In this document: one piece after another, positions 1 through 64,000 of the stretch | How positions within the stretch are numbered: the stretch's first letter is position 1 | Layout: each line of letters begins with the position of its first letter | Assembly: GCF_907163085.1 (NCBI RefSeq) | Contig: NZ_CAJQTX010000001.1 | Coordinates: forward strand, 761,001-825,000 | Reading direction: 5' to 3' | From: Candidatus Accumulibacter sp. ACC003 | GTDB taxonomy: Bacteria; Pseudomonadota; Gammaproteobacteria; Burkholderiales; Rhodocyclaceae | DNA length: 64,000 bases | The notes under the pieces: model-generated | The model's input: the letters and a program-made list of their open reading frames with translations, nothing else | The model's database searches: none | Told to the model about the DNA's origin: nothing | Made by a program: the position numbers and the translations under genes

Positions 1-1
1 G

Positions 2-61
2 AAGGCGCTGAGCCTGGCGGTTCATCAGGATTATCTGGCGCGATTGCCGCTCGCTGGGTAA
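2..61 (+). CDS. 3' end of an unidentified gene (partial)
   Basis: An open frame enters from the left edge and ends at a TAA at 59-61. The last 19 residues read KALSLAVHQDYLARLPLAG. This is too short to assign a family. It runs the same way as the carbamoyltransferase that starts 163 bases later, so the two could be neighbours in one transcription unit, but nothing visible proves it. Confidence 0.4.
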   Translation, partial: KALSLAVHQDYLARLPLAG

Positions 62-224
62 GCGCGTTTTGTCGCAGCGTGCGCGCCAGCGCGCGGCGGC
101 CTGGCTGGCGCTCGCCGCCGATCGTGCAGCGCGAAGCGACGCTGCTGCAGGTATACTCCAGCTTTCTTCGGTCCGCCGCCTAGCGGCTTCCCGGGCCGCA
201 AGAGTGACCCTGTGAGACCCCACC

Positions 225-2000
225 TTGGCCCTGATCCTACTCGGACTATCCGGCGCGCTGACCCACGACCCCTCGGCAGCGCTGTACATCAATGGCAAAC
301 TCGTTGCCGCAGCGGAAGAAGAACGCTTCGTTCGCGACAAGCACGCCAAGAACCGCATGCCCTACGAAGCGGCGAAATTCTGCCTGGAGTTCGCCGGCAT
401 CAAGCCGGCCGACGTCGATGCGGTGGCTATTCCCTTTGCGCCGATCAGCATTTTCGAGCCGGCGCGCTGGCATTACGCCAAGCGCTACTGGTACGCGCCG
501 GAGCGGGCGCTCGACGCCATCCTGACCGGCAACCGGCGTTTTTACCGCTACCGCAAGCGCATCGAGTGGTGTCTGCTACAGCTCGGTTTTGATCTCAAGA
601 AGACCGACATCGTGCCGGTGGAGCACCATCTGGCGCACGCCGCCAGCGCCTATTTCTGCGCCGGCTTTACGGAGAAGACGGCGATTCTCGGCATCGACGG
701 TAAGGGTGAGTACGCAACCACCTTCTTCGGTTACGGCGAGCACGGGCGAATTCACAAGATCAAGGAGTTCTACGACCCCGATTCGCTCGGCGGCCTGTAT
801 GGCGCATTGACCGAGTACCTCGGTTTCGAGATGCTCGACGGCGAGTACAAGGTGATGGGCATGGCACCTTACGGTGACCCGCTGCGCTACGATTTCTCGC
901 GCCTGGCGAAATTCGAGAATGGCGAACTGCGCGTCAACACCGATTACGCCAACGTGATCGGCTTTCGCCGTTACAAGGAAAAAGGGAAGGGTTACTACTT
1001 CTCGCCGAAATTGGTCGAGTGGCTCGGTCCAAAGCGCACCGGCGACGTCGCCGATGACCCCTACATCCATTACGCAGCAAGCATGCAGAAGCTGTTCGAG
1101 GACCTCGCTTTGCAGATGCTCGAGCATTATCTCGGCGATATCCTGCGCGAAACCGGCCGGCTCGCTTTTTCGGGTGGTGGTGCGCTCAACGTCAAGCTCA
1201 ACCAGAAGATCATCGCCCGTCCGGATGTCAGGGAGCTCTACGTCCAGCCGGCGTCGGGTGACGCTGGCACGGCAGTTGGTGCGGCGGCGTGGGTATCGGT
1301 GCAACGCGGCGTGCCGGTCGAGAAGATGGAACATGTCTTCCTCGGGCCGGCCTACAGCAATGAAGACGTCATCGCCGCCTGCGCCCGTCATCCCGCGCAG
1401 CCGCAATGGCGACGCCTGCGCCAGGTGGACAAGGAAGTCGCCGCGATCCTGGTCGCCGGCAACCCGGTCGCCTGGTTCCAGGGGCGGATGGAGTTTGGTC
1501 CGCGGGCACTCGGCGGCCGCTCGATCCTCGGTTGCCCGAGCGTTGCCGGGGTGGCCGACCGCATCAACGCACAGATCAAGTTCCGCGAGCGCTGGCGGCC
1601 ATTTTGTCCAAGCATGCTCGATACCGTCGGCCGGCAAATGCTCGGCAGCGACCACCCGGCGCCGTTCATGACCTTCACCTTCGCTGTCGCCGACGGCTGG
1701 AAGGAGCGTGTTCCGGAAGTCGTGCACGAAGACGGTAGTTCGCGCGCGCAGGTGCTACAACGGCAATTCAACCCGCGCTACTACGACCTGATGGTCGAAC
1801 TCGAGCAACTCACCGGCAACGGCGTCGTCCTCAACACCTCGCTCAACCGCCGTGGCGAGCCGATGATCTGTTCGCCGACCGATGCGTTGAACATGTTCTT
1901 CGCTTCGGACCTCGAGTACCTGGTGATGGAAGACGTATTGGTCGTCAAGGCTGCGCTGCCCGCAGAGTTCGATGGCAAAGTGGCGCCGGCCGCGGCGTAG
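225..2000 (+). CDS. carbamoyltransferase, NodU/CmcH family
   Basis: A 591-aa protein of the NodU/CmcH/TobZ family, which moves a carbamoyl group from carbamoyl phosphate via an adenylate to a hydroxyl, often on a sugar or natural product. The N-terminal half opens with LGLSGALTHDPSAAL and AEEERF and has the metal/substrate motif HHLAHAASAYF near residues 133-143. The C-terminal YrdC-like half carries FGPRALGGRSIL and LNTSLNRRGEPM, both typical of the family. Length is normal. The start is a TTG at 225: the conserved LGLSG strand begins a few residues later and no better upstream start exists. The natural substrate cannot be read from the sequence; a glycan or exopolysaccharide role is possible. 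Confidence 0.9.
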   Translation: MALILLGLSGALTHDPSAALYINGKLVAAAEEERFVRDKHAKNRMPYEAAKFCLEFAGIKPADVDAVAIPFAPISIFEPARWHYAKRYWYAPERALDAILTGNRRFYRYRKRIEWCLLQLGFDLKKTDIVPVEHHLAHAASAYFCAGFTEKTAILGIDGKGEYATTFFGYGEHGRIHKIKEFYDPDSLGGLYGALTEYLGFEMLDGEYKVMGMAPYGDPLRYDFSRLAKFENGELRVNTDYANVIGFRRYKEKGKGYYFSPKLVEWLGPKRTGDVADDPYIHYAASMQKLFEDLALQMLEHYLGDILRETGRLAFSGGGALNVKLNQKIIARPDVRELYVQPASGDAGTAVGAAAWVSVQRGVPVEKMEHVFLGPAYSNEDVIAACARHPAQPQWRRLRQVDKEVAAILVAGNPVAWFQGRMEFGPRALGGRSILGCPSVAGVADRINAQIKFRERWRPFCPSMLDTVGRQMLGSDHPAPFMTFTFAVADGWKERVPEVVHEDGSSRAQVLQRQFNPRYYDLMVELEQLTGNGVVLNTSLNRRGEPMICSPTDALNMFFASDLEYLVMEDVLVVKAALPAEFDGKVAPAAA

Positions 2001-2345
2001 GCGATAAGCGGTCGGCCGCGGCTGTCCTTAGTGGCCGTCGTGCGCCGACCAGCGTCTCACTGGCGACCTTCCGACACGACTGTTTTCGGGTATATAGCCG
2101 CGCGCTTCGTGACGATCGACAAGGCCGCTCGGCGGCCCTTCGATCGACTCGGATTTGACTCCGGCAGCGGCGCCACGGATACTTCGTCTGCGTCCTTGAA
2201 ACGCCTTCCCCAAGTTTTGTTTTCTCAACATCGTGGTTGAAAGTGCTCTGTCGAGGGGTCGTTTTGAAGCCGAAACGGAGACTCCATGCCATTTTCAATC
2301 CTTGGTCCGCCCATTTCTTAACTGCAACTCACTTACGAGGAAGTC
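2001..2345. other. intergenic region upstream of pgk
   Basis: These 345 bases hold no convincing gene. The short open frames lack family signatures and a usable ribosome binding site. The pgk promoter must lie here. A GAGGA ribosome binding site sits just before the pgk ATG. I see no clear terminator for the carbamoyltransferase, only GC-rich palindromic sequence around 1985-2020. Confidence 0.5.
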
Positions 2346-3602
2346 ATGTCCAAACTGTTCATCGAAGATCTCGCCCTGGCCGGCAAACGCGTCCTGATTC
2401 GCGTTGATTTCAACGTCCCTCAGGACAAGGTCAGCGGAGCGATTACCAACACCAAGCGCATCGAAGCGGCGCTACCGACGATCAAATACGCCCTGGACAA
2501 GGGTGCCGCAGTCATTCTGATGTCGCATCTTGGCCGTCCTGACGGCAAGGTGATGCCGCAGTACAGCCTGCAGCCGGTGGCCACGGCGCTTGCCGGCCTG
2601 CTCGGGCGCCCGGTCAGTTTCCTGGCTGACTGCGTTGGTCCGGAAGTCGAAGCGGCCTGCGCCAAGGTCAAGCCCGGCGAAGTCGTCCTGCTCGAGAACC
2701 TGCGTTTTCACATCGAAGAAGAAGGCAAGGGCACCGTCAAGGCTGCCGATGGCAGCGTCAGCAAGGTCAAGGCCGACCCAGAGGCCGTCAAGGCCTTCCG
2801 CGCCTCGCTTACGCGATTGGCCGACGTCTACGTCAACGACGCATTCGGCACTGCGCACCGTGACCACTCGTCGATGACCGGCGTGCAATTGCCCGAACGT
2901 GCAGCCGGCTACCTGATGAACAAGGAGCTGGAAGCTTTCTCGGCGGTGCTCGAATCGCCGCAAAGGCCCTTGCTGGCGATCCTCGGTGGCGCCAAGGTCG
3001 CCGACAAGATTCAGTTGATCAACAACCTGCTCGACAAGGCTGACCAGATCATTATCGGTGGTGGCATGGCCTTTACTTTCAAGAAAGTCATCTCCGGGAT
3101 GCCGATCGGCAACTCGCTGTACGACGAAGAGGGCGCCAAGCTGGTTCCCGATCTGATGGCCAAGGCCAAGGCGAACGGCAAGCAAATCCTCCTGCCAAGT
3201 GATTTCATCATCGCCGACAAGTTTGACGCCGACGCCAACACCGGCACCGCCAACGACGTCGACGGCATCCCGGACGGTTGGCTGGGACTCGACTGTGGTC
3301 CCGAATCGACCAAGCTGTTTACCGACGCCATCGTCAATGCCAAAACGGTGATCTGGAATGGCCCGGCGGGAGTTTTCGAGTTCGCCAAGTTCGAGGCCGG
3401 CACCAAGGCGATGGCCGATGCCATCATCGAGGCGACCGCCAAAGGCGCAACGACGGTGATCGGTGGCGGTGACACCGCGACGGCCGCCAAGAAATACGGC
3501 GCCGAGAAGAAGGTGACGCATACCTCGACCGGCGGCGGAGCATCGCTCGAGTATCTGGAAGGCAAGGTCTTGCCCGGCGTCGCCGCACTCACCGAGAAGT
3601 AA
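2346..3602 (+). CDS. pgk: phosphoglycerate kinase
   Basis: Cytosolic glycolytic and gluconeogenic enzyme that transfers phosphate between 1,3-bisphosphoglycerate and ADP. The 418-aa length is usual. Visible signatures are RVDFNVP near the N terminus (substrate binding), [25 protein letters not shown], the hinge and nucleotide-site run GGAKVADKI, and the C-terminal GGGDTATAA loop that binds ATP phosphates. An insertion of about 15 residues rich in lysine ([19 protein letters not shown]) follows LRFHIEEE; such an insert occurs in some bacterial PGKs. The ATG at 2346 has a GAGGA site 5-9 bases upstream. The tpiA gene follows after 62 bases, so the two form a glycolytic pair. Confidence 0.97.
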
Positions 3603-3607
3603 GCGCA

Positions 3608-3631
3608 ACGGCCCCGCTGCCGGGGCCGTTC
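3608..3631 (+). promoter_or_regulatory. intercistronic hairpin between pgk and tpiA
   Basis: A perfect 10-bp stem (AACGGCCCCG / CGGGGCCGTT) with a 4-base loop lies directly after the pgk stop. There is no T-run after it, so it probably stabilises the pgk end of a shared transcript or weakly attenuates, rather than acting as a full terminator. Confidence 0.55.
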
Positions 3632-3664
3632 GTCCAATAAACCAAAGTACACAAGAGGAATAGC

Positions 3665-4432
3665 ATGCGCAAAATCGTTATCGCCGGCAACTGGAAGATG
3701 AACAAGTCTGTTGCCGAATCAGTCAAGCTGGCCACCGAAGTCGTTGCCGCCGCCAAAGACATCAAGAACGTCGTTGTGGTCATCGCGCCGACCTACCTCG
3801 CTCTGGCCAAGGTTGCCGACGTCGTCAAGGGCAGCAACGTCAAGCTCGCCGCGCAGGACGTGCACTGGGAAAACCAGGGCGCCTTCACCGGCAAGGTCAG
3901 TGCCGACATGCTCAAGGAAATCGGTGTCGATATGGTCATCATCGGCCACTCCGAGCAACGCAGCTACTTCGGCGAGACCGACGAGACGGTCAACAAGAAG
4001 ATCAAGAAAGTTCTTTCGCTGGACATGGGGCCGATCGTCTGTATCGGCGAAACGCTTGACGAGCGCAAGGGCGGCAAGCTGGAAAGCGTTCTGACGACGC
4101 AGGTCAATGGCGCCTACGCCGGTCTTTCCGCCGATGATGCCTTGCGCACCGTCGTCGCCTACGAACCCGTCTGGGCGATCGGTACCGGCGTCACCGCCAG
4201 CGACGCCGAAGCGCAGGAAGCGCATGCCTTGGTCCGTGGCCTGCTCGGCAAGCTCTTCGGCAACGACGTCGCGCAGTCGATCAGCATCCAGTACGGCGGC
4301 TCGATGAAGCCCGACAACGCGGCTGGCCTGCTGGCTCAGCCCGACATCGACGGCGGCCTGATCGGCGGCGCGGCGCTCAAGGCCGACAGCTTCCTGGGAA
4401 TCATTACCCCCGGCGAGTCGATCAGCAAGTAG
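3665..4432 (+). CDS. tpiA: triosephosphate isomerase
   Basis: Cytosolic TIM-barrel enzyme that interconverts dihydroxyacetone phosphate and glyceraldehyde 3-phosphate. The 255-aa length fits the family. The catalytic set is visible: NWKMN with the active lysine near residue 12, IIGHSEQR with the electrophilic histidine, AYEPVWAIGTG with the catalytic glutamate, and the phosphate-binding QYGGSMKPDN and GGLIGGAAL segments. The ATG at 3665 is preceded by AGAGGAAT. It lies 62 bases after pgk in the same direction and is followed by a strong terminator, so it closes a pgk-tpiA unit. Confidence 0.97.
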   Translation: MRKIVIAGNWKMNKSVAESVKLATEVVAAAKDIKNVVVVIAPTYLALAKVADVVKGSNVKLAAQDVHWENQGAFTGKVSADMLKEIGVDMVIIGHSEQRSYFGETDETVNKKIKKVLSLDMGPIVCIGETLDERKGGKLESVLTTQVNGAYAGLSADDALRTVVAYEPVWAIGTGVTASDAEAQEAHALVRGLLGKLFGNDVAQSISIQYGGSMKPDNAAGLLAQPDIDGGLIGGAALKADSFLGIITPGESISK

Positions 4433-4449
4433 ATCGCTCAGCGTCATCA

Positions 4450-4487
4450 AGCGCGGGCGCCGCATGGCGGCGCCCGCGCTTTTTTTG
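4450..4487 (+). terminator. rho-independent terminator after tpiA
   Basis: A 14-bp GC-rich stem (AGCGCGGGCGCCGC pairs with GCGGCGCCCGCGCT, loop ATG) is followed at once by a run of seven T. It sits 17 bases after the tpiA stop. Confidence 0.9.
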
Positions 4488-4805
4488 CCTTGGCGAACGC
4501 CTCACCGGCGATGGCACAAGCGTCGCTTGCTGCCGACCTCGCGCGCCAAAGCGAGATCTGCACCTGACAAGAGCGAACGATCGTCGCCATAATGCCGGCC
4601 GCGCTGGCGATCCTTGCTCGGTGCAGGTGAGCGCAGGCCGTACGCACTGGCCGTGCCGAAAACGGTCGAAAAGAAATCCAGCGCCGACGAGCGCTTGGTC
4701 GATTCCGGCCGCAGGGTGGATTTGTCCTCTCAGGCAACGCACGGGCAATCAAGCAGTTAGTTCTTCCCCCTGGACATCTGCGCCGGAAGTCCGTATAAAT
4801 GGCGC
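4488..4805. other. gap between tpiA terminator and ISAs1-type element
   Basis: About 318 bases with no gene I can support; overlapping short frames on both strands look like GC-driven noise. The left end of the ISAs1-type element must fall in this stretch, but I could not match a clear terminal inverted repeat to the right side near 6570-6600. Confidence 0.4.
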
Positions 4806-5879
4806 ATGGAAAGCGTTCTTGGTGCATTGCGTGTTCGCTTGGTGGGCAAGAGCGAAGAGGCTCGCTATCGGGAGTTGATGGCAGAGCATCACTACTTGGG
4901 CGACCTGGCGAAGATCGGGCACACGCTTTGGTACGTGGCCACCTACGGCGAAAAGTGGACGGCCCTGCTGAGTTTCTCTGCGGCGGCCTGGAAATGCGGC
5001 GTTCGTGACCGCTGGATCGGCTGGGACTATCGGCATCAGTACGATCGCTTGGGCCTGGTCGCCAACAACAGTCGCTTTCTGATCCTTCCCGATTGGCATT
5101 ACCCCAATCTCGGCTCCAAGGTGCTCTCGCTGTGCGAGCGACGGGTCGCCGAGGATTGGCAGGCGCATTTCGGGAAGCCGCTGTTACTGCTGGAGACCTT
5201 TGTGGACCCCTCGCGCTTCCAGGGGACCGTCTATCGCGCCGCGAACTGGACGCCTCTGGGGCTGACGCAAGGCTTTCGCCGCACCCGAGAAGGCTACAGC
5301 GCCCACCCGACGTCGCCCAAAGTTGTCTTTGTTCGCCCCTTGCAGGCGGACGCTCGCGGCCAACTTTCCCGCTCGATACTCAACCCCCGCTATCGCACAG
5401 GAGCGCCCAGGATGATGCTCACCGCCGAACAGATGCGCACGCTTCCCGATTTCTTTGCCGGCATCGCCGACCCGCGGCGCGCGCAAGGAAGGCGTCACCC
5501 CCTTCCTGCCGTTCTGGCCATCGCCACGGCGGCGGTCTTGTGCGGAATGCGGGGCTACAAAGCCATCGCCGGGTGGGCCAAAGACCTCACACCGAAAGCA
5601 CGCGAGCGTTTCCGCTGTCGTCGCGAGAAGGGCGTTTACCGCGTACCCAGCGAGTTCATCATTCGTGACGTCCTGATCCGTGTCGATCCCATGGCGCTCG
5701 ATCAAGCGTGTCAGCAGTGGAACAAGGCCTATGCTCAAGACGACCCCAGTCTGGCGGTCGACGGCAAGACCATGCGCAATGCCCATGACGAGCACGGTCA
5801 GCAAGCACACATCATGAGCGTGGTCGGGCATCAGACCGGCGTGTGTCACACCCAAAAAAAGTCGGCACCTTGCCCGTAA
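4806..5879 (+). CDS. DruA-like domain fused to N-terminal half of ISAs1 transposase (frame 0)
   Basis: A 357-aa frame. Residues 1 to about 195 are a DUF4338/DruA-like domain (EHHYLGD, LLSFSAAAWK, IGWDYRHQYDRLGLVANNSRFLILP, LLETFVDPSRFQGT, YRAANW). Residues from about 200 are the start of an ISAs1 transposase (LPDFFAGIADPRRAQGRRHPL, AVDGKTMRNAH with the first DDE aspartate). The DruA-like domain is homologous to the passenger protein in the IS66 element at 27.3-30.5 kb. Known DruA is a component of the Druantia anti-phage system; its function when fused to transposases is not established as far as I know. After CHTQKK the frame runs out within six codons, at TAA 5877-5879. The rest of the transposase is in the -1 frame. 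Confidence 0.8.
   Translation: MESVLGALRVRLVGKSEEARYRELMAEHHYLGDLAKIGHTLWYVATYGEKWTALLSFSAAAWKCGVRDRWIGWDYRHQYDRLGLVANNSRFLILPDWHYPNLGSKVLSLCERRVAEDWQAHFGKPLLLLETFVDPSRFQGTVYRAANWTPLGLTQGFRRTREGYSAHPTSPKVVFVRPLQADARGQLSRSILNPRYRTGAPRMMLTAEQMRTLPDFFAGIADPRRAQGRRHPLPAVLAIATAAVLCGMRGYKAIAGWAKDLTPKARERFRCRREKGVYRVPSEFIIRDVLIRVDPMALDQACQQWNKAYAQDDPSLAVDGKTMRNAHDEHGQQAHIMSVVGHQTGVCHTQKKSAPCP
5855..5861 (+). promoter_or_regulatory. A AAA AAG slippery heptamer, candidate -1 frameshift site
   Basis: In the upstream frame the codons are CAA AAA AAG, which sets up the canonical X XXY YYZ heptamer A AAA AAG, the same as in E. coli dnaX. A -1 slip continues directly into the downstream transposase frame. 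An A7 homopolymer is also a common indel site, so a simple disabling deletion is an equal explanation. Confidence 0.5.
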
Positions 5880-6592
5880 ATGGCGGGGACGAGCTCAAGC
5901 AGACCAATGAAATCGGGATGTTCATACCCCTGCTCGATGCGATCGATATTCAGGGCAAGGACATCACCGCCGACGCGCTACTGACACAGCGCAAGCTGGC
6001 GACCTACCTGGTGGAGCGCAAGGCGCACTATCACTTCACGGTCAAAGGCAATCAGCCAACACTGCAAGCCGATATCGCGCTCCTCTTCCAGGATCGGAAG
6101 GGGGCAGACTTCGTGGCGGTTTCGCCACCTGACCATGGTCGGATCGAGACTCGGCGTATTTGGTGCAGCAATGCCCTCAACGCCTATCTCGACTTCCCGT
6201 ATGTCGGCCAGGTGTTCTTGATCGAGCGCGAAGTGCTGCACAAGAAGAGCGGCAAGCGGACGCACGAAATCGCTCTCGGGATCACCAGTCGCCCTCCAGA
6301 ACAGGCCAGCCCACAGCAAATCCTCGCCATCAATCGCGGCCATTGGTCGATAGAGAACCGCTGTCACTACGTCATCGACTGGAACTACGACGAGGACCGT
6401 AGCCGTATTCGGACTGGTTACGGACCCGAGAACATGTCACGCCTGCGCCGCTTTGCCGTCGGAATCCTGCACCACTTCTCCGACGGCAAAACCAGCATTT
6501 CCGAAAAAATGCGCCACCTCAACCGCAACATCCGATTGGTCTTCGACTACCTGCGCATGACCAAAAATTCTACAGGCCACGTATCACCTTGA
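5861..6592 (+). CDS. C-terminal half of ISAs1 transposase (-1 frame)
   Basis: This 243-codon stretch continues the transposase after the slip and has its own potential GTG start at 5843. It holds the middle and end of the DDE domain: LKQTNEIGMFIPLLDAIDI, GKDITADALLTQRKLATYLV with the second aspartate, YHFTVKGNQPTL, and the C-terminal RGHWSIENRCHYVIDW with the catalytic glutamate. Without frameshifting or restoration of one base it lacks the first aspartate and would be inactive alone. Either the gene is dead through loss of one A in a homopolymer, or the element uses programmed -1 frameshifting. Confidence 0.8.
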   Translation, partial: VGTLPVNGGDELKQTNEIGMFIPLLDAIDIQGKDITADALLTQRKLATYLVERKAHYHFTVKGNQPTLQADIALLFQDRKGADFVAVSPPDHGRIETRRIWCSNALNAYLDFPYVGQVFLIEREVLHKKSGKRTHEIALGITSRPPEQASPQQILAINRGHWSIENRCHYVIDWNYDEDRSRIRTGYGPENMSRLRRFAVGILHHFSDGKTSISEKMRHLNRNIRLVFDYLRMTKNSTGHVSP

Positions 6593-6719
6593 TCCCGGCA
6601 CGAGAACAAATTTACCGTGATTCCGGCCGATTGCCGATTGACCGCGGTTCACCGACACTCCTATACTCCCGGCGGTGCCGTCGAATTTCCGATCCTCATT
6701 CTTGCAAGGGGAAGCGATC

Positions 6720-7592
6720 ATGGGTCTACGACTGAAATTCAACTTGGTGCTGCTGCTGGTCTTTGGCGCCGGCATGGGCGTGTCGGCGTACGTATCGCAC
6801 CGCTTGCTCGAAGAAAATGCCAAGCAGGAGACGCTGCGTAGCGCCGGCCTGATGATGGAGTCGGCACTGTCGGTGCGTGGCTATACCGTCAAGCAAGTGA
6901 AACCACTCCTCGAATCGCAGCTGGCAACGACTTTCCTGCCGCAGACGGTACCGGCGTATGCCGCCACCGAAGTGTTCAGCAAACTGCACAGCAAGTACCC
7001 CGACTTCTCCTACAAGGAGGCCACGCTCAACCCGACCAACCCGCGCGACCGGGCAGTCGACTGGGAGAGCGACATCGTGCAGAAATTTCGCAGTGACGAG
7101 AGCGTCAGCGAGCTGATCGGCGAGCGCGAGACGCCAACGGGTCGCATGCTCTATATCGCCCGGCCGATCACCATCAAGGATCCGGCGTGCCTGGCGTGCC
7201 ACAGCACTCCCTCGGCAGCGCCAGAGTCGATGATCAAGATCTATGGCGGCAACAACGGTTTCGGCTGGAAGCACCTGGAAACCATCGGCGCGCAGGTGGT
7301 GTCGGTGCCGATGTCGGTGCCCCTTGCCAACGCCGAAAACACTTTCAAGACCTTCATGTTGTCGCTCGGTGGTATCTTCCTGGCCACCTTCGTCGTCCTC
7401 AACGTCATGCTGTCGCTGCTGATCATCCAGCCGATCGCGCGGATGTCGGACGCGGCCAACCGGGTATCAACGGGCGACTTCGAGGTGCCCGAGTTTTCGT
7501 CCAGTGGCGGCGACGAGATCGGCGTGCTCGGCAACTCGTTCAACCGCATGCGCCGCAGTCTGCAAAAGGCGATCAAGCTGATTGAATCCTGA
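6720..7592 (+). CDS. membrane sensor with c-heme Tll0287-like (DUF3365) domain and HAMP
   Basis: A 290-aa inner-membrane protein. TM1 is at residues 7-25. A periplasmic domain of about 190 residues follows, with a c-type heme motif CLACH at 157-161, as in the Tll0287/DUF3365 family. TM2 is near 215-240, followed by a HAMP linker (QPIARMSDAANRVSTGDFEVP) and a short tail. There is no kinase, cyclase or methyl-accepting output domain, so it would need to signal to a partner. The ATG at 6720 was chosen over 6675 because AAGGGGAA lies at a proper distance and the first helix starts there. A Ser/Thr kinase gene starts 180 bases downstream, which suggests a redox-sensing input module for it; that pairing is an inference. 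Confidence 0.85.
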   Translation: MGLRLKFNLVLLLVFGAGMGVSAYVSHRLLEENAKQETLRSAGLMMESALSVRGYTVKQVKPLLESQLATTFLPQTVPAYAATEVFSKLHSKYPDFSYKEATLNPTNPRDRAVDWESDIVQKFRSDESVSELIGERETPTGRMLYIARPITIKDPACLACHSTPSAAPESMIKIYGGNNGFGWKHLETIGAQVVSVPMSVPLANAENTFKTFMLSLGGIFLATFVVLNVMLSLLIIQPIARMSDAANRVSTGDFEVPEFSSSGGDEIGVLGNSFNRMRRSLQKAIKLIES

Positions 7593-7772
7593 GTGTGCGA
7601 TATTCGTCGCCGGCGACTGACGCCCGCGACGGCGAGCTTCGGGTCTCCTCGCTCCGGCGGCGAACGACGCGAGATAGCCAATGACTAGAGGAGGAACGAG
7701 CGGATGAGCAAGCAGGTCGATCGGTCGCGCAGCAGTTTCGTCGATGGCGTCTGAGCGCCGAGAGTCGCGCGG

Positions 7773-9167
7773 ATGACCATCCCGGAACGTATCGGCAAGT
7801 ACGAAATCCGTCGCGAGCTCGGCAAGGGCGCGATGGGCACCGTCTACGAGGGTTTCGACCCGATCATCGAGCGCCCGGTGGCGATCAAGACGATTCTCGC
7901 GGAGTACCTGGCGAACGTCGAGTCGGCGGCAGCTGTGGCGCGCTTCAAGCACGAGGCGCAGGCCGGCGGCAAGCTGCAGCATCCGGGTATCGTCGGCGTG
8001 TACGAGTTTGGCGAGGACCAGGCGATGGCTTACATCGTCATGGAGTACGTGCTGGGGCAGGAGTTGCGCACGCTGATGCGCCAGCGCGGGCGCTTCGCGA
8101 TGATCGACGTCTTCGAGGTCATGAAGCAACTGCTCTCGGCGCTGGACTATTCGCACAAACACGGCGTCGTCCATCGCGATATCAAACCGGCCAACCTGAT
8201 GGTCCTCAGCGGCATGCGGATCAAGGTCATGGACTTCGGCGTCGCCAGGATCCAAAGCTCGTCGCTGACGCAGGTGGGGACGGTGGTCGGGACGCCGACG
8301 CACATTTCCCCCGAGCAACTGCTCGGCCTGCCGGCCGATCGCCGTTGCGACCTCTGGGCAGCCGGGGTGATCCTCTACCAGCTGTTGACCGGCCTTGCGC
8401 CGTTTGTCGCCGAGACGCCGGTCGTGGTGATGCACAAGGTTTTGCACGCCGAACCGGCTCCACCCTCATCGATCGTGGCGGGCCTGCCGACGGTCTTTGA
8501 TGCGGTGATTGCGCGGGCGCTGGCGAAAAAGCCGGACGAGCGCTTTCAGACGGCCGGTGAATTCGCCAGCGCGCTGGTGACGGCGTTTGTAAAAAGCAAA
8601 CCGGTGGCGCCCGGCGGCCCTCAGCCGGCGGGCAACACGGTCGCCGCAAGCTTCCGCGATGAGAGCGCCGGAGCCGTCGTCGGCAAGACCATGCCGGGGT
8701 CGCCGCAGCTGACTCTGGCGCCGGAAATTCTCGCCGAGATCGAGTCGTCTCTGGTCCGTTCGATCGGTCCGCTGGCCAAGGTCCTGGTGCGCAAGAGCGT
8801 GCTACACGCCAGAAGCGTCGAGGAATTCAACTCGGAACTCGCCGAGAACGTTCCGCTGGGGATCGAGCGTTCGGACTTCCTGAAACGCATTGAGCGGCTG
8901 GAGAAATCGTCGCCATCGACATCGCTACCGCCGCCAGCGACGCCCGCTCCGGCGGCGAGCACGCGCTCGACACCGGCGGCGGCGTTTGCGCCAGAAACAC
9001 TCGCCGCCGCCGAGAAGCGCCTGGCGTACTACGTTGGCCCGCTGGCCCGGGTGCTCGTCAAGCGCGCCGCCAGCGCCGCCGCTGACGTTCCCGAGCTGCA
9101 TCGGAAGCTCGCCGAACAAATCGACTCGGAGCCGGAACGTGCGGCCTTTCTAAAGAGTTTGCAGTAG
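7773..9167 (+). CDS. Hanks-type serine/threonine protein kinase with duplicated C-terminal domain
   Basis: A 464-aa soluble kinase. The domain at residues 10-270 has the glycine loop GKGAMGTVYEG (17-27), catalytic lysine K39, HRDIKPAN, DFG in KVMDFGVAR, and the activation segment GTPTHISPEQ. A Pro/Ala-rich linker follows. Two copies of a roughly 60-residue module come after it, one near 310-375 (IGPLAKVLVRKS) and one near 405-464 (VGPLARVLVKRA), joined by another Pro/Ala linker. No transmembrane segment is visible. The duplicated module looks like a small helical protein-interaction domain seen at the end of other bacterial signalling proteins; I do not know its ligand. The gene lies after the heme/HAMP sensor in the same direction. 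Confidence 0.9.
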   Translation: MTIPERIGKYEIRRELGKGAMGTVYEGFDPIIERPVAIKTILAEYLANVESAAAVARFKHEAQAGGKLQHPGIVGVYEFGEDQAMAYIVMEYVLGQELRTLMRQRGRFAMIDVFEVMKQLLSALDYSHKHGVVHRDIKPANLMVLSGMRIKVMDFGVARIQSSSLTQVGTVVGTPTHISPEQLLGLPADRRCDLWAAGVILYQLLTGLAPFVAETPVVVMHKVLHAEPAPPSSIVAGLPTVFDAVIARALAKKPDERFQTAGEFASALVTAFVKSKPVAPGGPQPAGNTVAASFRDESAGAVVGKTMPGSPQLTLAPEILAEIESSLVRSIGPLAKVLVRKSVLHARSVEEFNSELAENVPLGIERSDFLKRIERLEKSSPSTSLPPPATPAPAASTRSTPAAAFAPETLAAAEKRLAYYVGPLARVLVKRAASAAADVPELHRKLAEQIDSEPERAAFLKSLQ

Positions 9168-9285
9168 GCCCGGGGAGGGAGAGGGGCAAATGCAGGCAGG
9201 ATGCTCGCTGCCGGTCGAACGATGCCGGCGTGCAAGCCGGCATGCCGACCTCAAATGCCGGCAGCGGTCACGACTCGCACGGCCC

Positions 9286-10950
9286 TTAGCGCGTAATCGG
9301 CTTGTAGCGAATGCGTTTCGGCTTCGCTCCCTCGTCGCCGAGCCGGCGCCTCTTGTCTTCCTCGTACTCGTGGTAGTTGCCGCTGAAGAAGGTCCATTGC
9401 GAGTCGCCTTCGCAAGCCAGAATGTGCGTGCAGATCCGGTCGAGGAACCAGCGGTCGTGCGAAATGACCAGCACACTGCCGGCGAATTCGAGCAGTGCGT
9501 CTTCCAGTGCGCGCAGCGTTTCGACGTCGAGGTCGTTTGACGGCTCGTCGAGCAGCAGGACGTTGCCACCGGCGATCAGCGTCTTGGCCATGTGCAGGCG
9601 CCCGCGCTCGCCGCCCGAAAGCTGGCCAACGCGTTTTTGCTGGTCGGAACCCTTGAAGTTGAAACGGCCGATGTAGGCGCGCGCCGGTGTTTCGTACTTG
9701 CCGACGGTGAGGATGTCGGCGCCGCCGGAGATCTCCTCGAAGACGGTCTTCTCGCCGTCAAGGCAATCGCGGCTCTGGTCGACGTAGGCGAGCTTGACCG
9801 TGCTGCCAATCTCGAGCACGCCCGAATCGGGCTTTTCGCTACCGATCAGCATCCGGAAGAGCGTCGACTTGCCGGCGCCGTTCGGCCCGATGACGCCGAC
9901 GATGGCGCCAGGCGGCACGCTGAAACTGAGCTTGTCGATCAGCAGGCGGTCGCCGTAGGACTTGCTGACGTCGCTGAAATCGATGACCTTGCCGCCCAGG
10001 CGGTCGCCGACCGGGATGAAGATTTCCTGCGTCTCGTTGCGCTTCTGGTACTCAACGCTGCTCAGTTCGTCAAAACGCGACAGCCGCGCCTTGCTCTTGG
10101 CTTGCCGCGCCTTTGGACTCTGGCGTACCCATTCCAGCTCCTGCTTCATCGTCTTGAGGCGGCCGGCCTCCTGCCGCGATTCGGTTTCCAGGCGCGCTTC
10201 CTTCTGCTCCAGCCAGCTCGAGTAGTTGCCCTTCCAGGGAATTCCCTGCCCACGGTCGAGTTCGAGAATCCACTCGGCGGCGTTGTCCAGGAAGTAGCGG
10301 TCGTGCGTGACGGCGACCACCGTCCCGGGGAAGCGCACCAGAAACTGTTCCAGCCACTCGACCGATTCCGCGTCGAGGTGGTTGGTCGGCTCGTCGAGCA
10401 ACAGCATGTCCGGTTGCGAGAGCAGCAGTTTGCACAGCGCAACGCGACGTTTTTCACCACCCGAGAGGGTCCGGATCAAGGCCTCCCAGGGCGGCAGGCG
10501 CAGCGCGTCGGCGGCGAGTTCGAGCTGGCTGCCGAGGTCGGAACCAGCGGTGGCGATGATCGCCTCGAGGCGAGCCTGCTCTTCGGCGAGCTGGTCGAAA
10601 TCGGCGTCGGCTTCGCCGTAGGCGGCGTATACCGCTTCCAGCTTGGCTTGCGCCTGGAAGACCTCGCCGAGGCCCGATTCGACTTCCTGGCGGACCGTCG
10701 CCGCCGGGTCGAGCTCGGGCTCCTGCGCCAGATAACCGATCTTGAGGTTGGGCATCGGCGTTGCTTCGCCGATGATGTCATGGTCGAGGCCGGCCATGAT
10801 GCGCAGCACCGTCGACTTGCCCGAGCCGTTGAGGCCCAACAGACCGATCTTGGCGCCGGGGAAGAAAGAGAGCGAGATGTCCTTGATGATCTGCCGCTTG
10901 GGCGGGACGATCTTGCCAACGCGGTTCATCGTGAATACGTATTGAGCCAT
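9286..10950 (-). CDS. ettA: energy-dependent translational throttle protein EttA (ABC-F)
   Basis: A 554-aa ABC-F ATPase without membrane segments. In E. coli, EttA binds the ribosomal E site and gates the first peptide bond according to ATP/ADP level. Two nucleotide-binding domains are visible: Walker [10 protein letters not shown] near residue 39 and GPNGAGKST near 355, with signatures LSGGEKRR and LSGGERGR and Walker [12 protein letters not shown] and [11 protein letters not shown]. The charged P-site linker ([23 protein letters not shown] region) lies between them. The start [13 protein letters not shown] matches the family. It is convergent with the kinase gene, 118 bases away. Confidence 0.96.
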
Positions 10951-11168
10951 GGCCTTGCTTATCGATCAGAAGAGGTAACAGGTATGAATGCGGTCGGCGG
11001 ACGCGCGCTGCGCGGCGCCGGAAAGCGCCAGTCTACCCGAGACCGGCCGCTCGTGGCGGGCAAGACCTTACAGCTTCGTACGGCGGCCAGGCGGCGAAGC
11101 TGGTCTGGCGCTCCCGGCCGGCGCCGCCGGCAAGCCTGGCGCGGTGTCGGTGGCGATCGCTACGACGC

Positions 11169-11951
11169 TTACTTTTCGACGAAAGCCCGCTCAATCACGT
11201 AGTCACCCTGAGCGCCGATGTGCGGCGAAACTTCGAAGCCGCGACTGTCAAGCAGGGCACAGCAGTCCTTGAGCATCGCCGGGCTGCCGCAGAGCATCGC
11301 GCGGTCGCGAGCGGCGTCGAACTGCGGCAGGTCAATGTCCGAAAACAGGCGGCCGCTGTCGACCAGTTGGGTGATCCTGCCCTGATTACGGAAGGGCTCG
11401 CGGGTCACCGTCGGATAGTAGATCAGCTTGTCGCGCAGCAGGTCGGCGAAAAACTCGTGCTCCGGCAACTGACGTTCTATGAAATCGCTGTAGGCCAGAT
11501 CCTTGGCCCAGCGAACGCCGTGGATCAGCACCACTTTTTCGAAACGTTCGTAGGTCTCGGGGTCCTGGATCAGACTGATGAACGGCGCCAAGCCGGTGCC
11601 CGTCGATAGCAGGTACAGGTTTTGACCCGGGCGCAGGTCGCGCAGCACCAGCGTCCCGGTCGGTTTGCGGCTGACGACGATTTCGTCGCCGACCGCCAGG
11701 TGCTGCAGCTTCGAGGTCAGCGGGCCATTCGGCACCTTGATGCTGAGAAACTCGAGGTAGTCGTCGTGGTTGGCGCTGGCGATGCTGTAGGCGCGCGTCA
11801 GCGGGCGTCCTTCCTGTGCCAGGCCGATCATCACGAACTGACCGTTGATGAAGCGCAGGGCAGGGTCGCGAGTGGTACGGAAGCTGAACAGTGTCTCGTT
11901 CCAGTGATGAACGGAAAGAACCTGCTGGGCAGAGAAAGTGCTCATTGTCAA
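11169..11951 (-). CDS. fpr: ferredoxin-NADP(+) reductase
   Basis: A 260-aa cytosolic flavoenzyme that moves electrons between NADPH and ferredoxin or flavodoxin. It has the FAD-binding motif TRAYSIAS, the pyrophosphate/NADP segment LLSTGTGLAPFISL, and the C-terminal family ending AFVEK. Length and architecture match bacterial subclass I FPRs. The gene is transcribed away from a lysR-type gene across a 93-bp gap. This resembles the fpr-finR arrangement of Pseudomonas, where the regulator induces fpr under oxidative stress. Confidence 0.95.
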   Translation of the reverse strand: MTMSTFSAQQVLSVHHWNETLFSFRTTRDPALRFINGQFVMIGLAQEGRPLTRAYSIASANHDDYLEFLSIKVPNGPLTSKLQHLAVGDEIVVSRKPTGTLVLRDLRPGQNLYLLSTGTGLAPFISLIQDPETYERFEKVVLIHGVRWAKDLAYSDFIERQLPEHEFFADLLRDKLIYYPTVTREPFRNQGRITQLVDSGRLFSDIDLPQFDAARDRAMLCGSPAMLKDCCALLDSRGFEVSPHIGAQGDYVIERAFVEK

Positions 11952-12027
11952 AATCCTGTTGTGCGGTTGATGCAGGACATCGTATTTCGGCGTGCTATAT
12001 TTGTAAAACGGATTTTTTCAATAAACC

Positions 12028-12046
12028 ATATCTGGATACTAGATAT
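12028..12046. promoter_or_regulatory. candidate LysR operator, inverted repeat
   Basis: A perfect inverted repeat, ATATCT-7 bases-AGATAT, lies in the fpr/lysR divergent gap and overlaps the ATG of the regulator at 12045. The AT-rich sequence on its left also holds the likely promoters for both genes. Binding here would block lysR expression, fitting autoregulation. Confidence 0.45.
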
Positions 12047-12971
12047 GCGATTTACCTTGCGACAGGTCGGGGTCTTTGTTGCCGTCGCCCGGCACGAGAG
12101 CGTTTCGCGCGCCGCCGAAGAGCTTTCCCTGTCGCAGTCGGCGACCAGTACGGCGCTCGGCGAACTCGAACGGCAGTACGACACACAGCTTTTTGACCGC
12201 TTCGGCAAGACCCTGCGCCTGAACGAGCTTGGCCAGGCGTTGTTGCCGCAGGCCGTCGAACTGATCGAGCGCGCGGCAGCGATCGAAAGCGCACTCGAGG
12301 GGCACGCCGGTTACGGCAAGCTGCAGATCGGCGCGACGCTGACTATTGGCAACTACCTGGCGACGCTGATTGTCGCCGCTTTCCTGAAGCGTCACCCCGA
12401 GAGCACTTTGCAGCTTAAGGTTCATAACACCGCGACCATTGTCGACAAGCTGGCGCGCCACGAGCTCGATCTGGGGCTGATCGAAGGCAGTTGCCGGCAC
12501 CCCGAGCTGGTCGTCGAACCGTGGGTCGCCGACGAGCTGGTGGTCTTCTGTGCGCCGGGACACGCGCTGGCGACCCGGGGCACGGCGACCTTGAGCGAAC
12601 TCGCCGATGAATCTTGGATCGTTCGCGAACCGGGTTCGGGGACGCGCGAGACGCTCGACCAGGCGCTGCGCCATCATCATTCGCCGCTGCAGGTCCGGCT
12701 GGAACTGGAACATACCGAAGCCATCAAGCGGGCGGTTGAATTCGGCCTCGGCATCGGCTGCATTTCGCGGCTGGCACTGCGCGAGGCGTTCCGGCGCGGC
12801 AGCCTGGTCGCCATCGAAACGCCGGAACTCGATTTGCGGCGGCATTTCCACTTCCTCTGGCACCGGCGAAAGTTCCAGACCGCCGGCCTGCGCGAATTCA
12901 TCGGCCTGTGCCGCGCGATGACCGCCGGCGTCGAACGCAGCGACCAAATCGAGTGGTCGTTCATTCCTTGA
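12045..12971 (+). CDS. LysR-family transcriptional regulator
   Basis: A 308-aa regulator. The winged HTH is at residues 1-60 (LRQVGVFVAVARHESVSRAAEELSLSQSATSTALGELE), followed by a long linker helix and a periplasmic-binding-protein-like effector domain (QIGATLTIGNYLATLIV through RAVEFGLGIGCISRLAL). The frame is open upstream to 11622, but that part overlaps fpr on the other strand. MRFTLRQVGVF is the standard LysR start, so I use 12045. No strong ribosome binding site is visible, perhaps because the operator overlaps this region. It most likely controls the divergent fpr gene. Confidence 0.93.
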   Translation: MRFTLRQVGVFVAVARHESVSRAAEELSLSQSATSTALGELERQYDTQLFDRFGKTLRLNELGQALLPQAVELIERAAAIESALEGHAGYGKLQIGATLTIGNYLATLIVAAFLKRHPESTLQLKVHNTATIVDKLARHELDLGLIEGSCRHPELVVEPWVADELVVFCAPGHALATRGTATLSELADESWIVREPGSGTRETLDQALRHHHSPLQVRLELEHTEAIKRAVEFGLGIGCISRLALREAFRRGSLVAIETPELDLRRHFHFLWHRRKFQTAGLREFIGLCRAMTAGVERSDQIEWSFIP

Positions 12972-13420
12972 TCACTGGTCGAGTCCGCAGCACAAGAAAG
13001 CCAGTTTGAGACTCGTTGTCCTGCGCTTCTCGCCGCCAAGGGGATGGGCCGCGAAGGGGCCGTGCCGGGTCCGCCTGGCAGCTTGCGGCAAGGCCAGAAA
13101 ACTCGCTGAACGCTGCCAGGTGAGTCGAACGAGTTCAATCGTGCGGCGGTCGGCCTGTTGCCGGTTTTGCCATGTTCCCACTGCCATCACCGTCGAGAAC
13201 AGCTGACGCCTGAGCGGCGCCATCAAAGGCCTTGCCAGGTCGCTCGGTCGGGGCAGCGCAGCAGCTTGGCTGTGATCAAGAAGGCAGGGAAGGCGTGCGC
13301 GCCGCGTTGCCGATGCGAATCAACGCTAACGGCATAGGCTGTCGGAAAACTTTACACCTCACTGGCATAAGATCTTGGCCTGGATTGCAAATACCCATTA
13401 AATCCGTAGCGTTTTATGGA
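12972..13420. other. intergenic region without a supported gene
   Basis: About 450 bases. Short frames on both strands have no recognisable domain and no ribosome binding site. Composition falls toward AT in the last 80 bases, just before the sigma-54 promoter. I see nothing else in it. Confidence 0.5.
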
Positions 13421-13436
13421 TGGCACGTAGTTTGCT
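13421..13436 (+). promoter_or_regulatory. sigma-54 (RpoN) -24/-12 promoter
   Basis: TGGCACGTAGTTTGCT matches the RpoN consensus TGGCACG-N4-TTGCW exactly, with the correct 10-base spacing between the invariant GG (13422-13423) and GC (13434-13435). Transcription would start near 13447, giving a leader of about 63 bases before the ATG of the PEP-CTERM peptide. RpoN with the PrsK/PrsR system is known to drive PEP-CTERM genes in Zoogloea. Confidence 0.85.
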
Positions 13437-13509
13437 TACCTGAACGCGACTGGCGCTCATGGATCGGTCGGTAGTAGTTAATCATCAACTTCTTGTGGAG
13501 GAATCCCTC

Positions 13510-13656
13510 ATGCGTACCTTGCTGTCTTTTGCCGTTCTGCTGTCTGCCGCGATGCCCGTACTTGCGGATCCTATCCCTGTTTCCGAACCGGAATCGCTTT
13601 CCCTGATCGCCCTGGCCGGGGTTGCAATGGCCGTTGCTCTGTTTCGCAAACGCTGA
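13510..13656 (+). CDS. minimal PEP-CTERM peptide: signal peptide directly joined to sorting tag
   Basis: A 48-aa protein. Residues 1-19 are a signal peptide (MRTLLSFAVLLSAAMPVLA). A short DPIPV follows, then a PEP-CTERM-type tag (SEPESLSLIALAGVAMA, then VALFRKR), the signal recognised by exosortase. After signal cleavage and sorting almost nothing would remain, so this is either a tag-bearing peptide with its own function or a competitor or reporter for the exosortase system. GTGGAGGA at the proper distance fixes the ATG at 13510; the in-frame ATG at 13459 is weaker. An exact sigma-54 promoter lies upstream and a hairpin follows. No exosortase gene is in this window. Confidence 0.8.
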   Translation: MRTLLSFAVLLSAAMPVLADPIPVSEPESLSLIALAGVAMAVALFRKR

Positions 13657-13664
13657 GATGAACC

Positions 13665-13686
13665 GGGGCGCCGCAATCGGCGCCCC
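13665..13686 (+). terminator. hairpin after the PEP-CTERM peptide gene
   Basis: A perfect 9-bp stem GGGGCGCCG / CGGCGCCCC with loop CAAT starts 8 bases after the stop. Only TTCGTC follows, so the T-tract is weak. It probably ends the short sigma-54 transcript. Confidence 0.65.
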
Positions 13687-13982
13687 TTCGTCGTACCGGA
13701 TGACATCGTTGGACTTGTTCTGGTAAGCGGCATGAGGTGGGCTCCGCAGTGGCTTGGCGGGGCTTTCCTTTGTTCAAGATAGTCGGGCTCTGGGAACTGC
13801 TGCCGACGAGTCTCAGACCAGCGCGCAAAAAATAGGTGGTCCGGCCCGCGTCAGGTGTTAACCGACGCGCGTTATAAGCCCGTCGCCAGGCAGCTCGTGA
13901 ACGGAAGCTTTGGAATGCCTTGGCGCTCTACAGCACGACCAGCATCAGCATTTTTTAGGCATCTCTTTACAGGAGTTTGACC

Positions 13983-16900
13983 ATGCCCGCCTATACGCCC
14001 CCGTCATTGAATATCAAAGTCACCGCGCCTGGCCTGTTGGGTTTGCCGAGTTATCTGGATACGACGATCATCTCGTCCACGCAGCCATTCGTTTATCCGA
14101 CTAACTCGGTCTTCGATTCGTGGTGCGTGAACCGAAATGCGCCCATTTCGGTGCCGGGGACTTACGGGGCGTACGCCTATTCGAGTTATGAACTGGGATT
14201 GCTCAGCGTAACCATTCCAGGCATTGGCAACTTCGCGGGGCTGGACAACGTCAACTGGTTGCTGAACAACCTCAAGCCGAGTGCTAACCTCTATAGCGAC
14301 ACCATTAACCAGAAGCTTTACACCGGGATTCCGTACTACAACGTTACCGGCGTCTCTGGAGATTTCACCTACGGCGACGTCCAGCAGGCTATCTCCAGCC
14401 TTCTCGGGCAAGGTACGCCAACCGGCGTGTTGATTGGCAGCTGGGACCCGGAGCGGGTTGCCGCCATTGTCGGCCGGGCTACCGTGGACGGTAACGGCTT
14501 TGTGCCGGACGTGACCGACAGCTTCTCGGATAATGACAAGATTGCCGTTGTCTTGGATACCTTCCTTGATTCCAACAACAACGGCGTTCGGGACAACAGT
14601 GAGCTATCTCACCAACCGCTGGTGATCACGGTCCAATCGGCAGCGTTGGGCGACTTCGTTTGGGATGACTTGAATGGCAATGGCATTCAGGACGAGGTAG
14701 GAACTGGCATCGCAGGCGTCACCGTCAACCTTGTGCGAGACTTGAACGGCGACGGAGACTTTCTGGATCCAAACGAAAAGCTGGCAACAACGACCACGGA
14801 TGCTTCGGGCTTCTACAAATTCATCGGCCTGACACCGGGGTTGTCCTACCAGGTGGAATTTGTCAAGCCGGTAGCCTACATCAGCTTCACCACGGCCGAC
14901 ACCACCGTCGATACCGCCGATAGCGACGCCAATGCTCTGGGCGTGACACCGATCGTGATCTTGGCGCCAGGTGAATACAACCGGACCATTGACGCGGGCT
15001 TGATCAAACCGGCCAGCCTGGGCGACTACGTCTGGGTCGACGCCAACAATGATGGCCAGCAGAACGATGGTCCGGCCAGTGGCCTGAACGGTGTCACGGT
15101 CAATCTCTACACCGGTGCTGGCGTTTTCGTCAGCACCACCGTCACCGCCGACAAGGCCGGCCAGCCGGGCTACTACCTGTTTGCCGACCTGATCCCGGGT
15201 GACTACAAGGTCGAGTTCGTCAAACCGGCGGGTTACGTCTTTGCCCAGCAGGACCAGGGCGCCGACGGCAGCGATAGCGACGCCAACCCCGGCACAGGCA
15301 TGACCATCGTCACCACGCTGACCTCCGGCGAGAACGACCTCAGCTGGGATGCCGGGCTGGTCAAGCTGGCGGCACTCGGCGACCGCGTGTGGATCGACGA
15401 CAACGCCAACGGCGTGCAGGATGGCGGCGAAGTCGGCAAAGCCGGCGTCACCGTCGAGCTCTACACCTGTCTGAACAATGCGCCGGGCGCGCTGGTCGGC
15501 ACCCAGCTCACCGACAGCACCGGCAACTACCACTTCACCGGCCTGCTGCCGGGCGACTACATCGTCAAGTTCATCGCCGCCGACGGCTCGGTGCTGAGCA
15601 CCGCCAACGTCGGTAACGACGCTCTCGACTCCGACGCCGGCGCGGGCGGCCTGACCGGCTGCTACACCCTGGCCCCGGGCGAGACCAACGACACCGTCGA
15701 TGCCGGCTACTACCAGAAAGCCAGCCTCGGCGACTACGTCTGGGTCGACGCCAACAATGATGGCCAGCAGAACGATGGTCCGACCAGTGGCCTGAACGGT
15801 GTCACGGTCAATCTCTACACCGGTGCTGGCGCTTTCGTCAGCAGCACCGTCACCGCCGACAAGGCCGGCCAGCCTGGCTACTACCTGTTTGCCGACCTGA
15901 TCCCGGGTGACTACAAGGTCGAGTTCGTCAAACCGGCGGGTTACGTCTTTGCCCAGCAGGACCAGGGCGCCGACGGCAGCGATAGCGACGCCAACCCCGG
16001 CACAGGCATGACCATCGTCACCACACTGACCTCCGGCGAGAACGACCTCAGCTGGGATGCCGGGCTGGTCAAGCTGGCGGCGCTCGGCGACCGCGTGTGG
16101 ATCGACGACAACGCCAACGGCGTGCAGGATAGCGGCGAAGTCGGCAAAGCCGGCGTCACCGTCGAGCTCTACACCTGTCTGAACAATGCGCCGGGCGCGC
16201 TGGTCGACACCCAGCTCACCGACAGCACCGGCAACTACCACTTCACCGGCCTGCTGCCGGGCGACTACATCGTCAAGTTCATCGCCGCCGACGGCTCGGT
16301 GCTGAGCACCGCCAACGTCGGTAACGACGCTCTCGATTCCGACGCCGGCGCGGGCGGCCTGACCGGCTGCTACACCCTGGCCCCGGGCGAGACCAACGAC
16401 ACCGTCGATGCCGGCTACTACCAGAAAGCCAGCCTCGGCGACTACGTCTGGGTCGACGCCAACAATGATGGCCAGCAGAACGATGGTCCGGCCAGTGGCC
16501 TGAACGGTGTCACGGTCAATCTCTACACCGGTGCTGGCGCTTTCGTCAGCAGCACCGTCACCGCCGACAAGGCCGGCCAGCCTGGCTACTACCTGTTTGC
16601 CGACCTGATCCCGGGTGACTACAAGGTCGAGTTCGTCAAACCGGCGGGTTACGTCTTTGCCCAGCAGGACCAGGGCGCCGACGGCAGCGATAGCGACGCC
16701 AACCCCGGCACAGGCATGACCATCGTCACCACACTGACCTCCGGCGAGAACGACCTCAGCTGGGATGCCGGGCTGGTCAAGCTGGCGGCGCTCGGCGACC
16801 GCGTGTGGATCGACGACAACGCCAACGGCGTGCAGGATGGCGGCGAAGTCGGCAAAGCCGGCGTCACCGTCGAGCTCTACACCTGTCTGAACAATGTGCC

Positions 16901-19900
16901 GGGCACGCTGGTCGGCACCCAGCTCACCGACAGCACCGGCAACTACCACTTCACCGGCCTGCTGCCGGGCGACTACATCGTCAAGTTCATCGCCGCCGAC
17001 GGCTCGGTGCTGAGCACCGCCAACGTCGGTAACGACGCTCTCGATTCCGACGCCGGCGCGGGCGGCCTGACCGGCTGCTACACCCTGGCCCCGGGCGAGA
17101 CCAACGACACCGTCGATGCCGGCTACTACCAGAAAGCCAGCCTCGGCGACTACGTCTGGGTCGACGCCAACAATGATGGCCAGCAGAACGATGGTCCGGC
17201 CAGTGGCCTGAACGGTGTCACGGTCAATCTCTACACCGGTGCTGGCGCTTTCGTCAGCAGCACCGTCACCGCCGACAAGGCCGGCCAGCCTGGCTACTAC
17301 CTGTTTGCCGACCTGATCCCGGGTGACTACAAGGTCGAGTTCGTCAAACCGGCGGGTTACGTCTTTGCCCAGCAGGACCAGGGCGCCGACGGCAGCGATA
17401 GCGACGCCAACCCCGGCACAGGCATGACCATCGTCACCACACTGACCTCCGGCGAGAACGACCTCAGCTGGGATGCCGGGCTGGTCAAGCTGGCGGCGCT
17501 CGGCGACCGCGTGTGGATCGACGACAACGCCAACGGCGTGCAGGATGGCGGCGAAGTCGGCAAAGCCGGCGTCACCGTCGAGCTCTACACCTGTCTGAAC
17601 AATGTGCCGGGCATGCTGGTCGGCACCCAGCTCACCGACAGCACCGGCAACTACCACTTCACCGGCCTGCTGCCGGGCGACTACATCGTCAAGTTCATCG
17701 CCGCCGACGGCTCGGTGCTGAGCACCGCCAACGTCGGTAACGACGCTCTCGATTCCGACGCCGGCGCGGGCGGCCTGACCGGCTGCTACACCCTGGCCCC
17801 GGGCGAGACCAACGACACCGTCGATGCCGGCTACTACCAGAAAGCCAGCCTCGGCGACTACGTCTGGGTCGACGCCAACAATGATGGCCAGCAGAACGAT
17901 GGTCCGGCCAGTGGCCTGAACGGTGTCACGGTCAATCTCTACACCGGTGCTGGCGCTTTCGTCAGCAGCACCGTCACCGCCGACAAGGCCGGCCAGCCTG
18001 GCTACTACCTGTTTGCCGACCTGATCCCGGGTGACTACAAGGTCGAGTTCGTCAAACCGGCGGGTTACGTCTTTGCCCAGCAGGACCAGGGCGCCGACGG
18101 CAGCGATAGCGACGCCAACCCCGGCACAGGCATGACCATCGTCACCACGCTGACCTCCGGCGAGAACGACCTCAGCTGGGATGCCGGGCTGGTCAAGCTG
18201 GCGGCACTCGGCGACCGCGTGTGGATCGACGACAACGCCAACGGCGTGCAGGATGGCGGCGAAGTCGGCAAAGCCGGCGTCACCGTCGAGCTCTACACCT
18301 GTCTGAACAATGTGCCGGGCACGCTGGTCGGCACCCAGCTCACCGACAGCACCGGCAACTACCACTTCACCGGCCTGCTGCCGGGCGACTACATCGTCAA
18401 GTTCATCGCCGCCGACGGCTCGGTGCTGAGCACCGCCAACGTCGGTAACGACGCTCTCGACTCCGACGCTGGCGCGGGCGGCCTGACCGGCTGCTACACC
18501 CTGGCCCCGGGCGAGACCAACGACACCGTCGATGCCGGTTACTATGAGAAAGCCAGCCTGGGCGACTACGTTTGGGTCGACGCCAACAATAACGGCCAGC
18601 AGGACGACGCTGCGAGCAATGGCCTGAACGGTGTCACGGTGAATTTGTACACGGGTGCCGGCGTTTTCGTCAGCACCACCGTCACCACCGACAAGGCCGG
18701 TCAGCCTGGCTACTACCTCTTTGCCGACCTGATCCCGGGCGACTACAAGGTTGAGTTCGTCAAACCGGCGGGTTACGTCTTTGCCCAGCAGGACCAGGGC
18801 GCCGACGGCAGCGATAGCGACGCCAACCCCGGCACAGGCATGACCATCGTCACCACACTGACCTCCGGCGAGAACGACCTCAGCTGGGATGCCGGGCTGG
18901 TGCAACTGAAGGCCGGTATCGACATCGAGAAATACGTCCGCGGTGAGTACGTGGACGAGGGTGCAGGCGGAGGTGAAGGGCTGACCCCAGGTTTCTGGAA
19001 GACACACTCCAGCTATGGGCCGGCGCCTCTTGCCGGTTGGCCGGAAACGGGCTACGGCCCGAATGACAGCTACGAGACCATCTTCGGTGTAGACGTGCCG
19101 GGCTCACCGAGCTTGTTGGAAGCGCTAGGCTCCGGCGGTGGTGGTGTATATGCCTTGATGCGCCACTCCACCGCGGCGCTGCTGAACGCCGCAAACGGTA
19201 ATGTCGATTACGCCTACACCAAGGCAGAGATCATTGCCATGACGCAGGCCGCTTTAGACCCGGGTGGCGATATTAGCGGCACCAAAGATCTATTTGCGGC
19301 ACAAAATGAACTGGGTGCCGACCTCAGCACGCCGGCAGTCGGTGGCACGCTGGTGATAACGCCAGACTACGACGCGGACTTTCCCACGGGACCCATGATT
19401 CCCGTGGGTGGTACGGCGGTGTTCACCTACGTGGTGACGAACACTGGCGAGGTCGCGCTGAGCAACGTGCTGGTAAGCGACGACCGTATCCAACACCTGA
19501 CCTTCCTCGGCGGTGATAGCAACGGCGATCATCAACTGGACGTCAACGAGACCTGGACCTACAGCGCATCGGAAATGGTCGTTGCTAGTGGCCAATATGT
19601 CAATACCGGTACGGTCTTTGGCACCGATGCGAACACAGGCCAGACGGTATCTGATGCCGACAAGGCGCATTACATCACCTCGGTTCTGACCGCCAGCCTT
19701 GGCGATCGGGTGTGGCTTGACGCCAACGCCAACGGCGTTCAGGACGTCGGCGAGAACGGCCTCGGTGGTGTTGTCGTCAAGCTCTTGGACGCTAATGGCG
19801 GAGTTCTTGCTACTGACACCACGGACGGCGACGGAAACTACCTGTTCGATAACCTGGTTCCCGGCGACTACAAGCTCGAATTCGTCAAACCGGCTGGCTA

Positions 19901-22900
19901 CGCTTTCACCCAGCGGGACATCGGCGCCGACGCCAGCGACAGCGACGCCAACGCTGCCGGGATGACCATCGTCACCACGCTGACCAGTGGTGAGATCGAC
20001 CTCAGCTGGGATGCCGGCCTGGTCAAGCTGAAGGCCGGTATCGACATCGAGAAAACCACGAACGGCCCGAGCAACAGCAACCCGGTCAAGCCTGACTACG
20101 ATAACGAAGACGCCGCCGACGGCGCTGGTGTTGCCATCCTGACCCCAGGTTCGGTGGTCACCTGGACTTATCAGGTCACCAATACCGGCAACACGACGTT
20201 CGCGAAAAGCGATATTGCAATCGTGGACGATAATGGCACGCCGGCCAATGCCGCCGACGACCTCTCGGTGGCCAACGGCAAGATCAGCTATGTATCGGGT
20301 GACGTGGGCAACGACAATCTCCTGTCGCCGGGCGAAGCGTGGCTGTACCAGGCCACGGGAACGGTCCAGAACCTGACCAGCACGGGCGCCGACAGCACCT
20401 TCAACTTCAACGGCAGCAGTAGCACGGACGGCACCGATGGCAACATCCGGACCTTCACCGCCGGCTCGATATCGGTTCATGCCAGCGCGTTCAGCCGCGA
20501 CAAAGCCACTGGCGACTGGTCGCAGGCCTGGCTCGGCAGCTACGGCGGCGGGCTGGGAGTGACTGACAACAGCGAAGGCAGCGGCGGCAACAACCAGCAC
20601 ACGGTGGACAACACCGGTGGCCGGGACAATTACGTGCTGTTCGAGTTTGATCAGAACGTGGTCGTCGATTCAGCCTATCTGGGCTACGTCGTCAACGACA
20701 GCGACATCCAGGTGTGGATCGGCACGCGCACCAATGCCTACGCCAATCACGATGCCTTGCTCAGCGACGCCGACCTCGCAGCGCTCGGCTTCACGGAACT
20801 TAATTCGACGACCTTGAGCAGCGCACGGCTGGCCGATTTCAATAACGGCAATGTCTCGGGCAACGTCCTGGTGATCGCCGCCGACACGACCGACAAGACG
20901 CCGGAGGACATGTTCAAAATCCAGAAACTGACCGTTGCGCAGCTGCAGTCAGGTCTCTACGAGAACAATGCGACGGTGACCGCTCCCGGCGCGCCCGGCG
21001 ATTCCGACCTCGGCCACTACAAGAATCCGGTGGTTCCGGCAACGCCGAAAATCGACATCGAGAAGACCACCAACGGCCCGAGCAACAGCAACCCGATCAA
21101 GCCGGACTTCGACAACGAGGACGCCGCAGACGGCGCGGGCGTCGCCATCCTGACGGCGGGTTCGTCGGTCACCTGGACCTATCAGGTCAGCAACACCGGC
21201 AACACGACCTTCGCCAGGAGCGATATTGCGATCGTCGACGACAACGGTACGCCCTCGAACGGTGCGGACGACCTCTCGGTGGCCAACGGCAAGATCAAGT
21301 ACCTGTCCGGCGACGTCGGCAACGACAATCTCCTGTCGCCGGGCGAAGCTTGGCTGTATCAAGCCACGGGAACCGTCCAGAACCTGAGCACGATGGGTGC
21401 CGCCAGCACCTTCGACCTCAACGGCAGCAGCAGCACCAACGGCACCGACGGCAACGTCCGGACCTTCACCGCCGACTCGATATCGGTTCATGCCAGTGCC
21501 TTCAGCCGCGACAAGACCACCGGCGACTGGTCGCAGGCCTGGCTCGGCAGCTACGGCGGCGGGCTGGGAGTGACTGACAACAGCGAAGGCAGCGGTGGCA
21601 ACAACCAGCACACGGTGGACAACACCGGTGGGCGCGACAATTACGTGCTGTTCGAGTTCGATCAGAACGTCGTCGTCGATTCGGCCTACCTGGGCTACGT
21701 CGTCAACGACAGCGACATCCAGGTGTGGATCGGCACGCGCGCCAACGCCTACGCCAATCACGATGCCTTGCTCAGCGACGCCGACCTCGTAGCGCTCGGC
21801 TTCACGGAACTCAATTCGACGACCTTGAGTAGCGCACGGCTGGCCGATTTCAATAACGGCAATGTCTCGGGCAACGTCCTGGTGATCGCCGCCGACACCA
21901 CCGACAAGACGCCGGAGGACATGTTCAAGATCCAGAAACTGACCGTTGCGCAGCTGCAGTCAGGCATCTACGAGAACAAGGCGACGGTGAGCGCTCCCGG
22001 CGCGCTCAGCGATTCCGACCTCGGCCACTACAAGAATGCGGCGCTGGGTAGCCTTGGCGATCGCGTCTGGTTCGACGCCAACGCCAACGGCATCCAGGAC
22101 GCCGGCGAAACCGGGCTTGCCGGAGTTACGGTCAAGCTGCTCAGCGGCGCCGGAGCTGTCCTGGCAACGCAACAGACCGACGGCGGCGGCAACTACCTGT
22201 TCAGCGGCCTCAATCCGGGCGATTACAAGCTACAGGTGGTGGCTCCGAGCGGCTACTTCGTGTCGCCGAAGGATCAGGGTGGCAACGACGCCAAAGACTC
22301 GGACTTCGATTCGTCTACCGGCAAGACCGTTCTCAAGACGCTCAACAGCGGCGAGAACGACCTCAGCTGGGACGCCGGACTGTTCAAGAAAGCGTCGGTC
22401 GGCGACAAGGTGTGGGACGACATGAACCACAACAATATCCAGGACGCCAGCGAACCCGGTATTGGCGGCGTCAAGGTGAGCTTGATGGATGCGACCGGAA
22501 AGAACGTCCTGGCGACGACCACAACCAACAGCGACGGCAACTACCTCTTCAGCAACCTCGACGCCGGTACCTACGTGCTGCAATTCGACAAGACGAACGT
22601 CCAGTATTACCAGTACAAGCAGTGGAACAACATGAGCACCTGGAAGTGGGCGGTCAAGGACGCCGGCAGCAACGACGCCATCGATTCGGACGTGGCGGGT
22701 GATGCCAAGGTGACGACCAGCGTCAGCAAGACCAGCGCCTTTACGCTGACGCTCGGTCAGAACGATATGACCCGCGACGCCGGCATCACGCCGATCGTCA
22801 TCGACCTCGACGGTAACGGTATCCAGACGCTCAGCCGCGCCAACTCGGCTGGCAGCTTCGATCTGTTCGGCAACGGCAGCGCAGTGCAGTCGGGTTGGAT

Positions 22901-23570
22901 TTCGGGCGGTGAAGGCTTCCTGGCGGTCGACCACAACGGCAACGGCCAGATCGACGACATCAGCGAGCTGTTTGGCGGTACGGCCAAGGGTGCAGGCTTC
23001 GCGCAACTGGCGAGCTACGACAGTAACGGTGATGGCCTGGTCAATGCCGCCGATAGTGGCTTTGCCGATCTGTTGATCTGGCGCGACGCCAACGGCAACC
23101 ACCAGACCGACGCCGGCGAGTTGCTGACGCTGGCCGAAGCCGGTGTGGCGTCGCTCGACGTTGGCCATAGCGAGCTGCCGTTCCTCGACCGACAGGGTAA
23201 CGTTCACCTCGAACGCAGCCTGGCGACGATGGCCGACGGTCGCGCGGCGGACATGACCGACGTCTATTTCAACGTCTCGGCCAACGATGCGGCTGCCGCC
23301 GGCGTCGTTCTGCCCGAGTTCGCCGATCTGCTGTTTGGCGGCACTCTTGTCGATCTCTCGGCATGGCGTACGACCGACGGTAATGAGCAGGCCGCTGCCA
23401 CGCTGAGCGGTTTGAGCGTTGACGGTCTGGAAAACGCCTTCCTGGCCGATAGCGGCGTGTCGTTTGAGCACGGCGCCGCGATCTCCGGGGCCAGCGTGCC
23501 AGACCTGCCCGACGGCTTGTTCGCGGCCGCGGCCAACGATGCGCTCGACTCGGGATGGTTGTTCGGCTAG
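13983..23570 (+). CDS. giant SdrD-B-repeat surface protein, probable type I secretion substrate
   Basis: A 3195-aa protein with no N-terminal signal peptide. Layout: unique N-terminal region (1-220); one SdrD/SpaA-like B domain (220-343); five tandem 236-aa units, each one A plus one B module (344-1523); a sixth A module (1524-1641); a TPGFWKTH segment and a DUF11-like domain (about 1642-1903); another B-type domain; two long 337-residue repeats (about 2020-2686); two more B-type domains; and Ca-binding loops DLDGNG, DHNGNGQIDD, DSNGDG, DANGNH (2937-3075) before an acidic tail ending LDSGWLFG. The PIVIDLDGNG...GEGFLAVDHNGNG block and acidic end are typical of RTX/T1SS adhesins. AGGAG seven bases before ATG 13983 sets the start (the in-frame TTG at 13977 is rejected). 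No ABC/HlyD/TolC exporter lies nearby. A role in adhesion or floc matrix is an inference. Confidence 0.9.
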   Translation: MPAYTPPSLNIKVTAPGLLGLPSYLDTTIISSTQPFVYPTNSVFDSWCVNRNAPISVPGTYGAYAYSSYELGLLSVTIPGIGNFAGLDNVNWLLNNLKPSANLYSDTINQKLYTGIPYYNVTGVSGDFTYGDVQQAISSLLGQGTPTGVLIGSWDPERVAAIVGRATVDGNGFVPDVTDSFSDNDKIAVVLDTFLDSNNNGVRDNSELSHQPLVITVQSAALGDFVWDDLNGNGIQDEVGTGIAGVTVNLVRDLNGDGDFLDPNEKLATTTTDASGFYKFIGLTPGLSYQVEFVKPVAYISFTTADTTVDTADSDANALGVTPIVILAPGEYNRTIDAGLIKPASLGDYVWVDANNDGQQNDGPASGLNGVTVNLYTGAGVFVSTTVTADKAGQPGYYLFADLIPGDYKVEFVKPAGYVFAQQDQGADGSDSDANPGTGMTIVTTLTSGENDLSWDAGLVKLAALGDRVWIDDNANGVQDGGEVGKAGVTVELYTCLNNAPGALVGTQLTDSTGNYHFTGLLPGDYIVKFIAADGSVLSTANVGNDALDSDAGAGGLTGCYTLAPGETNDTVDAGYYQKASLGDYVWVDANNDGQQNDGPTSGLNGVTVNLYTGAGAFVSSTVTADKAGQPGYYLFADLIPGDYKVEFVKPAGYVFAQQDQGADGSDSDANPGTGMTIVTTLTSGENDLSWDAGLVKLAALGDRVWIDDNANGVQDSGEVGKAGVTVELYTCLNNAPGALVDTQLTDSTGNYHFTGLLPGDYIVKFIAADGSVLSTANVGNDALDSDAGAGGLTGCYTLAPGETNDTVDAGYYQKASLGDYVWVDANNDGQQNDGPASGLNGVTVNLYTGAGAFVSSTVTADKAGQPGYYLFADLIPGDYKVEFVKPAGYVFAQQDQGADGSDSDANPGTGMTIVTTLTSGENDLSWDAGLVKLAALGDRVWIDDNANGVQDGGEVGKAGVTVELYTCLNNVPGTLVGTQLTDSTGNYHFTGLLPGDYIVKFIAADGSVLSTANVGNDALDSDAGAGGLTGCYTLAPGETNDTVDAGYYQKASLGDYVWVDANNDGQQNDGPASGLNGVTVNLYTGAGAFVSSTVTADKAGQPGYYLFADLIPGDYKVEFVKPAGYVFAQQDQGADGSDSDANPGTGMTIVTTLTSGENDLSWDAGLVKLAALGDRVWIDDNANGVQDGGEVGKAGVTVELYTCLNNVPGMLVGTQLTDSTGNYHFTGLLPGDYIVKFIAADGSVLSTANVGNDALDSDAGAGGLTGCYTLAPGETNDTVDAGYYQKASLGDYVWVDANNDGQQNDGPASGLNGVTVNLYTGAGAFVSSTVTADKAGQPGYYLFADLIPGDYKVEFVKPAGYVFAQQDQGADGSDSDANPGTGMTIVTTLTSGENDLSWDAGLVKLAALGDRVWIDDNANGVQDGGEVGKAGVTVELYTCLNNVPGTLVGTQLTDSTGNYHFTGLLPGDYIVKFIAADGSVLSTANVGNDALDSDAGAGGLTGCYTLAPGETNDTVDAGYYEKASLGDYVWVDANNNGQQDDAASNGLNGVTVNLYTGAGVFVSTTVTTDKAGQPGYYLFADLIPGDYKVEFVKPAGYVFAQQDQGADGSDSDANPGTGMTIVTTLTSGENDLSWDAGLVQLKAGIDIEKYVRGEYVDEGAGGGEGLTPGFWKTHSSYGPAPLAGWPETGYGPNDSYETIFGVDVPGSPSLLEALGSGGGGVYALMRHSTAALLNAANGNVDYAYTKAEIIAMTQAALDPGGDISGTKDLFAAQNELGADLSTPAVGGTLVITPDYDADFPTGPMIPVGGTAVFTYVVTNTGEVALSNVLVSDDRIQHLTFLGGDSNGDHQLDVNETWTYSASEMVVASGQYVNTGTVFGTDANTGQTVSDADKAHYITSVLTASLGDRVWLDANANGVQDVGENGLGGVVVKLLDANGGVLATDTTDGDGNYLFDNLVPGDYKLEFVKPAGYAFTQRDIGADASDSDANAAGMTIVTTLTSGEIDLSWDAGLVKLKAGIDIEKTTNGPSNSNPVKPDYDNEDAADGAGVAILTPGSVVTWTYQVTNTGNTTFAKSDIAIVDDNGTPANAADDLSVANGKISYVSGDVGNDNLLSPGEAWLYQATGTVQNLTSTGADSTFNFNGSSSTDGTDGNIRTFTAGSISVHASAFSRDKATGDWSQAWLGSYGGGLGVTDNSEGSGGNNQHTVDNTGGRDNYVLFEFDQNVVVDSAYLGYVVNDSDIQVWIGTRTNAYANHDALLSDADLAALGFTELNSTTLSSARLADFNNGNVSGNVLVIAADTTDKTPEDMFKIQKLTVAQLQSGLYENNATVTAPGAPGDSDLGHYKNPVVPATPKIDIEKTTNGPSNSNPIKPDFDNEDAADGAGVAILTAGSSVTWTYQVSNTGNTTFARSDIAIVDDNGTPSNGADDLSVANGKIKYLSGDVGNDNLLSPGEAWLYQATGTVQNLSTMGAASTFDLNGSSSTNGTDGNVRTFTADSISVHASAFSRDKTTGDWSQAWLGSYGGGLGVTDNSEGSGGNNQHTVDNTGGRDNYVLFEFDQNVVVDSAYLGYVVNDSDIQVWIGTRANAYANHDALLSDADLVALGFTELNSTTLSSARLADFNNGNVSGNVLVIAADTTDKTPEDMFKIQKLTVAQLQSGIYENKATVSAPGALSDSDLGHYKNAALGSLGDRVWFDANANGIQDAGETGLAGVTVKLLSGAGAVLATQQTDGGGNYLFSGLNPGDYKLQVVAPSGYFVSPKDQGGNDAKDSDFDSSTGKTVLKTLNSGENDLSWDAGLFKKASVGDKVWDDMNHNNIQDASEPGIGGVKVSLMDATGKNVLATTTTNSDGNYLFSNLDAGTYVLQFDKTNVQYYQYKQWNNMSTWKWAVKDAGSNDAIDSDVAGDAKVTTSVSKTSAFTLTLGQNDMTRDAGITPIVIDLDGNGIQTLSRANSAGSFDLFGNGSAVQSGWISGGEGFLAVDHNGNGQIDDISELFGGTAKGAGFAQLASYDSNGDGLVNAADSGFADLLIWRDANGNHQTDAGELLTLAEAGVASLDVGHSELPFLDRQGNVHLERSLATMADGRAADMTDVYFNVSANDAAAAGVVLPEFADLLFGGTLVDLSAWRTTDGNEQAAATLSGLSVDGLENAFLADSGVSFEHGAAISGASVPDLPDGLFAAAANDALDSGWLFG
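15012..18551 (+). repeat. five tandem 708-bp repeats, nearly identical
   Basis: Units start at 15012, 15720, 16428, 17136 and 17844, each exactly 708 bp (236 codons); a diverged A half-unit continues at 18552. Copies differ at only a few bases, such as GALVG/GALVD/GTLVG/GMLVG in module B and GPASG/GPTSG in module A. Such uniformity points to recent expansion or gene conversion and predicts length variation by slippage or recombination. Short-read assemblies could miscount the copies. Confidence 0.97.
20040..22040 (+). repeat. two tandem ~1.0-kb repeats in the adhesin gene
   Basis: Copy 1 runs 20040-21050 and copy 2 from 21051 to about 22040. Each begins IDIEKTTNGPSNSNP and contains a DUF11-like stretch, then a module with SVHASAFSRD, GLGVTDNSEG and DNYVLFEFDQNVVVD that resembles domains of PEP-CTERM exported proteins. 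The copies are highly similar but clearly more diverged than the 708-bp units, so they are older. Confidence 0.9.
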
Positions 23571-23581
23571 CTATGGCTGAC

Positions 23582-23617
23582 GGTCTGCTGGCTCGCTAGC
23601 GGGAGAGCCAGCAGACC
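23582..23617 (+). terminator. 13-bp hairpin after the adhesin gene
   Basis: GGTCTGCTGGCTC pairs perfectly with GAGCCAGCAGACC across a 10-base loop, 11 bases after the stop codon. There is no T-run. It likely protects the 3' end of the 9.6-kb transcript or acts with the next terminator. Confidence 0.6.
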
Positions 23618-23642
23618 AGACCGCCGGATCATGGGCAGGTGA

Positions 23643-23670
23643 GGCGCGCGCGTCGAGCGCGCCTTTTTTT
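23643..23670 (+). terminator. rho-independent terminator
   Basis: GGCGCGC pairs with GCGCGCC over a 7-base loop, followed by seven T. It is placed 73 bases after the adhesin stop and before the HD-GYP regulator gene. Confidence 0.8.
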
Positions 23671-23856
23671 GCGCGCTCGTCGGCGCTGTTGCTGGCCAGC
23701 GCCAGGCAGCGACGGGCTCACGAAACGAACGCCTGTTGCTCTAACGCCGTGTCTCGATTACTCATCGACAAGGAAGGACCGCAAACTCGGTGACCGGCAG
23801 CGGTTTAATCCGGGCTGCCGTCTTGCTATACTCGACGAGACTCGACGGGGGGCAAG

Positions 23857-24933
23857 ATGAACCGAATCGCCATTATCGATGACAGCGCGATCAATCTGGA
23901 GCTGTTCAAGGCTTGGGTAACTAAACTTGCTGATGGTGTGGCGCTTCCTTTTCAGGACGCACCCGAGGGCCTGCGGTGGTGTTCCGAAAACCAGCCGGAT
24001 CTGGTTATCGTCGACTACCAGATGCCGGCACTCAACGGCCTGGAGTTTATTTCCCGCTTTCGAGACGTCCCCGGTCGTGGCGAGATCCCGGTACTGATGA
24101 TTACCGCAACTGGAGACAAGAACGTGCGTTATCAGGCGCTGGATAACGGCGCGACCGATTTCCTGACCAAGCCTCCTGACCGCAGAGAGTTCGAGGCGCG
24201 GGTGCGGATCATGCTCAAGTTAAATGCCAGCCGCAAGCAGCAGGCCAACTACTCGGCGCGATTGGCTGAGGATATCGATAGAGCCACGGCGGACGTGCGC
24301 GCCCGCGAGGAGGAGCTGCTGACCATCCTGTCAGTGGCTGCCGAATATCGCGATCCGGAAACCAGCGCCCATACCAAGCGAATGGCGCTCTTTGCTGAAC
24401 TGATCGCCGCCGAAATGGGACTTCCTCAGGACGACCTGGATCTCATCCTGAAGGCCGCGCCCTTGCACGACATTGGCAAGATCGGGATCGCTGACGTAAT
24501 TCTGCTCAAGGCGGGACGGCTGAGCCCGGAAGAGTTCGCGACCATGAAGACGCACGCCAATCTCGGTTATCAGCTGCTTAAAGATAGCAAGTCAGAGATC
24601 CTGAAGGCCGCTGCCCAGATCGCTCTTTCTCACCACGAGAAGTTCGACGGTTCGGGTTATCCTGGCGGCCTGGTCGGAACCGCAATCCCGCTGTTTGGCC
24701 GGATCGTTGCCGTCGCCGATGTCTTTGATGCGTTGCTATCGGCGCGCCCATACAAGAGTCCGTGGCTGCCCGAGCGCGCCTTTGCCTTCCTGCAGAACGG
24801 CGCCAATGGCCATTTCGATTCGAGTTGCGTCGCCGCTTTCCTGGCCCGTCGGGATGAAGCACTCGAGATACGCGCGCGCTTTCAGGACGAGCAGTTTACA
24901 GACGATGGTGATTACGATGGTCCATCGCTGTAG
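23857..24933 (+). CDS. response regulator with HD-GYP c-di-GMP phosphodiesterase domain
   Basis: A 358-aa RpfG-type protein. The receiver domain (1-120) has acidic D8/D9, phospho-acceptor D53 (LVIVDYQMP) and the lysine in LTKPP. A coiled linker (AEDIDRATADVRAREEELLT) leads to an HD-GYP domain (about 155-335) with the HDIGKIGI pair and the defining HHEKFDGSGYPGG signature. All visible metal-site residues are intact, so it should hydrolyse c-di-GMP when phosphorylated by a partner kinase. None is adjacent. It follows the giant adhesin gene, whose product is the sort of surface factor c-di-GMP often controls. That link is inferred from position only. Confidence 0.93.
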   Translation: MNRIAIIDDSAINLELFKAWVTKLADGVALPFQDAPEGLRWCSENQPDLVIVDYQMPALNGLEFISRFRDVPGRGEIPVLMITATGDKNVRYQALDNGATDFLTKPPDRREFEARVRIMLKLNASRKQQANYSARLAEDIDRATADVRAREEELLTILSVAAEYRDPETSAHTKRMALFAELIAAEMGLPQDDLDLILKAAPLHDIGKIGIADVILLKAGRLSPEEFATMKTHANLGYQLLKDSKSEILKAAAQIALSHHEKFDGSGYPGGLVGTAIPLFGRIVAVADVFDALLSARPYKSPWLPERAFAFLQNGANGHFDSSCVAAFLARRDEALEIRARFQDEQFTDDGDYDGPSL

Positions 24934-25017
24934 CGCAGTGCTGGAGCCAGGCGTGCTGGTGCATCGCAGGTAAAGTTGGTCTTGGCTGGGCAGTGGCACT
25001 TGGCGAGGGACAATGGC

Positions 25018-25392
25018 GTGGACAAGGTGGCCGGTATTGAGCAAGCGATCAACAGTCATGCGCTATGGATGTCACGTCTCCGGCAGGCGATTCTTGATGC
25101 GCAATCGTTGATTGACGTCGAAGCAATACGGGCCGATGACCAGTGCGAATTCGGCAAGTGGTTGTATGGCTCGCGCTTGTCGGATGGCGATCGGGCAAGC
25201 CGTTATTACCAGGAGGTGAACCGACTGCACGCCGAATTTCACCAGGCGGCAGCGCGGGTCATCGAGCTGGCGGCGTCGGGCAAGACCCGCGATGCTTATG
25301 AACTGCTCTACGGCGACTACATCACCATGTCCGGGCGATTGGCCATCGCCATGCGTGCCTGGCGCGACCAGCTACGCGCTACCGTGCAGTGA
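25018..25392 (+). CDS. CZB-domain (chemoreceptor zinc-binding) protein
   Basis: A 124-aa soluble protein that is essentially one CZB domain, a helical bundle that binds zinc through one Cys and three His. Visible elements are AINSHALWMSRLRQAI (first His), the DQCEFGKWLYG core with the zinc Cys, and LHAEFHQAAARV with the other histidines. I prefer the GTG at 25018; the frame is open to a TTG at 24976 but the domain starts later. CZB is usually attached to chemoreceptors or diguanylate cyclases (DgcZ). Here it stands alone, 84 bases after an HD-GYP regulator, so it may act in trans on c-di-GMP signalling. Confidence 0.82.
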   Translation: MDKVAGIEQAINSHALWMSRLRQAILDAQSLIDVEAIRADDQCEFGKWLYGSRLSDGDRASRYYQEVNRLHAEFHQAAARVIELAASGKTRDAYELLYGDYITMSGRLAIAMRAWRDQLRATVQ

Positions 25393-25398
25393 GGGCGC

Positions 25399-25887
25399 TC
25401 ATTCATCAGGGGCAGCTGCGGGACTGCCAATCGCCATGTAATGCACCGCCATGACGTCGATGCTACGCAGGCGACGGCTCAGTTCGCGGGCCAGATTCAG
25501 AACGATCAGCGTGAAGGTCGGCAGGTCGGACTCGTAGATCCGGAACAGGTCGCCATTGGACAGCGCCAGCGCCGCGACGGATTCGAGCGCGCGCACCGTC
25601 GCCGAGCGGCGCTGCATGTCGATCAACTCCATCTCGCCGAATACATCGCCGACCTTCAGAATGGCGATGCGCTTCTCGAAAACGCCGTCCTCCGCGACCG
25701 TAGCCTTCAGCACTTCGACCGAGCCGCAGCAGATCAGGAACAGGGAGTCGCCATCGTCACCTTCGCGGACGATGGCCTCGCCGGCAGCGAAACGGCACTC
25801 GCGCAGCAGCGGAACGATCGCCGCTATGGCTCGGTCGTCGACGCCGCCGAATAGAGGCTGGTCCTGCAGGAATCGGCTTGTGATCAT
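25399..25887 (-). CDS. cyclic-nucleotide-binding (Crp-like) domain protein without DNA-binding domain
   Basis: A 162-aa protein with a single cNMP-binding beta-roll at residues 10-125 (FAAGEAIVREGDDGDSLFLI, VLKVGDVFGEMELI, RRSATVRALE). The phosphate-binding cassette reads GEMELIDMQRRSATV, where classical cAMP sites have GE-LAL----R-A. A C-terminal helix follows (LNLARELSRRLRSI), but there is no HTH. It therefore acts as a small binding or regulatory subunit, not a transcription factor. It is convergent with the CZB gene with a 6-base gap. Confidence 0.87.
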   Translation of the reverse strand: MITSRFLQDQPLFGGVDDRAIAAIVPLLRECRFAAGEAIVREGDDGDSLFLICCGSVEVLKATVAEDGVFEKRIAILKVGDVFGEMELIDMQRRSATVRALESVAALALSNGDLFRIYESDLPTFTLIVLNLARELSRRLRSIDVMAVHYMAIGSPAAAPDE

Positions 25888-25982
25888 CGCTCACCTCGAT
25901 CGTTAAAGACGATTGCCGGCTTGGCCAATCGGCTGTTGCTGAGTCGCTTGTTGACTATTGTGCAGCACACGGCAAGCATGAG

Positions 25983-27212
25983 TCACTTTGCGGCTTGCCG
26001 CTTGCGCTGTCGTGAGTGTGGCGCCAGTGGGCCAGCCACGGCGCCACGCGCGTGCGACGCCAGGCGATTTACCAGGCCGAGAAGCTGCGGCAAAGTCTGC
26101 CTTTCGAGGTCCAGGTGCTGCTGGACGTCGCGGCGGGCCTGCACCCGCAAGGCTTGTATCCGCTGGGGGTCGTCAAGGACCGAAATAATCGCTTCGGCGA
26201 GCGCCGCTGGCGAGAAGAAATCGACCAGCAGTCCGTTGCGCCCGGCCTTGACGACCTCGCGAACGGGCGCTGTATCCGAGGCGATCACCGGGCAACCGCA
26301 GGACATCGCTTCAAGCAGTGACCACGATACGACAAACGGGTAGGTGAGGTAGACGTGCGCGCTGGAAAGCCGCAAGACGTCGATGAACGTGGCGTAGGGC
26401 ACTTTGCCCAGGAAGTGCACCCGTCGGCCGTCGAGGCTGTCGCCGAGTTCCCTGCAATAGGCGTCGCGGTAGCATTCGCCAGCCGGCAGGCGACGACCAT
26501 AGCTGACTTCGTCGCCACCGACGATCAATACCTGCGCATTCGGTCGCGCCGCCAGCACGGCCGGCAGGGCGCGCATGAAGGTATGAAAACCGCGGTACGG
26601 TTCGAGGTTGCGGGCCACGTAAGTGACGACCTCGGCGCCCGAACGCAACGTTCCGCGGCCATCGGGCAAGACGAAGTCGAGCACCTCGCCGGGGCAGACC
26701 AGGTCGGTCTGGACGCCGTCGTGGATTACCTGGATGCGCGAGTGAAACGCTTGCGGGTACTGGTCACGCTGCCAGCGCGTCGGGCTCAGACCAGCATCGG
26801 CCGCCGCCAGGCTGATCAGCTGCGTAGCGTTGCGGATACGCAGCCGGCACTGATCGTCGAAGGAGGTCGGAAACTCCGGGTCAAAACCCATATCCGACCC
26901 CTGCGCGCGGTAAAAGAATTCGAGATAGACGAGTAACGGGGATTCGGGGTAAACGTCCTTGAGAAACAGCGCTTCGCCCCAGCCGGGATGCGCGCAAATC
27001 ACATCGGGAACGAAACCGGTCTTGCGCAGGGCCATCGCCACCCGGAGCACCGCCTGGCCGCGGCGGATCGCCGCCTCGGAACTGTGCAGGTAATGATGCG
27101 TTTTCTTCGCCGCTCCCGGTGGCTCCGGATACGCCAGCAAGCGGATGCGTGGATGCAGAGCGCGTGCCCGTTGGAGGTTCACCTCCTCACCGATGGCGAC
27201 TACTTCGTTGTC
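25983..27212 (-). pseudogene. glycosyltransferase family 4, C-terminal 409 aa (gene split by IS66 element)
   Basis: This is the larger part of a GT4 gene. It starts DNEVVAIGEEVNLQRARALHP and carries the GT-B donor domain with TYVARNLEPYRGFHTFMRAL, VGGDEVSYG, and the nucleotide-sugar motif SWSLLEAMSCGCPVIASD followed by NGLLVDFFSPAAL. The missing first 25 codons lie at 32280-32354, on the far side of a transposon with 8-bp target duplications. Joining the two fragments restores one frame of 434 aa. An in-frame TTG at 27236, inside the IS end, could give a truncated product lacking the first beta strand of the acceptor domain; I judge it non-functional. The substrate is unknown; surface polysaccharide is likely. 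Confidence 0.93.
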
Positions 27213-27220
27213 GAGCGAGT
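27213..27220. repeat. 8-bp target-site duplication, left copy (GAGCGAGT)
   Basis: GAGCGAGT abuts the left end of the IS66-type element and is repeated exactly at 32280-32287. Eight bases is the duplication length known for IS66-family elements. Confidence 0.95.
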
Positions 27221-27269
27221 GTAAGTATTCGGCCAACCCGTAGTGAGCCAGCGCCGTTGGCGAGGCCGG

Positions 27270-27393
27270 TTAGCGGCAGAGGACTGATCGGAAGGCTCTG
27301 TGAAGGGGATAGAGCCAGATATCCTTGATCGGGAGGATCGACTTGCGGGTGGGGCACTTCTTGCCTCGGCCGGCGGTTTGGCCGACCTTGATC
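27270..27393 (-). pseudogene. DruA-like passenger gene, 3' fragment
   Basis: This is the last part of the DUF4338/DruA-like gene, beyond the inner IS. Joined to the 5' fragment through the CAGTT duplication it reads AANWIKVGQTAGRGKK, then KSILPIKDIWLYPLHR, ending at TAA 27270-27272. Both the AANW...GRGK motif and the IWLYPL ending are standard for the family. Confidence 0.9.
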
Positions 27394-27398
27394 CAGTT

Positions 27399-29774
27399 CA
27401 GATTTCCTGATCTCGGAGGAAACCGGGTTGGCACTTCAGACAAGAGTGAAGGTCATTCTTGCCCCGGTTTCCGGATGCGGAAAATCTTGCAGGGTGAGTT
27501 CCTCGAGGAGCGCGGCGATAGCGCGATCATGAGCTGGGCTGGCCATCCGGTGAATTTTGATGGTCAGGGTGTTGGCTAGCGCGTTCGGTTCGATGTCAGC
27601 GGAAGAAACGAACAATTCGCGAATGAGCGCACGTGCGTCGTCCTCCTTCTTCAAGTGGCGGCGCAATAGCGCCACCATGGCGGTCTCGGCCCGGTAGGCG
27701 ACCATTTTCACGGTATCGCAGAGCATCTTGTTCAGCGGCGGCAGTTGGGTCGGTCGCTCGGTCTCGGGCAGACTGTCGATCGTCACCTTTCGGGGGCTTG
27801 CCTTGCGCGCCGCGCAAAGTCGCTTGAGCTCCTCCTGAACGGCCTGCAGTGCTTCGACAGACTCGGCGTTTTTCTGGATTTCGCCGCCGTCGTTCAAGGC
27901 CGTCCTGGCGATTGCGGCCTGCAGTTTTCTTTCGCTCTGGCGGGTTTGCCTGACGGCCTTGTCGAGTTCCCGCCAGCGGGGGTTAACGACCTGGTGAGTG
28001 CCGGGAAGAGATTCGTCTCCGTACTCGATAAGCCCATCAATATCATAATGTTCCATCATGTACGCGAAGTAGTTTTCCTGGCACCAACGGGCGAACATCC
28101 GCCCAGCGATGGTGGTGTTTCCGAGTTGCCGGGCGGTCGTGATCACGGCTGTTTGATGTCCCGTCTGGGTCAGCCGACGAACTTCGCTCACGGCCAGGCT
28201 GCCATCGCCTGTGCCGAGTCGGGTTTCGCGCATGGCGAGTTTCATCCCGGTGCTGCCGCCTGCCGGCAGATGGACTTCCTGTTCCTGAAACACCTCTTCG
28301 GACCAGAGGTCCTTGACGTTCTTGCGGTAGGTCAGTGCGCCGATGCGCTGTTTCCAGAGTCTGCCGAGGAGACTCTGGGTGGCCCCTTCCCGATCGAAGA
28401 CCATGACAAACCGGTGCAGGGTCGGGTCGGCGTCCAGTTCGGCCGGCGTCGGCTGTCCCGGGACAATCTCCAGCAGTTGGGGGACGATGTCCTTGAGCAG
28501 GGTCTCGGCGAGTCCGTCATTGAGCGGCTGCGAAACCACAAAGAACGGGCGACCCAGGGCATCGTTAACCCAGTAGTCGGTGGTGCCCCGCAGGCACAGG
28601 CGTTCGCGCGAGACGTAGCGCTTCGACAGCCTGGCCTGCTCGCCGTGATACACCCGAACATGACCATCGACATACAGGTAACCCGCTTCTTCTGGCTCAC
28701 TTTCCATCCAGAGCTTCGCGAGATCCCGCATCCAGGCTGCCGGGTCACCCGTCTTGGCCAGCAGATGGACCTTTTCCCGCAGGGTGCGGACTTCCGGTAC
28801 CCGGTCCAGGCCGATGACTTTGCCGAGTTCTCCGGGCGAGGTTTGTCGCAGATGTTCCGGCCGCTTGATTCGCCCCAGGGCCATGAAGCCGAGGACGAGA
28901 AGGATGTGCAAGGCGCTGTAGAATCCCCGGGGCAGCTTGAGATGGCGATCCAGGCCGGTCAGTAGCCCGTTCGCGCACAAGGCCGGCAAGCCGGCCAACA
29001 GCCCCCCCATCGCCACATCGTGGCTCGCTTCGAAGCGCGTCGTCGCACCGGTCGCCAATCCCAGCGCCGTTTGGATCCGCTCGTCGGCGCGCGTGCAGGC
29101 GGTGCCCATCCCCGCGGCGGCTTCCGCATCCGCCCGGCTGCGCTCACTCTTGGTGCTCGCCGCTTCCAACTCCCCTGCCTCTTGCGGCAAGGCGGCCAAC
29201 TGCGGCACGCCCTGGCGCCGGATCGCCTTGCGCAGCGTCGACTCCTGGACGCCCACCTGCCGTGCCACTTCGGCAGGACGCTTTCCCTCGCTCAACAGCC
29301 GCGCGCATTCGGCACTCTTGTCCGGCGTCATGATCCGCGGCCGGCTCGCCGCCGCCGGTCGAAAGAAAGACGATGGCCCGGCTTTGCGGCTTTGTCCCAC
29401 CCAGTTCATCAGCGTGCGGTGCGGGATGCACAGCGGTGGCCTTTCCAGTTCGACCGCCTTGACGTGCCCGTTCTCCATCAGGCTGGTCAGAGCGAACCTG
29501 CGGCCAGCGTCGTCTCCTACGGGGTGCGAGAAGTAATTGTCTCCCCCAACAAAGTAGATCGCTTGGCCATCCTTCTCCAGAATCGCCAACCCTTCTCCCA
29601 CTTTCTGCGCACCATCCGGAAACCCTGGAAGCCACGATTGCCTCAACGTCTGCTCCTCCTTGCACTCCTAGCGAAGCTTGGTTTATGCCATAAGAAAATC
29701 ATGGCCGTCAAAATAAAGTGCCACGTGCAATTCCGGAATTCTACCTACATTCCCGGCCGGGATCAGGAAATCTG
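27399..29774 (-). mobile_element. 2376-bp insertion sequence, copy 1 (inside the IS66 element)
   Basis: Terminal inverted repeats CAGATTTCCTGATCtCGG (27399 side) and CAGATTTCCTGATCcCGG (29774 side, minus strand) match at 17 of 18 positions. The flanking 5-bp duplication is CAGTT at 27394-27398 and 29775-29779. One transposase gene fills the element. A second copy of identical length is at 61073-63448 in the opposite orientation. The IS family is not one I can name with certainty. Confidence 0.95.
27436..29646 (-). CDS. DDE transposase of the 2376-bp IS, copy 1
   Basis: A 736-aa transposase. The N-terminal part has a helix-turn-helix-like stretch (ECARLLSEGKRPAEVARQVG). A central RNase H-like core follows with GYLYVDGHVRVYHG (first Asp), RFVMVFDREGATQSLLG (second Asp) and RWCQENYFAYMMEHYDIDG (candidate Glu). 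A coiled-coil region near 570-640 comes after it (QSERKLQAAIART, EALQAVQEELKRLC). Translation starts at TTG behind AAGGAGGA. It differs from copy 2 at two residues (SLPETERP, ALLEELTL). The fold suggests the IS4/IS1634-like DDE superfamily, but the length is unusual and the family is left open. The frame is intact and probably active. Confidence 0.85.
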   Translation of the reverse strand: MRQSWLPGFPDGAQKVGEGLAILEKDGQAIYFVGGDNYFSHPVGDDAGRRFALTSLMENGHVKAVELERPPLCIPHRTLMNWVGQSRKAGPSSFFRPAAASRPRIMTPDKSAECARLLSEGKRPAEVARQVGVQESTLRKAIRRQGVPQLAALPQEAGELEAASTKSERSRADAEAAAGMGTACTRADERIQTALGLATGATTRFEASHDVAMGGLLAGLPALCANGLLTGLDRHLKLPRGFYSALHILLVLGFMALGRIKRPEHLRQTSPGELGKVIGLDRVPEVRTLREKVHLLAKTGDPAAWMRDLAKLWMESEPEEAGYLYVDGHVRVYHGEQARLSKRYVSRERLCLRGTTDYWVNDALGRPFFVVSQPLNDGLAETLLKDIVPQLLEIVPGQPTPAELDADPTLHRFVMVFDREGATQSLLGRLWKQRIGALTYRKNVKDLWSEEVFQEQEVHLPAGGSTGMKLAMRETRLGTGDGSLAVSEVRRLTQTGHQTAVITTARQLGNTTIAGRMFARWCQENYFAYMMEHYDIDGLIEYGDESLPGTHQVVNPRWRELDKAVRQTRQSERKLQAAIARTALNDGGEIQKNAESVEALQAVQEELKRLCAARKASPRKVTIDSLPETERPTQLPPLNKMLCDTVKMVAYRAETAMVALLRRHLKKEDDARALIRELFVSSADIEPNALANTLTIKIHRMASPAHDRAIAALLEELTLQDFPHPETGARMTFTLV

Positions 29775-30508
29775 CAGTTGGCGGCCTGGTAGCAGGTGCC
29801 GCGATGGCGGGGCGTCTCGACGAAGGTTTCGAGTAGTACGGGGCGGTAGCCGTAGCGCGCCAGCCAGTCCTTGGGCAATTGCCGCTGCATAAGCGAGAGG
29901 ATCTTGGAGGCCAGGCCCTTGCACTGGATCCAGGGCAGGATCAGAAAGCGGGCATTGTTCACCACCAGTTGCAGGTTCCTTTGTCGCTGCTCATCGTGCC
30001 AACCGATGAATTGCTCGCGCGCGGCGAGTTTCCAGGCGCTGGCGCCGAAGCTGAGCAAGGCGACCAGGGTCTCGCCGGCGAAGACGAAGTAGCGGCTCTG
30101 ACTGCCCGCCATGGGCGTGTGGCCGAGATAGTGGTAGCGGGCGATGTACTCGTTCCACAGACGCGAGTTCGCCGAACCGACGACCTGATGCAGACGCAGC
30201 GGCGGCAGTTCATGCACCGGCTGGGTGAGCAACGGTTGTGGATCGGTGGCGTGAGTAGGCAGATACTCGGGTTGGCGAGGAGCGGCCCGTCGTGCCGCCG
30301 GCAGGGTGAGCAGGCCGTCGGCCTGCATACGCAGCATGGCCACCCGGCAGGTCATATCCTTCAGCTCGCCATTGGGCTTACGCCAGTCGAAGAGCTCACA
30401 CACCTGGCGCGACAGTTGCGCGCGGCTGCTGCCAGGATGGGCTTCGATCAGGCGGCAGAGGGCCTGCAGTTCGTCGTCGGTAAAGTGACGCCCGCAATAA
30501 GGCTTCAC
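29775..30508 (-). pseudogene. DruA-like (DUF4338) passenger gene of the IS66 element, 5' fragment
   Basis: This fragment encodes about 244 residues of a 285-aa protein. Residues 1-75 form a winged-helix-like N-terminal part (FTDDELQALCRLIEAHPGSSRAQLSRQVCELF, then DMTCRVAMLRMQADGLLTLP). The DUF4338/DruA core follows (RYHYLGH, LLSFGASAWK, FIGW, LQLVVNNARFLILP, LASKILSL, LLETFVETPRHRGTCYQAAN). The ATG at 30508 overlaps the tnpC stop as ATGA, so the two are translationally coupled. The inner IS cuts it after AAN; the frame then runs 11 codons into the IS to a stop at 29741. Its core resembles the N-terminal domain of the ISAs1-type protein at 4.8 kb. Confidence 0.9.
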
Positions 30509-31728
30509 GAGCTATCGATGGGACGGCTCTGATCGACCGGGATGCCACGCATCTGAGCCAGTCGATCGGTCGCCATCGCCCAGGGCAGAAAGGCACTCAA
30601 GTCCGTCGGCGGCAGGTTGCCGTTGGCGGCGCAGGCCTCCAGATACGCCGTCAGCCAGGTGCGCGGGTTGATTCCCCACAAGCGCAGCGTCAGCAGCAAG
30701 CTGAACATCGTCGCGGCGAGTGCGCCGGACCAGAGACTGCCCGACCCATAGAAGTTCTTGCGTGCGACCACCGGCGTGCGCTGTGCGCGCTCGGCGGCAT
30801 TATTGTCCATCGCCACCTCGGGGCGGTCGACAAAGACGGTCAGGCCGGACCAATGTTTGCGCATGCTTCGCAGCACCTTGCTCGCCGGCATTTTGAGCGC
30901 CGGGTTCGCCAGTTCGCTTTCCCGTTGACTGGCCATTTGCGTGATCGCCTGCCGCAAGGCGCGGTCGCGTTCGGCCCACTGTACTGGGTCGCTACGGACT
31001 TCCAGGCGCCGTCCATTCAAGTGGTAGAGCTGAGCGATCTGCTCGACCCAGGCCAGTGCCCAGTCCGCGAGCTCCGGATGGGCGTTGGCCAGTTCCAGGA
31101 AATCACGCCGCTGATGTGCCCAGCAGAAAGCCAGAATGAAGTGGTCAAGGACTCGCGCGAGCTTCTTGTAGGCCGAATAGCGATCACAGATGATGACTCC
31201 TCCGGCGCTACCGGAGAGCTCCCGGATCGGCACCGCCGCCGAGCGGCTCGGGTCGAGCACGAAGTGGATGACCGATGGGCCGTGGAACACCCAGAAATAC
31301 CAGCGATGTCCGACCTTCCCTTCGGTCTCGGCAAAGACCCGCCAGCGGGTCTCGTCTGCGTGCCACTGTTTCTCGCTGCGTAGTTGGCCAAGCAGTGCTT
31401 CTTCAAGCGGCTCGAACAGCGGTGCCAAGGCACGCAGTCCGCCGGCCACCGTTCCTGCCGAGAGCGTCAGTCCGTGGTCGGACAAGTCTCGCAGAAGCCG
31501 ATGCGTCGGCTGGCCGTACAAGAACTTCGACAGCAGCAGGTGCACCCAGATCGACACGCCGTACTTTCCACGCGGGATCAATCGTGCCGGCGGTGGCGCG
31601 GTCAGAATACCCCGCGCGCCCGAACACTGACAGGTCCGCCGGTAGCGCCGCCGGCAGATCTTCCGGCGGTAGGCCTTGACCTCGATCTCGAGGACTTCAC
31701 TGTCTTCCGTGCCGGGAAAGTCGACGTA
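30505..31728 (-). pseudogene. IS66 transposase TnpC, central and C-terminal part
   Basis: This part carries the IS66 transposase from DFPGTEDSEVLEIEVKAYRR to the end. DDE residues are present: WHADETRWRVF, ICDRYSAYKKL and DNNAAERAQRTPVVARKNF. The C-terminal IS66 tail GNLPPTDLSAFLPW is there too. The open frame extends upstream to 31938, but that stretch is out-of-frame translation of the N-terminal part. The zinc-finger segment usually found just before DFPGTEDSE is missing. The stop overlaps the DruA-like start by ATGA. Confidence 0.88.
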
Positions 31729-31739
31729 GCCCAGACTTC

Positions 31740-32227
31740 CGCCCGTGACCCGCTGCTCCCGGTTGCTGACCTCGAGCTCGCGACGATTTTTGGTCCGCCG
31801 CCGGGTTCTTCTCGGCTCCCGAAGAGCGTTCTGACTTGCGACCAAACAGGCGTTTTTGCAGATCGCGGATCCGGCCCTGGGCCTGCTCGAGCTCGCTACG
31901 CAAGGCCGCCTCACGCGCCGCCGCTTGCTCCGCCGCACGCGCCATTTCCACCCGATGAGCGGCCTCCGATTCCGCCAAACGGACCAGCGCTTGCCGATGT
32001 TGGCTGCGCCAGAAGTTGGCCTCCCAACGGAGCTTGATTTCCTGCTCCTTGGTCAACGTCACCAACACCTCGGCGAACGGCGCCACTTGGCGGTGACTTG
32101 CCGCCGATCCTCCGCAGATAATGTCCGTAGCCGTGCCCATGCGCCGCATGGTGCCGGATTTCCGCTGCTGTGTCCAGTCCAGATCTCCGGGCTGCCCGCC
32201 AATCGCTGACGGAAGCTCGCCCACCAA
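31740..32227 (-). pseudogene. IS66 transposase TnpC, N-terminal coiled-coil part
   Basis: The frame holds the leucine-zipper-like coiled coil of TnpC (LTKEQEIKLRWEANFWRSQH, VEMARAAEQAAAREAALRSE, RIRDLQKRLFGRKSERS) and the conserved RGQQPGAAGHGR motif. It then runs out of frame. In intact relatives GHGR is followed by about 30 residues with two CxxC zinc pairs before the FPGTEDSE motif. Here the two motifs are only a few codons apart and in different frames, which indicates a deletion with frameshift. A TTG at 32227 opens the frame; the true start may be further in. Confidence 0.8.
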
Positions 32228-32243
32228 AAAAACCGGGGCTACG

Positions 32244-32279
32244 GGTTCACCGAATACTTACGGTTCACCGAATACTTAC
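32244..32279. repeat. tandemly duplicated IS66 terminal repeat (2 x 18 bp)
   Basis: GGTTCACCGAATACTTAC occurs twice back to back (32244-32261 and 32262-32279). Each copy is the outer 18 bases of the IS end in inverted orientation. The target duplication abuts the outer copy, so the extra end moved with the element or arose during its insertion. Confidence 0.9.
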
Positions 32280-32354
32280 GAGCGAGTTGGCCAGCGCTGG
32301 CGCCAGGTACTTGTATTGTCCGGGAAAATTCTGGTGTACAAAGAGGATTCGCAT
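32280..32354 (-). pseudogene. glycosyltransferase family 4, N-terminal 25 codons
   Basis: From ATG at 32354 the frame reads MRILFVHQNFPGQYKYLAPA and then LANSL, the standard start of this GT4 subgroup (Rossmann strand plus the HQNFPGQ loop). The last codon falls in the 8-bp duplication 32280-32287, after which the IS66 end begins. It joins in frame to DNEVVAIGEE at 27212. The promoter should lie in the 143-base divergent gap shared with tadA. Confidence 0.93.
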
Positions 32355-32401
32355 GACCGCTGGAGTGCCTCACGAGAAACATTGGTAATCCCGGATGTTA
32401 G

Positions 32402-32968
<567 letters not shown>

Positions 32969-32972
32969 CACG

Positions 32973-33455
32973 ATGTATGTCGAGATCTCGATCAGCCGGC
33001 AATTGCTGACCGTGTTCGATGCCGCCGGGTCGGTATGGCGCTCGTATTCGGTGTCGACGGCGAGCAAGGGGCCTGGCGAAGAGAATGGCAGTTATTGCAC
33101 GCCGCGTGGCAGGCATATCGTGCGCGCCAAGATCGGCGCCGGACAGGCCGAGAACACGGTGTTTGTCGGCCGTCGTCCGAGTGGCGAGGTCTATTGCCGC
33201 GAACTGGGCGAGCGTTTCCCCAAGCGTGACTGGATTCTGACGCGCATTCTCTGGCTGTCAGGCTGCGAAGCAGGCCGCAACCGGCTGGGGAGCGTTGATA
33301 CCATGCGCCGCTACGTTTACATTCACGGCAGCCCGGATGGCACGCCGATGGGCCGGCCGGGCTCGCATGGCTGCATCCGCATGCGCAACACCGACATCCT
33401 TGAACTCTTCGAGCGGCTGACGCCCTACACGCCGGTTGAGATCAGCGAGGACTGA
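32973..33455 (+). CDS. L,D-transpeptidase (YkuD family)
   Basis: A 160-aa protein with the YkuD catalytic signature HGSPD plus GSHGCIRM (catalytic His and Cys). This domain forms 3-3 peptidoglycan cross-links or attaches lipoproteins. The start ATG 32973 lies 4 bases after the tadA stop and has GAGGGGAT upstream; the longer frame to 32886 is overlap noise. No signal peptide is visible: the protein opens MYVEISISRQLLTVFD, which is itself the first strand of the domain. Export is therefore unclear; this short cytosolic-looking form occurs widely in proteobacteria (ErfK/YbiS/YcfS/YnhG annotations). It overlaps the convergent NRDE gene by 31 bases. Confidence 0.88.
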   Translation: MYVEISISRQLLTVFDAAGSVWRSYSVSTASKGPGEENGSYCTPRGRHIVRAKIGAGQAENTVFVGRRPSGEVYCRELGERFPKRDWILTRILWLSGCEAGRNRLGSVDTMRRYVYIHGSPDGTPMGRPGSHGCIRMRNTDILELFERLTPYTPVEISED

Positions 33456-34207
33456 AAGCTCTCGCGCACCTCGCCAGTGGCCACCGCGCCAACGGCGAAG
33501 CTGCGCTCGATCAGCGTCGTTCGGCCGTCGCGATGCCGGGTAAGCAGTGTGCCGGCGCGCGTCCCGTAGCTCGGCGACCTGACGAAGACGGCCGACAGGA
33601 CGCGTTCCCACTCGAGCGGCACACCGGTCTCCGGCAGGTGCGAATCGGCGACGATTTCCTGATCGGCAAGCACCTCGAAGAACGGTGCCGTTGCCGGCAA
33701 ACGCGCCAGCGCGGCGGCAAAGGCCGCCTTGGCGCTCGCCAGCTTGGGCCAGGGAGTATCCAGGAGATGGTTCGAGAGGCCGTAGATGCCCGGGCTCAAA
33801 GAGCGTGGCCGACGATCGCCGCGGTTGGCAAAGTAAGCGAGAGTGTGCTCGTCGCCGACGAAGACGTTGAAGCCATTGTAGTCGGCGGCACGCACCGCGA
33901 GCTGTGCCAGATACGCTTGCGGGCTGGCGTCGCCGGTCAGGAAATCGGCGACCAGGGCGCCGCGCGAGTGCGCGTCGGCGCGGACTTTGCCACCCTCGCG
34001 ATAATTGGTGAGGGCCGCGAAACGCTGCTCGTGAGCGGCTCCCAACCAGGTTCCGCCGGCTTCCAGGTCACGGCCAGCGAGAACCTGCGGCGCGTCGGGC
34101 CAGAACGCCGCAGCGGCTGCCGGACGGGCGAAGAATTCGTCGCGGTTGGCGGCGACGACCAGAGGATAGTCGGCATGCACCCGCCAGGCGATCAGGATCA
34201 GACACAT
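33425..34207 (-). CDS. NRDE (TANGO2-like) family protein
   Basis: A 260-aa protein that begins MCLILIAW and has the family-defining AANRDEFFARP, then GGTWLGAAHEQRFAALTNYR and GIYGLSNHLLDTPWPK. The Cys2 start resembles Ntn-hydrolase family members. TANGO2 homologues have been linked to heme and lipid handling, but the bacterial role is unproven. It is 20 bases downstream of ygfZ in the same direction, so the two are probably cotranscribed. Its end overlaps the convergent L,D-transpeptidase gene. Confidence 0.88.
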   Translation of the reverse strand: MCLILIAWRVHADYPLVVAANRDEFFARPAAAAAFWPDAPQVLAGRDLEAGGTWLGAAHEQRFAALTNYREGGKVRADAHSRGALVADFLTGDASPQAYLAQLAVRAADYNGFNVFVGDEHTLAYFANRGDRRPRSLSPGIYGLSNHLLDTPWPKLASAKAAFAAALARLPATAPFFEVLADQEIVADSHLPETGVPLEWERVLSAVFVRSPSYGTRAGTLLTRHRDGRTTLIERSFAVGAVATGEVRESFQSSLISTGV

Positions 34208-34227
34208 CGTCAGCGCGCCCGGCGGAA

Positions 34228-35265
34228 TCAGGAGGATGTCTGTCGGCTGACCAGTTCGAGGTCGATGCGCGGGCCGGTCGGCGCCGCGACGGTCAGGTCA
34301 GCGGCGCTGACGAAACTTTCCTGGACGATCGCCAGCGCGTCGTAGCCACCGGCCGGCGCTGGCGCCGCGTTGGCGACCAGGCCACACGGATGTTGCGGAC
34401 TGGCCGGCGAATAAATGGCGTCGCCGGCGCTCATCGGCGCGTCCGCGTGCGCGCGATACAAGTGGCGCTTTACCTTACCCAGGTACTGCGCGCGGGCGAT
34501 GATTTCCTGACCTGGATAGCAGCCCTTGTGAAAGCTGACGGCGCCCAACTGCTCGAAATTGGCCATCTGCGGAACGAACTCCTCTTTGGTACGCTCGGTG
34601 ATCAACGGCACGCCAGCGCGAATATCGAGCCACTGCCAGACCAGCGTGCCGACCGGGCGAGCGTCTACCAACAGTTGCTCCCAGAGAGCGGCGGCGGCGT
34701 CGCTGGCGACAATGATCGCAAAGCGTGTGCCGTCCAGGCGGATCACGACGCCGCCGGCAAAAGCGTTGGCGCTCAGTTCGCCGCTGGGCACCGGCAGGCC
34801 GGCGGCCTGCAGAGCCACCGCCGCGTGCTGACCCGACAAGCCGATAATCTCGCGCGCAGCCGTCTGATCGCTGATGCTCACCTTGCTGCGCAGGACGAAC
34901 ATCTGCAGGCGCTTGGCGATCGCCGGCAGCAGGTCTGCCGATAGCTGCAGCTGATAGACGGGGCCATTGCGGACGATCAGGAAGCTGGCCAGCATCCGCC
35001 CCTTGGCCGAGCACCAGGCCGAATACTGTGCCCCGTCGGTAGCCAGATGCTTGACGTCGCTGGTGAACTGCTGGTGCAGAAAATCAGCGGCGTCGCTGCC
35101 GCTGACTTCGAGCACCGCCAGGTGGGAGAGTGGCGAAACGATCGTCGCCGCGTGCGCCGCCTGCGCTGCCGTCAGCTCGGCGGCGGCATCGCCGAAATCG
35201 GTCACCAGATGGTGATTCATGCGGGCACCTGCGGCACCAAGAAAGTCCTGCCAGCTTGCGTTCAT
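34228..35265 (-). CDS. ygfZ: folate-binding protein YgfZ, Fe-S cluster assembly/repair factor
   Basis: A 345-aa protein related to the GcvT aminomethyltransferase. It contains the diagnostic KGCYPGQE motif with the conserved Cys (HKGCYPGQEIIARAQYLGK), plus SGSDAADFLHQQFTSDVKHL in the N-terminal folate-binding part and AAWCSAKGRML-like sequence. YgfZ helps keep radical-SAM Fe-S enzymes such as MiaB active, using tetrahydrofolate. It is the first gene of a leftward pair with the NRDE gene and diverges from mltG across 217 bases. Confidence 0.93.
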   Translation of the reverse strand: MNASWQDFLGAAGARMNHHLVTDFGDAAAELTAAQAAHAATIVSPLSHLAVLEVSGSDAADFLHQQFTSDVKHLATDGAQYSAWCSAKGRMLASFLIVRNGPVYQLQLSADLLPAIAKRLQMFVLRSKVSISDQTAAREIIGLSGQHAAVALQAAGLPVPSGELSANAFAGGVVIRLDGTRFAIIVASDAAAALWEQLLVDARPVGTLVWQWLDIRAGVPLITERTKEEFVPQMANFEQLGAVSFHKGCYPGQEIIARAQYLGKVKRHLYRAHADAPMSAGDAIYSPASPQHPCGLVANAAPAPAGGYDALAIVQESFVSAADLTVAAPTGPRIDLELVSRQTSS

Positions 35266-35482
35266 CGTTAAGCCATTTTCATTGAGTTGTGTGGGGGGCT
35301 GCGGGTAATCTGCCTGGCGACCGCCGAGACGTCGCGCTGCTCGCCAGCGGCCGGCACGGTCAGAGGACTCAGACCAGGCCAGCGGCGCTTCGGTTCAGCC
35401 TGGCCGCTTTCGGCTATTATACGGGCCAGTCGAAGTTCATTCTCCCCTGCCAGCTCCGCCGCCTTTCCACGGCGCCCGATCG

Positions 35483-36484
35483 ATGCGCAAACTCCTCGTC
35501 AAGCTGTTCCTGGTCGCTGCCGTCGTTCTGCTGCTGTTGGTCGCGGCGCTCGCCTGGGTCGTGCAGACGCCGATCGGGATGGCGCATGAGCCGCTCGAAT
35601 TCACGATTCTGCCGGGCAGCAGCATGCGCGCGGCGGCCCGCGAGATCGCCGCCGCGGGTGCCGAGACGCCGTCCTGGCTGCTACTCCTGCTCGGCAAATG
35701 GCAGCGCGTCGATACCTCGATCAAGGCGGGAAGTTACGAAATCGCCCGCGGCGTCACGCCGCTCGAATTGTTGAGCAAGCTAACGCGTGGCGACGTCAGC
35801 CAGTCCGACCTGGTATTCATCGAAGGTTGGACGTTTCGCCAGATGCGCGAACGCCTCGACGCGCATCCCGACCTGCGTCACGATACCGCGGGCCTGCCGG
35901 AAGCCGACTTGATGCGCTTGATCGGGGCGCCGGAAGCCGCCGCCGAGGGTCTCTTCTTTCCGGATACCTATTTTTTCGCCAAACGCAGCAGTGACGTCGA
36001 TCTGCTGGCGCGCGCGTATCGGGCGATGCAGCAGCATCTGGCGCGAGAATGGCAGGCGAGGGCGGCCGAACTGCCGTACGCCGATGCCTATCAAGCCTTG
36101 ATCATGGCCTCGATCGTCGAAAAGGAAACCGGCCGCGCCGATGATCGACCGCTGGTCGCCGGGGTGTTCGTTAATCGCCTGCGGCAGGGGATGCTGCTGC
36201 AGACCGACCCGACCGTGATCTACGGGCTGGGTGACGCTTTCGATGGTAATCTGCGCAAGCGCGACCTGCTCGCCGACACGCCGTTCAACACCTACACCCG
36301 CCGCGGTCTGCCGCCGACGCCGATTGCCATGCCTGGCCTGGCCTCGCTACAGGCCGCCTTGCATCCGCCCGCCACCGAAGCGCTGTATTTTGTCGCGCGC
36401 GGTGACGGCAGCAGCCATTTTTCGCCCAGCCTTGATGAACACAATCGGGCCGTACGGCGCTTTCAGAAAGGCGGCAGACCTTGA
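35483..36484 (+). CDS. mltG: endolytic murein transglycosylase MltG
   Basis: A 333-aa inner-membrane protein with one N-terminal TM helix (residues 8-28), a LysM-like part, and the YceG domain. The catalytic glutamate is in [10 protein letters not shown], and the [31 protein letters not shown] and [13 protein letters not shown] segments are conserved. It cleaves nascent glycan strands and helps set glycan length. It is first in a tight rightward operon; its stop overlaps the TTG of tmk by 4 bases. Confidence 0.95.
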
Positions 36485-37113
36485 GTCAAACCAACAAGCC
36501 ACGAGGCAAGTTCGTCACCTTCGAGGGGATCGACGGCGCCGGCAAGAGCAGCCATATCGCCGGCGCCGCGGCGCTGGTTCGCGGCCGCGGCCTGAACGTC
36601 GTCGCGACCCGCGAGCCCGGCGGCACGGCCCTTGGCGAAAAACTCCGTGAACTGCTATTGCATGAAGCGATGCACCTCGAGACCGAAGCCTTGCTGATGT
36701 TCGCCGCCCGCCGTGAGCATCTCGAACGAGTGATCGAACCGGCGCTGCAACGTGGCGAATGGGTCATCTGTGACCGCTTCAGCGACGCCACCTACGCCTA
36801 CCAGAGCGGTGGCCGTGGCCTCGACAGCGGCAAGTTCGAACAGCTCGAGCAATGGGTCCATGGCCACCTGCAACCCGATCTGACGCTGCTCTTCGATTTG
36901 CCGTCGGCGGTTGCCAGTCGGCGGATCGCCGCGCAGGCGCGCGAAACCGATCGCTTCGAACAGGAGCGCGCCGAGTTTCACGAGCGCGTACGACTCGCCT
37001 ATCTCGAGCGTGCGGCGCTTGCGCCGCGGCGCATCCAGGTCATAGACGCCGATCAAACCCCGGAAATAATCAAGATATTGGTTCAAGAGGCACTAATAAG
37101 ACACTGTTTATGA
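36481..37113 (+). CDS. tmk: thymidylate kinase
   Basis: A 210-aa enzyme that phosphorylates dTMP to dTDP. It has the P-loop [26 protein letters not shown], the [16 protein letters not shown] dTMP/Mg site, and a LID region around [10 protein letters not shown]. The start is a TTG at 36481 overlapping the mltG stop (TTGA). Its own stop overlaps the holB ATG (ATGA). Both overlaps indicate translational coupling in the usual mltG-tmk-holB order. Confidence 0.95.
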
Positions 37114-38141
37114 ACACAATAAATCTTCACGAACAAGCCTGGCAGCAGCTCTTGGCGAGGCGCGCGCAACTGCCGCACGCGCTCCTGATTGCCGGTCAGC
37201 GCGGCATTGGCAAGTTTGATCTGGCGCGCTGCTTTGCCGCGTCGCTGCTCTGCGAGAAGCGCGATGAGAACGGTAGTGCCTGTGGCGTTTGCCTGGCCTG
37301 CGGCTGGCTGGCGCAAGGCAACCACCCGGACCTGCATGTCGTGCAGCCGAATGCGCTCGCCGAGGGCGCGCTCGGCGAGTCGGCTGGCGGCGACGACGCC
37401 AGCAAGAAGAAAGCAAGCCAGCAGATCACCATCGACCAGGTGCGTGCCCTCGACGATTTCCTGCACGTCGGCACGCACCGCCATGGCGCCCGGGTGATCC
37501 TCATCAACCCGGCCGAGGCGATGAATCGTTCAACCGCCAACGCCATTCTTAAATCACTTGAAGAACCGATTGTAGGTACTTTATTTATATTGATTTCCAG
37601 TGAGCCATACCGCTTGCTGCCGACGATTCGCAGCCGCTGTCAGGCGATCGCCGTTCGACCGCCTGCGCGCGCCACGGCCGTCGAGTGGCTGCGCCAGGCC
37701 GGCGTCAGCGACGGCGAGCAGTGCTTGGCGCTCGCCGGCGGCTCGCCGCTGCTGGCGCGCGAACTCGCCGACCGCGGCGAGCGCGTGCTGCTTGACGCGC
37801 TGCTGGCACAGGTGTCGCGCGGCCGGGAGCTCGAACCGCTGGCTGCCGCAGCGCTGGTCGACAAGACCGTGAAGGCAGAAAAGCGCCCGGCGCCCGTAAA
37901 GCGGATGCTCGATTGGGCGCAGAAGTGGCTGGCCGATCTGACGCTGGCCAGCGCGGGCCTACCGCCACGCTATTTTCTGGCGCAGGCACCGCTGCTGCAG
38001 CGCCTGGCGCAGAGCACAGACACGCGCAAGCTCTTGGCATTCAACCAGAAGGCGATACAATACAAAGCTCAGTGCGAGCAGCCGGTGAATAGCCGCCTGT
38101 TTCTCGAAGAGTTCTTCCTGAATTACGCCAAGCTTTTCTGA
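37110..38141 (+). CDS. holB: DNA polymerase III subunit delta'
   Basis: A 343-aa clamp-loader subunit. The AAA+ fold begins [23 protein letters not shown]. The zinc module carries [18 protein letters not shown] with Cys after [32 protein letters not shown] and SRCQAI follow, typical of delta'. An insert [13 protein letters not shown] precedes the [13 protein letters not shown] segment. The start at 37110 (ATGA overlap with tmk) is clear; an open frame upstream to 36852 is tmk read out of frame. Confidence 0.94.
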
Positions 38142-38156
38142 AGCTCCCGAGGGGAT

Positions 38157-38537
38157 ATGTCCGAAGCCGACAGCCGCAAACCAGCCGCAGCCGCGTCGTC
38201 ACGGCCCAGCGTCCTGTCGCTGAACATCAACTCGAAGTCGGCCTTGTACGCGGCGTACATGCCCTTGCTGCGCCATGGTGGAATATTCATTCCGACGACT
38301 CGCAACTACTCAATTGGCGACGAAGTCTTCATGCTGCTATCTTTGCTCGACGACGCGGCCAAGCTACCGATCGCCGGCACCGTCGTCTGGATTACGCCGG
38401 TTGGCGCTCAGAACAACAAGGCGCAGGGAATCGGCGTGCACTTCAACAGCGACGAAGGCGGCGTCGAAGCCAGGCGACGGATCGAAGGTCTGCTTGGCGG
38501 CGTCATGCAGTCGGGTCGCCCGACGCATACCATTTGA
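38157..38537 (+). CDS. pilZ: PilZ-domain protein, type IV pilus assembly type
   Basis: A 126-aa PilZ-family protein. The core reads YMPLLRHGGIFIPTTRNYSIGDEVFMLLSLLDD, then GTVVWITP and GIGVHF. The RxxxR c-di-GMP motif of canonical PilZ domains is absent. This is typical of the original PilZ proteins encoded next to holB, which act in type IV pilus assembly rather than as c-di-GMP receptors. GAGGGGAT precedes the ATG. It lies 15 bases after holB and overlaps the tatD frame. Confidence 0.92.
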   Translation: MSEADSRKPAAAASSRPSVLSLNINSKSALYAAYMPLLRHGGIFIPTTRNYSIGDEVFMLLSLLDDAAKLPIAGTVVWITPVGAQNNKAQGIGVHFNSDEGGVEARRRIEGLLGGVMQSGRPTHTI

Positions 38538-38548
38538 CACGCAAGCCG

Positions 38549-39331
38549 ATGCTGATCGATTCGCACTGTCACATCGACTTCCCTGATTTGTCCGCCAGGA
38601 TTGGCCAAGTCGTCGAGTTGATGCACGCCAACGGCGTTTCTTGCGCCGTCTGTATCAGCGTGACGCTGGAAGACCTGCCGCGCGTACTGGCGCTTGCCGA
38701 CGCCTGGCCCGAGATCCTGGCGTCGGTTGGCGTTCATCCCGAAGCGACTGGCGGGCGTGAGCCGTCGGTCGCCGACCTGGTCGAGTTGGCCAACCATCGG
38801 CGCGTCATCGCCATCGGCGAGACCGGTCTCGATTATTACTGGCACAAGGATGCGCCGGAGTGGCAACGCGAGCGTTTCCGGACGCACATCCGTGCCGCGC
38901 GCTTAGCCAGGAAACCACTGGTGATTCATACCCGCGAAGCTGCCGCCGACACCTTGCGGCTGATGCGGGAGGAGGGCGCCGCCAGCGCTGGCGGTGTCAT
39001 GCACTGCTTCACCGAAACCTGGGAAGTTGCCGAAGCCGCTCTCGACCAGGGTTTCTACATTTCGATGTCCGGAATCGTGACCTTCAAGAAGGCACAGACC
39101 GTGCGCGAGGTGGCGCAGCGCGTGCCGCTCGACAGGCTTTTGCTTGAAACCGATTCGCCTTACCTCTCGCCGGTACCCCACCGCGGGAAAACCAACCAGC
39201 CTGGCTTCGTCAAACACGTCGCCGAAGAAGTCGCGCGTCTGCGCGGCCTGAGTTACCAGGAAGTTGTTGACGCCACGACGGAGAATTTCTTCCGCCTGTT
39301 CCCTGACGCCCGTATGAAAGTTGCCCAATGA
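38549..39331 (+). CDS. tatD: TatD-family metal-dependent deoxyribonuclease
   Basis: A protein of about 260 aa with the TIM-barrel metal motifs of the TatD/YcfH family: IDSHCHIDF, IGETGLDYYW, VIHTREA, GVMHCFTETWE and LLLETDSPYLSP. These are Mg-dependent 3'-5' exonucleases, and the operon-linked form is usually YcfH-like. The start is either ATG 38549 or a TTG at 38534 overlapping the pilZ stop; neither has a strong ribosome binding site. Its stop overlaps the next gene by ATGA. Confidence 0.93.
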   Translation: MLIDSHCHIDFPDLSARIGQVVELMHANGVSCAVCISVTLEDLPRVLALADAWPEILASVGVHPEATGGREPSVADLVELANHRRVIAIGETGLDYYWHKDAPEWQRERFRTHIRAARLARKPLVIHTREAAADTLRLMREEGAASAGGVMHCFTETWEVAEAALDQGFYISMSGIVTFKKAQTVREVAQRVPLDRLLLETDSPYLSPVPHRGKTNQPGFVKHVAEEVARLRGLSYQEVVDATTENFFRLFPDARMKVAQ

Positions 39332-39984
39332 ACAAGACTATCGCCGTGCTGTTTGCCTTGCTCCTGCCGACCCTTGCCGCCGCTGGCGCTTACCAGGACA
39401 TGGAGGAGGCGCTGATTTCGGGCAATACCTCGTGGGCCATTGAGCTGCTCGACAAGGGTATGGACGTGAACTCGGTTGACCCGGCCGGCAACACGCTGCT
39501 GATGCAGACGGTGCAGCGCAATAACAAGGACTTTTTCGAGCACCTCCTGCAGCGCCGCGCCAGACTCAATGTCCGGAACCGCAACGGCGAGACGGCGCTG
39601 AGCCTGGCGGCGTATAGCGGTAACCTGGCTTTCGTCAAGCGTCTTGTCGAGGCCGGCGCAGACGTCAATCTGTACGGCTGGTCGCCGCTGATCTACGCGA
39701 CTTTCAACGGCCACAAGACGACGGTCGAATATCTGCTGAGCAAGGGCGCCAACGTCAATGCCAAGACCGAGAACGGCTCGACCGCGCTGCTCTTTGCGGC
39801 ACGCTTCGGGCACCAGGAGATCGTCACTCTGCTGCTGAAAAATCAGGCCGACCCGAACATCGCTAACGAGAGCGGCGCGACAGCGGTCGACTGGGCGTTG
39901 AAGACCCAGAACACCGATATTGCCGAGCTGTTGGGCAAGGCGGGCGGGCGGGCAGGCACGGCCGCCGGCGCACCGTCAAAGTGA
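39328..39984 (+). CDS. exported ankyrin-repeat protein
   Basis: A 218-aa protein with a signal peptide (MNKTIAVLFALLLPTLAAAG) and about five ankyrin repeats (for example NTLLMQTVQRNNKDFFEHLL, TALSLAAYSGNLAFVKRLVE, TALLFAARFGHQEIVTLLLK). The protein should be periplasmic and bind another protein. It is the last gene of the mltG operon, coupled to tatD by ATGA. Ankyrin genes after tatD are common in betaproteobacteria, but I know of no defined function. Confidence 0.92.
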   Translation: MNKTIAVLFALLLPTLAAAGAYQDMEEALISGNTSWAIELLDKGMDVNSVDPAGNTLLMQTVQRNNKDFFEHLLQRRARLNVRNRNGETALSLAAYSGNLAFVKRLVEAGADVNLYGWSPLIYATFNGHKTTVEYLLSKGANVNAKTENGSTALLFAARFGHQEIVTLLLKNQADPNIANESGATAVDWALKTQNTDIAELLGKAGGRAGTAAGAPSK

Positions 39985-41412
39985 GAAAGCGGGCAGGACG
40001 CGGATGCCAATTTTTCCGGCCTGCAGGAAGCGGCTGACAATCCGGTAGGTTTCTGGGTCGAAGGGGCGGTCGCTCGGTCCGTCGGCCAGGCGGGCGTGCA
40101 ATGCTTCGTCGCTGTGTACCGTGTCGACCAGTCGCCAGCGGTCGATCAGGTGAATATCCTCGCGCATCCCGAAATCGTCGCGCTCGACGAGCGCCAGCGG
40201 TCCCCGGTACGGCCAGACCTTTAGCTTGAACCTGGCCAGAGCGGTCAGCAGGCGAGCGCTGTGCAGCGCCAGAGCTTCCTTGCCGATGCACACGCCGCGG
40301 CAGCTTTTTTGCTTGTAGGCCGCACACGCCACGCCTCGCACTGAATCGTCAAGACCCAGCTGCTTGTAGCACAGGCGATGGGCGTCGGCGAGTTTGCGCA
40401 AACTGCGCAAGGCCTCGCGCCGATTCGGGTACAAACCGAACAAGTCGTCGGCGGTGGCGAAATCGATGTCGTCTGCGAAAACCAGCTGCGGTCGGCAATC
40501 TCCAGCAGCTGCCGGCAAGGACAACTGCCAGGTGCAGAGTTCCGTCGTCGTATTGCCGTGCGGCACGGCCGGCTGCTGAGCGCCGACGTCGGGCGACCAG
40601 CGAGCCAATTCGATCTCGCGTAGCCGCGCACCCAGTTCGCCGGCGGCGTCGCGCCATTCGATGCGGCGGATGGCGAGCATCAGCGGCGTTGCGCGCTTGT
40701 TGGCCGCGAAGTGTGCCAAAACCTGCTGGCGAAGATTGCTGGCGCGTCGGAGCAGCAACAAGCGGCCGCCTTCACCGTAAAACGCGTACGCACCGGCCGC
40801 CTCGGGCAGATCGTCGATGATCGCCGGATCGATCTGTGGCGGTAGCTCGGGACGGCCAAGGATCGTCGCAATGGCGCTGTGGATGGTCTCCGGGGCTAGT
40901 TGCCCGTACCAGCACTGCCAGAGGTCCCACAGCAGGCGGGCGTCGGCGAGCGCGCGGTGGCGGCTGCCGTTGACCGACAGGCCGTGGCGAGTCACCAGGG
41001 CGTCGAGATTATGCCGGTGATGCTGCGGAAACAGCTTGCGCGAAAGCTTGACGGTGCACAGCGTCGGCGTCCGGAAATCGACTCCGAGGCGCTTGAACTC
41101 GCATTTCAGGAAGCCGTAGTCGAAGCGCGCGTTGTGCGCTACGAGCAGGCGTCCGCGCAGCTTTTCGAGCAATGAAGGCGCGAGCTGCCGAAAAGTCGGC
41201 GCGCCGTCGAGCATCGCGTCGTCGATGCCGGTGAGCCCGGTGATGAACGGCGAAAGAGGTGTTTCCGGGTCGACCAGGACGCTCCATTCGCGGACCCCCT
41301 GGTCGTCGACTTCGAGTAAACCGATTTCGATGATCCGGTCGTTGGCAAAATTGGCGCCACTCGTTTCAAGATCGATGAAAACGAGAGCTTCGGGAGCGAG
41401 CAGGGCGTTCAT
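39976..41412 (-). CDS. DnaQ-like 3'-5' exonuclease with degenerate GIY-YIG (Cho-like) domain
   Basis: A 478-aa protein. Residues 10-175 are a DEDDh exonuclease (FIDLETSGANFANDRIIEIG, VAHNARFDYGFL, HRALADARLLW) of the PolIII-epsilon type. Residues about 205-285 correspond to the GIY-YIG domain of Cho/UvrC but read GAYAFYGEGGRLLLLRRASN, lacking the second tyrosine motif. The rest includes CYKQLGLDDSVRG and a CxxxxxxCRGVC-type cysteine cluster (CAAYKQKSCRGVCIGKE). I start at ATG 41412 because the exonuclease begins directly after it; the frame is open to 41505. It overlaps the convergent ankyrin gene by 9 bases. Confidence 0.88.
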   Translation of the reverse strand: MNALLAPEALVFIDLETSGANFANDRIIEIGLLEVDDQGVREWSVLVDPETPLSPFITGLTGIDDAMLDGAPTFRQLAPSLLEKLRGRLLVAHNARFDYGFLKCEFKRLGVDFRTPTLCTVKLSRKLFPQHHRHNLDALVTRHGLSVNGSRHRALADARLLWDLWQCWYGQLAPETIHSAIATILGRPELPPQIDPAIIDDLPEAAGAYAFYGEGGRLLLLRRASNLRQQVLAHFAANKRATPLMLAIRRIEWRDAAGELGARLREIELARWSPDVGAQQPAVPHGNTTTELCTWQLSLPAAAGDCRPQLVFADDIDFATADDLFGLYPNRREALRSLRKLADAHRLCYKQLGLDDSVRGVACAAYKQKSCRGVCIGKEALALHSARLLTALARFKLKVWPYRGPLALVERDDFGMREDIHLIDRWRLVDTVHSDEALHARLADGPSDRPFDPETYRIVSRFLQAGKIGIRVLPAFSL

Positions 41413-41538
41413 CGGCGGCGGCAAGCGGCCGCACGGGACATCGACCGGCCGGCAGCGCGCGCGGAGACACTCGCCGCGGCCGGTTGCCAAGCGGCGTGAT
41501 CGCATCGCCGACGGCAGATAGCGACGATCCCGGTCAGT

Positions 41539-42423
41539 TCAGCGCTCCGGCGACTGCGCGATGCCGGCGATCGCATCGGCGAAAACGTCGGTCAAGGCCA
41601 GCGGCAGATCGTGTGCCATGCCGTCGATGACGCGCATCACCGCACCCGGGATGTGTGCGGCGACGTCGTAGCCACAGGCAACCGGAATCAGCGGATCGTT
41701 GGCGCCGTGCAGGACCAGCGTCGGCGCACGGATCGTCCGCAGCAAGGGGCGACGATCACCGCTGCCGAGAAAGGCCGCCAGCTGCCGCGCGACGCCGCGC
41801 GGGTGAAAGCCGCGCTCGTGCTCGTCCAGCAGCGTCTCGCGCAAGCGCTGCGGACAACTCGGGAAATCGGGGCTGGCGACGGCCAGCTGGCGCTTCAGCG
41901 CGTCTTCAATCAGGCTCTCCTTGTCGCGCGTTGCTGGCAAGGGCGCCAGCAGCGCGCGCGCCGCCGCTGGTGTCGGCGGCGGCAGGTCCGGATGGCTGCT
42001 GGTGGACATGATGCTGGTTAGCGAGTAGCAGCGTTGCGGGTAGAGCGCAGCGATAATCTGCGCGATAGCGCCGCCCATCGACGCGCCGACGATATGCGCC
42101 CGCTCGATTCCCAGCGCATCGAGCAGAGCGACACTGTCGGCGGCCATGTCGGCGAGCGTGTACGGTGCGCTGGGCGGCACACCATGGCGCAGCGCTTCGC
42201 CTACATTCGGCACGCCGGCATCGTCGAGCTTGCTTGACAGACCACAGTCGCGGTTGTCGAAACGAATCACGCGATAAGCACGGTCGACGAGTGCATTGCA
42301 AAGCTCGACAGGCCAGCGGCTCAATTGCGCACCGAGGCCCATGATCAGCAGGATCGCCGGCGCGGCCTGCGGACCAAAGGTTTCGTATTCGATCTGGAGA
42401 TTGTTGGCCGTAATCTGTGGCAT
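41539..42423 (-). CDS. alpha/beta hydrolase
   Basis: A 294-aa hydrolase. It has the oxyanion region ILLIMGLGAQLSRWP, nucleophile elbow GASMGG with the serine, the acid in HGANDPLIP, and the histidine in IDGMAHDLP. This matches esterase or haloperoxidase-like alpha/beta hydrolases. The substrate is not evident. The open frame to 42618 contains a proline/arginine-rich, unlikely extension; MPQITANNLQIEYETFG at 42423 is the natural start. Confidence 0.9.
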   Translation of the reverse strand: MPQITANNLQIEYETFGPQAAPAILLIMGLGAQLSRWPVELCNALVDRAYRVIRFDNRDCGLSSKLDDAGVPNVGEALRHGVPPSAPYTLADMAADSVALLDALGIERAHIVGASMGGAIAQIIAALYPQRCYSLTSIMSTSSHPDLPPPTPAAARALLAPLPATRDKESLIEDALKRQLAVASPDFPSCPQRLRETLLDEHERGFHPRGVARQLAAFLGSGDRRPLLRTIRAPTLVLHGANDPLIPVACGYDVAAHIPGAVMRVIDGMAHDLPLALTDVFADAIAGIAQSPER

Positions 42424-42712
42424 CGGTAGGCGAAGTTCGAAAAAGAGAGGAGGGCGCCGGTGACGACAGCGGCAGCCCGGCAATCTACCACTCGATCTCC
42501 GGGCCGGCAAATGAAGTAGCTTTGCTGGGCCGCCAGAAGTGGCTGGCGATGCTCCGGCGAAAGTCTCGGTGACGCACCAGAAACATGTCAAACGGGTTTT
42601 AGTATGGCTGTGCGACATCCATCACGTTCGCCGGAGAATAGGCCACCGCTGCCGTCCGGACTTCGGCTAGACTTTCTCCCTGTCATATTTCCAGTCGAGG
42701 AGAAGCCACCCC

Positions 42713-44200
42713 ATGCCGCACAAAATCCGTTATTCCATCCTTGTTGCGTGCCTTGCCGGCGCACCCGCGCTGGCGTCCGCGCAGACCCTGGCGCGGGTTA
42801 ACGACGCCGACGCCACGCTCAATTGCGCCGGCATCGCTAGTGAACAGAAGAGCATGGACGAACTCGTCGCCGCCGGTGATCCAAATGCCCCCGGTGTCGG
42901 CAAGGCCGTTGCCGGTAGCGCCGCGAACGTCGGCGGGCAGGTCGTCGGCGCAACTGCCGCGCAGGCTTCCGGACTGTTCGGCGGGCTTGGTGGCCTGGTC
43001 GGCAAGGTCGCTGGCGTCGTCGCCCAGCAACAGGTCGAGGAAAAGCTGGCGCCCGACGCCGCGGCGCAGCAGCGCGCCGCTGCAGCTGGCGAGCGGCGGA
43101 GCTTCCTTGGCAAGCTGGCGAGCGCCAAGGATTGCCGGCCGGACGATCCCGATAGTGCCGGCAAGATGCTCAGCGCCGAGGAATTCCGCGCCCTCGCCGA
43201 AGGCCCGGCCGCGGGCGAACTGAAACCCTTTACGGCGGCAACAGTGCGCACCGCACTGTCCGAACCGCTGCTGCCTCTGGATAGCACCGGCTTTCTCGAA
43301 GGGCAGCTGAACACATCCGGCAAGCGGTTTTATATCAGTGAGTTTCGTGTTCTTTTTGAGGTATCTGGTGAAGTTTCTGCCAGCACCCGTGCCGGTTACA
43401 TGCCGGGTACGAATTATGGTGGTACGCGCTCGAAGATCAAGTATCACGTGGCCAATGTCGACATCGCTGCACTGCAGGCGCTGACCGACAAAGCCTGGGA
43501 CGAGCTGCAGGAGAGACTCGCTGCTGACGGCGTACACCTTGAGGCGGCGGCCGCCTTTACGGCAGAGAACGGGGCGGTGTATGCCACCACCGAGGCCGCC
43601 AGCACGGCGACGGCGCCGGTCTATGTCGAGCAGGATCTCGGCCACACGACACGCAAGTACCTAGTGCTGGCGCCGACGGGCATGAAGCTGCACGCCCGCG
43701 GCTTCGCCGGAATGGGCACGGGCGACATGGGCAAACGCGTCGAGTGGAGCAAGAATGGGCTCGACGGCATCGCGATTGGCGTGGCCGTCAATATCGCGTC
43801 GCTCGAGACGTCCGGGTCAGGTTCGTCAATCTTGCATCGCGACGGTGCCAGCACGGCTGCCGGCGAGCAGATGACGCTCAGCGCGCCGCCCGGCGCGGTT
43901 GTCGCCAACGGCCACGTGAACAGCGGCAGCGTACACGCACCGAAAGCGCTAGCGGTGTCGGGAAACTTTGCGCGCTTTCGCGAGGTGGGTGGCTACGACA
44001 CGCAGAAGGACGCTGCCGTCCGGGCGCTGCAGGTCGTCGGCAATCTCGCCGGCGTTGCTGCCAACAAATCCAAAACGGTCGAAATGGAAGTCGATCTCGA
44101 CGGACCGAACACCAGCCGCATGGCGCTGACCGCACTGGCGACATTCAATCAGGCGATCAGCGAGCAATTCAAGGCCGGCCAGAACGCCAAAGGCGGTTAA
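42713..44200 (+). CDS. exported protein of unknown function
   Basis: A 495-aa protein with a signal peptide (MPHKIRYSILVACLAGAPAL, then ASAQ). An Ala/Gly-rich helical stretch follows with QVVGATAAQASGLFGGLGGLVGKVAG, which could form a membrane-active or glycine-zipper segment. A C-terminal mixed region of about 300 residues has YISEFRVLFEVSGEVSAS and DIAALQALTDKAWDELQERL. I recognise no family. It ends in a long perfect hairpin. Outer-membrane or periplasmic location is likely from the signal peptide. Confidence 0.75.
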   Translation: MPHKIRYSILVACLAGAPALASAQTLARVNDADATLNCAGIASEQKSMDELVAAGDPNAPGVGKAVAGSAANVGGQVVGATAAQASGLFGGLGGLVGKVAGVVAQQQVEEKLAPDAAAQQRAAAAGERRSFLGKLASAKDCRPDDPDSAGKMLSAEEFRALAEGPAAGELKPFTAATVRTALSEPLLPLDSTGFLEGQLNTSGKRFYISEFRVLFEVSGEVSASTRAGYMPGTNYGGTRSKIKYHVANVDIAALQALTDKAWDELQERLAADGVHLEAAAAFTAENGAVYATTEAASTATAPVYVEQDLGHTTRKYLVLAPTGMKLHARGFAGMGTGDMGKRVEWSKNGLDGIAIGVAVNIASLETSGSGSSILHRDGASTAAGEQMTLSAPPGAVVANGHVNSGSVHAPKALAVSGNFARFREVGGYDTQKDAAVRALQVVGNLAGVAANKSKTVEMEVDLDGPNTSRMALTALATFNQAISEQFKAGQNAKGG

Positions 44201-44205
44201 CACGG

Positions 44206-44256
44206 CGCGCGCCGCTCGGCGCCAGGCCACACGGCACTGGCGCCGAGCGGCGCGCG
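44206..44256 (+). terminator. 19-bp hairpin after the exported orphan
   Basis: CGCGCGCCGCTCGGCGCCA pairs with TGGCGCCGAGCGGCGCGCG across a 13-base loop, 5 bases after the stop. No T-run follows, so termination may depend on Rho or the hairpin may protect the mRNA end. Confidence 0.6.
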
Positions 44257-44585
44257 GATGAATCCCCGGCGCTTGCCGGCAAAAGCGATCGATGACCGTG
44301 GTCCGCGGTCGTTTCTGAGTGGTCGTCGATTGGTGCGCATAATTCATATTATGTAAAGTTGGAAAGGTGAGCAGCGGGCGATAGTTGCAGCGAACACCTG
44401 TAGCCCCCTTCAGCTGATTCTGCAAATCAAGCGCGACCAGGCGCACAGCTCCATCGCTAAACCCTTGCCAACGGCGCCGCCGCGGATCGACATTCGCCGC
44501 CTACAGCGGCTTGCGTTACGATTGGTCCAGTTTCCGACGTTCTCGTGGCTTACGGGACGCGACCGCCAGACAGGAGGCAGGCAAG
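44257..44585. other. intergenic region upstream of fumC
   Basis: About 330 bases without a gene. An AT-rich island around 44338-44370 (CATATTATGTAAAGTTGG) is the best promoter candidate for fumC. No other element is visible. Confidence 0.45.
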
Positions 44586-46037
44586 ATGAACACTGACAAA
44601 ACCGATTTGTCCACCGCGACGCCGGACAGTACGAGCGCGACGCGCAGCGAATGCGATTCTTTCGGCACCATCGAGGTGCCTGCCGAACGACTTTGGGGCG
44701 CACAGACGCAACGTTCGCTCGAGCACTTCGATATCTCCAGCGAATACATGCCCGACGAGATCGTCTTGGCGCTGGCGGCGGTCAAGGGCGCCTGCGCGCG
44801 CGTCAACCGCGATCTCGGGCGCTTGCCGGAAGCCGAGGCAGCGGCGATCGCCGCGGCGGCAGACGAAGTGCTGCAAGGACAGCACCAGCAGGAGTTTCCG
44901 CTATCGCTCTGGCAGACGGGCTCGGGCACGCAGAGCAACATGAACGTCAATGAGGTATTGGCCAATCGCGCCTCGGAGTTGCTCGGCGGTGAACGTGGCC
45001 AGAGCCGCCGCGTTCACGCCAACGACGACGTCAATCTCGGGCAATCGTCAAACGACGTTTTCCCGACCGCCATGCATCTGGCGGCGGCGCTCGGCGTCGT
45101 GCGCGCACTGCAACCCGCGCTGCGTCGGCTGCGCGCGACCTTGGCCGAGAAATCGCGCGCGTTCGCCGATATCGTCAAGGTTGGCCGGACGCACCTGCAG
45201 GATGCAACGCCGCTGACGCTCGGTCAGGAATTCTCCGGCTACGTCGCCCAACTCGAGCACGCCGAAAGTCTGCTCGACGGCGCGTTGCCGTCGCTGTATC
45301 CGCTGGCGATCGGTGGCACCGCGGTCGGCACCGGCCTCAACACGCCACCCGAATTCGGCGCCCTGGTTGCCGCGGATCTGGCCGCGAGTACCGGCCTGCC
45401 CTTCGTCGAGGCGACCAACAAGTTCTCGGCGCTGGCCGCTCACGACGGCCTGGTGGCCGCGCACGGCGCACTCAAGACCCTCGCCGTGGCGCTGATGAAA
45501 ATCGCCAACGACGTCCGTTGGCTGGCGTCGGGGCCGCGCTGCGGCCTCGGCGAGATCCGCATTCCGGAAAACGAACCGGGCAGTTCGATCATGCCCGGCA
45601 AGGTCAACCCGACGCAGTGCGAGGCGCTTACCATGCTCTGCTGCCAGGTGATGGGCAACGACGTCGCCATTGCAATCGGCGGTGCCGCCGGCAATTTCGA
45701 GCTGAATGTCTTCAAGCCGCTGATCGCCCACAATTTCCTGCAGAGTGTTCGCCTGCTGGCCGACGGCATGAGCAGCTTTGAAGCACACTGCGTACGCGGC
45801 ATCGAGCCGAATCGCGAGCGTATCGGCGAACTCCTGGAGCGCTCGCTGATGCTGGTCACGGCGCTCACACCGCACATCGGCTACGACCGGGCAGCCGAGA
45901 TTGCCAAGTGTGCGCACCGCGCCGGAATCAGCCTTCGTGAAGCCGCACAGACACTGGGCTACGTCAGCAGCGAGGACTTCGACCGCTGGCTCAGACCCGA
46001 GGAGATGATTCACGGCGGCACTGGCGACGGCGCCTGA
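44586..46037 (+). CDS. fumC: class II fumarate hydratase
   Basis: A 483-aa oxygen-stable, iron-free fumarase of the TCA cycle (fumarate to malate). It carries [16 protein letters not shown], the [14 protein letters not shown] region, [15 protein letters not shown] and the superfamily signature [13 protein letters not shown] with the catalytic serine loop. The N terminus is about 20 residues longer than E. coli FumC. ATG 44586 follows CAGGAGG at the right spacing; the longer frame from 44511 is not needed. Confidence 0.96.
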
Positions 46038-46137
46038 AAGCGATCAGCGCGGCTCCCGCGTCCTTTGGCACTGGCGACCATCGACGATCACGCCTGGCAG
46101 CGCGCCACGGCGGCAGCGAGACCTTGCAGGAAACCCT

Positions 46138-47523
46138 CTAGCCCGGCGCGAGCGGCAGGCTGAGCGTGAACACCGCGCCGCCCTCGGGCCGGTTCGACGC
46201 TTCCAGGCGGCCGCCGTGGCGTTCGACGATGCCATAGCTGATCGACAGGCCGAGGCCGGTCCCCTGCCCTACCGGTTTGGTCGTGAAGAACGGATCGAAC
46301 AGGCGCGTCAGATCGTCGGCACCGATCCCCGGGCCGTTATCGGCAAAGCGAACGACGATCATCGCGTCGTGCAGTTCGGCGCTGATGGCGAGCGTCGGCT
46401 GCGCGGTGGCGCTGGTCGCGTCGTAAGCGTTCTGGACGATGTTCATCAAAACCTGCTGCATTTGCCCCGACGAACCGACAACCGGCAGCTGTTTCGGCAG
46501 ATCGACCTTGACCGAAAAACCCTGCGAACCCGATCGCGTCACCCAGCGCACCGCCCGGCTGACGACTTCAGTCAGCTCGAAGGCCTCGTCGACGCGACGA
46601 TCGATCGCCGAGAAGCGTTTCAGACCATCGACGATATCGCGCGTACGCTCGGCGCCTTCGCGCATGCCGTCGAGCAGCGGCGGGAGGTCGTCCAGGATGC
46701 GGTCGATGCGAAGTTCCGCACGCAGATCTTCGAGCTCCGGCGAGCGCCCGCTGGCATCGGCGTGCACCGCTTGCACATAGGTCTGCAGTCGGCCGGCGTA
46801 GCGCCGCATCGCCAGGACGTTGCCAAGAACAAAGCTGATCGGATTGTTGAGTTCGTGCGCGACGCCGGCGACCAGCCGACCGAGTGAAGCCATCTTCTCG
46901 GCCTGCAGGAGCTGCTGCTGAGTTCGTTTGAGATCGTCGTGCGCCTGTCGCAGCGCGTGATACGCGCGGCGCAGTTCGCCGACCGGGCGCCCGGTCAGCA
47001 CCATGCCGACCAGTTTGCCGGTTCCCGACAGGCGCGGCGTGCAGTTCAGCGAGACCGGCAAGGGGCTGCCGTCTCGCCCCATGATCCGCAGCTCGCAGTC
47101 CTGAACCGTCGTCGGACGCGCCGCCGAGAAAAAATCGCGGGCGCGCTGGCGTGACGCCTCGTCGGCGAAGAGATCGGCCACCGGCTGGCCACGCAAGCGG
47201 CTTTCGTCCTGGCCGATGAAACGCCGTAGCGAATCGTTGACCTCCTGGATCGCACCATGGCGGTTGCAGACAATCAAAATGTCCGACATCGACGACAGAA
47301 CGCTCTCGATGAAGTGCTGCGAGTCCTCGAGCGCTGCGTTCTTCTGTTCGAGGACCACTTCGTATTGCAGCAGATCGTTGTAGACCTCATCCATCTTGCG
47401 GATCACCTCGATCCACACCGCCTCATCAACCCCGTCAAAAGTCGACGGCTGTTCGGACAGGCAGTCGGAATTGATCAGCGGTCGCGGCCGCTGCCGCTTG
47501 GCAGGAAGGTTGGCGTCGGGCAT
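46138..47523 (-). CDS. soluble PAS-domain sensor histidine kinase
   Basis: A 461-aa protein without TM helices. A coiled coil ([20 protein letters not shown]) leads to a PAS domain (about 70-180). The HisKA dimerisation domain follows, with the phospho-histidine in [18 protein letters not shown], then an HATPase domain ([29 protein letters not shown]). This layout resembles HupT/HoxJ-type kinases that act with hydrogen-sensing regulatory hydrogenases, but no hydrogenase or response regulator gene is adjacent, so the signal is open. Confidence 0.9.
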
Positions 47524-47796
47524 GGCACGATCGTAGGGCGAAACGAAACGCCGTGCAACGCCAGCGTCACGATGACTCGTGTTGCGGCCTGGCGGTCGAG
47601 CGACTGATGCAAACGGCGTCGTGCGCCGATTCCAGGTCGAGCCGACACGGGTGACATCCGCCGCTATTTGAATCTCTCGTCGGCTAACGACCTGGAGCGG
47701 AAGTAGCCGGTTTTGGGAAACAGACGCTCAACGTTCGAATTCACCGGTACGCGGAGGCTGGCGACCCCGGCTGTAGTGCGTCGGGGGCAGGAAGGG

Positions 47797-48552
47797 TTAC
47801 ACGTCGTTAATCTTGCGTAAGACCACGTGCATCCAGTTGCCCCGAGGCTCTATAAACAGCTCGCTTATTTTACGCGACCAAAATGCGAATTTTGTGGCGA
47901 CCAGTTGAACAAGGCTACGATTCGGCGGCGGGCTTAAACGGTGACCGCAGTGGATGCATGTCTCCTCCTGGTCATAGGTGCCATATGGATTCCCTGCAAA
48001 ATCCATCAGGGCGGCCGAGAGCCAGTTCGTCTGTGAAGTGTTTACTCCGACGAACGAGATGGCCTCAACCTTGCAAAGGCCGAATAGTTTTGTGATGCGC
48101 TGCTCGTCAAAGGAGTTCACGTGGCCCCAAGGTGGATTCGCCATTCCACAAGAGTAGCAGGTCGTCCGCCCCACTCTAATGTCTTGCTTGTAGGGAACGC
48201 CAATCAAGATTCGGTCACTGGCTACTCGTTCAATCTCTTGGCAGACCTCGTGCAAGACCGGGGTAGGGACGTGTTCGAGGACCTCGGCGCAAAATACAAA
48301 ATCGAATGAGCCATCCGAGAACTGCATGTTGGCGGCGTTTCCCTTTACGCATTTAATCCTTGGGTCTTGAATATTTGGCTCCGTCAGATCCAGAGCCGTC
48401 ACTCCTTCAAAGCGATTGGCCATCAGCCGCGAAAAATGCCCGTCTCGAGCTCCTATATCCAATGCAGCTCGGCCAGCGGTCGGCGTCAGGCGCAGGAGGT
48501 CTGCGGTCCTCTCTTGCTCCGTAGAAGAAGCGCGGTACTCTGTCAAGTCCAT
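47797..48552 (-). CDS. class I SAM-dependent methyltransferase with two CxxC motifs
   Basis: A 251-aa methyltransferase with motif I ALDIGARDGHFSRL, the acidic ALDLTEPN loop, and FDFVFCAEVLEHVP. Two cysteine pairs (TCYSCG near residue 132 and CIHCG near 197) likely bind zinc or shape the substrate site. The substrate is unknown. Its codon use and base content are clearly more AT-rich than the flanking genes, which suggests horizontal gain. It sits alone between a histidine kinase and an IS-scarred stretch. Confidence 0.87.
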   Translation of the reverse strand: MDLTEYRASSTEQERTADLLRLTPTAGRAALDIGARDGHFSRLMANRFEGVTALDLTEPNIQDPRIKCVKGNAANMQFSDGSFDFVFCAEVLEHVPTPVLHEVCQEIERVASDRILIGVPYKQDIRVGRTTCYSCGMANPPWGHVNSFDEQRITKLFGLCKVEAISFVGVNTSQTNWLSAALMDFAGNPYGTYDQEETCIHCGHRLSPPPNRSLVQLVATKFAFWSRKISELFIEPRGNWMHVVLRKINDV

Positions 48553-49639
48553 AGGCGGCTTTCAATTGTTGCGACGCATGACAAATAGCGTTTATCTGCC
48601 GCCGTAGAAGAGCGTGGCTCAAGCACTGGCGGTTCGCGGGGCAGATAAGCCTGGTTGGACTGAACCGTCGCGCTGGCGGACACTAAGCGTGGATTATAGA
48701 GCTGTGCCGCCCAAGGTCAATCGTTTTGCATCGAGGCGCCGAGCGAACTGACGCTCGCCGATGCGCGGGGATGCGTACAGCAGGCCGTTCGGCCGAGGTG
48801 CTGCTGGTGAGCTGTGGTTCCTGGGAGCAATTAGCCGCCGAGAAAGCGAACAACACCGCTGACGGCCGCGCAGCTTGGGCAAATACCATTACGGCCGCAG
48901 AGCGGTGACTACGCGGAATTGTCCGCTTGCCCGATGCGAAAAGCGCTGATAGTCAATGCACGGCACGCGCTGCATGAAGTCGGCGACCGACTCGATTACC
49001 GCTGCCTGCCGGCGCGGCAGCCAACGCCTCTCTTTTGCGCGCGCGTGCAAGCAAGCCGAGGGCAAATCTTGCGGGCCCGCCGGAAGTAGTGCCGCGGCAC
49101 GGAGCCGCAGTGCGGGCAGAGCACGTCGCTCGTATCGCCCCGCGCAGACGACGGTAGAAGGCAGCGGCGTCATTGTCGCTCATGCCCAGGACCTGCGGCA
49201 TGAACAGAGTACGAGCTTCGGCCTTCAGCAGGAAATGCAAACTCATCGCACTATCGCATGCGGGTGGGCCATGAGGTTCAATGCAGGTCTATGCGGGTTC
49301 GCAGAATGAGACTGCGGAAGGATCCGGGTCGCCGCCAACGCGAAGCCCGCCGGAAAGCGCGCGTGGCTGCACCAGAATGCCGTACATCCGGCTGCCGCTG
49401 GGCCACCATTCTCGGCGACGCGCCGGGCGATCGACCAGGAGGCGACGACGCTGTCACGAGCGCGATCAACGAGTTGTCCTGATCGCCTGCAGAGCACGGC
49501 TACGCCGTAGTCGATTGTTTATCGCACTGCCTGCGCGAGATCCCGACAGTTCCAATCATCCGGGATGTTGGGCTGATCGAGTGTCGGACAGGCCAAGAAG
49601 TTGCGCGATCCGCAGGCATGTTGTGCGCGAAGCACGATC
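48553..49639. other. non-coding and IS-scarred region
   Basis: Just under 1.1 kb without an intact gene. It holds the decayed IS1595-like fragment described separately (about 48950-49246) and short frames without domain signatures. Base composition shifts several times, consistent with repeated insertion and loss. Confidence 0.5.
48950..49246 (-). pseudogene. IS1595-like transposase remnant
   Basis: The frame from ATG 49246 reads MSLHFLLKAEARTL, then MSDNDAAAFYRRLRG, like the start of IS1595-type transposases. A frame change follows, and the next frame carries the zinc-ribbon start VLCPHCGSVPRHYF. Beyond that the sequence no longer resembles the family and the DDE core is absent. It is a truncated, frameshifted relic. 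Confidence 0.55.
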
Positions 49640-52600
49640 TTACCCGGCACGCAGACGCACCTCCACCAGGTGTTCGCGATGATCGTCTGCCAGAGGTATT
49701 TTTTGGTCGTTTCGTTGCTCACCGTCGACCGTGACGCTCATCTGAACGCGCCCACCCGGCTGCTCGCCGCGTTCCTGCGAAACGGTGATGTGATAAACGG
49801 TCTCCCGATAGCGGTAGTGGATCTTGAAGGCCTGCCAGCTGGCGGGCAAGCAGGGAGCGAACTTCAGCGTGTCGCCCTCGAGCCTGAGGCCGAGAAGCGA
49901 TTCGACGATCAGCCGATACATCCAGCCGGCCGATCCGGAGTACCAACTCCAGCCGCCGCGCCCGGTGTGCGGCGCGCGCGCATAGACGTCGGCGGCCATC
50001 ACGTAGGGTTCGACCTTGTAGGTGGCGATGTCTGCCGGCGATGTGGCATGGTTCACCGGGTTGATCATGGCTGTGAGTTCCCATGCGCGCCTGGCGTCGC
50101 CGAGTGCGGCGAAGGCCATGGCCGTCCAGATCGCCGCGTGCGTATACTGCCCGCCGTTCTCGCGCACGCCCGGCACGTAGCCACGAATGTAGCCGGGGTC
50201 GAGATGCGATTTGTCGAAGGGCGGATCGAGAAGCTGGACGAGCGCGTGCTCGCGGCGCACGAGTCGCTCGTCCACCGCCTGCATGGCCATCTGCGAGCGC
50301 CTCGCGTCGCCCGCGCCAGAGAGCACCGACCAACTCTGCGAGATGGAATCCAGCTGGCACTCGGCGTTGCTGGCCGAGCCGAGCGGCGTGCCGTCGTCGA
50401 AATAGCCGCGCCGGTACCACTCGCCGTCCCAGCCATGGCGTTCGAGGTCGCGGCGCAGCCGCACGCCCTCCTCCTCGCAGCGCTCGGCGACAGCCGCGTC
50501 GCCGCGCACACGCGCCAGGGCGCTGAATTGCCCGAGAACGTCACACAGGAAGAAGCCCAGCCAGACGCTCTCGCCTTTGCCAGCGATGCCGACCAGATTC
50601 ATGCCGTCGTTCCAGTCGCCCGAGCCGATCAACGGTAGACCGTGCTCGCCAAAGCGCAGACCGTGCCGGACGGCGCGCACGCAGTGCTCGTACAGGCTGG
50701 CCACCTCGGCGGAATGCCCGGGCAGGTCGTAGTAGGAATCATCGCCGGCGTTTACCGGGCGCCCTTCCAGGAAATGCACCTGTTCATCGAGCACGCCGGT
50801 GTCGCCGCTGCAGCTCACGTAGCGACACACCGCCAGCGGCAACCACAGGTAGTCGTCCGAACAATGCGTGCGCACGCCACGGCCCGACGGTGGATGCCAC
50901 CAGTGCTGGACATCGCCCTCGACGAACTGCCGGCTGGCGTGCAACAGCAGCTGTTCGCGCACCAGCCCGGGTTCGGCGTGGACCAGCGCCATGACGTCCT
51001 GCAATTGGTCGCGGAAACCGAAGGCCCCACCCGACTGGTAGTAGCCGCTGCGCGCCCAGACGCGGCACGCCAGCGTCTGGTAGATCAGCCAGCCGTTGCT
51101 CAGGACATTCAGCGACGCATCGGGTGTTTCCACCTGCACCGCGCCGAGCGTGTGCTTCCAGTACTGCCAGACGGCTTCGAGTGCGCTACGCGCGGCCAAG
51201 GCGCCGCGGCAGCGCTGCACGAGCGCGCCGGCGTCATCGGCGTTACGGCCGACGCCAAGCCGGAAGACGATTTCGCGCTCCTCGCCGTCGGCCAGTCCGA
51301 AGCCCACCTGGATCGCGCCGCAAGGATCGAGGCCAGCGCCGACCTTGCCGGAGAGGTGCGTGCGTTGCATCGCGGCCGGATCGCGCAGCGTGCCGTTGCG
51401 CCCGAGGAACTCCGTGCGGTCGCCGCTTACGCTGCGCGTCGCCTCATCAACGTCGAAGAAGGCCAGCCGATCGGCAAATTCCGCGCTGTAGGGATTTCTG
51501 GCGAACAAGGCGCCGCTGCGTGGATCGATCGCCGTGGTGACATGCATGGCCGTTTTCGCGGGCAGATCGCCCAACACCCAATCAACATAGCCGGTGGCCG
51601 AGAGCCGGCGCGGACGACCTGATTCGTTGCGCACTTTCAGCACCGAGAACTTGACGGCGGCGTCGATCGCCACGTAGATCCACAGCTCGGAGCGGATGCC
51701 GCCGGAGCAGTGTTCGAAGACGCTGTAGCCAAATCCATGCCGGCTCACGTACGGCGCCGCGGCACGCACGGGCAGCGGCGTCGGCGACCAGAAGTGGCCG
51801 CTTTCTTCGTCGCGGAGATAGAGGGCTTCGCCGCTGGCATCGCATACCGGGTCGTTGTGCCAGGGCGTGAGACGGAATTCGTGCGCGTTTTCGCTCCAGG
51901 TGTAGCCGACGCCGCTCTCCGAGACGATCGCCCCGAAGCCTGGATTTGCCAGGACGTTAACCCACGGTGCCGGCGTCACCTGGCCGGGCTTCAGGGTGAT
52001 GACGTATTCCCGCCCGTCCGGGGTGAATCCTCCGAGCCCGTTGAAGACGATCAGATCGCCACGCGGCGTCGCGTCGGCGCCAGTCGTGGCCGCTTGCTCG
52101 TCACTGCGATGCGCCCGACTCGCCAGCAAGCGGGGCACGCGCGGCCCGGCGAGGCGATGATGATCAAGCTGTTCCGCCAAGCTTCCGCGACCGTCGGTGA
52201 TGACCGCGCGGGCGACCGACTGCAGAAGAATGCGATCTTCGCTGGATATCTGCTCCGCAGGCCGCACGAAGATGCCGCCCGGCCGGTCGATCACGCTGGC
52301 CTCGATTCCCGAGGCGATGAATCCCATGATCTGTTCCTGCAAGCGCTGTCGATAACCGGCGTGATCGTCGTTCCAGATCACCAGGTCCACCGCCAGTCCC
52401 TTCAGGCGCCAGTACGCATGCGCCTGTACGAGCTGGCGAACGAGATCGATATTGGCCGCATTGCCGATCTGCAGCAGCACGATCGGCAGATCGCCGGAGA
52501 TGCCGTAACCCCACAGCCCCGACTGCCCGCGACGATTCGTGTTGAGCACCGTGGCGTCCGCGCGCAAGGACGCGTTGGCGTAGATGACCGAGCTGGCCAG

Positions 52601-55600
52601 GCGCGCATAAAGTTGCGCATCGGCCTCGCTGGCGTTGAGCTGCCGCAGCACCACCTGGCTGTGCGTCCAGGTCAGATCGAAGACGCGGCTCGAGAGCTGC
52701 CGGTCCTGGTATTTCTCGATCAGGCTCAAGGCCATGTCGCGCGAGCTGGCGATTCCCGAAACCATGTCGATGGTCGCCGTCTGTTCCGGATCGAGCGTCA
52801 GCGAACAGCGAATGGCGACGATCGGATCGAGCACCGAACCCTCGCCGCCGGACAGCGCCCCCGGTTCGCTCATCGCCAGCGGCGCCGCAGCGCTGCGGCC
52901 ACGGCCGATGAAGCGCAGACGATCGGTTTCGTACGACACTTCGCCGATGTCGGCGCCGTGCGCGGTCATCAGGTGGAACATCCAGGGCGCCTGCTCGCCG
53001 AGCGAGCGCGGCCGGCGGGTGCACAGGATGGCGCCGCATTCGCGCAGAATCTCGGTCTGCACGAATAGATTGCTGAAGGCCGGATGCAGGGCATCGGCGG
53101 CCGGCGGCGCGATCACCACTTCGGTGTAACTGGTGACGTCGATTAGCCGACGCTGCCGCGAGCGGTTGGTGATGCGCACCCTGCGCAACTCGATGTCATC
53201 CTCCGCGGAGACGATGATCTCGGTGTGCGTCTCGAATTGGCCATTGTCGGCAGCATCGCTGGCGGTAAGCGAATCGCGCCGTCGAAACTCGGCTCGCCCC
53301 TCGGAAAAGATCGCTTCGTAGTGCTGCGGTCGCCGGCGCGTCGGCTGGTAGCCGGTAGACCAGAAGGCTCCGCTGTGCGCATCGCGGACGTAGCAGAAGG
53401 TGCCCCAGTGATCGCCAGTCGGATCTTCGCGCCAGCGCGTGACGGCGAGATCCTTCCAGCGACTGTAACCGCCGCCGGCATGCGTGAGCATCACGTGATA
53501 GCGGCCGTTCGACAACAACTGCACCTCGGGAACCGGCGTGTCGGGGCTGCTGAAGACGCGAATCGGCGTCTCCGCCGCCGCCGACGGTGAACGCACCATC
53601 GCCAGTTTGGCGGTGTGCGCAAACAAGGTCGTGGCCTTGGGAATGCGCTCCTGGAGCAGCAGCATGACCGCCTGGAACAGGGGTTCCGATTGGAATCGAC
53701 GCTGCATCGGTTGCTCCAGCAACAGATAGGCCAAGGCCAGCAGGCTCATGCCCTGGTGATGGGCCATGAAGGAGCGCACGACAACGTGCGATTGGCCACG
53801 CCGCTGCCGCGCTGGCGTGTAGTCGATCGCTTCGAAGAAGCCGAACTTGCCGGTAAATCCCTCTGCCGCGAGTCGCTGCAGATTCAGGCACGCCTGCTCC
53901 GGCGCCACCATCAGCGCGAGAACCGAGGCATAGGGTGCAATAACCAGATCGTCGGCGAGTCCGCGTTTGAGTCCCAGGCCGGGAACGCCGAAGGCACGGT
54001 ACTGGTAGTTGAGATAAACGTCGACGGTGTTGTAGCCCGATTCCGACATACCCCAAGGCACGCCGCGCTGGCGCCCGTACTCGATCTGCCTGGCGACCGC
54101 GGCTTTGCACGTCTGGTCAAGTAGCGTGTGATCGTAGGTCGGCATCACCAACAGCGGCATCAGGTACTCGAACATCGAACCGCTCCACGACAGCAGCGCC
54201 GGTTCGCTGCCGGTGCCGGTGAGCAGGCGCCCGAGGGCAAACCAGCTTTCTTGCGGCACTTGCCCCTGCGCAATCGCCACGAAGTTGCACAAGCGCGCTT
54301 CCGACGCCAAGAGGTCGTAGTAGCCAGCGTCCTCGCGATGTTCGCCGACGTTGTAGCCAATCCTCAACAGATGCCGTGCCTTGTCGTACAGGAAGTCATA
54401 CTCCATGCGCGCCAGTTGCAGGCATTGCCGCGCCAGGCGTTCGATCGCCGCCATCCTGGCGGCCGCTTGGGCACTACCCGCCACGGCCAGTTCACGTAGC
54501 GTCGGTATGCCAACGATAGCGGCAAACGCCTCTTCACCCTGCACCGATCGCTGAGATTGCCACGGAGCGAGGAAGCTCAGCTCGTCAAGTGCCTCACTGC
54601 ATTGGCGCGTAAGCGCCTTTGCCCACGCCTCGTCGCGGCCTTTTCCGTAGCGCTCTGGCGCGCTGTTCTTCCCGCCATCCGGACTTTCCGCGACGCGCGC
54701 GGCAAGTTCGGCGGCGCTGGTCGCCAGCCGCTCGAGGAGTGATCGAGCCGCCGCGAGGCTGCCCGGCGGGGCTGCCGCCGCGGATTCCAGTTCGTTCCGA
54801 AAGGCCTTCGCCTGCTCCACAGTGGCTGCGTCCGCGTCGTCGAGGAGAATCCTCAGAGTGTCGCCCAGACCTTCGAACAGCCGTGCCGGCAGGATCTTGT
54901 CGTCGGCGAGTGCGAGTAGACCCGCATGCAGGGTCAGCAGATGGCCGGCGAGGTTGCCGCTGTCCACCGTCGAGATATACAGCGGCTGCAGCGGCCGCAG
55001 CGTCTGCGTGTCGTACCAGTTATAGAAGTGCCCCCGGTACCTTTCCAGTGCGTCCATCGTGCACAGGGTGTTCGCCGTGCGCTCGAGGACTTTTCCGGTC
55101 ACCAGGTAGCCGAAGTCGTAGGCCGACAGGTTTGCCAGCAACGCCAACCCGATGTTGGTCGGTGATGTACGATGCGCGACCGAGACAACGCGATACTCCT
55201 GAATGTTGTCCGGCGGCAGCCAATGGTCGTCCGGGCCGACGAAGTGCTCGAAGAACGCCCAGGTACGGCGCGACAGCGCGCCGAGAAAGAGCGTCTGCTC
55301 GACGCTCAGGGTCGCCTTGCGACGAGCCAGCGGACGGCTGACCCACCAGGCAATGAGCGGAGAGGCGAACCACAGGAGCAGGATCGGCCCGGCCACGACC
55401 AGTACCACCGGCCTCGATGCCGCCAGGTAGATCGCCGCCGTGGCGGCGAAGGCCGGGGCGAACCACATGGCCCGAAAAGAAGCGCTGAGCGTGCCGGCGT
55501 CGCGCTCGCCCGATTCGCGATCCGCCTCCCCCGACGGATTCCATTCGAGTAATCGTGCGCGTGTCACCAACATCCGCCAAGCTGTGCGGGTAATGGCATC

Positions 55601-58387
55601 GAGACTGAAAAAAGCCTCGTACGGGAGACAGGCGATTTCGAAAACGACCTGCAAGAAGTGCCGGTAAGCCGAGTGGGCGATGCTTGCCAGGTGCTGCCTC
55701 AAGTGCACATCCTCCGGCTTGTGGAAGCTGTCGAGGATAGCCGCGCACAGGGAGGGAAGCAGCACGATGCCGATCACCGCCAGGGTCCACGACCACGCCG
55801 GCGCCAGGAGCGTCCATCCCGATAGCAACAGCAGCGTCAGCGCCGCGGGGACGAGGCTTCGCCGCAGGTTGTCGAAGAGCTTCCATTGCGACAGCATCGA
55901 CAGCGGATTCTTCCGCCGCGTGTTGCCGGCGCCGGCCGCCGCGCCCGGGACGCGCCTGCGCAACCACCCCGCCAGCTGCCAATCGCCGCGGATCCAGCGG
56001 TAGCGGCGGCTCACGTCGGCGCTATAGCGGGTCGGGTAATCCTCGTACAGGTGCACATCGCTCAACAGTCCCGCGCGGGCGTAGCACCCTTCAAGAAGAT
56101 CGTGACTAAGAATGCGATTCTCTGGGAAGCGCCCGCCCAGCGCTTGCTCGAAGGCATCGACGTCGTAGATTCCCTTGCCGATGAACGAGCCTTCGTCGAA
56201 TACGTCCTGGTAAACATCCGAGACGGCGCGCGTGTACGGGTCGATGCCCGGCTCGCCTCCATAGAGGCGCGCGTAGCGCGAGCGGTTCGTCCCCGGCAGG
56301 CCGATCGCCACGCGCGGCTGCAGGATGCCGTAGCCCTCGGTGACACGCTGCTTCGCTGTATCGTAGCCGGGGCGATTCAGCGGGTGCGCCATGGTAGCGA
56401 CGAATTGCCGCGCCGCATCCCGCGGCAGCCGCGTATCGGTGTCGAGCGTAAGCACGTACTTCACCGATGACAAAACCGCGCTATCACCGACGACGAGCGC
56501 AAAGCCATCCCCGGCGCCACCGCGCAGCAGTGCGTTCAACTCGGCCAGCTTGCCGCGCTTGCGCTCGTAACCCATCCACAGCTGGTCCTTGGGGTTCCAA
56601 CACCGCGGGCGATGGAAGAGGAAGAAGAGGTCGTTCCTGATTGTGACCCCGTCACCGCCGTACTTCTCGTTCAACTCGCCGATCCGCGTCCGCGCCAGGA
56701 GCAGCACCGATTCGTCGTCGGGGAGCGATTCCTGGCGAGCGTCACGAAAATCGGTCAACAGGCCGAAGTGCAGGCATTCGTCGCGATTCGCCAGAAACCT
56801 GACTTCCAGCGCCTCGATCAGATCCTCCACTCCCGCCGTACTGGTAAGCATCGTCGGGACCACGACCAGCGTGCGTGCCTGCGCCGGAATGCCCTCAGTG
56901 AAATCCATTCTGGGCAGAGCATGCGGAACAACCAGCAGGGTCGCCAACCAGTTCACCAGCGCGATTCCCAGCTGACTTGCGGCCAGCAGCGAGAGGATGC
57001 CGATTGGCAGCAGCAGCCAGTCAGGTGTACCCGCGGCAAACGCCTGCGCCAGAAAACTTGCCGCGACGATTGCCGTGATCAGCGTAATGCCGCCCAGGAA
57101 TACGAGTAGTGGGAAGCGGCCTGCCGTCTTGCGCAAGGCTTCGGCGCCGGAAAGGCGAACTTGCACTGCCCGTTCGAGTTGTGGCAGGCCCTGGTCGATC
57201 AGGTAATAGCCGACGTGCCCGGCATGATCGCCAGTGCCGGTGCCGGCAGCGATCGCCGCTGCACTAATCGACGCCAGCTCGATCGCCTTGCGGGCTACCT
57301 CGCCCTCGGATAGCCCGCCCTTCTTAGCCATCCGCTCGATGGCATGGCGGTATCGATCACGGGTGACAAAATCCATCCGGCCATAGACGCCGCCTGGATC
57401 CTCATTAAGCGTGCTCTCGACAACGCTTTGGGTCTCTACGAATGTGCGCCAGTCGGTCGCGCCGAGAACCCGGAGACTGCCGATACTGTTAGCGATGGAG
57501 ACCTGATCGGTGGCCTGCTGCTGGTTCTCGGATTGCACGAGGTGTTCGATTGTCAGACCCGATTCCGCCAGGCGCTGCTCGATCCAGGTCAAGGGCAGCG
57601 CCAGAGTGGGACCGCGTCCCTGCAAGCGCCGCGCGAGCTCGGCAACGAAGCCGCCGACCATCGGCGGATCCGAGGTCGCCATGTCGGCGATCACCTGAAT
57701 CAGACTCTTGGGATCACTGACGGCCGTCTCCACCATCAGGTCTGCCCAGGTAGCCGCCAGGTTACGCTCCGCCCAGCTGGCCGCGATGCGCACGCCGACG
57801 CGACGCAGATTCTCGATCACTGCCAGCCGCAGCATGATCGGGATTGCCCACAACTCGCCCAGTTTCAGCGGGCTAACGTTCTGGTAGGCCGCCACGAAGC
57901 CGCCGAGACTTTCGATATCGACACGCCCGTCGCCGTGCGCAATGGTCTCCAGCGCGATGTCGTACACCCGCGGACGCCCGGCCGACGGCCCATGCGCCAG
58001 GCGCGGGAGTTCAGCGCTATAGCCCTTTGGCAAATGCCGCTTGGCCGTGCTGATCTGCTCCTCGATGAGATAGAAATTGTCGAGCAGCCATTCTCCGGCC
58101 GGCATCATCCGGCGGCTCTCCGTGGCCGCCGTCGTCAACAGCTGGCAGATGCCGACCAGTGTGCTTTCGTTGTCTGCCAGCCGAGCCAGGAGTCGCTCCG
58201 GCGCCTGCGCGGGAGTCAGCTTGTGCGAGGCCGCGAGCACCGCGCCGTGCAGCGCCATTTGATCGGCGCTGTACAACTCGGAGCGAAATGGGGGTTCCGC
58301 GTCGGGTAAGATCGGAGGGCCCCCGCCACCGCGAAGCCGGGCCATCAATGGCCGAAAGTAGCTGCTGCTCTTGCTGTCGAGGTTCAC
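49640..58387 (-). CDS. ndvB: cyclic beta-1,2-glucan synthase (GT84-GH94)
   Basis: A 2915-aa multidomain inner-membrane enzyme of the NdvB/ChvB/Cgs type, which primes, elongates, trims and cyclises beta-1,2-glucan. After a 400-residue N-terminal part come TM segments near residues 430-500 and a GT-A domain with LTLDTDTRLP (metal DxD) and YRWIRGDWQ (QxxRW-like). Further TM helices, a glucoamylase-like domain (around 1050-1450; YEFLYDKARHL-like and WGMSESGYN) and two GH94-type repeats follow, the last with the phosphorylase site GSGDWNDGMNLVG. GTG at 58387 is preceded by AAAGGA; the frame is open to 58492 but would overlap the upstream permease gene. Cyclic glucans act in osmotic adaptation and host or floc interaction. 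Confidence 0.93.
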   Translation of the reverse strand: MNLDSKSSSYFRPLMARLRGGGGPPILPDAEPPFRSELYSADQMALHGAVLAASHKLTPAQAPERLLARLADNESTLVGICQLLTTAATESRRMMPAGEWLLDNFYLIEEQISTAKRHLPKGYSAELPRLAHGPSAGRPRVYDIALETIAHGDGRVDIESLGGFVAAYQNVSPLKLGELWAIPIMLRLAVIENLRRVGVRIAASWAERNLAATWADLMVETAVSDPKSLIQVIADMATSDPPMVGGFVAELARRLQGRGPTLALPLTWIEQRLAESGLTIEHLVQSENQQQATDQVSIANSIGSLRVLGATDWRTFVETQSVVESTLNEDPGGVYGRMDFVTRDRYRHAIERMAKKGGLSEGEVARKAIELASISAAAIAAGTGTGDHAGHVGYYLIDQGLPQLERAVQVRLSGAEALRKTAGRFPLLVFLGGITLITAIVAASFLAQAFAAGTPDWLLLPIGILSLLAASQLGIALVNWLATLLVVPHALPRMDFTEGIPAQARTLVVVPTMLTSTAGVEDLIEALEVRFLANRDECLHFGLLTDFRDARQESLPDDESVLLLARTRIGELNEKYGGDGVTIRNDLFFLFHRPRCWNPKDQLWMGYERKRGKLAELNALLRGGAGDGFALVVGDSAVLSSVKYVLTLDTDTRLPRDAARQFVATMAHPLNRPGYDTAKQRVTEGYGILQPRVAIGLPGTNRSRYARLYGGEPGIDPYTRAVSDVYQDVFDEGSFIGKGIYDVDAFEQALGGRFPENRILSHDLLEGCYARAGLLSDVHLYEDYPTRYSADVSRRYRWIRGDWQLAGWLRRRVPGAAAGAGNTRRKNPLSMLSQWKLFDNLRRSLVPAALTLLLLSGWTLLAPAWSWTLAVIGIVLLPSLCAAILDSFHKPEDVHLRQHLASIAHSAYRHFLQVVFEIACLPYEAFFSLDAITRTAWRMLVTRARLLEWNPSGEADRESGERDAGTLSASFRAMWFAPAFAATAAIYLAASRPVVLVVAGPILLLWFASPLIAWWVSRPLARRKATLSVEQTLFLGALSRRTWAFFEHFVGPDDHWLPPDNIQEYRVVSVAHRTSPTNIGLALLANLSAYDFGYLVTGKVLERTANTLCTMDALERYRGHFYNWYDTQTLRPLQPLYISTVDSGNLAGHLLTLHAGLLALADDKILPARLFEGLGDTLRILLDDADAATVEQAKAFRNELESAAAAPPGSLAAARSLLERLATSAAELAARVAESPDGGKNSAPERYGKGRDEAWAKALTRQCSEALDELSFLAPWQSQRSVQGEEAFAAIVGIPTLRELAVAGSAQAAARMAAIERLARQCLQLARMEYDFLYDKARHLLRIGYNVGEHREDAGYYDLLASEARLCNFVAIAQGQVPQESWFALGRLLTGTGSEPALLSWSGSMFEYLMPLLVMPTYDHTLLDQTCKAAVARQIEYGRQRGVPWGMSESGYNTVDVYLNYQYRAFGVPGLGLKRGLADDLVIAPYASVLALMVAPEQACLNLQRLAAEGFTGKFGFFEAIDYTPARQRRGQSHVVVRSFMAHHQGMSLLALAYLLLEQPMQRRFQSEPLFQAVMLLLQERIPKATTLFAHTAKLAMVRSPSAAAETPIRVFSSPDTPVPEVQLLSNGRYHVMLTHAGGGYSRWKDLAVTRWREDPTGDHWGTFCYVRDAHSGAFWSTGYQPTRRRPQHYEAIFSEGRAEFRRRDSLTASDAADNGQFETHTEIIVSAEDDIELRRVRITNRSRQRRLIDVTSYTEVVIAPPAADALHPAFSNLFVQTEILRECGAILCTRRPRSLGEQAPWMFHLMTAHGADIGEVSYETDRLRFIGRGRSAAAPLAMSEPGALSGGEGSVLDPIVAIRCSLTLDPEQTATIDMVSGIASSRDMALSLIEKYQDRQLSSRVFDLTWTHSQVVLRQLNASEADAQLYARLASSVIYANASLRADATVLNTNRRGQSGLWGYGISGDLPIVLLQIGNAANIDLVRQLVQAHAYWRLKGLAVDLVIWNDDHAGYRQRLQEQIMGFIASGIEASVIDRPGGIFVRPAEQISSEDRILLQSVARAVITDGRGSLAEQLDHHRLAGPRVPRLLASRAHRSDEQAATTGADATPRGDLIVFNGLGGFTPDGREYVITLKPGQVTPAPWVNVLANPGFGAIVSESGVGYTWSENAHEFRLTPWHNDPVCDASGEALYLRDEESGHFWSPTPLPVRAAAPYVSRHGFGYSVFEHCSGGIRSELWIYVAIDAAVKFSVLKVRNESGRPRRLSATGYVDWVLGDLPAKTAMHVTTAIDPRSGALFARNPYSAEFADRLAFFDVDEATRSVSGDRTEFLGRNGTLRDPAAMQRTHLSGKVGAGLDPCGAIQVGFGLADGEEREIVFRLGVGRNADDAGALVQRCRGALAARSALEAVWQYWKHTLGAVQVETPDASLNVLSNGWLIYQTLACRVWARSGYYQSGGAFGFRDQLQDVMALVHAEPGLVREQLLLHASRQFVEGDVQHWWHPPSGRGVRTHCSDDYLWLPLAVCRYVSCSGDTGVLDEQVHFLEGRPVNAGDDSYYDLPGHSAEVASLYEHCVRAVRHGLRFGEHGLPLIGSGDWNDGMNLVGIAGKGESVWLGFFLCDVLGQFSALARVRGDAAVAERCEEEGVRLRRDLERHGWDGEWYRRGYFDDGTPLGSASNAECQLDSISQSWSVLSGAGDARRSQMAMQAVDERLVRREHALVQLLDPPFDKSHLDPGYIRGYVPGVRENGGQYTHAAIWTAMAFAALGDARRAWELTAMINPVNHATSPADIATYKVEPYVMAADVYARAPHTGRGGWSWYSGSAGWMYRLIVESLLGLRLEGDTLKFAPCLPASWQAFKIHYRYRETVYHITVSQERGEQPGGRVQMSVTVDGEQRNDQKIPLADDHREHLVEVRLRAG

Positions 58388-58448
58388 TTCAAGGGGTCCT
58401 TTTCTGAATACATAATCGCCATGCAGCGCAGCGAGGAATGTGTGCCGC

Positions 58449-59672
58449 CTACTCTCCCAATAGTTCGGCGATCGCCTCGAGTTGCTCCACATGCTGAGCC
58501 ACCACTTTCACGATGACCGTGATCGGGATGCTCAGCAGCATTCCCCAGATGCCCCACAGCCACGCCCAGAAAAGCAGCGAGACGAATACCGCGGCGGTGT
58601 TCATCTTGGCGATGCGGCCCGTCATCCAGGTGGTGACGAAGGTTCCGACGAAGGTGGCGACGGCCAAGGAAGCACCCGCGGGCAGCAGCGCCATCGAGAG
58701 AGCGTCGAACTGCATGAAGGCGGCCATGCCGATGGCGGCGGCGGTAACGGCTGGACCGAAGTAGGGGATAACGTGCAGCAGGCCCGCGGCGACGGCCCAG
58801 GCGCCGGCATTCTCGAGGCCGATCCAACGCAGTGCGAGCCAGGTCAGCAGCGCCACCAGCACGTTCGTCGCCAGGAGCATGGACATGTAGCGCTGGACGG
58901 ATTCGTTGATGTCATCGAGGATGCGAACGGTGATCTTCCTGTTCGAAAACGTCGGACCCGTGAGGCGCACCAGCTTCCTCTTGTAGGTGTCGCCTGAAAG
59001 CAAGAGAAAGAAAGTCAGGAAGAGCACCATCGACGCCTGGCCGAGCAGCCCCACGGCGCCCACGGAATTCGCCCAAAGAAAGTCGCCGAGTTTGAAGCCG
59101 GGCGTGTCGATGACGACGCGCGTCACTGGCCGTTTGGGCGTTGAATCAATCCCGGCCGCCTGGCTGGTCGCCTTTTCGATCTCGCTGGCAGCCGTTTGTA
59201 CCTTCTGCATGGTACTGGTCTGGCCCTTGCGTACACTGGCGAGGCCGGTCGATACCTTGTTCACCGCCTCCGGTACCTGATCGAGGATGGTTTGAAACTG
59301 CCCGCGCAAGGAGTAGGCCCCGAGGATGAGCGAGCAGACGACAGCCGCCATCACGACAGTGGTCCCGACAACGCGCGGCACCCTGATCTGTTCCAGCCAG
59401 ACAACCAGAGGATTCAGGGTGTAGGCAAAGAGCAGCCCGAGCAACAGGGTGATGACAAAGATCTGTGCCCATTCCAAGGCGAAGACCACGGCTATCGTGG
59501 CCAGGACGGCCAGCGCCACGTTCTGGGCGCCTGGCCCGAGACGAAGCGTTGGCAGAGTCGCGGCGGTCTCGCCGGCCGGGGACTGCGCATCGCGATGCTC
59601 GGTGGATTGCGGCGCTGGCAAGGGCAAAGGCATCGCTTCTTCGCCGGCTGCGGCGGGTGATTGGCGGATCAT
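58449..59672 (-). CDS. AI-2E/PerM-family permease
   Basis: A 407-aa membrane protein of the AI-2E transporter (UPF0118) family with about eight TM helices: two early (FALEWAQIFVITLLLGLLFAY, VVGTTVVMAAVVCSLILGAY), a cytoplasmic/periplasmic helical loop with GQTSTMQKVQTAASEIEKA, then the conserved HVIPYFGPAVTAAAIGM and WGIWGMLLSIPITVIVK. An N-terminal extension of about 45 Pro/Ala-rich residues is unusual. It is 61 bases upstream of the glucan synthase gene and probably cotranscribed. Substrate in this context is unknown; family members export diverse small molecules or ions. Confidence 0.9.
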   Translation of the reverse strand: MIRQSPAAAGEEAMPLPLPAPQSTEHRDAQSPAGETAATLPTLRLGPGAQNVALAVLATIAVVFALEWAQIFVITLLLGLLFAYTLNPLVVWLEQIRVPRVVGTTVVMAAVVCSLILGAYSLRGQFQTILDQVPEAVNKVSTGLASVRKGQTSTMQKVQTAASEIEKATSQAAGIDSTPKRPVTRVVIDTPGFKLGDFLWANSVGAVGLLGQASMVLFLTFFLLLSGDTYKRKLVRLTGPTFSNRKITVRILDDINESVQRYMSMLLATNVLVALLTWLALRWIGLENAGAWAVAAGLLHVIPYFGPAVTAAAIGMAAFMQFDALSMALLPAGASLAVATFVGTFVTTWMTGRIAKMNTAAVFVSLLFWAWLWGIWGMLLSIPITVIVKVVAQHVEQLEAIAELLGE

Positions 59673-59783
59673 CGCAGGCTATTCCCGCAGCGCCCTGGCT
59701 GCGTAAGCTCTTGCGATCGAGGCAGGCGGTTCACGGCCACCACCGAATGGAAGTATCCGGCGCTTGCCGCGAATCGCCATCGC

Positions 59784-60098
59784 TCACTTGACCCGCATGT
59801 CGTTTTTGACCGAGGTGACACCGGCGACCGTACGGGTCACCGCAACCGCCTTGGTGATCGCCGCCTGCGAACCCACGAAGCCGCTCAGTTGGACCGCGCC
59901 CTTGAAGGTCTCGACGTTGATCTCGGCGGACTTCAGGCTCGGCTCGTTGAATATGACGGCCTTCACCTTGGTGGTGATGACGCTGTCGTCCACATACTCG
60001 CCGGTCCCCTCCTGCTTCGAGGTCGACGCACAACCCGCGGCGGCAACCAGCGTGACAGCCAGGAACAGCGCAGAAAGATACTTGCCAAGTGTTTTCAT
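59784..60098 (-). CDS. BON-domain lipoprotein
   Basis: A 104-aa protein with a lipoprotein signal (VTLVAAAGC lipobox near residue 23) and one BON domain (DSVITTKVKAVIFNEPSLKS, VQLSGFVGSQAAITKAVAV, VTSVKNDMRVK). BON lipoproteins (OsmY/DolP-like) bind phospholipid and support outer-membrane integrity and osmotic response. It lies 111 bases upstream of the permease gene in the same direction. Confidence 0.93.
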   Translation of the reverse strand: MKTLGKYLSALFLAVTLVAAAGCASTSKQEGTGEYVDDSVITTKVKAVIFNEPSLKSAEINVETFKGAVQLSGFVGSQAAITKAVAVTRTVAGVTSVKNDMRVK

Positions 60099-60194
60099 GA
60101 TTGATTCTCCAGATTGAGGTTAAAGAGGACTTCCATATTCCGGCTGTCGATCGATACGCCGAGATCGACACCCGTTCGTGCTCGGCACTTCGGC

Positions 60195-60449
60195 CTAGCG
60201 AACGCCGCGCGAAACGGCGTGGTACAGCAGAAGCAGAACGCTTGCTCCGACGACGGCCACAAAGAGGCTGTAGAGGTTGAATCCGCCGACGCCGGCTATC
60301 CCGAAGGTATTGAAGAGCCAGCCGCCGATGACCGCGCCGACCACTCCGAGAACGATGTCCATGACAGCACCCTGCCCGCTGCCGCTAACTATCTTGCTGG
60401 CGATGAAGCCGGCGATGAGGCCAAGTACGATCCATGCGATTAAGGACAT
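60195..60449 (-). CDS. GlsB/YeaQ/YmgE-family stress membrane protein
   Basis: An 84-aa small membrane protein with three hydrophobic segments (LIAWIVLGLIAGFIASKIV, VLGVVGAVIGGWLF, LYSLFVAVVGASVLLLLYHAV) and the family motif GSGQGAVMDIVLGVVGA. It belongs to the transglycosylase-associated/YeaQ family, often induced by stress. It completes an envelope/osmotic group with the BON lipoprotein, permease and glucan synthase, all leftward. Confidence 0.93.
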   Translation of the reverse strand: MSLIAWIVLGLIAGFIASKIVSGSGQGAVMDIVLGVVGAVIGGWLFNTFGIAGVGGFNLYSLFVAVVGASVLLLLYHAVSRGVR

Positions 60450-60943
60450 GCTTGCCTCCAGTATTTGCAGCTGTCGGGCCTCAGCATTTTCAGCATTAGG
60501 CGGCAGGGCCCAACAATCGCTGCCGCATTTTCAGCACCGCTCGCGCCTGCCAGCCGTGCAAGCGCATAAGGGCGTCGCCCGGACGACACGCGAAGCTGAC
60601 GGTGAGCGACTCGCACAACCGTGTCCAATGCGCAACGGCAGCATATTCACAAGGACACACATGGTCTGTACGGTGGCGCACATTGTTCAGTTCAAGAGGT
60701 CAGCACTTTCGAGTGCAGCGGCTGGTGGTGTCACGCAAATGAGGCAAACGGGCCGTCCGCCGCGCCGGGTGTGAGACTTCAGCGCTCTGATCGCTGATCG
60801 GGCCGACCGGGCGGGACGAGCACAGGCGCTGAGCGGGCCGGAATTCGGATGACTATGCAGGGGTTCCCGGGTCCAAATGCGTGCTGGACGCGGCTTGATG
60901 AAGGCTCACATAGTCTCGTCGGTGCCGTCGGATTTCCTATCCG
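60450..60943. other. intergenic region
   Basis: Just under 500 bases between the GlsB-type gene and the end of the split rhodanese gene. No frame on either strand has a recognisable domain. The sequence near 60450-60560 should contain the promoter of the leftward stress group. I see nothing else. Confidence 0.45.
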
Positions 60944-61072
60944 TCATTGCTTGCTCTTGATGTCCTGCGTTTCGCTCACAATCGGAAGTTCTGGACGGGC
61001 AGCCCATTGCGTCCATCCGGCATCGTACCATCGGACATTCGCATACCCCAGCAGGCGCTTCAGTACGAAGTA
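60944..61072 (-). pseudogene. rhodanese-type sulfurtransferase, C-terminal 42 codons
   Basis: The fragment reads YFVLKRLLGYANVRWYDAGW, then TQWAARPELPIVSE, the normal end of a thiosulfate sulfurtransferase, and stops at 60944-60946. It is cut from the rest of the gene by the second copy of the 2376-bp IS. The AAGTA duplication at 61068-61072 forms its first codons. It joins in frame to GHQASQTYF at 63449. Confidence 0.93.
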
Positions 61073-63448
61073 CAGATTTCCTGATCCCGGCCGGGAATGT
61101 AGGTAGAATTCCGGAATTGCACGTGGCACTTTATTTTGACGGCCATGATTTTCTTATGGCATAAACCAAGCTTCGCTAGGAGTGCAAGGAGGAGCAGACG
61201 TTGAGGCAATCGTGGCTTCCAGGGTTTCCGGATGGTGCGCAGAAAGTGGGAGAAGGGTTGGCGATTCTGGAGAAGGATGGCCAAGCGATCTACTTTGTTG
61301 GGGGAGACAATTACTTCTCGCACCCCGTAGGAGACGACGCTGGCCGCAGGTTCGCTCTGACCAGCCTGATGGAGAACGGGCACGTCAAGGCGGTCGAACT
61401 GGAAAGGCCACCGCTGTGCATCCCGCACCGCACGCTGATGAACTGGGTGGGACAAAGCCGCAAAGCCGGGCCATCGTCTTTCTTTCGACCGGCGGCGGCG
61501 AGCCGGCCGCGGATCATGACGCCGGACAAGAGTGCCGAATGCGCGCGGCTGTTGAGCGAGGGAAAGCGTCCTGCCGAAGTGGCACGGCAGGTGGGCGTCC
61601 AGGAGTCGACGCTGCGCAAGGCGATCCGGCGCCAGGGCGTGCCGCAGTTGGCCGCCTTGCCGCAAGAGGCAGGGGAGTTGGAAGCGGCGAGCACCAAGAG
61701 TGAGCGCAGCCGGGCGGATGCGGAAGCCGCCGCGGGGATGGGCACCGCCTGCACGCGCGCCGACGAGCGGATCCAAACGGCGCTGGGATTGGCGACCGGT
61801 GCGACGACGCGCTTCGAAGCGAGCCACGATGTGGCGATGGGGGGGCTGTTGGCCGGCTTGCCGGCCTTGTGCGCGAACGGGCTACTGACCGGCCTGGATC
61901 GCCATCTCAAGCTGCCCCGGGGATTCTACAGCGCCTTGCACATCCTTCTCGTCCTCGGCTTCATGGCCCTGGGGCGAATCAAGCGGCCGGAACATCTGCG
62001 ACAAACCTCGCCCGGAGAACTCGGCAAAGTCATCGGCCTGGACCGGGTACCGGAAGTCCGCACCCTGCGGGAAAAGGTCCATCTGCTGGCCAAGACGGGT
62101 GACCCGGCAGCCTGGATGCGGGATCTCGCGAAGCTCTGGATGGAAAGCGAGCCAGAAGAAGCGGGTTACCTGTATGTCGATGGTCATGTTCGGGTGTATC
62201 ACGGCGAGCAGGCCAGGCTGTCGAAGCGCTACGTCTCGCGCGAACGCCTGTGCCTGCGGGGCACCACCGACTACTGGGTTAACGATGCCCTGGGTCGCCC
62301 GTTCTTTGTGGTTTCGCAGCCGCTCAATGACGGACTCGCCGAGACCCTGCTCAAGGACATCGTCCCCCAACTGCTGGAGATTGTCCCGGGACAGCCGACG
62401 CCGGCCGAACTGGACGCCGACCCGACCCTGCACCGGTTTGTCATGGTCTTCGATCGGGAAGGGGCCACCCAGAGTCTCCTCGGCAGACTCTGGAAACAGC
62501 GCATCGGCGCACTGACCTACCGCAAGAACGTCAAGGACCTCTGGTCCGAAGAGGTGTTTCAGGAACAGGAAGTCCATCTGCCGGCAGGCGGCAGCACCGG
62601 GATGAAACTCGCCATGCGCGAAACCCGACTCGGCACAGGCGATGGCAGCCTGGCCGTGAGCGAAGTTCGTCGGCTGACCCAGACGGGACATCAAACAGCC
62701 GTGATCACGACCGCCCGGCAACTCGGAAACACCACCATCGCTGGGCGGATGTTCGCCCGTTGGTGCCAGGAAAACTACTTCGCGTACATGATGGAACATT
62801 ATGATATTGATGGGCTTATCGAGTACGGAGACGAATCTCTTCCCGGCACTCACCAGGTCGTTAACCCCCGCTGGCGGGAACTCGACAAGGCCGTCAGGCA
62901 AACCCGCCAGAGCGAAAGAAAACTGCAGGCCGCAATCGCCAGGACGGCCTTGAACGACGGCGGCGAAATCCAGAAAAACGCCGAGTCTGTCGAAGCACTG
63001 CAGGCCGTTCAGGAGGAGCTCAAGCGACTTTGCGCGGCGCGCAAGGCAAGCCCCCGAAAGGTGACGATCGACAGTCTGCCCGAGGCCGAGCGACCGACCC
63101 AACTGCCGCCGCTGAACAAGATGCTCTGCGATACCGTGAAAATGGTCGCCTACCGGGCCGAGACCGCCATGGTGGCGCTATTGCGCCGCCACTTGAAGAA
63201 GGAGGACGACGCACGTGCGCTCATTCGCGAATTGTTCGTTTCTTCCGCTGACATCGAACCGAACGCGCTAGCCAACACCCTGACCATCAAAATTCACCGG
63301 ATGGCCAGCCCAGCTCATGATCGCGCTATCGCCGCGCTCCTCGAGAAACTCACCCTGCAAGATTTTCCGCATCCGGAAACCGGGGCAAGAATGACCTTCA
63401 CTCTTGTCTGAAGTGCCAACCCGGTTTCCTCCGAGATCAGGAAATCTG
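61073..63448 (+). mobile_element. 2376-bp insertion sequence, copy 2 (inside rhodanese gene)
   Basis: It has the same ends as copy 1 (CAGATTTCCTGATCcCGG and, inverted, CAGATTTCCTGATCtCGG) and exactly the same length. The 5-bp duplication is AAGTA at 61068-61072 and 63449-63453. Two palindromes lie in the left leader, AATTCCGGAATT at 61107-61118 and CCCGGCCGGG near 61086, and may serve as transposase or repressor sites. Near-identity with copy 1 implies recent transposition. Confidence 0.95.
61201..63411 (+). CDS. DDE transposase of the 2376-bp IS, copy 2
   Basis: A 736-aa protein, the same as copy 1 except SLPEAERP and ALLEKLTL. The TTG start at 61201 is well supported by AAGGAGGA 8-15 bases upstream. 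The whole frame is intact from the leader to 37 bases before the right inverted repeat, so the element is probably active. Family assignment is open: the DDE residues are spaced as in IS4-like enzymes, but the N-terminal HTH part and the long coiled coil make it larger than usual. Confidence 0.85.
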   Translation: MRQSWLPGFPDGAQKVGEGLAILEKDGQAIYFVGGDNYFSHPVGDDAGRRFALTSLMENGHVKAVELERPPLCIPHRTLMNWVGQSRKAGPSSFFRPAAASRPRIMTPDKSAECARLLSEGKRPAEVARQVGVQESTLRKAIRRQGVPQLAALPQEAGELEAASTKSERSRADAEAAAGMGTACTRADERIQTALGLATGATTRFEASHDVAMGGLLAGLPALCANGLLTGLDRHLKLPRGFYSALHILLVLGFMALGRIKRPEHLRQTSPGELGKVIGLDRVPEVRTLREKVHLLAKTGDPAAWMRDLAKLWMESEPEEAGYLYVDGHVRVYHGEQARLSKRYVSRERLCLRGTTDYWVNDALGRPFFVVSQPLNDGLAETLLKDIVPQLLEIVPGQPTPAELDADPTLHRFVMVFDREGATQSLLGRLWKQRIGALTYRKNVKDLWSEEVFQEQEVHLPAGGSTGMKLAMRETRLGTGDGSLAVSEVRRLTQTGHQTAVITTARQLGNTTIAGRMFARWCQENYFAYMMEHYDIDGLIEYGDESLPGTHQVVNPRWRELDKAVRQTRQSERKLQAAIARTALNDGGEIQKNAESVEALQAVQEELKRLCAARKASPRKVTIDSLPEAERPTQLPPLNKMLCDTVKMVAYRAETAMVALLRRHLKKEDDARALIRELFVSSADIEPNALANTLTIKIHRMASPAHDRAIAALLEKLTLQDFPHPETGARMTFTLV

Positions 63449-64000
63449 AAGTAAGTCTGGCTGGCCTGATGTCCCGTACGGCAATACACGATGACCATCG
63501 TATCTTTGGAGGGAATGATCTCACTGTATGCTGCCGTCAAGGCGGCGGTCGACTTGAATGAGACGGCTTTGTTTGAACCTATCACCAGATCTTCCGTGAA
63601 CGGGCGGCTGATCGCGCCGGGGATATGGCCGGCACGAGCTTCGTCCGATTTTTTCCCCGTGTAGTAGTCCGTTGGCCGGACGTCAATAATCACGACACCC
63701 GGCTTGCCGAGTTGAGTGACCACTGTTTGGAAATCGACAGTGAAGTTATCGGCGTTCGTTTGCAGCGGGTATTTCGAGTTGCTTACGCCGGGCAACGTTG
63801 TGTCAGCGGGACGGCCTGCCTGCACCCACTTGACGTACCCCCCGTTCATAACGGCGTAGTTCATGTGCCCCATCCGCTCGAACGCCATGCCGGCTAGAGT
63901 GGTGTCATACAACTTCTCGCCGGACACCATGACGATGGTGTCGGAGGACTGCAGCCCCAGGAGCGAGAACTGGGCAGCGAGCATCGGGGGTGGCAGAAGT
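63449..64000 (-). pseudogene. rhodanese-type sulfurtransferase, N-terminal part (open at window edge)
   Basis: The frame enters from the right edge of the window (LLPPPMLAAQFSLLGLQ) and encodes most of a two-domain thiosulfate sulfurtransferase: an inactive-type first domain (TIVMVSGEKLYDTTLAGMAF) and a catalytic domain with VIIDVRPTDYYTG, AGHIPGAISRPF and the active loop VYCRTGHQAS. It then meets the IS end at 63448. The catalytic Cys remains, but the last 42 residues are on the other side of the IS. The read-through frame runs into the IS to 63268 and would make an aberrant tail. Confidence 0.92.

Follow-up and report, generated by a model that had tools for sequence, protein, structure and literature searches.

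The window (the whole 64 kb stretch of DNA that was analysed) contains a GT4 glycosyltransferase gene that has been interrupted by an IS66-type transposon carrying tnpC and druA, and within the druA of this transposon there is a second insertion sequence (IS). The features of the locus are these.

25983..27212, minus strand: 3' part of the GT4 glycosyltransferase gene (409 aa and stop), with PF12000 and PF00534; relatives are continuous across the site
27213..27220: left copy of the 8 bp target duplication GAGCGAGT, read directly in the sequence
27221..32279, minus strand: IS66-type two-gene transposon (tnpC and druA), split by the inner IS; its druA is one of 32 of this type in the genome
27221..27243, plus strand: left terminal inverted repeat of the IS66-type element, from the sequence
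27270..27393, minus strand: 3' piece of druA, ending at TAA, from alignment
27394..27398: left copy of the 5 bp target duplication CAGTT of the inner IS, from the sequence and the duplications of other copies
27399..29774, minus strand: inner IS, 2376 bp, with a transposase ORF at 27436-29646 (736 aa, Transposase_29)
29775..29779: right copy of CAGTT, on the same evidence as the left
29775..30508, minus strand: 5' piece of druA, starting at a GTG, with a 4 nt overlap with the tnpC stop (PF14236, E 1.8e-36)
30505..31736, minus strand: remainder of tnpC (IS66 DDE domain; PF03050, NF033517), out of frame with the start
31737..32149, minus strand: first frame of tnpC, up to a 68 bp gap, from the intact 566 aa tnpC elsewhere and alignment across the gap
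32244..32279, minus strand: right end, with the 18 bp terminal repeat doubled in tandem (32244-32261 and 32262-32279), from comparison of ends
32280..32287: right copy of GAGCGAGT, read directly
32280..32354, minus strand: 5' part of the glycosyltransferase gene (25 aa), from the sequence; relatives are continuous across the site

Both sets of target duplications that the first-pass annotation had reported are present at these positions, and GAGCGAGT is found only twice in the window when both strands are checked. Of the two right ends of the IS66-type element, the inner one agrees with the left end at 21 of 23 positions, and the ends of the inner IS match each other at 17 of 18. The source genome (5.39 Mb in 13 contigs) and the genus (28 genomes) were searched. 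Exact 8 bp duplications flank 29 of the 31 IS66-DruA elements tested in this genome, window copy included, which argues that the flanks in the window are not there by chance; L082 and the second copy of a tandem pair in L096 do not have them, and among the 31 there are shared target sites, one common to L090 and L105 and one within the inner IS for L080, L087, and L102. The nesting and the boundaries of both elements are therefore plain at this locus.

When the 25-residue and 409-residue pieces of the glycosyltransferase were used as separate queries against the 27 other genomes of the genus, 13 close loci (L018-L028, L030, and L045, close being at least 69% identity over the 409-residue part) were found in 12 of the genomes. 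The pieces are at exactly the spacing of an uninterrupted gene in all 13, running on from LANSL to DNEVV, as they should if removal of the IS66-type element restores an intact 434 aa GT4 enzyme as had been proposed. Locus L029 is also close, its contig beginning within the gene, and in six homologues that are further removed (L031-L036) the alignment is partial and the spacing different. Both neighbours, a cyclic-nucleotide-binding gene and a tadA-like deaminase gene, are present in 8 of the 13 close loci, which indicates that this is the same genomic site as in the window. The duplications, the uninterrupted loci, and the shared site together bear out nested transposition into the gene, which is whole in 12 relatives and interrupted here. 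What is left is a 417 aa ORF that has a TTG start within the IS end and is without the first 25 residues of the enzyme, and loss of function is likely. As to the change in surface glycan that the first-pass annotation thought possible, the genes directly adjoining the glycosyltransferase are not glycan genes.

A search of this genome with PF14236 finds 32 druA of the IS66 type, of which 30 have 286 codons, one has 327, and the last is the interrupted copy in the window. The 30 open frames of 286 codons agree with the earlier reconstruction, in which removing the inner IS restores a 285 aa DruA. Complete elements are mostly 2716 or 2728 bp with the ends GTAAGTATTCGG, and the commonest form has a tnpC of 566 aa and a druA of 285 aa that starts with GTG, the two genes sharing 4 nt at the tnpC stop. 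TnpC has the IS66 DDE domain (PF03050, E 1.6e-59; NF033517, E 7e-85, above cut-off), and the element has 8 bp duplications and inverted repeats starting GTAA, as is typical of the IS66 family. Canonical IS66 elements have tnpA and tnpB in addition, and there is a tnpC-only group that does not. In the 2716 bp element the long non-overlapping ORFs that are evident are tnpC and druA only, with no tnpA or tnpB, and on its gene content the outer element is filed with the tnpC-only kind, which we take to be the ISBst12-like elements, rather than with canonical IS66. It has TnpC, GTAA ends, and the 8 bp duplication in common with these; in the place of tnpA and tnpB there is druA, overlapping the tnpC stop.

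The copy in the window is not a typical one. Its tnpC begins with an ATG at 32147-32149, and at 31736/31737 it lacks 68 bp that are present in 29 of the 29 other elements compared, so that tnpC is split between two frames and the copy looks to be no longer autonomous; it could presumably be moved only with TnpC from other copies. The 18 bp right terminal repeat, twice present here, occurs once in the other elements tested. The copy is also a mosaic: its ends are type-B-like (98.3% over the right 525 bp), and the core between them has 100% identity with a type A copy across 1957 bp. A single event producing both the mosaic switch and the deletion was considered and rejected, as the switch lies at approximately 390-463 of the right part and the deletion at 525.

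The transposase of the inner IS matches PF21804 (E 1.4e-152), and 5 bp duplications flank all 16 of the distinct complete copies among the fetched stretches. Four of these 16 copies contain an IS66-DruA element, so that nesting between the two goes both ways in this genome. In three of the four (L080, L087, and L102) the IS66-DruA element is at the same internal site, and the outer 5 bp duplications differ, the likeliest reading of which is that these composites moved as whole units, although this site may instead be an insertion hot spot. The order of insertion had been taken to be fixed by the nesting. As nested composites probably move as units, the order cannot be read in this way; what follows from the nesting is an insertion of the inner IS into an IS66-type element, at a time that may be before or after the interruption of the glycosyltransferase. 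Both elements are high-copy in the genome, and nesting between them is to be expected on that account.

DruA takes its name from the Druantia defence system, and PMC7251935 lists it among proteins without a known function. The first-pass annotation had treated druA as incidental to the insertion, yet it is an integral part of the transposon, and its linkage to transposons extends well beyond the element in the window. In this genome druA lies inside duplication-flanked boundaries in three families, these being the IS66-type, an ISAs1-like, and one named here DruA324+Tnp442. The ISAs1-like family is also represented in the window.

4711..6620, plus strand: second DruA transposon, ISAs1-like, flanked on both sides by TTCCGGCC

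In this element the DruA domain and DDE_Tnp_1_assoc are in one ORF, which is followed by an overlapping DDE ORF; the match of the ISAs1 model to the protein is below the model cut-off. There are 8 copies of the family with both ends, with an exact 8 bp duplication in 7 and 7 of 8 positions matching in the eighth, and in the DruA324+Tnp442 family, where a DruA frame of 324 codons is beside a 442 aa transposase, all 7 copies with both anchors have a 9 bp duplication (duplications in both families being read by eye from printed flanks). The genome also has Tn5-like proteins of 741 aa, plus one frame of 778, with the DruA domain in front of parts that match the IS4-type transposase model NF033590 and Tnp_DNA_bind. 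DruA is thus fused with transposase parts of either the Tn5/IS4-like or the ISAs1-like kind. These fused proteins share their transposase domains with the known Tn5/IS4 and ISAs1 transposases and differ in having an N-terminal DruA domain in addition, an arrangement of which we know of no published description.

Similar linkage is seen elsewhere. The 80 best matches to the IS66-type DruA among at least 508 relatives, in which IS66 is over-represented because of the query, are on genome contigs from many bacterial phyla and one archaeon. A recognised transposase lies within 2.5 kb of DruA in 64 of these best 80 loci, on the same strand in all 64, and within 100 bp by aligned ends in 53 of the 64. 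The neighbours of 10 of the other 16 were scanned, of which four are transposase-like (L189, L202, L180, and L171) and six gave none. Such neighbour scans add DUF4277, UPF0236, and DDE_Tnp_1 proteins to those found beside DruA, the first two of which we take to be transposase domains. The neighbour in L200 seems to be the same as that in L202, judging by its printed start. Inverted repeats scoring at least 15 bracket both genes in 20 of 46 loci from the best 80, against none of 138 shuffled flank pairs; a tandem-repeat scan at score 200 found none. One of the loci from the genus (L048, genome G022) is identical to L146 over all its 2159 bases.

Comparison of the two types of druA in the genome (dN 0.028, dS 0.166, no stops) shows the codon signature of purifying selection. 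When DruA and TnpC are each compared with the family in the window, DruA is the more conserved in 34 of 35 IS66 loci among the best 80 of at least 508, these being 35 of the 37 strong IS66-type loci (L174 and L182 left out) with some of the TnpC pieces short. A quick maximum-likelihood tree was made from 69 of the best 80 loci, 10 others, and three defence-type sequences, with some of the IS66 labels coming from weak matches. There are 10 changes of transposase class among its 79 transposon-type rows, and 11 with the defence-type rows, against a possible minimum of 8 and an average of 27 after shuffling; for the Tn5-like class, at least 3 changes are required by starred branches. Transposase class is therefore strongly clustered on this tree, and exchange would be only occasional. 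The tree suggests that DruA is modular, and has been taken up by several transposase classes.

In the AlphaFold2 model of DruA (pLDDT 90.5, pTM 0.75) a helical N-terminal part is followed by a C-terminal GNAT domain, and this predicted GNAT fold is well supported. Against the PDB the first fold match is Mom of phage Mu (8bv8, E 3.2e-6; TM-score normalised by target 0.56), followed by FeeM (9.4e-6) and RimI (2.7e-5); there are 114 matches at E ≤0.001, and the 50 listed are nearly all acyltransferases by title. In a viral structure library the first match is an uncharacterised phage protein and the second a phage Mom. The N-terminal domain on its own had no fold match at E 0.001 (best E 0.27), and the best match to DruA in a search of PDB sequences was at E 0.48. 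DUF4338 is named as a GNAT domain in PMC10853773, and PMC7824862 describes Mom enzymes as GNATs acylating adenine N6, some of them fused to nucleases.

Fold matches to Mom and RimI lie close together, and it is the profile comparisons that separate them. The hhalign match of DruA to 12 diverse Mom proteins has a P of 3.9e-10 over 163 columns, with 3.5e-8 for another DruA set, whereas DruA against RimI gives 0.13 and RimI against Mom 0.14. The similarity to Mom thus goes beyond that to generic GNATs, as represented by the single other GNAT family compared, RimI (16 of 20 fetched loci). The Mom set (A4) comprises Mu, a single near relative, and 10 chosen among the best 40 of 284 records; it was used in place of a shallow set of near-identical Mom proteins (A3), which gave no match to DruA (probability 1.7%). 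The Mom-like PHROG 1384 is matched by 50 of 55 DruA at E ≤0.01.

The residues of Mom that pair with DruA in the hhalign alignment are largely kept. Among 55 DruA sequences (A2) these are H126 (55), Y127 (52), S201 (55), E/D231 (52), Y240 (54), and N244 (51), and their counterparts in the 12 Mom proteins are H48 (12), Y49 (12), S114 (10, with T in 2), D139 (12), Y149 (12), and N153 (12). The 55 come from the best 80 of at least 508, with 15 of the 80 loci never listed and with L170 (stop), L211-L214, L216, L219, L221, L222, and L224 dropped. The H-Y, S, Y, and N of Mom are therefore conserved in DruA, and the D is mostly replaced by E, there being 40 E, 12 D, and 3 Q at the D139 position. In the inactive Mom of structure 8bv8 it is S114 that has been replaced. 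Kinship between DruA and Mom, with active-site residues kept, is well supported by these alignments. As the kinship is at the profile level, and BLAST of DruA against 50,697 phage records found no match at E 0.001, DruA is called Mom-like here and not a Mom. It has the GNAT domain and the matching H-Y, S, acidic, Y, and N residues in common with the Mom of phage Mu, itself a transposing phage. It differs in its extra N-terminal domain of approximately 95 aa, in favouring E over D at the position of D139, and in its location in small ISs, adjoining or fused with a transposase.

The DruA of Druantia is of the same Pfam family (PF14236; DruA1 in PADLOC), and the profiles of the defence-type and transposon proteins are related (P 3.1e-9 over 130 columns). 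The PADLOC DruA model matches transposon DruA over a short stretch only (best E 9.4e-7, with no match for 3 of 7 proteins), and the match to the protein in the window, which has the Pfam domain (E 1.8e-36), is a partial one of approximately 50 residues (E 2.3e-4) and not full-length. In contrast, three defence-type DruA, of the five full-length ones in the class sample described below, score from 1e-196 to 3.5e-92, and a fusion 4.6e-116. An assignment of the transposon DruA to Druantia was rejected on this difference. No other Druantia gene is present among the long genes of the element. Defence-type DruA are approximately 400 aa and are on a separate branch of the tree, and two of the three scanned adjoin a HerA-like gene; their profile has no direct match to that of Mom (P 0.042).

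The explanation that accounts best for these findings overall, to which we would give about an even chance, is that the locus is a nested pair made of an IS66-druA transposon and another IS, in which DruA is a working Mom-like GNAT that modifies DNA for its transposon. The IS66-type tnpC-druA transposon would have entered the GT4 gene, generating the 8 bp duplication, and the Transposase_29-type IS would have entered druA, generating the 5 bp duplication, either before or after this jump. DruA may then use an acyl-CoA-type cofactor to modify a base, adenine if it acts as Mom does, in DNA near the transposon, since a Mom-like enzyme that adjoins a transposase, or is joined to it in one protein, points to modification of DNA at the element or close by. 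In the fused proteins this could take place in the synaptic complex. Such a mark on the ends might tune or gate transposition, much as Dam methylation tunes the transposition of IS10 and Tn5. Alternatively, a more general mark might shield incoming element DNA from restriction, as Mom shields the DNA of Mu. The fusion of DruA with transposases favours a mark that gates transposition over one that protects against restriction. Both DNA as the substrate and the purpose of the mark are inferred.

The GNAT fold, and the presence of DruA in one protein with transposases, would also be consistent with DruA being a transposon-borne protein acetyltransferase that acts on the transposase or on a host factor and so regulates transposition, and most GNATs do acylate small molecules or proteins. 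This is unlikely given that the profile kinship is to Mom (P 3.9e-10) and not RimI (0.13), RimI being the single acetyltransferase family compared. That DruA has lost all catalysis and assists the transposase by binding DNA or as a structural partner is distinctly unlikely, as the active-site-like residues are invariant or nearly so in the 55 DruA from the best 80; the same fusions would suit it, however, and the helical N-terminal domain looks HTH-like, its weak and non-significant fold matches including several DNA-binding proteins.

The name of the Pfam family and the relatedness of the transposon and defence-type proteins could suggest that DruA is anti-phage cargo of the Druantia kind, benefiting the host. 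As the element has no long genes other than tnpC and druA, PADLOC matches are short where the defence-type scores are strong, and DruA is also fused with transposases, this seems highly improbable. Least of all do we expect that DruA is a neutral hitch-hiker in ordinary IS decay, two common ISs having become nested by chance. High copy number and the reverse nesting elsewhere in the genome agree with such decay, and it is the right reading of the nesting itself, but not of DruA, which shows purifying selection and a higher conservation than tnpC, and which goes with several classes of transposase. If DruA is instead a Mom-like modifier, then it may be that it represents a transposon branch of the Mom-type DNA modifiers, spread over at least five transposase classes (the IS66, Tn5/IS4, ISAs1, DUF4277, and UPF0236 types), in which ISs mark DNA to control their movement, and from which the DruA of Druantia is a derived and domesticated side branch. 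This wider proposal is tentative, and we think it more doubtful than probable.

No paper joining DUF4338 with IS66, or DruA with a transposase, was found in the literature covered, subscription papers being mostly outside its scope, and 19 papers there mention DruA and Druantia along with transposons; the parts of PMC11090510 and PMC6174562 that were consulted add nothing on this question. Its location inside transposons, together with the link to Mom, gives a direct biochemical hypothesis, that of base modification, and if this is true then simple insertion sequences encode a DNA-modifying enzyme.

In a sample from across the class, PF14236 is present at E ≤1e-10 in 16 of 369 genomes, the source genome of the window included. 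Twenty of the 24 matches from other genomes were fetched, of which 11 have a transposase beside or fused with DruA (that of L233 being a weak match of 54 residues), 5 are full-length defence-type, and 4 are other (L235, L242, L244, and L245). Caution is needed, given these proportions, where defence surveys count isolated PF14236 matches as Druantia. Among plasmids, DruA matches are present in 2 of 72,556 records at E 1e-10, one of which overlies a feature named 'ISAs1 family transposase'.

The genome of Candidatus Accumulibacter sp. ACC003 (5.39 Mb) carries 56 matches to PF14236, the DruA family. At three loci in this genome (L080, L087, L102) the IS66-type transposon with druA (IS66-DruA) is inserted at one common site within the inner IS, the 2376 bp Transposase_29-type element, while the outer duplications differ; the inserted copies represent two length types, one of 2716 bp and the other of 2728 bp. 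This pattern would indicate either that composites have moved and copies have exchanged sequence, or that the site is a hot spot for insertion.

In L096 (G000:C1:243200-254700, same genome) there is a tandem pair of IS66-DruA copies of differing length types, with 7 bp between them, the second lacking a clean 8 bp duplication. The copies in L090 and L105 have the same printed flanks and the same target duplication, CCATGGGC, and that in L105 is broken up by approximately 3.1 kb.

Two further features are present in the window:

61073-63448, inner IS present in full a second time, target duplication AAGTA
13977-23570, 3197 aa ORF made of long near-identical repeats, adjoining the interrupted glycosyltransferase locus

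The repeats of this ORF are presumably of the SdrB-like kind.

Outside this genome, the gene order on plasmid pTs485 of Candidatus Thiodictyon syntrophicum (L317) is DUF4338, integrase, IS91 transposase, IS4-family transposase, which is perhaps a Tn5-like DruA element interrupted by IS91. In the class-wide sample, residues 57-688 of a 1241 aa protein (L244, G095:C66) match the 675-position profile of DruA1, the PADLOC defence-type model, and SspF/DndF models match beyond this stretch. This make-up agrees with the fusion to DndF that PMC10853773 describes.
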